64,000 bases of DNA from Schoenoplectus triqueter (taxonomy: Eukaryota > Streptophyta > Magnoliopsida > Poales > Cyperaceae), in contig CAXKVV010000401.1 of assembly GCA_964058805.1 (NCBI GenBank), positions 1 to 64,000 on the forward strand, in the 5' to 3' direction. A program made the position numbers and the translations under genes. The stretch's first letter is position 1. Every line of letters begins with the position of its first letter. Of the stretch, positions 1 to 64,000 are shown piece after piece. Below the pieces are notes generated by a model, which saw only the letters and a program-made list of their open reading frames with translations, was not told the origin of the DNA and made no database searches.

Positions 1-335
1 GGCTATTATAAAATTCTAAAAATTCAAATAAACTCATAGCCAATTTATTTTCTATTATTTTTGTAAGTGATTTTCTACAAAAATAAATAGAGTTTAAAAA
101 ATAATAAAAATAAAATTCTATTACTTTAGCTATTATAAAATCCCAAAAAATATAAATAAAATTCTAGTTAATAGCTAACCCATTCCCTATTATTTTTGTA
201 AATAATTTTCTATAGAAATAAATGGAGTTTAAAAATAAAAATAGACATATGATCACCTTTGTAATATAGATAATAAAAAATATATTATCTTAATAATAAA
301 AAAAATCAATAAAATGTAATAATCTTTTTTTACAT
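1..335. repeat. AT-rich degenerate ~127-bp tandem
   Basis: Two imperfect copies of a ~127-bp AT-rich unit are visible. Each starts with GCTATTATAAAAT (positions 2 and 129) and contains a TTTTTGTAA...TTTTCTA...AAATAAAT segment. The same unit in reverse complement occurs at 60763-61010 and, more degenerate, further right. No gene is seen. Confidence 0.65.
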
Positions 336-340
336 TTTAG

Positions 341-870
341 TGGTGAATGAATACGCTCACACAGGGGGTGTAGAGCAACATAGTGATTTTGCACACATAA
401 TGCAATATTTAGAGCGATTAGTCGAGACAAGAACATCTTGACGAAGAATAACTAAGGCTTCGATAGCAATATGAGGAGATATGTCGAGACAAGAACATCT
501 TGACGCTCGTTGAAGAATGACCAAAGCTGCGACATCAACGTGAAGAGATATGTCGACTTAGAGGAAGAAGAACATTATGATGTCCGAGAGAAGTGACATC
601 TTAATGATTCAGTGCCATGAACAAGTAATTCATGACTAAATACGCTCACATAAGGGGTGTAGAGCAACATAGTGATTTTGCACAAGTAATGCAACATTTA
701 GAACAATTAGTTGAAACAAGAACATCTTGACACTCGTTGAAGAATAACCAAGACTGCGACATCAACATGAAGAGATATGTCGACTCCAAGAGATAAAAAC
801 ATTATGATGTCCGAGAGGAGTGACATCTTAATGACTCGGTGTTATGAACAAGTAATTCATGACCATTTGA
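341..870. repeat. ~289-bp direct duplication within the left arm
   Basis: The segment beginning TACGCTCAC at 352 recurs at 641 (offset 289). It carries the string around GTGTAGAGCAACATAGTGAT, a GACAAGAACATCTTGAC dyad and a GATGTCCGAGAG...TGACATC dyad. The right arm holds the reverse-complement counterpart at about 59840-60200, there with a ~227-bp spacing. The sequence is non-coding. Confidence 0.75.
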
Positions 871-937
871 GCTGGTAAGGCTGAACTCATCCGTTGATAA
901 GTTTGTCTTCTAGTTCATCTCTCGAGATTGTGAGATT

Positions 938-1257
938 GAATCGTTCTGTAGTAGATTCATCCACAAAACAGTGAATGAGAACCGTTCTGTAGTAGGTTCC
1001 TTCACTAACACATGCTTCAATGTTAAGCTGGCTCAGTGCTTCAGGTTTGACATTGTGTGCAGTTGTGTTCCTAGGTTTATGAATCAGTTTAGTGCTTCGA
1101 ATTCATGATCTAGAAGATCGGTGAGAAGAAACACGTGGGCCAAATCCACCCTTCTCCTGATTCACCAACCTCAAGATCAACCGGCCCAGTGCTTTGAGTT
1201 GTATTTTGTGTGATTGGTTGTTGACTAGTTAAGATTGAACCGTTCTATAGTAGGTTT
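938..1257. repeat. Dispersed variable-stem dyads, left arm, proximal group
   Basis: Three 21-bp dyads with a 5-11-5 layout occur at 938-958 (GAATC/GATTC), 979-999 (GAACC/GGTTC) and 1237-1257 (GAACC/GGTTT). All share the core GTTCTGTAGTA or a one-base variant. Between them, at about 1028-1200, are three copies of a second dyad type with a core near GGCTCAGTGCTTC and differing complementary outer 4-mers (GAAT/ATTC and CAAC/GTTG, the third imperfect). Confidence 0.75.
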
Positions 1258-1260
1258 ATC

Positions 1261-1760
1261 TTCTAGATCAACTGAGGATTGAGTCGTTCTGTAGTAGACT
1301 CACCTCAAGCCCCTCTGAAGAGATTAATCTGATCTGTAGTAAGGTTATCTCTCGAGGCGGCATAGACTGAACCGATCTGTAGTAGGTTCGTCTTCCATAG
1401 GATCAACTATGAACCGTTCTGAAGTAGGTTCATTTTCTAGATCAACTGAGGTTGAGTCGTTCTGTAGTAGACTCACCTCAAGCCCCTCTGGAGAGATTAA
1501 TCTGATTTGTAGTAAGGTTATCTCTTGAGGCGATAAAGACTGAACCGATCTGTAGTAGGTTCGTCTTCCATAGGATCAACTGTGAACCGTTCTGAAGTAG
1601 ATTCATTTTTCTAAATGAACTGAGGTTGAGTCGTTCTGTAGTAGACTCACCTCTAACCCCTTCGAAGAGATTAATCTGATCTGTAGTAAGGTTATCTCTC
1701 GAGGCGGTAAAGACTGAACCGATCTGTAGTAGGTTCGTCTTCCATGGGATCGACCTTTTA
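1261..1760. repeat. 174-bp tandem repeat, three copies, four dyads per copy
   Basis: The marker TTCTAGATCAACTGAGG recurs at 1261, 1435 and (as a variant) 1609, giving exact 174-bp spacing; the third copy is partial. Each unit holds four 21-bp dyads with stems in the order GAGTC/GACTC, AATCT/AGGTT, GAACC/GGTTC, GAACC/GGTTC and cores GTTCTGTAGTA, GATCTGTAGTA or GTTCTGAAGTA. Dyads lie at 1281, 1326, 1369, 1411, 1454, 1499, 1542, 1584, 1628, 1673 and 1716. The right arm has only about one unit, so this expansion happened on the left arm alone. A short open frame across it on the minus strand is a by-product. Confidence 0.85.
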
Positions 1761-2054
1761 GTGAACCCAGATGACCACTTGACCATCATTTAACTATACT
1801 ATTTGCTTCTCTCTTTTAAAGATCCAGAAGTGCCTCGAGGTTAGTAGCCTAGGGTAATTAACGGTGGGGGCTTGCGCCCACCGGAATCTACAAGAACTCA
1901 CAATCACTAAAAACCCCCTAAATGTGCATCCAAATCTTTCTAAACGGCAGAATCAGCCGGCACTTAACAGATGCACGCTTGGGAGGGATCTTCGTGTCCT
2001 TCTTCCGCATCCCATCGCCCAGCGGCGGTGCGGAGCGCGCGAAAAAGGGTTGCA
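1761..2054 (+). other. GC-richer inner end of the left inverted arm; short open frame shared with the right arm
   Basis: This is the best-conserved part of the arms. It starts with CTCGAGG...GGTAATTAACGGTGGGGGCTTGCGCCCACCGG, of which the 20-bp core near 1865-1884 is close to palindromic. It ends in a GC-rich run (CGCGCGAAAAAGGG). A 79-codon open frame starting at 1864 has a counterpart of 103 codons on the minus strand of the right arm (58800-59111). The first ~48 residues agree closely (MGACAHRNLQEL...LGRDLRVLLP). Both frames then run into unrelated satellite sequence. There is no recognisable domain. I treat this as conserved non-coding DNA or an exon-like relic rather than a gene. Confidence 0.5.
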
Positions 2055-2745
2055 CACACTTCGATATCAATATCCTACGAGACTAAATTTTCGTAAAAAA
2101 TAAGTAAGATACATTACAAACAGCTGTTTAACCAAGTAGTTTAAGGTAATTGTCCATTACTACATATAATTTCGTAAAAAATAATATAATTACTCATAAT
2201 TATACCTATTAGGAGATTATCCAATGAAAACATCGATATTAATATTCTACGACACTAATTTTGCACAAAACATAAGTAAGAAGCATTAAAAACAGCTGTT
2301 TAAACATGTTGATTGAGCTTTTAAAATATTTATTTCGCATAACTGCATATAATTTCATGCAAATCAATATCATTACTCCTAATTATGCAAATTATAATAC
2401 TATCGAATTAAAACATCGATATGAATATTCTATGATGCTTATTTTGCACGAAACATAAGATGCATTAAAACTGCTATTTAAACAAGTTGTTCGACTTTTT
2501 TAAAATTTTTGGCCGCATAAATACCCATCATTTTGTGAAAATTAATGTAATTACTCTTAATTATGCTTATTGTAAGATTGTCCAATTAACACTTCGATAT
2601 GAATATCCTACGACACAAAGATTTCATAAAACATAAGTAAAATACATTAGAAACTAATGTTTAAACAAGTTATTTCAGTTTTTCAAAATTTTAGGCCGCA
2701 TAACTTTAAATAATTTCGTGCAAATTAATATAATCACTCTTAATT

Positions 2746-4010
2746 ATGCCTATTATAAGTTTTTCCAATTAAAACTTCGATACGAACATTCTATGATGCT
2801 AATTTTGCACAAAACATATGGAATATGCGTAAAAAACTGCTGTTTAAACAAGTTGTTTGAGATTTTCAAAATTTTTGGCCGCCTATCTACTCATAATTTC
2901 GCTAAAATTAATATAATTACTCCTAATTGTTCCTATTATGAGTTTGTCCAATTAACACTTCGAAAGGAATATCCGACGATACTAATTTTTCATAAAATAT
3001 AAGTAAGATATATTAGAAACTGCTGTTCAAACGAGTTGTTTAAGATTTTTAATATTTTTTACCTCATAACTACACATAATTTCGTGAAAATTAATACAAA
3101 TACTCCTAACTATGCCTATTAGAAGATTATCTGATTAACACATCGATATGAACGTTGAACGACACTAATTTTGCGTAAAAATTAAGTAAGATGCATTAAA
3201 AAGCTGTTTAAAGAAGTTGTTTAATTTTTTTTAATTTTTGGCTGAATAAATACTCAAAATTTCGTGCAAATTAATAAATTTACTCCTAATTATGCCTATT
3301 GTAAGATTGTCCAATTAACACTTCGATATTAATATCCAACGAGACTAAATTTTCGTAAAACATAAGTAAGATACATTACAAACAACTTTTTAACCAAGTT
3401 GTTTAAGATAATTGTCCATTATTACATATAATTTCGTAAAAAATAATATAATTACCCATAATTATACCTATTAGGAGATTATCCAATAAAAACATCGATA
3501 TGAATGTTCTACGACACTAATTTTGCATAAAACATAAGCAAGATGCATTAAAAACAGCTGTTTAAACATGTTGATTGAGCTTTTACAATATTTATTCCGC
3601 ATAACTGCATATAATTTCATGCAAATTAATATAATTACTCCTAATAATGAAAATTATAATACTATCAAATTAAAACATCGATATGAATTTTCTATGATGC
3701 TTATTTTGCGCAAAACATAAGTAAGATGCATTAAAACTGCTATTTAAACAAGTTGTTCGACTTTGTTAAAATTTTTGGCCGCATAAATACCCATCATTTT
3801 GTGAAAATTAATGTAATTACTCTTAATTATGATTATTGTAAGATTGTCCAATTAACACTTCGATATGAATATCCTACGACACAAAGATTTCATAAAACAT
3901 AAGTAAAATACATTAGAAACTACTGTTTAAACAAGTTATTTCAGTTTTTCAAATTTTAGGCCGCATAACTACAAATAATTTCATGCAAATTAATATAATC
4001 ACTCTTAATT
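2746..4010 (+). repeat. AT satellite HOR unit, left copy 1 (1265 bp)
   Basis: One complete seven-monomer unit, counted from the ATGCCTATTATAAG start of the type-1 monomer to the next type-1 monomer. It matches the next unit with scattered substitutions and single-base indels. Confidence 0.85.
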
Positions 4011-5277
4011 ATGCCTATTATAAGTTTTTCCAATTAAAACTTCGATACGAACATTCTATGATGCTAATTTTGCACAAAACATATGGAATATGCGTAAAAA
4101 ACTGCTGTTTAAACAAGTTGTTTGAGATTTTCAAAATTTTTGGCCGCCTATCTACTCATAATTTCGTTAAAATTAATATAATTACTCCTAATTATTCCTA
4201 TTATGAGGTTGTCCAATTAACACTTCGAAAGGAATATCCGACGATACTAATTTTTCATAAAATATAAGTAAGATATATTAGAAACTGCTGTTCAAACGAG
4301 TTGTTTAAGTTTTTAATATTTTTACCACATAACTACACATAATTTCATGAAAATTAATACAAATACTCCTAACTATGCCTATTAGAAGATTATCCAATTA
4401 ACACATCGATATGAACGTTGAATGACACTAATTTTGCGTAAAAATTAAGTAAGATGCATTAAAAAGCTGTTTAAAGAAGTTGTTTAATTTTTTTTTTAAT
4501 TTTTGGCTGAATAAATACTCAAAATTTCATGAAAATTAATAAATTTACTCCTAATTATGCCTATTATAAGATTGTCCAATTAACACTTCGATATTAATAT
4601 CCTACGAGACTAAATTTTCATAAAACATAAGTAAGATACATTACAAACAACTTTTTAACCAAGTTGTTTAAGGTAATTGTCCATTACTACATATAATTTC
4701 GTAAAAAATAATACAATTACCCATAATTATACATATTAGGAGATTATCCAATAAAAATATCGATATGAATATTCTACGATACTAATTTTGCACAAAACAT
4801 AAGTAAGATGCATTAAAAACAGCTGTTTAAACATGTTGATTGAGCTTTTACAATATTTATTCCGCATAACTGCATATAATTTGATGCAAATTAATATAAT
4901 TACTCCTAATTATGCAAATTATAATACTTTCAAAATAAAACATCGATATGAATATTTTATGATGCTTATTTTGCATGAAACATAAGTAAGATGCATTAAA
5001 AACTGCTTTTTAAACAAGTTGTTCGACTTTTTTTAAATTTTGGGCCGCATAAATACCCATCATTTTGTGAAAATTAATGTAATTACTCTTAATTATGCCT
5101 ATTGTAAGATTGTCCAATTAACACTTCAATATGAATATCCTACGACACAAAGTTTTCATAAAACATAAGTAAAACACATTAGAAACTACTGTTTAAACAA
5201 GTTATTTCAGTTTTTCAAAATTTTTGGCCGCATAACTACAAATAATTTCATGCAAATTAATATAATTACTCCTAATT
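4011..5277 (+). repeat. AT satellite HOR unit, left copy 2 (1267 bp)
   Basis: Second complete seven-monomer unit in the left array, same monomer order as copy 1. The following unit (5278-6071) is cut off by the GC satellite 74 bp into its fifth monomer. Confidence 0.85.
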
Positions 5278-6071
5278 ATGCCTATTATAAGATTTTTCCA
5301 ATTAAAACTTCGACACGAACATTCTATGATGCTAATTTTGCACAAAACATATGGAATATGTGTTAAAAACTGCTGTTTAAACAAGTTGTTTGAGATTTTC
5401 AAAATTTTTGGCCGCCTAGCTACTCATAATTTTGTTAAAATTAATATAATTACTCCTAATTATGCCTATTATGATGTTGTCTAATTAACACTTCGAAATG
5501 AATATCCGACGACACAAATTTTTCATAAAACATAAGTAAGATATATTAGAAACTGCAGTTCAAACGAGTTGTTTAAGTTTTTTAATATTTTTACCTCATA
5601 ACTACACATAATTTCATGAAAATTAATACAAATACTCCTAACTATGCCTATTAGAAGATTATCCCATTAAAACATCGATATGAACGTTCAACGACACTAA
5701 TTTTGCGTAAAAATTAAGTAAGACGCATTAAAAAGCTGTTTGAAGAAGTTGTTTAATTCTTTTTTAATTTTTGGCTGAATAAATAATCGAAATTTCGTGC
5801 AAAATAATAAATTTACTCCTAATTATGCCTATTGTAAGATTGTCCAATTAACACTTCGATATTAATATCCTACGAGACTAATTTTTCGTAAAACATAAGT
5901 AAGATACATTACAAACTGCTGTTTAACCAAGTTGTTTAAGGTAATTGTCCATAACTACATATAATTTCGTGAAAATTAATATAATTACTCATAATTATAC
6001 CTATTAGGAGATTATCCATTTAAAATATCGATATGAATATTCTATGACACTGATTTTGCACAAAACATAAG

Positions 6072-9000
6072 TTTTGCGTTGGGTCCCAAATTCAGGTTTT
6101 GTGCTCCCGGACTCATTTTCGGCGGTACCGAGGGCGTCGGGTCCCGTTTTCTTATTTTGTGCGCCCGGTCTCATTTTTGGCGGTCCCGAGGGCGACAAGT
6201 TCCATTTTCATGTTTTGCGCGTCGGAAATAGTTTTTGGTGTTACCGAGGTCGTCGGATCCCGTTTTCATGTTTTGCGCTCGCCGACACGTTTTCGGCGGT
6301 ACGGAGGGCGTCGGGTCCCGATTTCATGTTTTGCGTTCCTGGACACATTTTCGACGGTACCGAGGGTGTCAGCTCCTATTTTCATATTTTGCGCTCCCAG
6401 ACTCGTTTACCGTGGTACCGAGGGCGTCGCGTCCCGTTTTCATGTTTTGCGCGCCCGTACTCATTTTCGGTGGTACCGGGGGCATCGTGTCCCTTTTTCA
6501 TGTTTTGCGCTCCCGGAATCATTTTCGGCACTATCGAGGGTGTCGGCTCCCGTTTTCATGTTTTGCGCTCCCGGACATGTTTTTTGCGATGCGGAGGGCG
6601 TAGGCTGCTGTTTTCATGTTTTGCGCTCCCGTACTCGTTTTTAACGGTACCATTGGCGTCAGCCTCTGTTTTCATGTTTTACGCGCCCGAACTCTTTTTC
6701 GGCGGTACCGACGGCGTCGGGTTCCATTTTCATGTTTTGCGCTACCGGACACATTTTCGGAGGTTCGGTGGGCGTCCGGTCCCGTTTATCATGTTTTGCG
6801 CTCAAGGACATGTTTTTGAAGGTGCCGAGTGCGTCGGGACCCGTTTTTATGTTTTGTGCGCCCGGACTCAATTTCGACGGTTCTGAGGCCGTGAGGTCCA
6901 TTTTTCTTGTTTTTGCGTGCCCGTACTCATTTTCGACGGTACCGACGGCGTCAGCTCCTGTTTTCATGTGTTGCGCTCCCGGACTTGTTTCCCGTGGTAC
7001 CAAGGGCGTTGCGTCCCAATTTCATGTTTTGCGCGCCCGTACTCATTTTCAGCGGTATCGAGGGCGTCGGGTCCCGTTTTCTTGTTTTGCGCTCCCGAAC
7101 TCATTTTTGGGGGGACCGAAGGCGTCGGCTCTTGTTTTCATGTTTTACGCTCCCGGACTCGTTTTCGGCGGTACCGAGGGTGTCGGGTCCCGTTTTCATG
7201 TTTTGCGCTCAAGGACATGTTTTCGGCGGTGCCGAGTGCGTCGGGTCCCGGTTTCATGTTTTGTGCGCCCGGACTCGTTTTCGACGGTCCTGAGGGCGAT
7301 GGGTCCCATTTCCATGTTTTGCGCGCCGAGGCTATTTTTTGGCGGTACGGAGGGCGTCGGGTCCCGTTCTCATGTTTTGCGCGCCTGGACTCGTTTTCGG
7401 CTGATACGAGGGTGTCGGGTGCCTTTTTCATGTTTTGCACTCCCCGAATCGTTTCCCGCGATACCGATGGCGTCGAGTCCTGTTTTCAAGTTTTGCGCTC
7501 CCGACACGTTTTCGGCGGTACGGAGGGCGTAGGGACCCGTTTTCATGTTTTGCACGCCCGGACCCATTTTCTGTGCTCCCGGAGTCGTTTCTCACGGTAC
7601 AGCGGGTGTCCTGTCCCGTTTTCGTGTTTTTATGTTTTGCGCTCCCGGACTCGTTTTCGGCGGTACCGAGGGCGTCGAGTCCCATTTACATGTTTTGCGT
7701 GCCCTGATTCGTTTTCGGCCTTACCGAGGGCGTCAGATCCCATTTTCATGTTTTGCGCGCTAGGACATGTTTCCGGCGGTGCCGAGGACGTCGGGTCCTA
7801 TTTTTAAGTTTTACGCTTCTGGACATGTTTCCGATAGTACCGAGGACGTCGGGTCCCGTTTTCATGTTTTGCGCTCCCGGACTCATTTTCGGCGGTAACG
7901 AGGACGTCGGGTCCCGTTTTCATGTTTTGCGCTCCCGGACTCGTTTTCGCGGTACCGACGGCGTCGGGTCCCCTTTTCATGTTTTGCGCGCCTGGACATG
8001 TTTCCGGCGGTACCGAGGACGTCAGGTCATGTTTTTAAGTTTTGCACTCCCGGACATGTTTCCGGTGGTACCGGGGGCATCGGGTCCCGTTTTCATGTTT
8101 TGTGCGCCTGGACTCGTTTTCGGCGGTACCGACGGCGTCGGCTCTCGTTTTCATTTTTTGCGCGCCCGGACTCGTTTTAGGCGATACCGAGGGCGTCAGA
8201 TCGTGTTTTCATGTTTTGCGCGCCGAGACACTTTTTCGGCGGTACCGAGGGCGTCTGGTCCCGTTTTCATGTTTGCGCTCCCGGACTCGTTTTCGACGGT
8301 GCTGAGTGTGTCGGGTCCCATTTTCATGTTTTGCGCGCCAGGAATCAGTTTCGGCGGTACAGAGGGCGTTGGGTCACGTTTTCATGTTTTGCGCTCCCGG
8401 ACATGTTTTTGGCGGTGCCGAGTGCGTCAGGTCCCGTTTTCATCATTTGTGCGCTCGGTCTCATTTTTGGCTGTCCCGAGGGCGACGGGTCCCGTTTTCA
8501 TTTTTTGCATTCGCGGACACGTTTTCGGCAGTACGGAGGGCGTCGGGTCCCAATTTCATGTTTTGCGCGCCCGGACTCATTTTCAGAGGAAAAGAGGGTG
8601 TCGGGTCCTATTTTCATGTTTTGCGCTCCCGGAGTCGTTTCCCACGGTACCGAGTCCCATTTTCAAGTTTTGTGCTCTAAGATTCGTTTTGGGCAGTACC
8701 GCGGTTATCGGGTCCCGTTTTCATGCTTTGCACGCCCGGACTCGTTTTCAACGTTACCGAGGGCGTTAGCTACCATTTTCATGTTTTGCACGCCCGAACT
8801 TGTTTTCGGCGGTACCAAGGGCGTCCGATCCCGTTTTCATGTTTTACGAGCTCGGACTCGTTTTCGGCTGTACCGAGGGCGTCGGGTCCCGTTTTCATGT
8901 TTTGAGCTCCCGGACTCATTTTCGGCGATACCGAGGTCGTCCGGTTCCGTTTTCATATTTTGCGCTCCAGGACATTTTTTCGACGGTGCCGAGTGCGTCG

Positions 9001-10793
9001 GGTCCCGTTTTCATGTTTTGCTCTCCCGGACTCGTTTTCGGCCGAAACGAGGGTGTCGGGTCCCGTTTTCATGTTTTAGGCTCCCGGAGTCGTTACCCGT
9101 GGTACCGAGTGCGTCGTGTCCCCTTTTTAAGTTTTGCGCTCCTAGACTCGTTTTGGGCAGGGTATCGGGTCCTGTTTTCATTTTTCACGCCCCCGGACTC
9201 GTTTTCGACGGTATCGAGGGCGTCGACTCCCATTTTCATGTTTTGCACGCTCAGACTCGTTTCCTGTGGTACCAAGGGCGTCGGGTCCCGATTTCATGTT
9301 TTGCGCCACCGGACACATTTTTAGAGGTTCAGAGGGTGTCCGGTTCCGTTTTTCATGTTTTGCGCTCCCGGACTCGTTTTCGGCGGTTCTGAGGGCGCCA
9401 GGTCCCTTTTTCATGTTTTGCGTGCACTCGCTTACGGCGGAACCGACGATGTCAGGTCCCGTTTTCATGTTTTGCTTTCCCGGACTCGTTTTCGGCGGTA
9501 CCGAGGGCGTCGGCTCCCGTTTTCATGTTTTGCGCTCCCTGACTAGTTTCCCGTGGTACCAATGGCGTCAGGTCTCGATTTCATGTTTTGCGCGCCCGTA
9601 CTCGTTTTCGACGGTATCGAGGGCTTCAGGTCCCATTTTCTTGTTTTGCGCTCCTGAACTCGTTTTCGGACCGAGGGCGTCGGCTCCTATTTTCATGTTT
9701 TGCGCTCCCGAACTTGTTTTCGGCGGTACCGAGTATGTCGGGTCCTGTTTTCATGTTTTGGGGTCCAGGACATGTTTTCAGCGGTGCCGAGTGCGTCGGG
9801 TCTCGTTTTCATGTTTTGTGCGCCCGGAATCATTTTTGGCGATCCCAAGGGCGACTGTTCCCGTTTTCATGTTTTGCGCGCCGATCTAGTTTTTGGCAGT
9901 ACAGAGGGCGTCGGGTCCCGTTTTCATTTTCTGCGCACACGGAGACGTTTTCGGCAGCAGGGACGGCGTCGGGTCTCGTTTGCATGTTTTGCGCGCCTGA
10001 ACTCATCTTCGGCGGATACGAGGGTGCCGGGTGCTATTTTCATGTTTTGCGCTCCCCGAATCGTTTCCCGCGGTACCGAGGGCGTCGGGTCCCGTTTTCA
10101 AGTTTTGCGCTCCCGGACTCATTTTCGGAGGTATGGCGGGCATCGGGTCCCATTTTCATGTTTTGCGTTCCTCGACTCGTTTCCCACAGTACCTAGGGCG
10201 TTAGGTCCCATTTTCATGTTTTGCGCTCCCGACACGTTTTCGGCGGTATGGAGGGCGTCGAGTCCTGTTTTCATGTTTTGCGCGCCCGGACTCATTTTTG
10301 GCGGAAACAAGGTCGTCGGGTCCCGTTTGCAAGTTCTGCGCTCCCGAAGTCGTTTCGCGCGGTACCGCGGGCGTCGGGTTTCTTTTTCATGTTTTTCGGT
10401 CCCGGACACGTTTACGGCGATAACGAGGGCGTCGAGTCCCTTTTTCATGTTTTGCGTGTCCGGATTCGTTTTCGGCTGTATCGAGGGCGTCTAGTCCAAT
10501 TTTCATGTTTTGTGCACACGGACATGTTTTCAGCGGTTCCGAGGGTGTCCAGTCCCGTATTCTTATTTTGCGCTCCCGGACATGTTTTTTGCGGTGCTAA
10601 GTGTGTCGGGTCCCGTTTTCATGTTTTGTGCGCACGGTCTCATTTTCTGCGATCCCGACGGCGACGGGTTCTGTTTTCTTGTTTTGCGTGCCGATAGTAG
10701 TTGTTGTCGGTACCGAGGGCTTTGGGTCCCGTTTTCATGTTTTGCGCTCGCGGACACGTTTTCGACGGTACGAAGGGCGTCGGGCCCCGATTT
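6072..10793 (-). repeat. GC satellite block A, reverse orientation, diverged
   Basis: Monomers run as the reverse complement of the consensus (TTTTCATGTTTTGCGC... then GGACTCGTTTTCGG...). They are the most diverged of the array, with many TG/CA substitutions, monomers with TCGTTTCCC in place of TCGTTTTCGG, and indels. The left junction is a fusion of AT-satellite CAAAACATAAG to TTTTGCG of the GC monomer. Confidence 0.95.
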
Positions 10794-13700
10794 CAGTACC
10801 GCCGAAAATGATTCTGGGCGCGCAAAACATGAAAATGGGAGCCGACTCCCTCAGTACCGCCGAAAATGATTCTGGGCGCGCAAAACATGAAATCGGGGCC
10901 CGACGCCCTCGGTACCACCGAAAACGAGTCCGGGCGCGCAAAACATGAGAACGAGACCTGAAGCCCTCGGTACCACCGAAAACGAGTCCGGGCGCGCAAA
11001 ACATGAAAACGGGACGCGACGCACTCAGTACCGCCGATAAAGAGTCCGGGCACGAAAAACATGGAAACGGGACCCGACGCCCACGGTACTGCCGAAAACG
11101 ACTCGAGGCGCGCAAGACATCAAGACGGGACCCGACGCCCTCGGTACCGCCAAAAAGGAGTCCGGGCGCGCAAAACATGAAATCGGGGCCCGACGCCCTC
11201 GGTACCGCCGAAAACGAGTCCGGGCGCGCAAAACATGAAAACGGGACCCGACGCCCTCGGTACCGCCGAAAACGAGTCCGGGCGCGCAAAACATGAAATC
11301 GGGACCAGACGCCCACGGCACCTCCGAAAATGAGTCCGGGGCGCCCAAAACATGAAAACGGGAACCGACGCCCTCGGTACCGCCGAAAACGAGTCCGGGC
11401 GCGCAAAACATGAAATTCGACCCGACGCCCTCGGTACCGTCGAAAACGAGTCCGGGCGCGCAAAACATGAAAACGAGACCCGACGCCCTCGGTACCGCAA
11501 AAAACGAGTCCGGGGGCGTGAAACATGAAACCGGGACTTGACGCCCTCGGTACCACCGAAAACGAGTCCGGGAGCGCAAAACATGAAAACAGGTCGCGAC
11601 GCACTCGGTACCGCCGAAAACGAGTCATGGCGCGCAAAACATGAAAACGGGAGCCGACTCCCTCAATACCGCCGAAAATGATTCCGGGCGCACAAAACAT
11701 GAAAACGGGACCCGACGCCCCCGGGACCGCCGATAACGAGTTCGGGCGCGCAAAACAAGAAAACGGGACCCGACGCCCTCGGTACCGCCGAAAACGAGCC
11801 GGGGCGCGCAAATCATGAAAACGGTACCCGACACCCTCAGTACCGCCGAAATTGAGTCGGGGCGCGCAAAACATGAAAACGGGACCCGACGCCCTCGGTT
11901 CCGCCGAAAAGGAGTCCGGGGCCGCGAAACATGAAACCGGGACCCGACACCCTCCGTACCGCCGAAAACGAGTCCGGGAGCGCCAAACATGAAAACGGGT
12001 CGCGACGCACTCGATACCACCGAAAACGAGTCCTGACGCGCAAAACATGAAAACGGGAGCCGACTCCCTCAGTACCGCCGAAAATGATTCTGGGCGCGCA
12101 AAACATGAAAACGGGAGCCACTCCCTCAGTACCGCCGAAAATGATTCTGGGCGCGCAAAACATGAAATCGGGACCCAACGCCCTCGGTACCGCCGAAAAC
12201 GAATCGAGGCGCGCAAATCATAAAAACAGGACACAACACCCTCAGTACTGCCGAAATTATGTCGGGGCGCGCGAAACATGAAACCGGGACCCGACGCCCT
12301 CCGTACCGCCGAAAACGAGTCCGGGAGCGCCAAACATGAAAACGAGTCACGACGCACTCGATACCGCCGAAAACGAGTCCTGACGCGCAAAATATGAAAA
12401 CGGGAGCCGACTCCCTCAGTACCGCCGAAAATGATTCTGGGCGCGCAAAACATGAAAACGGGAGCCGACTCCCTCAGTACCGCCGAAAATGATTCTGGGC
12501 GCGCAAAACATGAAAACGGGACCCGACGCCCTCGGGACGGCCGATAACGAGTCCGGGCGTGCAAAAAATTAAAACGGGACCCGACGTCCTCGGTACCGCC
12601 GAAAACAAGTCAAGGCGCGCAAATCATAAAAGCAGGACACGACACCCTCAGTACCGCCGAAATTGAGTCGGGGCGCGCAAAACATGAAAACGATACCAGA
12701 CGCCCTCGGTACCGCCGAAAAAGAGTCCGGGCACGCAAAACATGAAAACGGGACCCGACGCCCTCGGTACCACCGAAAACGAGTCCGGGGGCGCAAAACA
12801 TGAAAACGGGACCCGACGCACTCGGAACCGTCGAAAACGAGTCCGGGCGCGCAAAACATTAAAACGGGAGCCGACTCCCTCAATACCGCCGAAAATGAGT
12901 CCGGGAGCGCAAAACATGAAAATGGGGCCGCCGAAAACGAGAAGGGGAGCGCAAAACATGGAAATGGGACCCGACGCACTCGATACCGTCGAAAACGATT
13001 CCGGGAGCGCAAAGGATGAAAACGGGACCCGACGCCCTCGGTACCGCCGAAAATGAGTCCGGGCGCGCAAAATATGAAAACGAGACCCGACGCCCTCGGT
13101 ACGGACGAAAACGAGTCCGCGTGCAAAACATGAAAACGAGACCCGACGCCCTCGGTACCGCCGAAAACGAGTCGGGGCGTGCAAAGCATGAAAACGAGAC
13201 CCGACGCCCTCGGTACAGCCGAAAACGAGTCCGGGTACGCAACACATGAAAACGGGACCCGACGCCCTCGGGACCGCTAAAAACGAGTAGGGCGTGCAAA
13301 ACATGGAAACGGGACCCGACGCACTCGGTACCGCCGAAAATGATCCCGGGCGCGCAAAGGATGAAAATGAGACCCGACGCCCTCGGTACCGTCGAAAACG
13401 AGTCCGGGAGCGCAAAATATGAAAACGGGTCGCGACGCACTCGGTACCGCCGAAAATGACTCATGGCGCGCAAAACATGAAAACGGGAGCCGATTCTCTC
13501 CATACCGCCGAAAATGATTCCGGGCGCGCAAAAGATGAAAATGGGAAGAGACGCCATCGGGACCGCCGATAACGAGTCCGGGCGCGCAAAACAAGAAAAT
13601 GGGACCCGACGCCCTCAGTACCGCCGAAAACGAGTCGGGGCGCGCAAATCATGAAAACGGGACCCGACGCCCTCAGTACCGCCGAAATTGAGTCGGGGCG

Positions 13701-16035
13701 CGCAAAACATGAAAACGGGACCCGACGCCCTCGGTACCGCCGAAAACGAGTCCGGGAGCGCCAGACATGAAAACGGGTCGCGACGCACTCGATACCGCCG
13801 AAAACGAGTCCAGAGGCGCAAAACATGAAAACGGGTGCCGACTCCCTTAGTACCGCCGAAAATGATTCTGGGCGCGCAAAACATGAAAACGGGAGCCGAC
13901 TCCCTCAGTACCGCCGACAATGATTCTGGGCGCGCAAAACATGAAAACGAGACCGGACGCCCTCGGTACCGCCGAAAATGAGTCCGGGCGCGCAAAACAT
14001 GAAAACGGGACCCGACGCCCTCGGTACCACCGAAAACGAGTCCGAGGGCGCAAAACATGAAAACAGGAGCCGACGCACTCAGTACCGTCGAAAACGAGTC
14101 CGGGCGCGCCCAGCATCAAAACGGGACCCGACGCCCTCGGTACCGCCGAAAATGAGTCCGGGCGCGCAAAACATGAAAACGACACCCGACGCCCTCAGTA
14201 CCGCAGAAAACGAGTCCGAGCGTGCAAAACATGAAAACGGGACCCGACGCCCTCGGTATCGTCAAAAATGAGTCCGGCGTGGAAAACATGAAAACGGGAC
14301 CCGAGGCCCTCGGTACCGCCGAAAACGAGTCTGGCCGCGCAAAACATGAAAACGGGACGTGACGCACTCGGTACGGCCAAAAACGAGTCCGGGCGCGCAA
14401 AACATTAAAACGGGACCCGACGCCCTCTGTACCGCCGAAAACGAGTCCGGTCGCGCAAAACATGAAAACGAGACCCGAGGACCTCGGTACCACCGAAAAC
14501 GAGTCCGGGCGCGCAAGACATGAAAACGGGACCCAACGCCCTCGATAAAGCCGAAAACGAGTCGGGGCGCGGAAGACATGAAAACGGGACCCGACGCCCT
14601 CGGTACCGTCGAAAAAGAGTCCGGCCACGCAAAACATGAAAGAGGGACCCAACGCCCTCGGTACCGCCGAAAACGAGTCCGGGGGCGCGAAACATGAAAC
14701 AGGGACCCGACGCCCTCGGTACCGTCGAAAACGTGTCCGGGAGCGCAATACAGCAAAACGGGTCGCGACGCACTTGGTTTCGCCGAAAACGAGTCCTAGC
14801 GCAAAACATGAAAACGGGAGCCGACTCCCTCAGTACCGCCGAAAATGATTCTGGGCGCGCAAAACATGAAAACGGGACCCGAAGCCCACGGTACCGCCGA
14901 TAACGAGTCCGGGCGCGCAAAACATGAAAACGGTACCCGACGCCCTCGGTACCGCCGAAAACGAGTCGGGGCGCGCAAACCTTGAAAACGGGACACGACG
15001 ACCTCCGTATCACCGAAATTGAGTCGGGGCACGTAAAACATGAAAACGGGACCCGACGTCCTCAGTACCGCCGAAAATGAGTCCGAACGCGCAAAACATG
15101 AAAACGGGACCCGACGTCCCCAGTACTGCCAAAAACCAGATCGGAAGCGCAAAACATGAAAACGGGACCCGACACCCTCGGTACCGCCGAAAACGAGTCC
15201 GGGCGCGCAAAACATGAAAACGGGACGCGACGCACTCGGAACCGCCGATAACGAGTCCATGCGCGCAAAACATGAAAACGGGACCCGGTCCGAGCGCGCA
15301 AAACATGAAAACGGGACCCGACGCCCTCGGTACTGTCGAAAACGAGTCCGGGCGCGCAAAACATGAAAATGAGACGTGACGCCCTTGGTACTGCCGAAAA
15401 TGAGTTCGGGCGCGCAAAACTTGAAATCGGGACGCGACGCACTCGGAACCGCTGATAACGAGTCCGGGCGCGCAAAACATGAAAACGGGACCCGACGCCC
15501 TCGGTCCAGCCAAAAAGAGTCGGGGCGCGCAAAACATGAAAACCGGACCCGATGCCCTCGGTACCGCCGAAAACGAGTCCGGGCGCGCAAATCCTGAAAA
15601 CGAAACGCGACGCCCTCGGCACCGCCGAAAACGTGTCCGGACGCGCAAAACATGAAGGCGGGACCCGACGCCCCTGGTACGCCGAAACGAGTCCATGGGC
15701 GCGAAACATTAAACTGGGACCCGACGCCCTCGTTACCGCCGAAAACAAGTGAGGGAGCGCAAAACATGAAAACGGGACGCGACGCACTCGGTACCGCCGA
15801 AAATGAGTCCGGGCGCGCAAAACATGAAAACGGGAGCCGACTCCCTTAGTGCCGCCGAAAACGATTCCGGGCGCGCAAGACATGAAAACGGGACCCGACG
15901 CCCTGGGTGCCGCAGAAAATTTGTCCGTGCGGGTAAAACATGAAAACGGGACCCGACGCCCTCGGAACCGCCGAAAACGAGTCCGGGCGCGCAAAACATA
16001 AAATGGGGACCCGACGCCCTCGGTACCGCCGAAAA
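10794..16035 (+). repeat. GC satellite block B, forward orientation
   Basis: Orientation flips at about 10794, where ...GGGCCCCGATTTCA is followed by GTACCGCCGAAAATG. Variant monomers with GGGAGCCGACTCCCTCAGTA and GATTCTGGGCGC recur in groups, showing local higher-order structure with a period near 1.8 kb (for example the GAGTCATGG variant near 11,620 and a GACTCATGG relative near 13,460). Together with block A this forms a head-to-head foldback of several kilobases. Confidence 0.93.
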
Positions 16036-19000
16036 CGCGTCGGGTCCCGTTTTATTATTTTGCGCTCCCGAACTCCTTTTCGGGGGGTCCGAAGTCGTGG
16101 GCTCCTGTTTTCATGTTTTACGCTCCCGGACTCGTTTTTGGGGGTACCGAGGGTGTCGGGTCCCGTTTTCATGTTCTGCGCTCAAGGACATGTTTTCTGC
16201 GGTGCTGAGTGCGTCGGGTCCCGTTTTCATGTTTTATGCGCTCGGACTCGTTTTCGGCGGTCCTGAGGGCGATGGATCCCGTTTCCATGTTTTGCGGGCC
16301 GGGACTAGTTTTTGGCGGTACGGAGGGCGTCGGGTCCCGTTCTCATGCTTTGTGTGCCTGGACTCGTTTTCGGCAGATACGAGGGTGCCGGGTGCTGTTT
16401 TCATGTTTTCCACTCCCCGAATCGTTTCCCGTGGTACCGTGGGCGTCGGGTCTCATTTTCATGTTTTGCGCTCCCGGAATCGTTTTCGGCGGTACCGAGG
16501 GCGTCGGGTCCCATTTACATGTTTTGCGTGCCCGAACACTAGTTTTGCGCTCCCGGACTCATTTTTGGAGGTACGACGGGCATCGGGTCCCATTTTCATG
16601 TTTTGCGTGCCCGGACCCGTTTGCCACGGTACGGAGGGCGTTGGGCCCCGTTTTCAAGTTTTGCGCTCCCGACACGTTTTCGGCGGTACGGAGGGCGTAG
16701 GGACCCAATTTCATGTTTTGCACGCCCGGACTCATTTTCGCCGGAAAACAAGGTCGTCGAGTCCCGTTTTCAAGTTTTGTGCTCCCGAAGTCGTTTCTCA
16801 CGGTACAGCGGGTTTTGTGTCCCGTTTTCATGTTTTTCGCTCCCGGACTCATTTTCGGCGGTACCGAGGGCGTCGGGTCCCATTTACATGTTTTGCGTGC
16901 CCTGATTCGTTTTCGGCCTTACCGAGGGCGTCGGGTCCCATTTTCATGTTTTGTGCGCCAGGACATGTTTCCGGCGGTGCCGAGGACGTCGGGTCCTATT
17001 TTAAGTTTTGCGCTCCCGGACATGTTTCCGATAGTACCGAGGACGTCGGGTCCCGTTTTCATGTTTTACGCTCCCGGACTCATTTTCGGCGGTACCGAGG
17101 ACGTCGGGTCCCGTTTTCATGTTTTGCGCTCCCGAACTCGTTTTCGGCGGTACCGACGGCGTCGGGTCCTATTTTCATGTTTTGCGCGCCTGGACATGTT
17201 TTCGGCGGTGCCGAGGACGTCAGGTCATGTTTTTAAGTTTTGCGCTCCCGGACATGTTTCCGGTGGTACCGGGGGCATCGGGTCCCGTTTTCATGTTTTG
17301 CGCGCCCGGACTCATTTTCGGCGGTACCGACGGCGTCAGATCGTGTTTTCATGATTTGCGTGCTGATACACTTTTTCGGAGGTTCGGAGGGCGTCAGGGC
17401 CCTTTTTCATGTTTTGCATTCCCGTACTCGTTTTCGGCAGTACCGACGGCGTTAGGTCCCGTTTTCATATTTTGCGCTCTCGTACTCATTTTCAACGGTA
17501 TCGAGGGCTTCGGGTCCCATTTTCATGTTTTGCGCTCCCGAACTCGTTTTCGGTGGGACCGAGGGCGTCGGCTCCTATTTTCATGTTTTGCGCTCCCGGA
17601 CTCATTTTCGGCGGTACCGAGGGCGTCCGGTCCCATTTTCATGTTTTGCGCTCCATGACATGTTTTTGGCGGTGCCGAGTGCGTCGGGTCCCGTTTTCAT
17701 GATTTCGCGCCGGGAATAGTTTTTGGCGGTACCGAGGTCGTCGGGTCCCGTTTTCATGTTTTGTACTCGTGGACATGTTTTCGGCGGTACGAAGGGCATC
17801 GGGTCCCAATTTCATGTTTTGCGCGCCCGGACTCATTTTCGGCGGAAACGAGCGTGTCGGGTACCGTTTTCATGTTTTGCGCTCGCGGAGTCGTTTCCCG
17901 CGGTGTCGAGTGCGTCGTGTCCCGTTTTCAAGTTATCGCGGGTATCGGGTCCCGTTTTCATTTTTCGCACACCCGGACTCGTTTTCATCGGTACCGAGGG
18001 CGTCCACTCAAATTTTCATGTTTTGTGTGCTCAGACTGGTTTCCTGCGGTACTAAGGGTGTCTCATCTCGATTTCATGTTTTGCGCTACCGGACACATTT
18101 TCGGCGGTTCGGAGGGCGTCCGGTCCCGTTTTTCATGTTTTGCGCTCCCGGACCCGTTTTCGACGGTTCTGAGGGCGTCGGGTCCCTTTTTCATCTTTTG
18201 CATGCTCGTACTCGTTTTCGGCGGTACCGACGACGTCAGGTCCCTTTTTCATGTTTTGCGTTCCCGAACTCATTTTCGGCGGTACCGACGGCGTCGGCTC
18301 CCGTTTTCATGTTTTGCGGTCCGGACATGTTTCCATAGGTACCAAGGGCGTCGGGTCCCGATTTCATATTTTGCGCGCCGGTACTCATTTTCGACGGTAT
18401 CGAGGGCTTCGGGTCCCATTTTCAAGTTTTGTGCTCCTGAACTCATTTTCGGTGGGACCGAGGGCGTCGGCTCCTGTTTTCATGTTTTGCGCTCTAGGAC
18501 TCGTTTTCGGCGGTACTAAGTGCGTCGAGTCCCATTTTCATGTTTTGCGGTCCAGGACATGTTTTCAGCGGTGCCGAGTGCGTCGGGTCTCATTTTCATG
18601 TTTTGCGCGCCCGAACTCGTTTTCGGCGTTCCCGAGGACGACGGGTCCCGTTTTCATGTTTTGCGCGCCGGGACTAGTTTTTGGCGGTACGGAGGGTGTC
18701 GGGTCCGTTGTCATTTTCTGCGCACCCGGACACGTTTTTCGGCGGTAGGCTCATTTTCTACGCGCCTGGACTCGTTTTCGGCGGATACAAGGGTGCCGAC
18801 TACCGTTTTCATGTTGTGCGCTCCCAGAATTGTTTCCCGCGGTACCGAGGGCATTGGGTCTTGTATTCAAGTTTTGCGCTCCCGGACTCATTTTCGGAGG
18901 TAGGGCGGGCATCGGGTCCCATTTTCATGTCTTTTATGCCTGGACTCGTTTCCCATGGTACTGAGGGCGTCAGGTCCCGTTTTTATGTTTTGCGCTCCCG

Positions 19001-19105
19001 ACACGTTTTCGGCGGTACCGAGGGCGTCGAATCCCTTTTTCATGTATTGCGTGCCCGGATTAATTTTCGGCCGTATCGAGGTCGTCTGGTCCGATTTTCA
19101 TGTTT
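16036..19105 (-). repeat. GC satellite block C, reverse orientation, paralogue of block A
   Basis: Orientation flips back at about 16036 inside GAAAACGCGTCGGGTCCCG. The first ~150 bases align with block A from about 7064 (shared CTCCCGAACTC, a five- to six-G run, TTTTACGCTCCCGG and GCTCAAGGACATG). The segment at about 17205-17290 matches about 8010-8090, including GACGTCAGGTCATGTTTTTAAG. The end near 19034-19105 matches about 10447-10515. Block C is therefore a shortened, diverged copy of about 7064-10515. Confidence 0.88.
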
Positions 19106-19120
19106 CGCAAAACATGAAAA
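19095..19120. repeat. Palindrome at the block C/D orientation switch
   Basis: TTTTCATGTTT (19095-19105) and AAACATGAAAA (19110-19120) are perfect reverse complements separated by four bases. They are the same monomer segment in opposite orientations, so this is a head-to-head fusion point. Confidence 0.9.
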
Positions 19121-22100
19121 CAAGTCCGGGAGCGCAAAACATGAAAACGGGTCGCGACGCACTCGGTACCGCCGAAAACGAGTCATGGTGCGCAAAACAT
19201 GAAAACGGGAGCCGAGTACCGCCGAAAATGATTCCGGGCGCGCAAAACATGAAAACGGGACCCGACGCCCTCGGGACCGCCGATAACGAGTCCGGGCGCG
19301 CAAAACATGAAAACGGGACCCGACGACCCTGGTACCGCCGAAACGAGTCCGGGGGCGCGAAACATGAAACCGGGACGCGACGCACTCGGTACCGCCGAAA
19401 ACAAGTCCGGGAGAGCATAACATGAAAACGGGACGCGACGCCCTCAGTACCGCCGAAAACGATTCCGGGCGCGCAAAGCATGAAAACGGGACCGGACGCC
19501 CTCGGTAACGCCGAAAACGAGTCCGGGCGCGCAGAACATGAAAACGGGACCCGATTCCCTCGGTACCGCAGAAAACGAGTCCGGGCGGGCAAAACATGAA
19601 AACGAGACATGACGCCCTCGATACCGTCGAAAACGAGTCTAGGCGCGCAAAACATGTAAATGGGACGCGACGCACTCGGTACCACCGATAACGAGACCGG
19701 GCGCGCAAAACATGAAAACGGGACCCGACGCCCTCGGTACAGCCGAAAACGAGTCCGGGCGCGCAAAGCATGAAAACGGGACCCGACGCCCTCGGTAACG
19801 CCGAAAACGAGTCCGGGAGCGCAAAACATGAAAACGGGACCCGACGCCCTCGCTACCGCCAAAAACGAGTCAGGGAGCGCAAAACATGAAAACCGGAGCC
19901 GACGCCCTCGGGACCAACGAAAACGAGTAGGGGCGCGCAAAACATGAAAATTACACCCGACGCCCTCGGTACAGTCGAAAATGAGTCCGGGAGCGCAAAA
20001 CATGAAAACGAGACCCGACGCTCACGGTACCGCCGAAAACGTGTCCGGGCGCGCAAAACATGAAAACGGGACCCGATGCCCTCGGTACCGCCGAAAATGA
20101 GTTCGGGCACGCAAAACAAGAAAACGGGACCCGACGCCCTCGATACCGTCGAAAATGAGTCCGGGCGCGCAAAACATGAAAACGGGACCCGATGCCCTCG
20201 CTACCGCCGAAAACGAGTCCGGGCGTGCAAAACATGAAAACCATACCCGACGCCCTCGGTACCGCCGAAAACGAGTCCGGGCGCACATAACATGAAAACG
20301 GGACGCGACGCACGCGGAACCGCCCATAACGAGTCCGGGCGCGCAAAACATGAAAACGGGACCCGACGCCCTCGGTCCCGCCGAAAACGAGTCGGGGCAC
20401 GCAAAACATGAAAACGGGACCCGACGCCCTCGATACCGTCGAAAATGAGTCCGGGCGCGCAAAATATGAAAACGGGACCCGACGCCCTCGGTAAAGCCGA
20501 AAACGAGTCGGGGCGCGCAAGACATGAAAACGGGACCCGACGCCCTCGGTTCCGTCGAAAACGAGTCCGGGCACGCAACAAATGAAAGCGGGACCTGACA
20601 CCCTCGGTACCGCCGAAAACGAGTCCGGGGGCGCGAAACATGAAACCGGGACCCGACGCCCCCGGTACCGCCGAAAACGAGTCCGGGGGCGCGAAACATG
20701 AAACCGGGACCCAACGCCCTCGGTACCGCCGAAAACGAGTCCGGGAGGACAAAATATGAAAACGGGTCGCGACGCACTCGGTACCGCCGAAAACGAGTCC
20801 GGGCGCGCAAAACATGAAAATGGGACGCGACGCACTCGGTACCGCCGATAACGAGTCCGGGCGCGCAAAACATGAAAACGGGACCCGACGCCCTCGGTAA
20901 AGCTGAAAACGAGTCGGGGCGCGCAAGACATGAAAACGGGACCCGACGCCCTCTGTACCGTCGGAAACGAGTCCGGGTGCGCAACAAATGAAAGCGGGAC
21001 CCGACGCCCTAGGTAACGACGAAAACGAGTCCGGGGGCGCAAAACATGAAACCGGGACCCGACGCCCTCGGTACAGCCGAAAACGAGTTCGGGAGCGCCG
21101 AACATGAAAACACGTCGGGACGCACATGGTACCGCCGAAAATGTGTGCTGGCGCGCAAAACATGAAAATGGGAGTCGACTCCCTCAGTACCGCCGAAAAC
21201 GAGTTTGGGCGCGCAAAACATGAAAACGTGACCTGACTCCCTCAGCTCCGTCAAAAACGAGTCCTAGCGCGCGAAACATGAAAACGGGAGCCGACTCCCT
21301 CCTTACCGCCGAAAACGATTCCGTGCGCGCAAAGCATGAAAACGGGACCGGACGCCCTCGGTACTACCGAAAACGAGTCCAGGCGCGCAAAACTTGAAAA
21401 CGGGACCCGACGCCCCCGGTACCGCCGAAAACGAGTCCGGGCGCGCAAATCATGAAAACGGGACGCGACGCACTCGGAACCAACGATAACGAGTCCGGCC
21501 GCGCAAAACATGAAAACGGGACCTGACGCCCACGGTACCTCCGAAAACGAGTCCGGGCGCACAAAACATGAAGACGGGACCCGACGCCCTCTGTTCCGCC
21601 GAAAAAGGGTCCGGGCGCGCAAAACATGAAAACGGGACCCGACGCCCTCGGTACAGGCGAAAACAAGTCCGGGCGCAAAACATGAAAACGAGACCCGATG
21701 CCCTCGGTACCGCCGAAAACGAGTCTGGGCGCGCAAATCATGAAAACGGGACGCGACGCACTCGGAACTGCCGATAACGAGTCCGGGCGTGCAAAACATG
21801 AAAACGGGACCCGACGCCCTCGGTACCTCCGAAAACGAGTCCGAGCGCGCAAAACATGAAAACGGGACCCGACGCCCTCGGTACCGCCGAAAAAGAGTCC
21901 GGGCGCGCAAAACATGAAAACGGGACCCGACGCCCTCCGTACCGCCGAAAATGAGTCCGGGCGCGCAAAAAATAAAAAGGAGACCTGAGGCCCTCGGTAC
22001 CGCCGAAAACGAGTTTGGGCGCGCAAAATATGAAAACGGGACGGCGACGCACTCGGTACCGCCGAAAACGAGTTTGGGCGCGCAAAACATGAAAACGGGA

Positions 22101-25100
22101 CCGGACTCCCTCAGTACCGCCGAAAACGAGTTTGGGCGAGCAAAACATGAAAACGGGACGCGACGCACTCGGTACCGCCAATAACGAGTCCGGGCGCGCA
22201 AGACATGAAAACGGGACCTGACGCCCTCGGTAAAGCCGAAAACGAGTCGGGGCGCGCAAGACATGAAAACGGGACCCGTCGCCCTCGGTACCGCCGAAAA
22301 CGAGTCCGGGAGCACAAAATAAGAAAATGGGTCGCGACGCACTAGGTACCGCCGAAAAAGAGTCCGAGCGCGCAAAACATGAAAACGAGACCCGACGCCC
22401 CGGTTCCGCCGAAAACGATTCCGGGCGCGCAAAACATGAAAACGGGACCCGACGCCCTCGGTACCGCCGAAAACGAGTCCGGGGGCGCAAAACATGAAAA
22501 CGGGACCCGACGCCCTCGGTACCGTCGAAAACGAGTCCGGGCGCGCAAAACATGAAAACGGGACCCGACGCCCTCGGTACCGCCGAAAACGAGTCCGGGC
22601 GCGCAAAACATGAAAACGCGACCCGACGCCCTCGGTACTGCCGAAAAAGAGTCCGGGCGTGCAGAACATGAAAACGGGACCCGACGCCCTCGGTAAAGCC
22701 GAAAACGAGTCGGGGCGCGCAAGACATGAAAACGGGACCCGACGCCCTCTGTACCGTCGGAAACGAGTCCGGGTGCGCAACAAATGAAAGCGGGACCCGA
22801 CGCCCTCGGTAACGACGAAAACGATTCCGGGGGCGCAAAACATGAAATCGGGACCCGACGCCCTCGGTACCGCCGAAAACGAGCTCGGGAGCGCCGAACA
22901 TGAAAACACATCGGGACGCACATGGTACCGCCAAAAATGTGTCCTGGCGCGCAAAATATGAAAACGGGAGTCGACTCCCTCAGTACCGCCGAAAACGAGT
23001 TTGGCCGCGCAAAACATGAAAACGGGACCTAACTCCCTCAGCACCGCCGAAAACGAGTCCTAGCGCGCAAAACAAGAAAACGGGACCGGACGCCCTCGGT
23101 ACCGCCGAAAACAAGTCCGGGCGCGCAAAACATGAAAACGGGACCCGACGCCCTCGGTACCGCCGAAAATGAGTACGGGCGCGCAAATCATGAAAACGGG
23201 ACGCGACGCACTCGGAACCAACGATAACGAGTCCGGGCGCGCAAAACATGAAAACGGTACCCGACCCACTCGGTACCTCCGAAAACGAATCCGGGCGCAC
23301 AAAACATGAAGACGGGACCCGACGCCCTCGGTACAGCCGAAAAAGGGTCCGGGCGCGCAAAACATGAAAACGGGACCCGACGCCCTCGGTACCGGCGAAA
23401 ACAAGTCCAAGCGCGCAAAAAATGAAAAAGAGACCCGATGCCCTCGGTACCGCCGAAAACGAGTCCGTTCGCGCAAATCATGAAAACGGGACGCGACGCA
23501 CTCGGAACCGCCGATAACGAGTCCGGGCGCGCAAAACATGAAAACGGGACCCGACGCCCTAAGTACCTCCGAAAACAAGTCCGTGCGCGCAAAACATGAA
23601 AACGGGACCCGACGCCCTTGGTACCGCCGAAAAAGAGTCTGGGCGCGCAAAACATGAAAACGGGACCCGACGACCTCGGTACCGCCGAAAACGAGTCCGG
23701 GCGCGCAAAACATAAAAATGAGACCCGAGGCCCTCGGTACCGCCGAAAACGAGTGTGGGCGCGCAAAATATGAAAACGGGACGGCGACGCACTCGGTACC
23801 GCCGAAAACGAGTTTGGGCGCGCAAAACATGAAAACGGGACCGGACTCCCGCAGTACCGCCGAAAACGAGTCCGGGCGCGCAAAACATGAAAACGGGACC
23901 CGAAGCCCCGGTATTGCAGAAAACGAGTCCGGGTGGGCAAAACATGTAAACGGGACCCGACGCCCTCGGTACCGCCTAAAACGAGTCCGGGCGCGCAAAA
24001 CATGAAAACGGGACCCGACGCCCTCGGTACCGCCGAAAATGAGTCGTGGCGCGCAAGACATTAAAACGGGACCCGACGCCCTCGGTAAAGCCGAAAACGA
24101 GTCGAGGCGCGCAAGGCATGAAAATGGGACCCGATGCCCTCGGTCTCGCCGAAAACGAGTCCGGTAGCACAAAACAAGAAAATGGGTCTCGACGCATTCG
24201 GTACCGCCGAAAACGAGTCAGAGCGCGCAAAACATGAAAACGAGACCCGACGCCCCGATTCCGCCGAAAACGATTTCGGGCGCGCAAAACGTGAAAACGG
24301 GACCCGACGCCCTCGGTACCACCGAAAACGAGTCCGGGCGCGCAAAACATGAAAACGGGACCCGAGGCGCTCGGTACCGCCGAAAACGAGTCGGGGTGCG
24401 CAAAACATTGAAACGGACCCGAAGCCCTCGGTACCGCCCAAAACGAGTCCGGGCGCGCAAAAAAATGAAAACGAGACCCGAGGCCCTCGGTACTGCCGAA
24501 AACGAGTTTGGGCGAGCAAAACATGAAAACGGGACGCGACGCACTCGGAACCGTCGATAACGAGTCCGGGCGCGCAAAACATGAAAACGGGACCCGACGC
24601 CCTCGGTTTTTCCGAAAACGAGTCCGGGCGCGCAAAACATGAAAACGGGACCCGACGCCCTCGGTACCGCCGAAAAAGAGTCCGAGCGAGCAAAACATGA
24701 AAACGGGACCCGACGCACTCGGTACCGGCGAAAACGAGTCCGGGCGCGCAAAACATGAAATCGAGACCAGAGGCCCTCGGTACCGCCGAAAACGAGTTTG
24801 GGCGCGCAAAATATGAAAACGGGACGGTACGCACTCGGTACCGCCGAAAACGAGTTTGGGCGCGCAAAACATGAAAACGGGACCCGACTCCCTCAGTACC
24901 GCCGAAAACGAGTCCGGGCGCGCAATACATGAAAACGAGACCCGACGCCCTCGGTCCCGCCGAAAAAGAGTCGGGGCGCACAAAACATGGAAACGGGACC
25001 TGACGCCCTCGGTACCGCCTAAAACGATTCCGGGCGCGCAAAACATGAAAACGGGACCGCCCGCCCTCGGTACCGCCGAAAACGAGTCCGGGCGTGCAAA

Positions 25101-25700
25101 AACATGAAAACGAGACCCGAGGACCTTAGTACTACCGAAAACGAGTTTGGGCGAGCAAAACATGAAAACGGGACGCGACGCACTCGGTACAGCCGATAAC
25201 GAGTCCGGGGTGCGCAAGACATGAAAACGAGACCGAACGCCCTCGGTCCCGCCGAAAATGAGTCCGGGAGCACAAAACAAGAAAATGGGTCGCGACGCAC
25301 ATGGTACCGCCGAAAACGAGTCCGCGCGCGCAAAACATGAAAACGAGACCCGACGCCACGGTTCCGCCGAAAACGATTCCGGGCACGGAAAACACGAAAA
25401 CGGGACCCGACGCCCTCGGTAAAGCCGAAAAAGAGTCGGGGCGCACAAAACATGAAAACGGGACCCGACGCCCTCGGTACCTCCGAACACGAGTACGAGC
25501 GCGCAAAACATGAAAACGGGACCCGACGCCCTCGGTACCGCCGAAAAAGAGTCCAGGCGCGCAAAACATGAAAACGGGACCTGACGCCCTCGTTACCGCC
25601 GAAAACAAGTCCGGGCGCGCAAAACATCAAAACGAGACCTGACGCCCTCGATCTCGTCGAAAACGAGTCCGGGAGCACAAAACAAGAAAATGGGTCGCGA
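19106..25700 (+). repeat. GC satellite block D, part 1 (heterogeneous monomers)
   Basis: Forward monomers of mixed type. The first ~200 bp (from ~19127) closely match block B near 11568 and 13405, including GGTCGCGACGCACTC, the GAGTCATGG variant and GGGACCGCCGATAACGAG. This supports the view that C plus early D duplicates A plus B. No long higher-order unit is obvious by eye. Confidence 0.85.
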
Positions 25701-28700
25701 CGCACTCGGTACCGACGAAAACGAGTCCGAGCGCGCAAAACATCAAAACGAGACCCGACGCCCTGGTTCTGCCGAAAACGATTTCCGGCGCGCAAAACAT
25801 GAAAAGGGGACCCGACGCCCTCGGTAAAGCCAAAAACGAGTCGGGGCGCGCAAGACATGAAAACGGGACCCGACGCCCTCGGTACCGCCGAAAACGAGTC
25901 CGGAAGCGCAAGACAGGAAAACGGGACCCGACGCCCTCGGTCTCGCCGAAAACGAGTTTGGGCGAGCAAAACATGAAAACGGGACGCGACGCGCTCGGTT
26001 CCGCCGATAACGAGTCAGGGCGCGCAAAACATGAAAACGGGACCCGACGCCCCCGGTAAAGTCGAAAACGAGTCGGGGCGCGCTAGACATGAAAACGGGA
26101 CTCGACGCCCTCGGTCTCGTCGAAAACGAGTCCGAGAGCACAAAACAACAAAATGGGTCGCGACGCACTCAGTACCGCCGAAAAAGAGTCCGAGCGCGCA
26201 AAACATGAAAACGAGACCCGACGCCCCGGTTCCGCCGAAAACGATTCCGTGCACGCAAAATATGAAAATGGGACCCGACGCCCACGGTACCGCCGAAAAC
26301 GAGTCCGGGCGCGCAAAACATGAAAACGAGACCCGAGGCCCTCAGTACTATCGAAAACGAGTTTGGGCGAGCAAAACATGAAAACGGGACGCGACGCACT
26401 CGGTACCGCCGATAACGAGTCAGGGCGCGCAAAACATGAAAACGGGACCCGACGCCCTCGGTAAGCCGAAAACGAGTCGGGGCGCGCAAGACATGAAAAC
26501 GGGACCCGACGCCCTCGGTAAAGCCGAAAACGAGTCGGGGCGCGCAAGACATGAAAACGGGACCCGACGCCCTCGGTCTCGCCGAAAACGAGTCCGGGAG
26601 CACAAAACAAGAAAAATGGGTCGCGACGCACTCGGTACCGATGAAAATTAGTCCGACCGCGCAAAACATGAAAACGAGACCCGACGCCCCGATTCCGCCG
26701 AAAACTATTTCGGGCGCGCAAAACATGAAAACGGGACCCGACGCCCTCGGGAAAGCCAAAAATGAGTCGGGGTGCGCAAAACATGGAAACGGACCCGAAG
26801 CCCTCGGTACCGCCCAAAACGAGTCCGGGCGCGCAAAAAAATGAAAACGAGACCCGAGGCCCTCGGTACTGCCGAAAACGAGTTTGGGCGAGCAAAACAT
26901 GAAAACGGGACGCGACGCACTCGGAACCGTCGATAACGAGTCCGGGCGCGCAAAACATGAAAACGGGACCCGACGCCCTCGGTATTTCCGAAAACGAGTT
27001 CGGGCGCGCAAAACATGAAAACGGGACCCGACGCCCTCGGTACCGCCGAAAAAGAGTCCGGGCGAGCAAAACATGAAAACGGGACCCGACGCTCTCGGTA
27101 CCGTCGAAAACGAGTCCGGGCGCGCAAAACATGAAAACGAGACCAGAGGCCCTCGGTACCGCCAAAAACGAGTTTGGGCGCGCAAAATATGAAAACGGGA
27201 CGGCTACGCACTCGGTACCGCCGAAAACGAGTTTGGGCGCGCAAAACTTGAAAACGGGACCCGACTCCCTCAGTACCGCCGAAAACGAGTCCGTGCGCGC
27301 AATACATGAAAACGAGACCCGACGCCCTCGGTCCCGCCGAAAACGAGTCGGGGCGCACAAAACATGGAAACGGGACCTGACGCCCTCGGTACCGCCTAAA
27401 ACGATTCCGGGCTCGCAAAAACATGAAAACGAGACCCGAGGACCTTGGTACTACCGAAAACGAGTTTGGGCGAGCAAAACATGAAAACGGGACGCGACGC
27501 ACTCGGTACAGCCGATAACGAGTCCGGGGTGCGCAAGACATGAAAACGGGACCGGACGCCCTCGGTCCCGCCGAAAACGAGTCCGGGAGCACAAAACAAG
27601 AAAATGGGTCGCGACGCACTCGGTACCGCCGAAAACGAGTCCGCGCGCGCAAAACATGAAAAAGAGACCCGACGCCCCGGTTCCGCCGAAAACGATTCCG
27701 GGCACGCAAAACATGAAAACGGGACCCGACGACCTCGGTACCGCCGAAAACGAGTCCGGGCGCGCAAAACATGAAAACAGGACCCGACGCCCTCGGTCCC
27801 GCCGAATACGAGTCGGGGCGCGCAAAATATGAAAACCGGACCGGACGCCCTCAGTACCGCCGAAAACGAGTGGGGGCGCGCAAAACATGAAAACGGGACC
27901 CGACGCCCTCGGTACCGTCGAAAACGACTCCGGGCGCGCAAAACATGAAAACGAGACCCGACGCCCTCGGTACCGCCGAAAACGACTCCGGGCGCGCAAA
28001 ACATGAAAACGAGACCCGACGCCCTCGGTACCGCCGAAAACGAGTCGGGGCGCGCAAAACATGAAAACGAGACCCGATGCCCTCGGTACCGCCGAAAACA
28101 AGTCCGGGGGCGCAAAACATGAAAACTGGACCCCACTCCCTCGGTACCGCCGAAAATGAGTCCGGGCACGCAAAACATGAAAACGAGACCCGAGGCCCTC
28201 GGTACTACCGAAAACGAGTTTGGGCGAGCAAAACATGAAAACGGGACGCGACGCACTCGGTACCGCCGATAACGAGTCATGGCGCGCAAAACACGAAAAC
28301 GGGACCCGACGCCCTCGGTAAAGCCGAAAAAGAGTCGGGGCACGCAAAACATCAAAACCGGACCGGACGTCCTCGGTACCGCCGAAAACGAGTGGGGGCG
28401 CGCAAAACATGAAAATGGGACCCGACGCCCTCGGTACCGCCGAAAACGAGTCCGGGCCCGCAAAACATAAAAACGGGACCTGACGCCCTCGGTACCGCCG
28501 AAAACGAGTCCGGGCGCGCAAAACGTGAAAACGAGACCCGACGCCCTCGGTACCGCCGAAAACGAGTTTGGGCGCGCAAAATATGAAAACGGGACGGCGA
28601 CGCACTCGGTACCGCCGAAAATGAGTTTGGGCGCGCAAAACATGAAAACGAGACCTGACTCCCTCAGTACCGCCGAAAACGAGTCCGGGCGCGCAAAACA

Positions 28701-31700
28701 TGAAAAAGGGACTCGACGCCCCGGTACCGCAGAAAACGAGTCCGGGCGGGCAAAACAAGAAAACGGGACCCGACGCCCTCGGTACCGCCGAAAACTAGTC
28801 TGGGTGCGCAAAACATGAAAACTGGACCCAACGCCCTCGGTACCGCCGAAAACGAGTCCGGGCACGCAAAACATGAAAACGAGACCCGAGGCCCTCGGTA
28901 CTACCGAAAAAGAGTTTGGGCGAGCAAAACATGAAAACGGGACGCGACGCACTCGGTACCGCCGATAACGAGTCAGGGTGCGCAAAACACGAAAACGACA
29001 TCCGACGCCCTCGGTATAGCCGAAAAAGAGTCGGGGCGCGCAAGACATGAAAACGGGACCCGACGCCCTCGGTAAAGCCGAAAACGAGTCGGGGCGCGCA
29101 AGACATGTAAAACGGGACCTGACGCCCTCGGTCTCGCCGAAAACGAGTCCGGGAGCACAAAACAAGAAAATGGGTCGCGACGCACTCGGTACCGCCGAAA
29201 ACGAGTCCGAGCGCGCAAAACATGAAAACGAGACCCGACGCCCCGGTTCCGCCGAAAACGATTCCGTGCACGCAAAATATGAAAACGGGACCCGACGCCC
29301 ACGGTACCGTCGAAAACGAGTCCGGGCGCGCAAAACATGAAAACGAGACCCGAGGCCCTCGGTACTATCGAAAACGAGTTTGGGCGAGCAAAACATGAAA
29401 ACGGGACGCGACGCACTCGGTACCGCCGATAACGAGTCAGGGCGCGCAAAACATGAAAACGGGACCCGACGCCCTCGGTAAGGCGAAAACGAGTCGGGGC
29501 GCGCAAGACATGAAAACGGGACCCGACGCCCTCGGTAAAGCCGAAAACGAGTCGGGGCGCGCAAGACATGTAAAACGGTACCTGACGCCCTCGGTCTCGC
29601 CGAAAACGAGTCCGGGAGCACAAAACAAGAAAATGGGTCGCGACGCACTCGGTACCGACGAAAACGAGTCCGAGCCAGCAAAACATCAAAACGAGACCTG
29701 ACGCCCTGGTTCCGCCGAAAACGATTTCGGGCGCGCAAAACATGAAAACGGGACCCGACGCCCTCGGTAAAGCCAAAAACGAGTCGGGGCGCGCAAGACA
29801 TGAAAACGGGACCCGACGCCCTCGGTACCGCCGAAAACGAGTCCGGAAGCGCAAGACATGAAAACGGGACCCGACGCCCTCGGTCTCGCCGAAAACGAGT
29901 TTGGGCGAGCAAAACATGAAAACAGGACGCGACACACTCGGTTCCGCCGATAACGAGTCAGGGCACGCAAAACATGAAAACGGGACCCGACGCCCCCGGT
30001 AAAGTCGAAAACGAGTCGGGGCGCGCTAGACATGAAAACGGGACCCGACGCCCTCGGTCTCGTCGAAAACGAGTCCGAGAGCACAAAACAACAAAATGGG
30101 TCGCGACGCACTCGGTACCGCCGAAAACGAGTCCGAGCGCGCAAAACATGAAAACGAGACCCGACGCCCCGGTTCCGCCGAAAACGATTCCGTGCACGCA
30201 AAATATGAAAACGGGACCCGACGCCCACGGTACCGTCGAAAACGAGTCCGGGCGCGCAAAACATGAAAACGAGACCCGAGGCCCTCGGTACTATCGAAAA
30301 CGAGTTTGGGCGAGCAAAACATGAAAACGGGACGCGACGCACTCGGTACCGCCGATAACGAGTCAGGGCGCGCAAAACATGAAAACGGGACCCGACGCCC
30401 TCGGTAAGGCGAAAACGAGTCGGGGCGCGCAAGACATGAAAACGGGACCCGACGCCCTCGGTAAAGCCGAAAACGAGTCGGGGCGCGCAAGACATGAAAA
30501 CGGGACCCGACGCCCTCGGTCTCGCCGAAAACGAGTCCGGGAGCACAAAACAAGAAAAATGGGTCGCGACGCACTCGGTACCGATGAAAATTAGTCCGAG
30601 CGCGCAAAACATGAAAACGAGACCCGACGCCCCGGTTCCGCCGAAAACTATTTCGGGCGCGCAAAACATGAAAACGGGACCCGACGCCCTCGGGAAAGCC
30701 AAAAACGAGTCGGGGTGCGCAAAACATGGAAACGGACCCGAAGCCCTCGGTACCGCCCAAAACGAGTCCGGGCGCGCAAAAAAATGAAAACGAGACCCGA
30801 GGCCCTCGGTACTGCCGAAAACGAGTTTGGGCGAGCAAAACATGAAAACGGGACGCGACGCACTCGGAACCGTCGATAACGAGTCCGGGCGCGCAAAACA
30901 TGAAAACGGGACCCGACGCCCTCGGTACCGCCGAAAAAGTGTCCGAGCGAGCAAAACATGAAAACGGGACCCGACGCCCTCGGTACCGCCGAAAAAGAGT
31001 TCGGGCGAGCAAAACATGAAAACGGGACCCGACGCTCTCGGTACCGTCGAAAACGAGTCCGGGCGCGCAAAACATGAAAACGAGACCAGAGGCCCTCGGT
31101 ACCGCCGAAAACGAGTTTGGGCGCGCAAAATATGAAAACGGGACGGCTACGCACTCGGTACCGCCGAAAACGAGTTTGGGCGCGCAAAACATGAAAACGG
31201 GACCCGACTCCCTCAGTACCACCGAAAACGAGTCCGGGCGCGCAATACATGAAAACGAGACCCGACGCCCTCGGTCCCGCCGAAAACGAGTCGGGGCGCA
31301 CAAAACATGGAAACGGGACCTGACGCCCTCGGTACCGCCTAAAACGATTCCGGGAGCGCAAAACATGAAAACGGGACCGCCCGCCCTCGGTACCGCCGAA
31401 AATGAGTCCGGGCGCGCAAAAACATGAAAACGAGACCCGAGGACCTTGGTACTACCGAAAACGAGTTTGGGCGAGCAAAACATGAAAACGGGACGCGACG
31501 CACTCGGTACAGCCGATAACGAGTCCGGGGTGCGCAAGACATGAAAACGGGACCGGACGCCCTCGGTCCCGCCGAAAACGAGTCCGGGAGCACAAAACAA
31601 GAAAATGGGTCGCGACGCACTCGGTACCGCCGAAAACGAGTCCGCGCGCGCAAAACATGAAAACGAGACCCGACGCCCCGGTTCCGCCGAAAACGATTCC

Positions 31701-34600
31701 GGGCACGCAAAACATGAAAACGAGACCCGACGACCTCGGTACAGCCGAAAACGAGTCCGGGCGCGCAAAACATGAAAACGGGACCCGACGCCCTCGGTCC
31801 CACCGAATACGAGTCGGGGCGCGCAAAATATGAAAACCGGACCGGACGCCCTCAGTACCGCCGAAAACGAGTGGGGGCGCGCAAAACATGAAAACGGGAC
31901 CCGACGCCCTCGGTACCGCCGAAAACGAGTCCGGGCGCGCAAAACATAAAAACGGGACCCGACGCCCTCGGTACCGCCGAAAACGAGTCCGGGCGCGCAA
32001 AACATGAAAACGAGACCCGACGCCCTCGGTACCGCCGAAAACGAGTTTGGGCACGCAAAATATGAAAACGGGACGGCGACGCACTCGGTACCGCCGAAAA
32101 TGAGTTTGGGCGCGCAAAACATGAAAACGAGACCTGACTCCCTCAGTACCGCCGAAAATGAGTCCGGGCGCGCAAAACATGAAAAAGGGACTCGACGCCC
32201 CGGTACCGCAGAAAACGAGTCCGGGCGGGCAAAACAAGAAGACGGGACCCGACGCCCTCGGTACCGCCGAAAACTAGTCCGGGTGCGCAAAACATGAAAA
32301 CTGGACCCAACGCCGTCGGTACCGCCGAAAACGAGTCCGGGCACGCAAAACATGAAAACGAGACCCGAGGCCCTCGGTACTACCAAAAACGAGTTTGGGC
32401 GAGCAAAACATGAAAACGGGACGCGACGCACTCGGTACCGCCGATAACGAGTCAGGGTGTGCAAAACACGAAAACGGGATCCGACGCCCTCGGTATAGCC
32501 GAAAAAGAGTCGGGGCGCACAAGACATGAAAACGGGACCCGACGCCCTCGGTAAAGCCGAAAACGAGTCGGGGCGCGCAAGACATGTAAAACGGGACCTG
32601 ACGCCCTCGGTCTCGCCGAAAACGAGTCCGGGAGCACAAAACAAGAAAATGGGTAGCGACGCACTCGGTACCGACGAAAACGAGTCCGAGCGCGCAAAAC
32701 ATCAAAACGAGACCCGACGCCCTGGTTCCGCCGAAAACGATTTCGGGCGCGCAAAACATGAAAACGGGACCCGACGCCCTCGGTAAAGCCAAAAACGAGT
32801 CGGGGCGCGCAAGACATGAAAACGGAACCCGACGCCCTCGGTACCGCCGAAAACGAGTCCGGAAGCGCAAGACATGAAAACGGGACCCGACGCCCTCGGT
32901 CTCGCCGAAAACGAGTTTGGGCGAGCAAAACATGAAAACGGGACGCGACGCACTCGGTTCCGCCGATAACGAGTCAGGGCGCGCAAAACATGAAAACGGG
33001 ACCCGACGCCCCCGGTAAAGTCGAAAACGAGTCGGGGCGCGCTAGACATGAAAACGGGACCTGACGCCCTCGGTCTCGTCGAAAACGAGTCCGAGAGCAC
33101 AAAACAACAAAATGGGTAGCGACGCACTCGGTACCGACGAAAACGAGTCCGAGCGCGCAAAACATCAAAACGAGACCCGACGCCCTGGTTCCGCCGAAAA
33201 CGATTTCGGGCGCGCAAAACATGAAAACGGGACCCGACGCCCTCGGTAAAGCCAAAAACGAGTCGGGGCGCGCAAGACATGAAAACGGAACCCGACGCCC
33301 TCGGTACCGCCGAAAACGAGTCCGGAAGCGCAAGACATGAAAACGGGACCCGACGCCCTCGGTCTCGCCGAAAACGAGTTTGGGCGAGCAAAACATGAAA
33401 ACGGGACGCGACGCACTCGGTTCCGCCGATAACGAGTCAGGGCGCGCAAAACATGAAAACGGGACCCGACGCCCCCGGTAAAGTCGAAAACGAGTCGGGG
33501 CGCGCTAGACATGAAAACGGGACCTGACGCCCTCGGTCTCGTCGAAAACGAGTCCGAGAGCACAAAACAACAAAATGGGTCGCGACGCACTCGGTACCGC
33601 CGAAAACGAGTCCGAGCGCGCAAAACATGAAAACGAGACCCGACGCCCCGGTTCCGCCGAAAACGATTCCATGCACGCAAAACATGGAAACCGGACCCGA
33701 CGCCCACGGTACCGCCGAAAACGAGTCCGGGCGCGCAAAACATGAAAACGAGACCAGAGGCCCTCGGTACTATCGAAAACGAGTTTGGGCGAGCAAAACA
33801 TGAAAACGGGACGCGACGCACTCGGTACCGCCGATAACGAGTCAGGGCGCGCAAAACATGAAAACGGGACCCGACGCCCTCGGTAAGCCGAAAACGAGTC
33901 GGGGCGCGCAAGACATGAAAACGGGACCCGACGCCCTCGGTAAAGCCGAAAACGAGTCGGGGCGCGCAAGACATGAAAACGGGACCCGACGCCCTCGGTC
34001 TCGCCGAAAACGAGTCCGGGAGCACAAAACAAGAAAGATGGGTCGCGACGCACTCGGTACCGATGGAAATTAGTCCGAGCGCGCAAAACATGAAAACGAG
34101 ACCCGACGCCCCGGTTCCGCCGAAAACTATTTCGGGCGCGCAAAACATGAAAACGGGACCCGACGCCCTCGGGAAAGCCAAAAACGAGTCGGGGCGCGCA
34201 AGACATGAAAACGGGACCCGACGCCCTCGGTACCCGCCGAAAACGAGTCCGGGCGCGCAAGACATGAAAACGGGACCCGACGCCCTCGGTCTCGCCGAAA
34301 ACGAGTTTGTGCGAGCAAAACATGAAAACGGGACACGACGCACTCGGTACCGCCGATAACGAGTCAGGGCGCGCAAAACATGAAAACGGGACCAGACTCC
34401 CTCGGTAAAGCCGAAAACGAGTCGGGGCACGCAAGACATGAAAACGGGACCCGACGCCCTCGGTAAAGCCGAAAACGAGTCCGAGCCCGCAAAACATTAA
34501 AACGAGACCCGACGCCCCGGTTCCACCGAAAACGATTCTGTGCGCGCAATACATGAAAACGGGACCCGACGCCCACGGTACCGTCGAAAACGAGTCCAGG
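25701..34600 (+). repeat. GC satellite block D, part 2: ~3.5-3.9-kb higher-order units
   Basis: The segment starting near 25741 (CATCAAAACGAGACCCGACG) recurs near 29684 (offset 3943 bp, 68 monomers minus one base) and again near 32701 and 33164. From about 28.5 kb the repeat continues with an offset of 3479 bp (28525 to 32004; 30379 to 33858). Marker monomers with CTCGGTAAAGCCGAAAACG and GCACAAAACAAGAAAATGG keep their order in each copy. A few 58-bp insertions or deletions distinguish the copies. Confidence 0.88.
32650..33570 (+). repeat. Local 463-bp (8-monomer) tandem duplication
   Basis: Sequence from about 32650 to 33112 is repeated from about 33113 with an offset of 463 bp and very few differences. 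Both copies carry the uncommon GGGTAGCGACGCACTC variant and then CATCAAAACGAGACC. Confidence 0.8.
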
Positions 34601-37600
34601 CGCGCAAAACATTAAAACGGGACCCGACGCCCTCGGTACCGCCGAAAACGAGTCAGGGCGCGCAAAACATGGAAACCGGACCCGACGCCCTCAGTACCGC
34701 CCAAAACGAGTCCGGGCGCGCAAAACCTGAAAACGGGTCCCCACGCCTTCGGTACCGTCGAAAATGAGTCTGGGAGAGCTAAAACATGAAAATTAGACCC
34801 GAGGCCCTCGGTACTACCGAAAACGAGTTTGGGCGAGCAAAACATGAAAACGGGACGCGACGCACTCGGTACCGCCGATCACGAGTCCGGGCGCGCAAAA
34901 CATGAAAACGGGACCCGACGCCCTCGGTAAAGCCGAAAACGAGTCGAGGCGCGCAAGACATGAAAACGGGACCCGACGCCCTCGGTAAAGCCGAAAACGA
35001 GTCGGGGCGCGCAAGACATGCAAACGGGACCCGACGCCCTCGGTCCCGCAAAAAAACGAGTCCGGGAGCACAAAACAAGAAAATGGGTCGCAAAACATGA
35101 AAACGAGACCCGACGCCCCGGTTCCGCCAAAAACGATTCCGGGCGCGCAAAACATGAAAACGAGACCCGAGGCCCTCAGTACTACCGAAAACGAGTTTGG
35201 GCGAGCAAAACATGAAAATGGGTCGCGACGTCCCGGTTTCGCCGAAAACGAGTCCGAGCGCGCAAAACATGAAAACGGGATCCGACGCCCTCGGTATCGC
35301 CGAAAACGAGTCCGGGCGCGCAAAACATGAAAACGGGACCCGACGCCCTCCGTACCGCTGAAAATTATTCCGGGCGCGCAAAACATGAAAACAGGACCTG
35401 ACGCCCTCGGTCCCGCCGAAAACGAGTCGGGGCGCGCAAAACATGAAAACCGGACCCGACTCCCTCGGTACCGTCGAAAACGAGTGGGGGCGCGCAAAAC
35501 ATGAAAACGGGACCCGACGCCCTCAGTACCGCTGAAAACGAGTCCGGGCGCGCAAAACATGAAAACGAGACCTGACGCCCTCCGTACCGCTGAAAATGAT
35601 TCTGGGCGCGCAAAACATGAAAACGGGACCCGACGCCCTCGGTACTGCCGAAAATGAGTCCGGGCGCGCAAAACATGAAAACGGGACTCGACGCCCTCGG
35701 TACCGCCGAAAACGAGTCGGGGCGCGCAAAACATGGAAACGGGACCCGACGCCCTCGGTACCGCCCAAACGATTCCTGGCGTGAAAAACATGAAAACGGG
35801 ACCCCACGCCCTCGGTACCGCCGAAAACGAGTCCGGGCGCGCAAAAACATGAAAACGAGACCCGAGGCCCTTGGTACTACCGAAAACGAGTTTGGGCGAG
35901 CAAAACATGAAAACGGGACGCGACGCACTCGGTACAGCCGATAACGAGTCCGGGCGCGCAAAACATAAAAACGGCACCCGACGCCCTCGGTACCGCCGAA
36001 AACGAGTCCGGGCGCGCAAAACATGAAAACGGGACCCGACGCCCTCCGTACCGCTGAAAATGATTCCGGGCGCGCAAAACATGAAACCGGGACCCGACGA
36101 CCTCGGTACCGCCGAAAAAGAGTCCGGGCGCGCAAAACATGAAAACGGGACCTGACGTCCTCGGTACCGCCGAAAATGAGTCCGGGAGCGCAAAACATGA
36201 AACGAGACCCGATGCCCTCGGTACCGTCGAAAACGAGTTTTGGCGCGCAAAATATGAAAACGGGACGGCGACGCACTCGGTACCGTCGAAAACGAGTTTG
36301 GGCGCGCAAAACATGAAAACGGGACCTGACTCCCTCCGTACCGCTGAAAACGAGTCCGGGCGCGCAAAACATGAAAACGGGACCCGACGCCCCGGTACCG
36401 CAGAAAACGAGTCCGGGCGGGCAAAACATGAAAAGGGGACCTGACGCCCTCGGTACCGCCGAAAACGAGTCCGGGCACGCAAAACATTAAAACGGGACCC
36501 GACGCACTCGATACCGCCGATAACGAGTCCGGGCGCGCAAAACATGAAAACGGGACCCGACGCCCTCGGTACCGCCGAAAACGAGTCCGGGCGCGTAAAA
36601 CATAAAAACGGGACCCGACGCCCTCGGTACCGCCGAAAACGAGTCCGGGCGCGCAAAACATGAAAACGAGACCCGACGCCCTCGGTACCGCCGAAAACGA
36701 GTTTGGGCACGCAAAATATGAAAACGGGACGGCGACGCACTCGGTACCGCCGAAAATGAGTTTGGGCGCGCAAAACATGAAAACGAGACCCTACGCCCCG
36801 GTTCCGCCGAAAACGATTTCGGGCGCGCAAAACAAGAAAACGAGACCCGACGCCCTCGGTACTGCCGAAAACTTGTCGGGGTGCGCAAAACATGGAAACG
36901 GACTCAACGCTATCGGTACCGCCCAAAACGAGTCCGGGCGCGCAAAACATGAAAACGGGACCCCACGCCCTCGTTACCGCCGAAAACGAGTCCGGGCGCG
37001 CAAAAACATGAAAACGAGACCCGAGACCCGAGGCCCTCGGTACTACCGAAAACGAGTTTGGGCGAGCAAAACATGAAAACGGGACGCGACGCACTCGGAA
37101 CCGCCGATAACGAGTCCGGGCGCGCGAAACATGAAAACGGGACCCGACGCCCTCGGTACCTCCGAACACGAGTACGAGCGCGCAAAACATGTAAACGGGA
37201 CCCGACGCCCTCGGTACCGCCGAAAAAGAGTCCGGGCGCAAAACATGAAAACGGGACCCGACGCCCTCGTTACCGCCGAAAACGAGTCCGGGCGCGCAAA
37301 ACATCAAAACGAGACCCGAGGCCCTCGGTACCGCCGAAAACGAGTTTGGGCGCGCAAAATATGAAAACGGGACGGCGACGCACTCGGTACCGCCGAAAAC
37401 GAGTGTGGGCGCGCAAAACATAAAAACGGGACCGGACTCCCTCAGTACCGCCGAAAACGAGTCCGGGCGCGCAGAACAAGAAAACGGGACCCGACGCCCC
37501 GGCACCGTAGAAAATGAGTCCGGGCGGGCAAAACATGAAAACGGGACCCGACGCCCTCGGTACCGCCGAAAATGAGTCCGGGCGCGCAAAACATGAAAAC

Positions 37601-40600
37601 GGGACCCGACGCCCTCGGTAGCGCCGAAAACGAGTCCGAGCGTGCAAAAAATGAAAACGAGACCCGAGGCCCTCGGTACTACCGAAAACGAGTTTGGGCG
37701 AGCAAAACATGAAAACGGGACGCGACGCACTCGGTACCGCCGATAACAAGTCCGGGCGCGCAAAACATGAAAACGGGACCCAACGCCCTCGGTAAAGCCG
37801 AAAACGAGTCGGGGCGCGCAAGACATGAATACGGGACCCGACGCCCTCGGTAAAGCCGAAAACGAGTCGGGGAGCGCAAGACATGAAAACGGGACCCGAC
37901 GCCCTCGGTCCCGCCGAAAACGAGTCCGGGAGCACAAAACAAGAAAATGGGTCGCGACGCACTCGGTACCGCCGAAAACGAGTCCGAGCGCGCAAAACAT
38001 GAAAACGAGACCCGACGCCCCGGTTCCGCCGAAAACGATTCTGGGCGCGCAAAACATGAAAACGAGACCCGACGCCCTCGGTCCCGCCGAAAACGAGTCG
38101 GGGCGCGCAAAACATGAAAACCGGACCCGACGTCCTCGGTACCGCCGAAAACGAGTGCGGGCGCGCAAAACATGAAAACGAGACCCGACGCCCTCGGTAC
38201 CGACGAAAACGAGTCCGGGCGCGCAAAACATAAAAACGGGACCCGACGCCCTCGGTACCGCCGAAAACGAGTCCGGGCGCGCAAAACATGAAAACGAGAC
38301 CCGATGCCCTCGGTACCGCCGAAAACGAGTTTGGGCGCGCAAAATATGAAAACAGAACGGCGACGCACTTGGTACCGCTGAAAACAAGTTTGGGCGCGCA
38401 AAACATGAAAACGGGACCTGACTCCCTCAGTATCGCCGAAAACGAGTCTGGGCGCGCAAAACATGAAAACGGGACCCGACGCGCCGGTACCGCAGAAAAC
38501 GAGTCCGGGCGGGCAAAACATGAAAACGAGACCCGACGACCTCGGTACCGCCGAAAACGAGTCCGGGCGCGCAAAACATGAAAACGGGACCCGACGCCCT
38601 CGGTACCGCCGAAAATGAGTTCGGGCGCGCAAAACATGAAAACGATACCTGACGCCCTCGATACCGCCGAAAACGGGACACGACGCCCTCGAGACCGTCG
38701 AAGACGAGTCCGGGCGCGCAAAACATTAAAACGGGACCCGACGCCCTCGGTACCGCCGAAGACAAGTCCGGGCGCGCAAAACATGAAAACGGGACCCGAC
38801 GCCCTCGGTACCGTCGAAAACGAGTGGGGGCGCGCAAAACATGAAAACGGGACCCGACGCCCTCAGTACCGCCGAAAACGAGTCCGGGCGTGCAAAACAT
38901 GAAAATGGGACCCGACGCCCTCCATACCGCAGAAAATGATTCCGGGCGCGCAAGACATGAAAACGGGAACCGATGCCCTCGGTACCGCCGAAAACGAGTC
39001 CGGCCGTGCAAAACATGAAAACGAGACCCGACGCCCCGGTTCCGTCGAAAACGATTCCGGGCGCGCAAAACATGAAAACGGGACCCGACGCCCTCGGTAC
39101 CGCCGAAAACGAGTCCGGGAGCGCAAAACATGAAAACGGGACCCGACGCCCTCGGACCCGCACAAAAACGAGACCGGGAGCACAAAACAAGAAAATGGGT
39201 CACGACGCACTCGGTACCGCCGAAAACGAGTCCGAGCGCGCAAAACATGAGAACGAGACCCGATGCCCCGGTTCCGCCGAAAACGATTCCGGGCGCGCAA
39301 AACATGAAAACGGGACCCGACGCCCTCGGTACCGCCGAAAACGAATCCGGGCGCGCAAAACATGAAAACGGGACCCGACGCCCTCCGTACCGCTTAAAAT
39401 TATTCCAGGCGCGCAAGACATGAAAACGAGACCCGACGCCCTCGGTCTCGCCGAAAACGAGTCGGGGCGCGCAAAACTTGAAAACCGGACCTGACGCCCT
39501 CGGTACCGTCGAAAACGAGTGGGGCGCGCAAAACATGAAAACGGGACCCGACGCCCTTGGTACCGCCGAAAACGAGTCCGGGCGCGCAAAACATGAAAAC
39601 GAGACGCGACGTCCTCCGTACCGCTGAAAATGATTCTGGGCGCGCAAAACATGAAAACGGGACCCGACGCCCTCGGTACTACCGAAAATGAGTCCGGGCG
39701 CGCAAAACATGAAAACGGGACTCGACGCCCTCGGTACTGCCGAAAACGAGTCGGGGCCCGCAAAACATGGAAACGGGACCCGACGCCCTCGGTACCGCCC
39801 AAACGATTCCTGGCGTGAAAAACATGAAAACGGGACCCCACGCCCTCGGTACCGCCGAAAACGAGTCCGGGCGCGCAAAAACATGAAAACGAGACCCGAG
39901 GCCCTTGGTACTACCGAAAACGAGTTTGGGCGAGCAAAACATGAAAACGGGACGCGACGCACTCGGTACAGCCGATAACGAGTCCGGGCGCGCAAAACAT
40001 AAAAACGGCACCCGACGCCCTCGGTACCGCTGAAAACGAGTCCGGGCGCGCAAAACATGAAAACGGGACCCGACGCCCTCCGTACCGCTGAAAATGATTC
40101 CGGGCGCGCAAAACATGAAACCGGGACCCGACGACCTCGGTACCGCCGAAAAAGAGTCCGGGCGCGCAAAACATGAAAACGGGACCTGACGTCCTCGGTA
40201 CCGCCGAAAACGAGTCCGGGAGCGCAAAACATGAAACGAGACCCGATGCCCTCGGTACCGTCGAAAACGAGTTTTGGCGCGCAAAATATGAAAACGGGAC
40301 GGCGACGCACTCGGTACCGTCGAAAACGAGTTTGGGCGCGCAAAACATGAAAACGGGACCTGACTCCCTCCGTACCGCTGAAAACGAGTCCGGGCGCGCA
40401 AAACATGAAAACGGGACCCGACGCCCCGGTACCGCAGAAAACGAGTCCGGACGGGCAAAACATGAAAATGGGACCTGACGCCCTCGGTACCGCCGAAAAC
40501 GAGTCCGGGCGCGCAAAACATTAAAACGGGACCCGACGCACTCGGTACCGCCGATAACGAGTCCGGGCGCGCAAAACATGAAAACGGGACCCGACGCCCT

Positions 40601-41780
40601 CGGTAAAGCCGAAAACGAGTCGGGGCGCGCAAGACATGAAAACGGGACCCGACGCCCTCGGTAAAGCCGAAAACGAGTCGGGGCGCGCAAGACATGAAAA
40701 CGGGACCCGACGCCCTCGGTCTCGCCGAAAACGAGTCCGGGAGCACAAAACAAGAAAATGGGTCGCGACGCACTCGGTACCGCCGAAAACGATTCCGAGC
40801 GCGCAAAACATGAAAACGAGACCCGACGCCCCGGTTCCGCCGAAAACGATTTCGGGCGCGCAAAACAAGAAAACGAGACCCGACGCCCTCGGTACCGCCG
40901 AAAACTTGTCGGGGTGCGCAAAAAGATGGAAACGGACTCAACGCTTTCGGTACCGCCCAAAACGAGTCCGGGCGCGCAAAACATGAAAACGGGACCCCAC
41001 GCCCTCGTTACCGCCGAAAACGAGTCCGGGCGCGCAAAAACATGAAAACGAGACCCAAGACCCGAGGCCCTCGGTACTACCGAAAATGAGTTTGGGCGAG
41101 CAAAACATGAAAACGGGACGCGACGCACTCGGAACCGCCGATAACGAGTCCGGGCGCGCGAAACATGAAAACGGGACCCGACGCCCTCGGTACCTCCGAA
41201 CACGAGTACGAGCGCGCAAAACATGTAAACGGGACCCGACGCCCTCGGTACCGCCGAAAAAGAGTCCGGGCGCAAAACATGAAAACGGGACCCGACGCCC
41301 TCGTTACCGCCGAAAACGAGTCCGGGCGTGCAAAACATCAAAACGAGACCCGAGGCCCTCGGTACCGCCGAAAACGAGTTTGGGCGCGCAAAATATGAAA
41401 ACGGGACGGCGACGCACTCGGTACCGCCGAAAACGAGTGTGGGCGCGCAAAACATAAAAACGGGACCGGACTCCCTCAGTACCGCCGAAAACGAGTCCGG
41501 GCGCGCAGAACAAGAAAACGGGACCCGACGCCCCGGCACCGCAGAAAATGAGTCCGGGCGGGCAAAACATGAAAACGGGACCCGACGCCCTCGGTACCGC
41601 CGAAAACGAGTCCGGGCGCGCAAAACATGAAAACGGGACCCGATGCCCTCGGTACCGCCGAAAACGAGTCCGAGCGCAAAACATGAAAACGGGACCCGAC
41701 GCCCTCGTTACCGCCGAAAACGAGTCCGGGCGCGTAAAACATCAAAACGAGACCCGAGGCCCTCGGTACCGCCGAAAACG
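34601..41780 (+). repeat. GC satellite block D, part 3: ~4.03-kb higher-order units
   Basis: Features near 35596, 36139 and 37131 recur at 39630, 40173 and 41165, all with an offset of 4034 bp, including the unusual shortened monomers around CCGCCCAAACGATTCCTGG. The offset is not a multiple of 58, so the units contain fixed indels. A further copy of the later part continues at an offset of 4090 bp (38288 to 42378). Confidence 0.88.
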
Positions 41781-44700
41781 AGTTTGGGCGAGCAAAACAT
41801 GAAAACGGGACGCGACGCACTCGGTACCGCCGATAACAAGTACGGGCGCGCAAAACATGAAAACGGGACCCAACGCCCTCGGTAAAGCCGAAAATGAGTC
41901 GGGGCGCGCAAGACATGAATACGGGAACCGACGCCCTTGGTAAAGCCGAAAACGAGTCGGGGAGCGCAAGACATGAAAACGGGACCCGACGCCCTCGGTC
42001 CCGCCGAAAACGAGTCCGGGAGCACAAAACAAGAAAATGGGTAGCGACGCACTCGGTACCGCCGAAAACGAGTCCGAGCGCGCAAAACATGAAAACGAGA
42101 CCAGACGCCCCGGTTCCGCCGAAAACGATTCCGGGCGCGCAAAACATGAAAACGAGACCCGACGCCCTCGGTCCCGCCGAAAACGAGTCGGGGCGCGCAA
42201 AACATGAAAACCGGACCCGACGTCCTCGGTACCGCCGAAAACGAGTGCGGGCGCGCAAAACATGAAAACGGGACCCGACGCCCTCGGTACCGACGAAAAC
42301 GAGTCCGGGCGCGCAAAACATAAAAACGGGACCCGACGCCCTCGGTACCGCCGAAAACGAGTCCGGGCGCGCAAAACATGAAAACGAGACCCGATGCCCT
42401 CGGTACCGCCGAAAACGAGTTTGGGCGCGCAAAATATGAAAACAGAACGGCGACGCACTTGGTACCGCTGAAAACGAGTTTGGGCGCGCAAAACATGAAA
42501 ACGGGACCTGACTCCCTCAGTATCGCCGAAAACGAGTCTGGGCGCGCAAAACATGAAAACGGGACCCGACGCGCCGGTACCGCAGAAAACGAGTCCGGGC
42601 GGGCAAAACATGAAAACGGGACCCGACGACCTCGGTACCGCCGAAAACGAGTCCGGGCGCGCAAAACATGAAAACGGGACCCGACGCCCTCGGTACCGCC
42701 GAAAATGAGTTCGGGCGCGCAAAACATGAAAACGATACCTGACGCCCTTGATACCGCCGAAAACGGGACACGACGCCCTCAAGACCGTCGAAGACGAGTC
42801 CGGGCGCGCAAAACATTAAAACGGGACCCGACGCCCTCGGTACCGCCGAAGACGAGTCCGGGCGCGCAAAACATGAAAACGGGACCCGACGGCCTCAGTA
42901 CCTGCGAAAACAAGTCCACGCGCGCAACACATGAAAACGGGACCCGACGCCCTCGGTACAGCCGAAAGTGAGTCAGGGCGCGCAAAAAAAGAAAACGGGA
43001 CCCGACGCCCTCGATACCGTCGAAAACGGGACCCAACACCCTCGAGACCGCCGAAATCGAGTCTGTGCGCGCAAAACATGAAAACGATACCCGACGCCCT
43101 CGATACCCCCGAAAACGGGACCCGACGCCCCCGAGACCGCCGAAAACGAGTCCGGGCGCCCAAAACATTAAAACGAGACCCGACGCCCTCGGAACCGCTG
43201 AAAATGAGTCCGGGCGCGCAAAACGTGAAAACGGGACCCGACGCCCTCGGTACCACCGAAAATGAGTCCGTGTGCGCAAAACATGAAAACGAGACCCGAC
43301 GCCCTCGTTACCGCCAAAAACGAATCAGGGAGCGCAAAACATGAAAACGGGACCCCACGCCCTCGTTACCGCCGAAAACGAGTCCGGGCGCGCAAAAACA
43401 TGAAAACGCGACCCGAGACCCGAGGCCCTCGGTACTACCGAAAACGAGTTTGGGCGAGCAAAACATGAAAACGGGACGCGACGCACTCGGAACCGCCGAT
43501 AACGAGTCCGGGCGCGCGAAACATGAAAACAGGACCCGACGCCCTCGGTACCTCCGAACACGAGTACGAGCGCGCAAAACATGAAAACGGGACCCGACGC
43601 CCTCGGTACCGCCGAAAAAGAGTCCGGGCGCGCAAAACATGAAAACGGGACTCGACGCCCTCGTTACCGCCGAAAACGAGTCCGGGCGCGCAAAACATCA
43701 AAACGAGACCCGAGGCCCTCGGTACCGCCGAAAACGAGTTTGGGCGAGCAAAACATGAAAACGGGACGCGACGCACTCGGTACCGCCGATAACAAGTCCG
43801 GGCGCGCAAAACATGAAAACGGGACCCAACGCCCTCGGTAAAGCCGAAAACGAGTCGGGGCGCGCAAGACATGAATACGGGACCCGACGCCCTCGGTAAA
43901 GCCGAAAACGAGTCGGGGAGCGCAAGACATGAAAACGGGACCCGACGCCCTCGGTCCCGCCGAAAACGAGTCCGGGAGCACAAAACAAGAAAATGGGTCG
44001 CGACGCACTCGGTACCGCCGAAAACGAGTCCGAGCGCGCAAAACATGAAAACGAGACCCGACGCCCCGGTTCCGCCGAAAACGATTCCGGGCGCGCAAAA
44101 CATGAAAACGAGACCCGACGCCCTCGGTCCCGCCGAAAACGAGTCGGGGCGCGCAAAACATGAAAACCGGACCCGACGTCCTCGGTACCGCCGAAAACGG
44201 GTGCGGGCGCGCAAAACATGAAAACGGGACCCGACGCCCTCGGTACCGAGGAAAACGAGTCCGGGCGCGCAAAACATAAAAACGGGACCCGACGCCCTCG
44301 GTACCGCCGAAAACGAGTCCGGGCGCGCAAAACATGAAAACGAGACCCGATGCCCTCGGTACCGTCGAAAACGAGTTTGGGCGCGCAAAATATGAAAACA
44401 GGACGGCGACGCACTTGGTACCGCCGAAAACGAGTTTGGGCGCGCAAAACATGAAAACGGGACCTGACTCCCTCAGTATCGCCGAAAACGAGTCTGGGCG
44501 CGCAAAACATGAAAACGGGACCCGACGCGCCGGTACCGCAGAAAACGAGTCCGGGCGGGCAAAACATGAAAACGGGACCCGACGACCTCGGTACCGCCGA
44601 AAACGAGTCCGGGCGCGCAAAACATGAAAACGGGACCCGACGCCCTCGGTACCGCCGAAAATGAGTTCGGGCGCGCAAAACATGAAAACGATACCTGACG

Positions 44701-46270
44701 CCCTCGATACCGCCGAAAACGGGACCCGACGCCCTCGAGACCGTCGAATACGAGTCCGGGCGCGCAAAACATTAAAATGGGACCCGACGCCCTCGGTACC
44801 GCCGAAGACGAGTCCGGGCGCGCAAAACATGAAAACGGGACCCGACGGCCTCAGTACCTACGAAAACAAGTCCACGCGCGCAACACATGAAAACGGGACC
44901 TGACGCCCTCGGTACAGCCGAAAGTGAGTCAGGGCGCGCAAAAAAAGAAAACAGGACCCGACGCCCTCGATACCGTCGAAAACGGGACCCAACGCCCTCG
45001 AGACCGCCGAAATCGAGTCTGTGCGCGCAAAACATGAAAACGATACCCGACGCCCTCGATACCCCCGAAAACGGGACCCGACGCCCCCGAGACCGCCGAA
45101 AATGAGTCTAGGCGCCCAAAACATTAAAACGGGACCCGACGCCCTCGGAACCGCCGAAAATGAGTCCGGGCGCGCAAAACGTGAAAACGGGACCCGACGC
45201 CCTCGGTACCACCGAAAATGAGTCCGTGTGCGCAAAACATGAAAACGAGACCCGACGCCCTCGTTACCGCCAAAAACGAATCAGGGAGCGCAAAACATGA
45301 AAACGGGACCCCACGCCCTCGTTACCACCGAAAACGAGTCCGGGAGCGAAAAACATGAAAACGCGACCCGAGACCCGAGGCCCTCGATACTACCGAAAAC
45401 GAGTTTGGGCGAGCAAAACATGAAAACGGGACGCGACGCACTCGGAACCGCCGATAACGAGTCCGGGCGCGCGAAACATGAAAACGGGACCCGACGCCCT
45501 CGGTACCTCCGAACACGAGTACGAGCGCGCAAAACATGAAAACGGGACCCGACGCCCTCGGTACCGCCGAAAAATAGTCCGGGCACGCAAAACATGAAAA
45601 CGGGACACGACGCCCTCGTTACCGCCGAAAACGAGTCCGGGCGCGCAAAACATCAAAATGAGACCAGAGGCCCTCGGTACCGCCGAAAACGAGTTTGTGC
45701 GAGCAAAACATGAAAACGGGACGCGACGCACTCGGAACCGCCGATAACGAGTCCGGGCGCGCGAAACATGAAAACGGGACCCGACGCCCTCGGTACCTCC
45801 GAACACGAGTACGAGCGCGCAAAACATGAAAACGAGACCCGACGCCCTCGGTACCGCCGAAAAAGAGTCCGGGCGCGCAAAACATGAAAACGGGACCTGA
45901 CGCCCTCGTTACCGCCGAAAACAAGTCCGGGCGCGCAAAACATCAAAACGAGACCCGAGGCCCTCGGTACCGCCGAAAACGAGTTTGGGCGCGCAAAATA
46001 TGAAAACGGGACGGCGACGCACTCGGTACCGCCGAAAACGAGTGTGGGCGCGCAAAACATAAAAACGGGACCGGACTCCCTCAGTACCGCCGAAAACGAG
46101 TCCGGGCGCGCAGAACATGAAAACGGGACCCGACGCCCCGGCACCGCAGAAAATGAGTCCGGGCGGGCAAAAAATGAAAACCGGACCCGACGCCCTCGTT
46201 ACCGCCGAAAACGAGTCCGAGCGTGCAAAACATGAAAACGAGACCCGAGGCCCTCGGTACTCCCGAAAAT
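41781..46270 (+). repeat. GC satellite 4491-bp unit, copy 1
   Basis: This unit is repeated immediately downstream at a constant offset of 4491 bp with only a handful of substitutions visible. It contains two related sub-segments 1956 bp apart (42378 and 44334). It includes non-canonical short monomers joined as GAAAACGGGACCC, where the GAGTCC...AACATG part is deleted (for example near 42760 and 43020). Confidence 0.92.
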
Positions 46271-49200
46271 GAGTTTGGGCGAGCAAAACATGAAAACGGG
46301 ACGCGACGCACTCGGTACCGCCGATAACAAGTCCGGGCGCGCAAAACATGAAAACGGGACCCAACGCCCTCGGTAAAGCCGAAAACGAGTCGGGGCGCGC
46401 AAGACATGAATACGGGAACCGACGCCCTTGGTAAAGCCGAAAACGAGTCGGGGAGCGCAAGACATGAAAACGGGACCCGACGCCCTCGGTCCCGCCGAAA
46501 ACGAGTCCGGGAGCACAAAACAAGAAAATGGGTAGCGACGCACTCGGTACCGCCGAAAACGAGTCCGAGCGCGCAAAACATGAAAACGAGACCAGACGCC
46601 CCGGTTCCGCCGAAAACGATTCCGGGCGCGCAAAACATGAAAACGAGACCCGACGCCCTCGGTCCCGCCGAAAACGAGTCGGGGCGCGCAAAACATGAAA
46701 ACCGGACCCGACGTCCTCGGTACCGCCGAAAACGAGTGCGGGCGCGCAAAACATGAAAACGGGACCCGACGCCCTCGGTACCGACGAAAACGAGTCCGGG
46801 CGCGCAAAACATAAAAACGGGACCCGACGCCCTCGGTACCGCCAAAAACGAGTCCGGGCGCGCAAAACATGAAAACGAGACCCGATGCCCTCGGTACCGC
46901 CGAAAACGAGTTTGGGCGCGCAAAATATGAAAACAGAACGGCGACGCACTTGGTACCGCTGAAAACGAGTTTGGGCGCGCAAAACATGAAAACGGGACCT
47001 GACTCCCTCAGTATCGCCGAAAACGAGTCTGGGCGCGCAAAACATGAAAACGGGACCCGACGCGCCGGTACCGCAGAAAACGAGTCCGGGCGGGCAAAAC
47101 ATGAAAACGGGACCCGACGACCTCGGTACCGCCGAAAACGAGTCCGGGCGCGCAAAACATGAAAACGGGACCCGACGCCCTCGGTACCGCCGAAAATGAG
47201 TTCGGGCGCGCAAAACATGAAAACGATACCTGACGCCCTTGATACCGCCGAAAACGGGACACGACGCCCTCGAGACCGTCGAAGACGAGTCCGGGCGCGC
47301 AAAACATTAAAACGGGACCCGACGCCCTCGGTACCGCCGAAGACGAGTCCGGGCGCGCAAAACATGAAAACGGGACCCGACGGCCTCAGTACCTGCGAAA
47401 ACAAGTCCACGCGCGCAACACATGAAAACGGGACCCGACGCCCTCGGTACAGCCGAAAGTGAGTCAGGGCGCGCAAAAAAAGAAAACGGGACCCGACGCC
47501 CTCGATACCGTCGAAAACGGGACCCAACACCCTCGAGACCGCCGAAATCGAGTCTGTGCGCGCAAAACATGAAAACGATACCCGACGCCCTCGATACCCC
47601 CGAAAACGGGACCCGACGCCCCCGAGACCGCCGAAAACGAGTCCGGGCGCCCAAAACATTAAAACGAGACCCGACGCCCTCGGAACCGCTGAAAATGAGT
47701 CCGGGCGCGCAAAACGTGAAAACGGGACCCGACGCCCTCGGTACCACCGAAAATGAGTCCGTGTGCGCAAAACATGAAAACGAGACCCGACGCCCTCGTT
47801 ACCGCCAAAAACGAATCAGGGAGCGCAAAACATGAAAACGGGACCCCACGCCCTCGTTACCGCCGAAAACGAGTCCGGGCGCGCAAAAACATGAAAACGC
47901 GACCCGAGACCCGAGGCCCTCGGTACTACCGAAAACGAGTTTGGGCGAGCAAAACATGAAAACGGGACGCGACGCACTCGGAACCGCCGATAACGAGTCC
48001 GGGCGCGCGAAACATGAAAACAGGACCCGACGCCCTCGGTACCTCCGAACACGAGTACGAGCGCGCAAAACATGAAAACGGGACCCGACGCCCTCGGTAC
48101 CGCCGAAAAAGAGTCCGGGCGCGCAAAACATGAAAACGGGACTCGACGCCCTCGTTACCGCCGAAAACGAGTCCGGGCGCGCAAAACATCAAAACGAGAC
48201 CCGAGGCCCTCGGTACCGCCGAAAACGAGTTTGGGCGAGCAAAACATGAAAACGGGACGCGACGCACTCGGTACCGCCGATAACAAGTCCGGGCGCGCAA
48301 AACATGAAAACGGGACCCAACGCCCTCGGTAAAGCCGAAAACGAGTCGGGGCGCGCAAGACATGAATACGGGACCCGACGCCCTCGGTAAAGCCGAAAAT
48401 GAGTCGGGGAGCGCAAGACATGAAAACGGGACCCGACGCCCTCGGTCCCGCCGAAAACGAGTCCGGGAGCACAAAACAAGAAAATGGGTCGCGACGCACT
48501 CGGTACCGCCGAAAACGAGTCCGAGCGCGCAAAACATGAAAACGAGACCCGACGCCCCGGTTCCGCCGAAAACGATTCCGGGCGCGCAAAACATGAAAAC
48601 GAGACCCGACGCCCTCGGTCCCGCCGAAAACGAGTCGGGGCGCGCAAAACATGAAAACCGGACCCGACGTCCTCGGTACCGCCGAAAACGGGTGCGGGCG
48701 CGCAAAACATGAAAACGGGACCCGACGCCCTCGGTACCGAGGAAAACGAGTCCGGGCGCGCAAAACATAAAAACGGGACCCGACGCCCTCGGTACCGCCG
48801 AAAACGAGTCCGGGCGCGCAAAACATGAAAACGAGACCCGATGCCCTCGGTACCGTCGAAAACGAGTTTGGGCGCGCAAAATATGAAAACAGGACGGCGA
48901 CGCACTTGGTACCGCCGAAAACGAGTTTGGGCGCGCAAAACATGAAAACGGGACCTGACTCCCTCAGTATCGCCGAAAACGAGTCTGGGCGCGCAAAACA
49001 TGAAAACGGGACCCGACGCGCCGGTACCGCAGAAAACGAGTCCGGGCGGGCAAAACATGAAAACGGGACCCGACGACCTCGGTACCGCCGAAAACGAGTC
49101 CGGGCGCGCAAAACATGAAAACGGGACCCGACGCCCTCGGTACCGCCGAAAATGAGTTCGGGCGCGCAAAACATGAAAACGATACCTGACGCCCTCGATA

Positions 49201-50760
49201 CCGCCGAAAACGGGACCCGACGCCCTCGAGACCGTCGAATACGAGTCCGGGCGCGCAAAACATTAAAATGGGACCCGACGCCCTCGGTACCGCCGAAGAC
49301 GAGTCCGGGCGCGCAAAACATGAAAACGGGACCCGACGGCCTCAGTACCTACGAAAACAAGTCCACGCGCGCAACACATGAAAACGGGACCTGACGCCCT
49401 CGGTACAGCCGAAAGTGAGTCAGGGCGCGCAAAAAAAGAAAACAGGACCCGACGCCCTCGATACCGTCGAAAACGGGACCCAACGCCCTCGAGACCGCCG
49501 AAATCGAGTCTGTGCGCGCAAAACATGAAAACGATACCCGACGCCCTCGATACCCCCGAAAACGGGACCCGACGCCCCCGAGACCGCCGAAAATGAGTCT
49601 AGGCGCCCAAAACATTAAAACGGGACCCGACGCCCTCGGAACCGCCGAAAATGAGTCCGGGCGCGCAAAACGTGAAAACGGGACCCGACGCCCTCGGTAC
49701 CACCGAAAATGAGTCCGTGTGCGCAAAACATGAAAACGAGACCCGACGCCCTCGTTACCGCCAAAAACGAATCAGGGAGCGCAAAACATGAAAACGGGAC
49801 CCCACGCCCTCGTTACCACCGAAAACGAGTCCGGGAGCGAAAAACATGAAAACGCGACCCGAGACCCGAGGCCCTCGATACTACCGAAAACGAGTTTGGG
49901 CGAGCAAAACATGAAAACGGGACGCGACGCACTCGGAACCGCCGATAACGAGTCCGGGCGCGCGAAACATGAAAACGGGACCCGACGCCCTCGGTACCTC
50001 CGAACACGAGTACGAGCGCGCAAAACATGAAAACGGGACCCGACGCCCTCGGTACCGCCGAAAAATAGTCCGGGCACGCAAAACATGAAAACGGGACACG
50101 ACGCCCTCGTTACCGCCGAAAACGAGTCCGGGCGCGCAAAACATCAAAATGAGACCAGAGGCCCTCGGTACCGCCGAAAACGAGTTTGTGCGAGCAAAAC
50201 ATGAAAACGGGACGCGACGCACTCGGAACCGCCGATAACGAGTCCGGGCGCGCGAAACATGAAAACGGGACCCGACGCCCTCGGTACCTCCGAACACGAG
50301 TACGAGCGCGCAAAACATGAAAACGGGACCCGACGCCCTCGGTACCGCCGAAAAAGAGTCCAGGCGCGCAAAACATGAAAACGGGACCTGACGCCCTCGT
50401 TACCGCCGAAAACAAGTCCGGGCGCGCAAAACATCAAAACGAGACCCGAGGCCCTCGGTACCGCCGAAAACGAGTTTGGGCGCGCAAAATATGAAAACGG
50501 GACGGCGACGCACTCGGTACCGCCGAAAACGAGTGTGGGCGCGCAAAACATAAAAACGGGACCGGACTCCCTCAGTACCGCCGAAAACGAGTCCGGGCGC
50601 GCAGAACATGAAAACGGGACCCGACGCCCCGGCACCACAGAAAATGAGTCCGGGCGGGCAAAAAATGAAAACCGGACCCGACGCCCTCGTTACCGCCGAA
50701 AACGAGTCCGAGCGTGCAAAACATGAAAACGAGACCCGAGGCCCTCGGTACTCCCGAAAA
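46271..50760 (+). repeat. GC satellite 4491-bp unit, copy 2
   Basis: Nearly identical to 41781-46270. Several stretches of hundreds of bases are indistinguishable by eye; examples of differences are GCACCACAG at ~50632 against GCACCGCAG at ~46141, and a GAGTCCAGG at ~50360 against GAGTCCGGG. This is the youngest duplication in the window. Confidence 0.92.
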
Positions 50761-52924
50761 TGAGTTTGGGCGAGCAAAACATGAAAACGGGACGCGACGC
50801 ACTCGGTACCGCCGATAACAAGTCCGGGCGCGCAAAACATGAAAACGGGACCCAACGCCCTCGGTAAAGCCGAAAACGAGTCGGGGCGCGCAAGACATGA
50901 ATACAGGACCCGACGCCCTAGGTAAAGCCGAAAACGAGTCGGGGAGCGCAAGACATGAAAACGGGACCTGATGCCCTCGGTCCCGCCGAAAATGAGTCCG
51001 GGAGCACAAAATAAGAAAATGGGTCGCGACGCACTCGGTACCGCCGAAAACGAGTCCGAGCGCGCAAAACATGAAAACGAGACCCGACGCCCCGGTTCCG
51101 CCGAAAACGATTCGGGGCGCGCAAAACATGAAAACGAGACCTTACGCCCTCGGTCCCGCCGAAAACGAGTCGGGGCGCGCAAAACTTGAAAACTGGACCC
51201 GACGTCCTCGGTACCGCCGAAAACGAGTGGGGGCGCGCAAAACATGAAAACGGGACCCGACGCCCTCGGTACCGACGAAAACGAGTTCGGGCGCGCAAAA
51301 CATAAAAACGGGACCCGACGCCCTCGGTACCGCCGAAAATGAGTCCGGGCACGCAAAACATGAAAACGAGACCCGATGCCCTCGGTACAGCCGAAAACGA
51401 GTTTGGGCGCGCAAAATATGAAAACAGGACGGCGACGCACTCGGTACCGCCGAAAACGAGTTTGGGCGCGCAAAACATGAAAACGGGACCTGACTCCCTC
51501 AGTATCGCCGAAAACGAGTCCGGGCGCGCAAAACATGGAAACGGGACCCGACGCGCCGGTACCGCAGAAAACGAGTCCGGGCGGGCAAAACATGAAAATG
51601 GGACCCGACGACCTCGGTACAGCCGAAAATGAGTCCGGGCGCGCAAAACATGAAAACGGCACCCGACGCCCTCGGTACCGCCGAAAATGAGTTTGGGTGC
51701 GCAAAACATGAAAACGATACCTGACGCCCTCGATACCGCCGAAAACGGGACCCGACGCCCTCGAGACCGCCGAAGACGAGTCCGGGCGCGCAAAACATTA
51801 AAACGGGACCCGACACCCTCGGTACCGCCGAAGACGAGTCCGGGCACGCAAAACATGAAAACGGGACCCGACGGCCTCAGTACCTCCGAAAACTAGTCCA
51901 CGCGCGCAACTCATGAAAACGGGACCCGACGCCCTTGGTACAGCCGAAAGTGAGTTCGGGCGCGCAAAACATGAAAACGATACCCGACGCCCTCGATACC
52001 ACCGAAAACGGGACCCGACGCCCTCGAGACCGCCGAAAATGAGTCCGTGCGCGCAAAACATTGAAACGGGACCTGACGCCCTCGATATTGCCGAAAACGA
52101 GTCCGGGCGCCCAAAACATAAAAACGACACCCGACGCCCTCGGTACCGCCGATAACGAGTCAGGGCACGCAAAAAAAGAAAACGGGACCCGACGCCCTCG
52201 ATACCGTCGAAAACGGGACCGGGCGCCCAAAACATGAAAACGGGACCCGACGCCCTCGGTACCACCGAAAACGGGACCCGACGCCCTCGAGACCGCCGAA
52301 AACAAGTCCGTGCGCGCAAAACATTGAAACGGGACCCGACGCCCTCGATATTGCCGAAAATGAGTCCGTGTGCGCAAAACATGAAAACGAGACCCGACGC
52401 CCTCGTTACCGCCAAAAACGAATCAGGGAGCGCAAAACATGAAAACGAGACCCGACGCCCTCGGTACCGCCGAAAACGAGTCCGGGCGCGCAAAACATGA
52501 AAACGGGACCCGACGCCCCTCAGTACCTCTGAAAACAAGTCCATGCGCGCAAAACATGAAAAAGGGACTCGACGCCCTTGATACCGCCAAAAATTGGGCC
52601 CGACGCTCTCGAGACCGTCGAAAATGAGTCCAGGCACGCAAAACATTAAAACGTGACACGACGCCCTCGCTACCGCCGAAAACGAGTCTGGGCACGCAAA
52701 ACTTGAAAACTAGATCCGAGGCCCTCAGTACCGGTGAAAACGAGTCCGGGCGCGCAAAACATGGAAACGAGACCCGACGCCCTCGGTACCGCCGAAAATG
52801 AGTCCGGGCGCGCAAAACATTCAAACGAGACCCGACGCCCTCGGTATCGCCGAAAATGAGTCCGGGCGCTCAAAACATGAAAACGGGACCCGAAACCCTC
52901 GGTACCTCCGAAAACTAGTCCTCC
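50761..52924 (+). repeat. GC satellite block D, right end
   Basis: A diverging continuation of the 4.5-kb unit with deleted short monomers, becoming irregular towards the right (AACTAGTCC, ATATTGCCG and CTCTGAAAACAAG variants). It ends at about 52924 (GAAAACTAGTCCTCC), directly joined to AT-satellite AAAAACTACTATTTAAAC. Confidence 0.88.
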
Positions 52925-54105
52925 AAAAACTACTATTTAAACAAGTTGTTTGAGATTTTCAAAATTTTTGGCCGCCTAGCTACTCATAATTTCGTTAAAA
53001 TTAATATTATTAGTCCTAATTATGCCTATTATGAGGTTCTCCAATTAACACTTCGATATGAATATCCGACGATACTAATTTTTCATAAAACATAAGTAAG
53101 ATATATTAGAAACTGCTGTTCAAACGAGTTGTTTAAGTTTTTTAATATTTTTTACCTCATAACTACACATAATTTCATGAAAATTAATACAAATACTCCT
53201 AACTATGCCTATTAGAAGATTATCCCAATAACACATCGATATGAACGTTCAACGACACTAATTTTGCGTAAAAATTAAGTAAGACGCATTAAAAAGCTGT
53301 TTGAAGAAGTTGTTTAATTCTTTTTTAATTTTTGGCTGAATAAATACTCAATATTTCGTGAAAATTAATAAATTTACTCCTAATTATGCCTATTGTCAGA
53401 TTGTCCAATTAACACTTCGATATTAATATCCTACGAGAATAAATTTTCGTAAAATATAAGTAAGATACATTACAAAGTGCTGTTTAACCAAGTTGGTTAA
53501 GGTAATTGTCCATTACTACATATAATTTCGTAACAAATAATATAATTACTCATAATTATACCTATTAGGAGATTATCTAATAAAAACATCGATATGAATA
53601 TTCTACGACACTAATTTTGCACAAAACATAAGTAAGATGCATTAAAAACAGCTTTTTAAACATGTTGATTGAGCTTTTAAAATATTTATTCCGCATAACT
53701 GCATATAATTTCATGCAAATTAATATAATTACTCCTAATTATGCAAATTATAATACTATCGAATTAAAACATCGATATGAATATTTTATGATGCTTATTT
53801 TGCACAAAACATAAGTAAGATGCATTAAAAACTGCTATTTAAACAAGTTGTTCGACTTTTTTTAAATTTTGGGCCGCATAAATACCCATCATTTTGTGAA
53901 AATTAATGTAATTACTCTTAATTATGCCTATTATAAGATTGTCCAATTAACACTTCGATATGAATATCCTACGACACAAAGTTTTCATAAAACATAAGTA
54001 AAACACATTAGAAATTACTGTTTAAACAAGTTATTTCAGTTTTTCAAAATTTTAGGCCGCATAACATAAATAATTTCGTGCAAATTAATATAATCACTCC
54101 TAATT

Positions 54106-55355
54106 ATGCCTATTATAAGATTTCTCCAATTAAATCTTCGACACGAACATTCTATGATGCTAATTTTGCACAAATCATATGGAATATGTGTTAAAAACTG
54201 CTGTTTAAACAAGTTGTTTGAGATTTTCAAAATTTTTGGCCGCCTAGCTACTCATAATTTCGTTAAAATTAATATAATTACTCCTAATTATGCCTATTTC
54301 CGATTAACACTTCGAAATGAATATCCGACGATACTAATTTTTCATAAAACATAAGTAAGATATATTAGAAACTGCTGTTCAAACGAGTTGTTTAAGATTT
54401 TTAACATTTTTTACCTCATAACTACACATAATTTCATGAAAATTAATACAAATACTCCTAACTATGCCTATTAGAAGATTATCCCATTAAAACATCGATA
54501 TGAACGTTCAACGACACTAATTTTGCGTAAAAATTAAGTAAGACGCATTAAAAAACTGTTTGAAGAAGTTGTTTAATTCTTTTTTAATTTTTGGCTGAAT
54601 AAATACTCAAAATTTCGTGCAAATTAATAAATTTACTCCTAATTATGCCTATTGTCAGATTGTCCAATTAACACTTCGATATTAATATCCTACGAGACTA
54701 AATTTTCGTAAAACATAAGTAAGATACATTACAAAGTGCTGTTTAACCAAGTTGTTTAAGGTAATTGTCCATTACTACATATAATTTCGTAAAAAATAAT
54801 ATAATTACTCATAATTATACCTATTAGGAGATTATCTAATAAAAACATCGATATGAATATTCTACGACACTAATTTTGCACAAAACATAAGTAAGATGCA
54901 TTAAAAACAGCTTTTTAAACATGTTGATTGAGCTTTTAAAATATTTATTCCGCATAACTGCATATAATTTCATGCAAATTAATATAATTACTCCTAATTA
55001 TGCAAATTATAATACTATCGAATTAAAACATCGATATGAATATTTTATGATGCTTATTTTGCACGAAACATAAGTAAGATGCATTATTTAAACAAGTTGT
55101 TCGACTTTTTTTAAATTTTGGGCCGCATAAATACCCATCATTTTGTGAAAATTAATGTAATTACTCTTAATTATGCCTATTGTAAGATTGTCCAATTAAC
55201 ACTTCGATATGAATATCCTACGACACAAAGTTTTCATAAAACATAAGTAGAACACATTAGAAACTACTGTTTAAACAAGTTATTTCAGTTTTTCAAAATT
55301 TTAGGCCGCATAACTACAAATAATTTCGTGCAAATTAATATAATCACTCCTAATT
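54106..55355 (+). repeat. AT satellite HOR unit, right copy 1 (1250 bp)
   Basis: Complete seven-monomer unit counted from the type-1 ATGCCTATTATAAG start. It is 9 bp shorter than the next copies, partly because of a deletion in the second monomer near 54297, where ATTGTGATGTTCTCC is reduced. Confidence 0.9.
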
Positions 55356-56614
55356 ATGCCTATTATAGGATTTCTCCAATTAAATCTTCGACACGAACAT
55401 TCTATGATGCTAATTTTGCACAAATCATATGGAATATGTGTTAAAAACTGCTGTTTAAACAAGTTGTTTGAGATTTTCAAAATTTTTGGCCGCCTAGCTA
55501 CTCATAATTTCGTTAAAATTAATATAATTACTCCTAATTATGCCTATTGTGATGTTCTCCGATTAACACTTCGAAATGAATATCCGACGATACTAATTTT
55601 TCATAAAACATAAGTAAGATATATTAGAAACTGCTGTTCAAACGAGTTGTTTAAGATTTTTAACATTTTTTACCTCATAACTACACATAATTTCATGAAA
55701 ATTAATACAAATACTCCTAACTATGCCTATTAGAAGATTATCCCATTAAAACATCGATATGAACGTTCAACGACACTAATTTTGCGTAAAAATTAAGTAA
55801 GACGCATTAAAAAGCTGTTTGAAGAAGTTGTTTAATTCTTTTTTAATTTTTGGCCGAATAAATACTCAAAATTTCGTGCAAATTAATAAATTTACTCCTA
55901 ATTATGCCTATTGTCAGATTGTCCAATTAACACTTCGATATTAATATCCTACGAGACTAAATTTTCGTAAAACATAAGTAAGATACATTACAAAGTGCTG
56001 TTTAACCAAGTTGTTTAAGGTAATTGTCCATTACTACATATAATTTCGTAAAAAATAATATAATTACTCATAATTATACCTATTAGGAGATTATCTAATA
56101 AAAACATCGATATGAATATTCTACGACACTAATTTTGCACAAAACATAAGTAAGATGCATTAAAAACAGCTTTTTAAACATGTTGATTGAGCTTTTAAAA
56201 TATTTATTCCGCATAACTGCATATAATTTCATGCAAATTAATATAATTACTCCTAATTATGCAAATTATAATACTATCGAATTAAAACATCGATATGAAT
56301 ATTTTATGATGCTTATTTTGCACGAAACATAAGTAAGATGCATTATTTAAACAAGTTGTTCGACTTTTTTTAAATTTTGGGCCGCATAAATACCCATCAT
56401 TTTGTGAAAATTAATGTAATTACTCTTAATTATGCCTATTGTAAGATTGTCCAATTAACACTTCGATATGAATATCCTACGACACAAAGTTTTCATAAAA
56501 CATAAGTAGAACACATTAGAAACTACTGTTTAAACAAGTTATTTCAGTTTTTCAAAATTTTAGGCCGCATAACTACAAATAATTTCGTGCAAATTAATAT
56601 AATCACTCCTAATT
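55356..56614 (+). repeat. AT satellite HOR unit, right copy 2 (1259 bp)
   Basis: Almost base-identical to the next copy. One visible difference is GGCCGAATAAA near 55852, where the other copies read GGCTGAATAAA. Confidence 0.92.
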
Positions 56615-57873
56615 ATGCCTATTATAGGATTTCTCCAATTAAATCTTCGACACGAACATTCTATGATGCTAATTTTGCACAAATCATATGGAATATGTGT
56701 TAAAAACTGCTGTTTAAACAAGTTGTTTGAGATTTTCAAAATTTTTGGCCGCCTAGCTACTCATAATTTCGTTAAAATTAATATAATTACTCCTAATTAT
56801 GCCTATTGTGATGTTCTCCGATTAACACTTCGAAATGAATATCCGACGATACTAATTTTTCATAAAACATAAGTAAGATATATTAGAAACTGCTGTTCAA
56901 ACGAGTTGTTTAAGATTTTTAACATTTTTTACCTCATAACTACACATAATTTCATGAAAATTAATACAAATACTCCTAACTATGCCTATTAGAAGATTAT
57001 CCCATTAAAACATCGATATGAACGTTCAACGACACTAATTTTGCGTAAAAATTAAGTAAGACGCATTAAAAAGCTGTTTGAAGAAGTTGTTTAATTCTTT
57101 TTTAATTTTTGGCTGAATAAATACTCAAAATTTCGTGCAAATTAATAAATTTACTCCTAATTATGCCTATTGTCAGATTGTCCAATTAACACTTCGATAT
57201 TAATATCCTACGAGACTAAATTTTCGTAAAACATAAGTAAGATACATTACAAAGTGCTGTTTAACCAAGTTGTTTAAGGTAATTGTCCATTACTACATAT
57301 AATTTCGTAAAAAATAATATAATTACTCATAATTATACCTATTAGGAGATTATCTAATAAAAACATCGATATGAATATTCTACGACACTAATTTTGCACA
57401 AAACATAAGTAAGATGCATTAAAAACAGCTTTTTAAACATGTTGATTGAGCTTTTAAAATATTTATTCCGCATAACTGCATATAATTTCATGCAAATTAA
57501 TATAATTACTCCTAATTATGCAAATTATAATACTATCGAATTAAAACATCGATATGAATATTTTATGATGCTTATTTTGCACGAAACATAAGTAAGATGC
57601 ATTATTTAAACAAGTTGTTCGACTTTTTTTAAATTTTGGGCCGCATAAATACCCATCATTTTGTGAAAATTAATGTAATTACTCTTAATTATGCCTATTG
57701 TAAGATTGTCCAATTAACACTTCGATATGAATATCCTACGACACAAAGTTTTCATAAAACATAAGTAGAACACATTAGAAACTACTGTTTAAACAAGTTA
57801 TTTCAGTTTTTCAAAATTTTAGGCCGCATAACTACAAATAATTTCGTGCAAATTAATATAATCACTCCTAATT
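56615..57873 (+). repeat. AT satellite HOR unit, right copy 3 (1259 bp)
   Basis: Repeats copy 2 at exactly 1259 bp. An 85-codon open frame recurs at the start of each copy only because the units are homogenised. Confidence 0.92.
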
Positions 57874-58915
57874 ATGCCTATTATAGGATTTCTCCAATTA
57901 AATCTTCGACACGAACATTCTATGATGCTAATTTTGCACAAATCATATGGAATATGTGTTAAAAACTGCTGTTTAAACAAGTTGTTTGAGATTTTCAAAA
58001 TTTTTGGCCGCCTAGCTACTCATAATTTCGTTAAAATTAATATAATTACTCCTAATTATGCCTATTGTGATGTTCTCCGATTAACACTTCGAAATGAATA
58101 TCCGACGATACTAATTTTTCATAAAACATAAGTAAGATATATTAGAAACTGCTGTTCAAACGAGTTGTTTAAGATTTTTAACATTTTTTACCTCATAACT
58201 ACACATAATTTCATGAAAATTAATACAAATACTCCTAACTATGCCTATTAGAAGATTATCCCATTAAAACATCGATATGAACGTTCAACGACACTAATTT
58301 TGCGTAAAAATTAAGTAAGACGCATTAAAAAGCTGTTTGAAGAAGTTGTTTAATTCTTTTTTAATTTTTGGCTGAATAAATACTCAAAATTTCGTGCAAA
58401 TTAATAAATTTACTCCTAATTATGCCTATTGTCAGATTGTCCAATTAACACTTCGATATTAATATCCTACGAGACTAAATTTTCGTAAAACATAAGTAAG
58501 ATACATTACAAAGTGCTGTTTAACCAAGTTGTTTAAGGTAATTGTCCATTACTACATGTAATTTCGTAAAAAATAATATAATTACTCATAATTATACCTA
58601 TTAGGAGATTATCTAATAAAAACATCGATATGAATATTCTACGACACTAATTTTGCACAAAACATAAGTAAGATGCATTAAAAACAGCTTTTTAAACATG
58701 TTGATTGAGCTTTTAAAATATTTATTCCGCATAACTGCATATAATTTCATGCAAATTAATATAATTACTCCTAATTATGCAAATTATAATACTATCGAAT
58801 TAAAACATCGATATGAATATTTTATGATGCTTATTTTGCACGAAACATAAGTAAGATGCATTATTTAAACAAATTGTTCGACTTTTTTTAAATTTTGGGC
58901 CGCATAAATACCCAT
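57874..58915 (+). repeat. AT satellite HOR unit, right copy 4 (truncated, 1042 bp)
   Basis: Matches copy 3 until it is cut after CATAAATACCCAT by the right inverted arm. Small private changes include ACATGTAATTTCG near 58555, where other copies read ACATATAATTTCG. Confidence 0.9.
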
Positions 58916-59236
58916 TGTGCGACCCTTTTTCGCGCGCCGCCGCACCGCCGCCGGGCGATGGGTTCTGCGGAAGAAGGACACGGAGATCCCTCCCGAGCGT
59001 GCATCTGATGAGTGTCGGCCGATTCTGCCGTTTAGAAATATTTGGATGCACATTCAGGGGGTTTTTAGTGATTGTGAGTTCTTGTAGATTCCGGTGGGCG
59101 CAAGCCCCCACCGTTAATTACCCTGGGCTACGAACCTCGAGGCACCTCTGGATCTTTGAAAGAGAGAAGCAAATAGTATAGTTAAGAGATGGGCAAGTGG
59201 TCGTCTAAGTTTATAAAAAACGGATCTACGGAAGAT

Positions 59237-59768
59237 GAACCTACCAACAGACCGGTTCAATCTATGGAAGACAAACCTACAAACAGATCGGTTTTGTCCT
59301 ATGGGGGACGAACCTACAAACAGACCGGTTCAGTCCATGCCACCTCGAGATATAACCTTACCAACAGACCAGGTTAATCTCTTCATAGGGGGCTTGAGGT
59401 GAGTCTACATACAGACCGACTCGACCTCCGTTGATCTAGAAGATAAACCTACAAACAGACCGGTTCAATCTTAACTAGTCAACAACCAATCACACAAAAT
59501 ACAACTCGAAGCACTGAGCCGGTTGATCTTGAGGTTGGTGAATCAGGAGAAGGGTGGCTATGGCCCACGTATTTCTTCTCACTGATCTTCTAGATCATGA
59601 ATTCGAAGCACTGAGCCGATTCATAAACCTAGGAAACACAATTGCACACAATGTCAAACCTGAAGCGCTGGGCCAGTTCAACATTGAGGCATGTGTTAGT
59701 GAAGGAACCTACCTACAGAACGGTTCACATTCACTGTTTTGTGGATGAATCTACCAACAGACCGATTC
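59237..59768. repeat. Variable-stem dyad array, right arm
   Basis: Eight 22-bp dyads with a 5-12-5 layout share a core of the form TACNNACAGACC or TACCTACAGAAC but have different arms: 59237 GAACC/GGTTC, 59273 AAACC/GGTTT, 59310 GAACC/GGTTC, 59354 AACCT/AGGTT, 59401 GAGTC/GACTC, 59445 AAACC/GGTTC, 59705 GAACC/GGTTC and 59747 GAATC/GATTC. Complementarity usually extends beyond the five bases (for example GAC...GTC around 59270-59298). The core is the reverse complement of the left-arm core with one extra base. Confidence 0.85.
59502..59678. repeat. Second dyad family, right arm
   Basis: 24-bp dyads with a constant 16-nt core around TCGAAGCACTGAGCCG. Outer arms are CAAC/GTTG at 59502-59525 and GAAT/ATTC at 59599-59622, with a third, imperfect copy (AAAC/GTTC) at about 59656-59678. 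Counterparts lie at about 1028-1200 in the left arm. Confidence 0.7.
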
Positions 59769-60199
59769 AATCTCACAGTCTCGGGAAATGAGCTAGGAGA
59801 CAAACTCATCGACGGATGAGTTCAGTCTTGCCAGCTCAGATGGTCATGAATTACTTGTTCATGACACCGAGTCATTAAGATGTCACTTCGCTCGGACATC
59901 GTAATGTTCTTCTTCTTCAAAGTCGACATATCTCTCCATGCTGATGTCGTAGCTTTGGTCATTCTTCAGCGAGTATCGAGATGTTCTTGTCTCGACCAAT
60001 CATTCTACGTGTTGCATTGCTTGTGCAAAATTACTATGTTGCCCTACACCCCTTGTGTGAACGTATTCAATCATGAGTTACTTGCTCATGGCAGCGAGTC
60101 ATTAAGATGTCATCTATCTAGGACATCGTAATGTTCTTCTTCTTCAGAGTCGACATATATCTTCGTGTTAGTGTCGTAGTTCTGGTTATTCTTCATCAA

Positions 60200-60525
60200 A
60201 CATCAAGATGTTCGTGTCTCGATGTATCTTCTCAAGTCGCTATCGAAGTCTTAATCTTCTCATGTCAAGATGTTTTTGTCTCAACGCATCTTCTTCATAT
60301 TGCTATCAAAGCCTTAATCTTCTCACGTCGAGATGTTCTTGTCTCAACGTATCTTATTATTCTTCATCAAGTGTCGAGATGTTCTTGTCTCGACGTATCT
60401 TCTCCTGTTGCTATCAAAGCCTTAGTCTTCTCACATCAAGATGTTCTTGTCTCAACACATCTTCTTCATGTTGCTATCAAAGCCTCAATCATCCCACGTC
60501 AAGATGTTCTCGTCTTGACTAATCA
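60200..60525. repeat. 62-63-bp tandem repeat, six copies
   Basis: The marker TCAAGATG or TCGAGATG recurs at 60203, 60265, 60328, 60374, 60436 and 60499, giving spacings of 62, 63, 46, 62 and 63 bp. Each copy has TGTTCTTGTCTC, TATCTTCTTC and GCTATCAAAGCCTTA segments. Each marker is the left half of a dyad around TGTTCTTG with changing arms (GTCGAGA/TCTCGAC near 60374, GTCAAGA/TCTTGAC near 60499). The left arm has only two such units, near 420-520. Confidence 0.85.
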
Positions 60526-60652
60526 CTCTAAATGTCATATTGTGCGTGCAAATATTCATATGTGGCTCTATACTCCTTATATGAGCGTATTTATTCATTT
60601 CTAAAATGCACAGAGTCTATTATATAATATCTTTCATTATCATAAAGATGCA

Positions 60653-60711
60653 TTTATTATTATTATTATTATTACTATTATTATTATTATTATTATTATT
60701 ACAATTATTAT
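60653..60711. repeat. (ATT)n microsatellite
   Basis: About 59 bp of TTA/ATT triplets with two interruptions (ACT and ACA). It continues into a degenerate ATTTTT-rich stretch to about 60755. The left arm has only short ATA/AAT runs at the equivalent place. Confidence 0.95.
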
Positions 60712-60762
60712 ATTACTATCATTATTTTTATTTTTATTTTTTATTATTTTTATTTCTTAAAC

Positions 60763-61920
60763 CCTATTTGTCTATGTAGAAAATTATTTACAAAAATAAT
60801 AGAACATGGGTAGCTATTAACTTAGAACTTTATTTATATTTTTTGGGATTTTTTACAATAGCTAGAATAGTAGAATTTTATTTTTATTATTTCTAAACTC
60901 TATTTATTCTATAGAAAATCACTTACTAAAATAATAGAAAATAAAATGGCTATGATTTTTATTTGTATTTTTAAAATGTTCATAATAGCTAAAGTAATAG
61001 GATTTTATTATTATATTCTATTATATTGAAATACTATTCATTATGTAAGAATCATTTACAAAATTAAAAGGTGGTTAGTTATACTATTTTACCATTATTA
61101 TTTTTATTATATTTTTTTATTTTTAATATCTATAATAGCTAAAAAGAAATCATTACTAATATTCTATCCTATTTATTATATTATTCATTATATCTATTTT
61201 TATTATTTCTATTTACTATCTATAGAAAAATATAAGATTTTTTATTATTACTATTATTAGTTGAAAAATAGCTATAAGAGATGAAATTTATTATGTTTTT
61301 ACTACAACTATTATTTTTATTTCATTTTATTCATCAAAAGTATTTTTATTGTATATTTGTATAGAAATAACAAAAGAAATACAATTCATATTATAAAACT
61401 ATATTATCATTTTTTATTATAAAAGAAAATGTATTCTTACTATTCATTACCATAGTAGTATATTTTGTATATTTTGTGCTATTTATTTATTATTATATTT
61501 TTATAGAAGATATCAATATAATTCCAGTTATTATTATATTTTTTATATATTTTTTTATTTATCAAAGAATATAGCTAATCTCATTATCTATTATAGTATG
61601 TTACCATCATCATTATTATTTCATGGAAAATCATTTGAAAAATCACTAAAATATATCTAGTTATTATTTATGATTTTTATTTGTATTTTTGGAATTTTTA
61701 TAGTATTTAAAATGACAAGTAAAATATACAAATATATGAAATGTCTTTTTGCTTTTAAATTGTTCTAATATGATATTATTTTTTAAAACTAAAATATTAT
61801 TATACAGAAAAATACTATGGAAAACAAAGAAACTTTAGAAATAAATTTTAGTTAATTTGGAGTTTAGGAACATTTTTAAATGATTTATTTACTCTTTATT
61901 TTTAATATTCTGTTATTTAT
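60763..61920. repeat. AT-rich region with degenerate ~130-bp tandem units
   Basis: Very AT-rich. AATAGCTA boxes recur near 60852, 60980, 61134, 61266 and 61572, alternating with GAAAATCATTTACAAAA-type boxes. The part up to about 61010 mirrors the left arm; beyond that no counterpart is available in the window. No gene is seen. Confidence 0.55.
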
Positions 61921-61939
61921 TGAATTTTGGGTTTAATGA

Positions 61940-62300
61940 ACTGGGCCGGGATTTATTTTCCTTTTTTATTTGTTTTACTGGGCCGGCATGGAATTGGGCC
62001 GCTATTCATTCGCGATTAAATCCTAGATTATTCTGGGCCGTTGGATGTGTACCAAGATTCGTGCAGATCTTTTATTTAACCCTGTATTTCATTTGGGCCG
62101 CCAGATATGGTTGCGATTTACACTGGATAGATCAAAGGCCCGGATTAATTCGCGCTTTAATTTTTTAAAACTTCCGATAGCCTAGCTCCCTTAGATTTGC
62201 CTCAATATTCGTGTGACCCTTTGAGATTAGTGTAGAGATCATCTCCTTCTGTCTCTCTCTCCCGTGCTTTGAGATATGCACTGGATAGGCGATCTTGGTG
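61940..62300 (+). promoter_or_regulatory. TGGGCC-rich promoter-like stretch
   Basis: Five TGGGCC hexamers lie on the plus strand within 160 bp (61942, 61979, 61995, 62034, 62094). TGGGCY is known as the plant site II motif bound by TCP proteins. After them come a pyrimidine-rich tract (CTTCTGTCTCTCTCTCCC near 62248) and a GC-richer stretch that could be a 5' leader. No downstream coding sequence could be recognised, so the promoter reading is an inference from motif density only. Confidence 0.35.
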
Positions 62301-63100
62301 CTCCGGCGACCTGACCGGAGATCCATCGCCGCCTCTAGCATCGCCTTGATGTGGAGAGTGTGGTTGTGTATTCTGATCGTATATCAATGCGGTGGATCAT
62401 CGGTACCACCTCTATTGGTCGAGTCCTGTACCGAACTTCGGTACCGAAAGTATCTAACTCGCAATTGGGATATATTTTATCGTTATTCTCCTTAGTTCTC
62501 AACTTATTTTACAAATTAAAGCTTTAAACGATATTGATAAAGCATCTTGTAGCTGTAATTTCATTTATTTTTCATTTGAATTATCGCGGGGCAGTACTGG
62601 AGATCGATGCTAATTGCTAACTACCAGTTATAAGCTATACTCTCAATTGATTGTCAAGATCGGTTCTTCTCATTATCATAGAGCTAATCGCCTATGTTTT
62701 ATCAGTTAATTCGAGTGCATAACTCTCTCAATTGACAATACAATCGATACTGCTATGCTTATGTTTCATTTTCGCTGATTATTCAAAGTTTCAACTGATT
62801 TTATTCAATCAAAGTGGATACCTTTGAACAATCAATTTGAGAATATAGAAACTGAGAGACCTATGGTCTTCGATCAGTTAATCATCAGGGTATAATGCTA
62901 GGAGATCATATGATCTTCGACTAGCACGTGCTGCCACTCCCAATTTTAACCCGTTAATAGCTAAATTCGATCAAGAAAAGGAGAGAAAATAGAATAGAAA
63001 GATTCTAAATAGAAAAACGACAAATTAGAAGAGAAATTCAACCAAAGAAAACAATGAATTTGAATGAAAATAAAAAAGAAATCGCAAAGTATGAATGACA
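62301..63100. other. Unassigned single-copy-looking DNA
   Basis: No tandem structure and no convincing coding frame. A short perfect hairpin, GTACCGA-ACT-TCGGTAC, lies at 62428-62444. Short open frames (61-66 codons) have no recognisable domain. Confidence 0.4.
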
Positions 63101-63104
63101 GTAC

Positions 63105-63178
63105 CTGAAATTCATTGAATTGATAAACTATATGCAATTACATCTCAAAACTCTCAATTCCTTATTGAATATACTCAC
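63105..63178 (-). other. Possible small intron in a minus-strand leader
   Basis: On the minus strand, AAG|GTGAGT at 63178 and TTTCAG|GTAC at 63105 would bound a 74-nt intron. It lies ~200 bp downstream of the minus-strand TATA-like box. There is no supporting coding sequence. Confidence 0.25.
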
Positions 63179-63960
63179 CTTTATGCTTTTCTGTAGCTCT
63201 AAACTCTTGAATATACTGTTAATGGTGAAAGGGGATTGAGTGTATACCAATTCCTCAACACTTGTCAAGGTTAATTGGCCAATTGGCTTCTTTCTCTCTC
63301 TCTGGGATTCTTGAGTAGTATATGAATGTTATCTCTTTCTCTCTGTCGTCTCTTTGTTGCTACTGTCTGGAAGTATATATAGAAATTGAAATTTTGACCG
63401 AATTTGACCTTCTCAATTCAATTGGACTTGGTTCATTTCATCACTCACTCAATCTATTTACTCGTATTCTATGGTTCACTGAACCTAGTCTCCCCTGCCT
63501 GACTCTTGTGTAACTGCCTAGAGGCAGTTACAACTTCTTCTAATTTACAGATTTGCCATTGATCGGCCTCCACACCTCTTCATACTCTTCTAGCTTCTTC
63601 TGGACCTTTCTAGACCTCCATTCATCTCTTTATAAGCTGCTTGAGCACTCCTCTGGATCAATTTTACTGCAGTCGATCAAATTTACACTTATCACTCTTT
63701 GCAAGCCTATTATCAAGTTTTAATCTTTCACTTCGACTCCTTGCCTGTTTCTTCTATCTCAGAGCTTCAACATCATCATTTCAATGTCAGGCAACTCCTC
63801 ATACATTCTCTTTGTTGATTTGTTAGCCCTAATATAGTGTTTGATCTGCTACTTCCCAAGCCGAAGGGTGACTTAGCACATCCCTCACTTTTAACCTTCA
63901 ATTCTTCTCAATTCTTGTTAAAACACCATCGCCTGGGATCACAGAAGCCTTCTCAACAAT
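63160..63960 (-). mobile_element. LTR-like stretch (possible copia-type LTR and leader), minus strand
   Basis: Read on the minus strand it begins near TGTTGAGAAGGCTTCTGTG (~63955), has a CTATATATAC TATA-like box at ~63376, then an AGAGAGAAAGAG-rich leader and TTGGTATACACTC near 63240. The last resembles, but does not match, a tRNA-Met primer-binding site. The general layout is that of plant Ty1/copia LTRs. No gag or pol is in the window and the second LTR cannot be seen. An ordinary gene promoter is an alternative. Confidence 0.3.
63509..63532. repeat. Perfect 11-bp inverted repeat
   Basis: TGTAACTGCCT (63509-63519) and AGGCAGTTACA (63522-63532) are perfect reverse complements with a 2-nt centre. 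Similar TAACTGCC palindromes occur in the U3 part of plant copia LTRs as I remember them, which fits the LTR-like reading. Confidence 0.85.
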
Positions 63961-64000
63961 CAATTGCAAGCTTTAAACTTCAATTGGCCGATTTCAAATT

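Follow-up and report, generated by a model that had tools for sequence, protein, structure and literature searches.

The window, meaning the whole stretch of 64,000 nucleotides analysed here, comes from the start of a Schoenoplectus triqueter contig and carries parts of two long terminal repeats (LTRs) with satellite DNA between them. A DELLA protein encoded in the assembly shares 99% identity with a JGI-sourced protein, 84% with Rhynchospora pubera and 72% with Juncus effusus, which makes a sedge the probable host; matK gave no match in the assembly, nor in the control genomes. At its left edge lies the 3' part of an LTR (1..2056, sense on the + strand), which is cut by the contig start and ends in GGGTTGCACA. 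Its extent is given by the inverted alignment to the LTR on the right and by other copies with the same 3' end. The right LTR belongs to a second copy with its sense on the - strand (58916..64000, continuing to contig position 66284, 7369 bp in total), and has ATGGG on both sides. Positions 1-2056 and the sequence from 58916 onwards are inverted copies with ~77-91% identity, aligned as far as 2056 and 58916. The last ~300 bp of the left copy (1760..2056, + strand) form a conserved LTR 3' end, with 94-100% identity in 40 scored of 766 candidates. The first-pass annotation regarded the two repeats as the left and right arm of one element. They are instead LTRs of two separate insertions in opposite orientation, and a single giant foldback element with terminal arms is ruled out because the arms are LTRs. 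Arms that face each other in inverted orientation across a satellite block can thus be LTRs of separate insertions.

A GC-rich 58-bp satellite occupies ~47 kb of the window (6076-52921), with flips of orientation near 10796, 16037 and 19116. It yields long open frames with a 174-bp period, which are probably meaningless. This block is flanked by an AT-rich 183-bp satellite (2155-6072 and 52925-58863), which has the same orientation on both sides and is adjoined by both LTRs. About three units of the 183-bp satellite also separate the right LTR from the end of the integrase frame, at contig positions 66279-66854. The second LTR copy (79000-83300) has a near-identical flank, which points either to duplication of the locus in place or to a join made during assembly.

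The host element was characterised from further copies. Same-orientation copies lie 14.7-22.1 kb apart on nine contigs (40 scored of 620 candidates), and six LTR pairs compared over ~3.5 kb are 99.2-99.97% identical. The LTR ends are TG...CA. The ATGGG flanks of the right copy lie inside the 183-bp satellite and represent a target-site duplication, as read from this one LTR copy. The LTR start TGTTTACCCTT recurs in six further copies, three of which share one flank and three of which have flanks of their own; all 40 scored copies (of 536 candidates, query included) align from the first base of the right LTR. The 3' end motif GGGTYGCACA is found in 31 of 60 loci and is followed by the primer-binding-site (PBS)-like sequence GGATCTGGCA in eight of these (three cut by the locus end) and by other DNA in 23, the PBS being assigned by its position after the LTR and not by a tRNA match. 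The paired same-orientation copies, the TG...CA ends, the ATGGG flanks and the PBS-like sequence show that the repeats are LTRs.

An open frame of 2380 codons adjoins the right LTR on the same strand and encodes gag, reverse transcriptase (RT), RNase H, a second RNase H and integrase. The match to RVT_3 (1915-2027) lies between RT_RNaseH (1742-1845) and rve (2207-2304), and no protease model is among the eight domain families listed for the gag-pol frame. Read without any correction, the frame ends at the satellite junction, and the best protein among the matches listed is from Dendrobium nobile (65%). With its LTR pairs and their ends, the duplication, the PBS and the order RT-RNase H-integrase, the element is a Ty3/gypsy LTR retrotransposon. 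Its pol is of the Tat type, as an additional, archaeal-type RNase H is located between RNase H and integrase. LTR pairs ~22 kb apart and an LTR of ~7.3 kb imply elements of ~29 kb. A reading of the dyads as transposase-binding sites is not supported, as the arrays reside in the LTRs of Ty3/gypsy retrotransposons.

The dyad array occupies 938-1736 of the left LTR. All 14 sites of the 5-11-5 form described at first pass are present, one of them decayed, with cores starting at 943, 984, 1242, 1286, 1331, 1374, 1416, 1459, 1504, 1547, 1589, 1633, 1678 and 1721. A regular-expression search returned 12 of the 14 and missed the cores GTTCTATAGTA (1242) and GATTTGTAGTA (1504). On the + strand, hairpin A (938..958, GAATC/GATTC) and hairpin B (979..999, GAACC/GGTTC) precede a four-hairpin block with a 174-bp unit in 3.0 tandem copies (1236..1751, + strand, Tandem Repeats Finder, 92% matches). 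The block begins with hairpins C1 (1237..1257, GAACC/GGTTT with a G.U pair, core GTTCTATAGTA), C2 (1281..1301, GAGTC/GACTC), C3 (1326..1346, AATCT/AGGTT with a G.U pair) and C4 (1369..1389, GAACC/GGTTC). These are followed by C1b (1411..1431, GAACC/GGTTC) and the second copies of C2 (1454..1474), C3 (1499..1519, core GATTTGTAGTA) and C4 (1542..1562), and then by the next copy of C1b (1584..1604) and the third copies of C2 (1628..1648), C3 (1673..1693) and C4 (1716..1736), all likewise on the + strand. The arm pairs GAACC/GGTTC, GAGTC/GACTC and GAATC/GATTC are as first described, and so is the decayed arm GAACC/GATTC (C.A) at 1584. The arms AATCT/AGGTT are also present, but the one mismatch attributed to them is a G.U pair on the + strand. 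As 12 of the 14 left sites represent one four-hairpin block in triplicate, independence within the window is poor, and what is independent in the left array comes down to four arm types at six hairpin positions (A, B, C1-C4). In the gap separating hairpins B and C1 (1010-1220), and in its right counterpart, a motif near GGCTCAGTGCTTCG occurs three times, each time between short complementary flanks.

The right array (59231..59775, - strand) contains eight hairpins whose loops are 12 nt long; the models place them at 59741-59775, 59699-59733, 59439-59473, 59395-59429, 59348-59382, 59304-59338, 59267-59301 and 59231-59265. A covariance model built from the 22 hairpins of the window recovers these 22 by construction, together with a weak extra match at 876-910 (E 0.15). 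Upstream of the main array lies a second family of hairpins with a CAAGAACA loop. In the left LTR these have a 7-bp stem (421..731, + strand: 421-442, 483-504 and, with a mismatch, 710-731), and in the right LTR they lie within 63-bp repeats (60190..60520, - strand). Further dyads are visible on inspection of the sequence and in its fold. As for loop pairing elsewhere in the element, a search of the 16.8-kb sense stretch with five loop cores gave no exact complement.

Each hairpin consists of a 5-bp upper stem, one unpaired 5' base, a lower stem, and a loop of 11-12 nt with the pattern GNTCTG...GTA. The outward pairing noted at first pass is borne out: at most positions the 5' side has a single bulged T or C, beyond which four to six further pairs form, while pairing under the bulge is weak at position B and in the C1b copies. 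Among 217 distinct hairpins the bulge base is most often T (164), followed by C (34), A (16) and G (three). The core is near-constant in the left array, as first stated, but differs among subfamilies, being 11 or 12 nt long with several variants. A clean switch between 11- and 12-nt loops among subfamilies was considered and rejected as a sampling artefact, because the two groups came from two separate queries. In an independent sample of 13 arrays and in the genome-wide patterns, loop lengths are mixed within arrays (e.g., L069, L075, and arrays on C7, C15 and C22). Neighbouring hairpins are mostly 38-48 nt apart. A gap of ~260 nt follows the first hairpins in the window and in L081, L082, L086 and L087. 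Leaving aside loci that were cut or missed, the number of hairpins per array ranges from six (L066, L068, L074, L076) to 18 (L005).

Covariation was first assessed on the 22 hairpins of the window (14 left, 8 right; 20 distinct). Ten of the 11 pairs change on both sides, compared with 6.9 after shuffling, and 11 of 500 shuffles score as high. The hairpins reach a covariation score of 0.497, whereas shuffled sequences give 0.252 (sd 0.026) and none of 500 shuffles equals the observed value; sliding the partner by one to three columns lowers the score to 0.20 or less. Further pair types number 15, which is not above the shuffles (18.1).

Genome-wide, two generic patterns match 1073 sites with an 11-nt loop and 2806 with a 12-nt loop, and the reversed versions of both patterns have no match anywhere in the assembly. 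Selection by the loop only, applied to 81 loci, gave 705 matches and from these the 217 distinct hairpins. Their 1085 upper-stem cells comprise 980 Watson-Crick, 60 G.U, 18 A.C and 27 other cells, versus 675, 171, 143 and 96, respectively, when the 3' letters are shuffled. The first 200 of the 3879 pattern sites include 158 that are wholly Watson-Crick at the four tested pairs. Their 800 cells contain 40 G.U against 138 expected and nine A.C against 107, none of 2000 shuffles being as low for either, and the 41 distinct sequences among them contain 17 G.U against 35 and eight A.C against 26 expected. Eight further arrays (L080-L087, 69 hairpins) mostly retain the bulge and the stems, and their complementary arms include new pairs, among them GAACT/AGTTC, GATCT/AGATC and GGACT/AGTCC. 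The upper cells of these arrays (n=345) are Watson-Crick in 311 cases, G.U in 15, A.C in ten and other in nine, for hairpins retained only with at least three of five pairs formed. This filter was used in some counts, but not in those of the CAAGAACA family, the first 200 of 3879 sites or the 217 hairpins. Descent of the arms from a few duplicated ancestors is partly apparent inside the window, in the triplicated block, but not genome-wide, where further complementary arm pairs occur.

In the CAAGAACA-loop family (241 copies, picked by the loop and two adjoining pairs), pairs 3-7 contain 295 G.U cells, three A.C and one other mismatch; the G.U cells are not independent events because the copies are related. 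Looser fuzzy searches for more hairpin families were discarded, and only this restricted recount was counted. The covariation of this family is more G.U-rich than that of the main array.

Relatedness was addressed with a null in which the inferred changes of each column are moved at random over a tree of 52 LTRs. Five of 60 arrays had no anchor and were left out, and merging of identical arrays kept 52 of 55; L001 and L031, duplicates of the window arms, were excluded from later counts but are still among the initial 554 matches. For the 356 pairs of the left-array sense fold, 657 broken cells are found against 1298 (sd 84) under the null, and 135 double-change cells against 48 (sd 20), and none of 300 simulations reaches either value. 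Pairs with a double change show no excess (17 versus 16). Strand-neutral pairs, defined as formed on both strands and Watson-Crick in the reference, were counted in eight reference folds under the relatedness null. A.C is at 0.32-0.54 of expectation, G.U at 0.48-0.80 and other mismatches at 0.54-0.77, so that A.C is the lowest mismatch class in all eight folds and other mismatches are depleted about like G.U. Double changes at these pairs are at 1.48-2.85 times expectation, which is reached by 0 to 32 of 200 simulations. The stems thus covary beyond both shuffles and relatedness, which is compensatory change; this holds for cells and not for the number of pairs. To the same extent the earlier proposal of selection on a hairpin is supported, as the dyads surpass the shuffles, the slid controls, and the relatedness nulls for broken pairs and double-change cells.

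The dyads probably act as RNA rather than as DNA. In the upper stems of the 217 hairpins G.U is retained over A.C, which favours RNA, as do the stronger depletion of A.C in all eight reference folds and the G.U cells of the CAAGAACA family; the lower stems show no G.U preference. Arm states that differ by single steps coexist (AACCT/AGGTT, AATCT/AGGTT and AATCT/AGATT). Change rates are 0.56-0.76 events per site in stems, compared with 0.99-1.07 at unpaired sites. Single-change origins within hairpin slots, counted after leaving out four hairpins that had no assignable slot, give a weak signal, with 14 G.U against seven A.C for the upper stems and 25 against 19 for the lower. An event-level excess of G.U over A.C was rejected as proof of RNA after a mutation-bias control. 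Unpaired sites show a matching bias of C-to-T over G-to-A, which explains the excess (1.45-1.76 expected from it, 1.44-1.71 observed, four references). The sense fold is stabler than the antisense fold in all 52 arrays, but much of this advantage is composition, as some shuffles show an equal difference. The shuffles with a difference as low, out of 24, number 0 for WL, 16 for WR, 0 for L021, two for L044 and seven for L051. The folding asymmetry therefore exceeds the shuffles in two of five arrays, is weak in one, hardly present in one, and absent in the right array. Of the two forms first proposed for the hairpin, RNA or single-stranded DNA, RNA is moderately favoured rather than proven.

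The hairpins lie at about LTR positions 5700-7050 of the right copy, in gag-pol sense, with the PBS next after the LTR end. A pair of TATAAATACC boxes is present at LTR 189-196 and 434-443 in all six further copies fetched, and at 190 and 436 in the right LTR, counted in a sequence that starts 6 nt inside it. These conserved TATA boxes near the LTR start, 5-6 kb upstream of the array, suggest that the array is transcribed, and the start of transcription would be placed by them. If the TATAAATACC boxes serve as promoter, the array would be in the 5' leader. Alternatively, a TATAAA stretch lying 3' of the array (7064 in the right LTR sequence) could be the promoter, and the array would then be in U3, at the 3' end of the RNA. 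Judged from the positions of these boxes, it would be within the full-length RNA under either choice. In the right LTR (contig ~66095-65750), a long dyad begins within ~40 nt after each TATA box (GTGACACCCAAGA...TCTTGGGTGTCAC and GGCTGACCC...GGGTCAGCC), possibly a structured RNA start inside a 246-bp duplication.

The array is best explained as a cis-acting LTR RNA for multivalent protein binding, most likely for packaging by Gag, a reading with an about even chance of being correct in which the ligand is presumed. The many copies, the conserved loop and bulge, the free stems and the site before the PBS are expected of a multivalent protein-binding RNA. As the stems vary in matched pairs around a near-constant loop, the element RNA probably folds into a row of docking sites. 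A transcribed full-length RNA would carry 6-18 of these hairpins in addition to the other hairpin families, with the array ~0.3-1.1 kb before the PBS and the other families up to ~1.6 kb before it. One protein would recognise the loop of many hairpins simultaneously, perhaps together with the bulge. The likeliest ligand would be the Gag of the element itself, in which case the array would serve as a signal for packaging and assembly; the next choice would be a host RNA-binding protein for export, stability or translation. The variation of loops between subfamilies counts against this explanation. It is possible, although doubtful, that the hairpin sets of each LTR (several loop families, 6-18 copies of one) are interchangeable and form a multivalent packaging array.

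Binding of the RNA hairpins by a host factor for export, stability, translation or silencing, and not by Gag, is supported by the same structural evidence but is considered less likely. UGUA is a core bound by PUF proteins. It occurs in most loop variants, which would be compatible with such a host protein by analogy, but is absent from some, e.g., GTTCTGAAGTA (14 of 217). The dyads could also act as double-stranded DNA in the LTR promoter and be bound by a dimeric transcription factor of the host, in the manner of the repeated Tnt1 enhancer boxes. The sites of the window are indeed tandem, with a spacing of ~43 bp, and the TATAAA stretch at 7064 lies after the array; tandem repeats are also frequent in retroviral U3 regions and are found in Tnt1 (PMC3601003). 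This alternative is nevertheless improbable, as a dimer requires fixed half-sites, whereas here the arms vary and the middle is conserved, the bulge exists on one strand only, G.U is kept over A.C in the upper stems and in the CAAGAACA family, and the strong conserved TATA boxes are far upstream. Least probable is an origin of the array without selection, in which template switching at hairpins during reverse transcription or replication, a process that can perfect inverted repeats, makes and repairs the palindromes and tandem duplication spreads them: the block is clearly duplicated and the double changes exceed the null, but repair would erase G.U like A.C, yet G.U persists (the 295 cells of the CAAGAACA family and 120 in the 217-hairpin set), GC, GU and AU states coexist as steps, and stems evolve more slowly than unpaired sites, although repair alone could partly cause the last.

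If the array is a multivalent packaging signal, its stems would drift freely as long as they pair and its loops would differ by subfamily. Thousands of copies in one genome would then record the coevolution of Gag variants and the RNAs they choose. Little is known about how LTR retrotransposons of plants select their own RNA for packaging. With near-equivalent hairpins and thousands of natural variants, the recognised features of loop and stem would be directly testable.

Among the titles and abstract starts of open-access papers listed for the terms searched, none describes covarying hairpins arrayed within the LTR of a plant element. The element resembles the Tat lineage (Ogre, Retand) in its order gag-RT-RNaseH-second RNaseH-integrase, which is given for Ogre (PMC7004042), and in its length, tandem repeats and links to satellite DNA (PMC7004042, PMC11963269). 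It differs from the Retand elements surveyed in PMC11963269, with LTRs of 315-1,194 bp compared with 7.4 kb here, and the Tat repeats described in PMC7004042 and PMC11963269 are located between pol and the 3' LTR, whereas the hairpins are inside the LTR. Retrozymes, which carry hammerhead ribozymes in plant LTRs, also encode a structured RNA in the LTR (PMC4918200, PMC9695139). In contrast, a search of the window against Rfam at gathering cut-offs gave no match. Tnt1 boxes are fixed sequence sites upstream of TATA. As tandem repeats in a plant LTR, U3 repeats of the Tnt1 type are similar to the array (PMC3601003). Here, however, the arms covary and the TATA boxes are upstream of the array. The packaging and dimerisation signals of retroviruses and BARE are a few unique hairpins and form RNA structures in the leader close to the primer-binding site, as the array would. 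The HIV-1 leader binds about two dozen NC copies (PMC7395439), and packaging and dimerisation signals are mentioned for BARE2 (PMC3735527). Unlike these signals, the structure described here repeats near-equivalent hairpins in tandem, and its presumed ligand is Gag.
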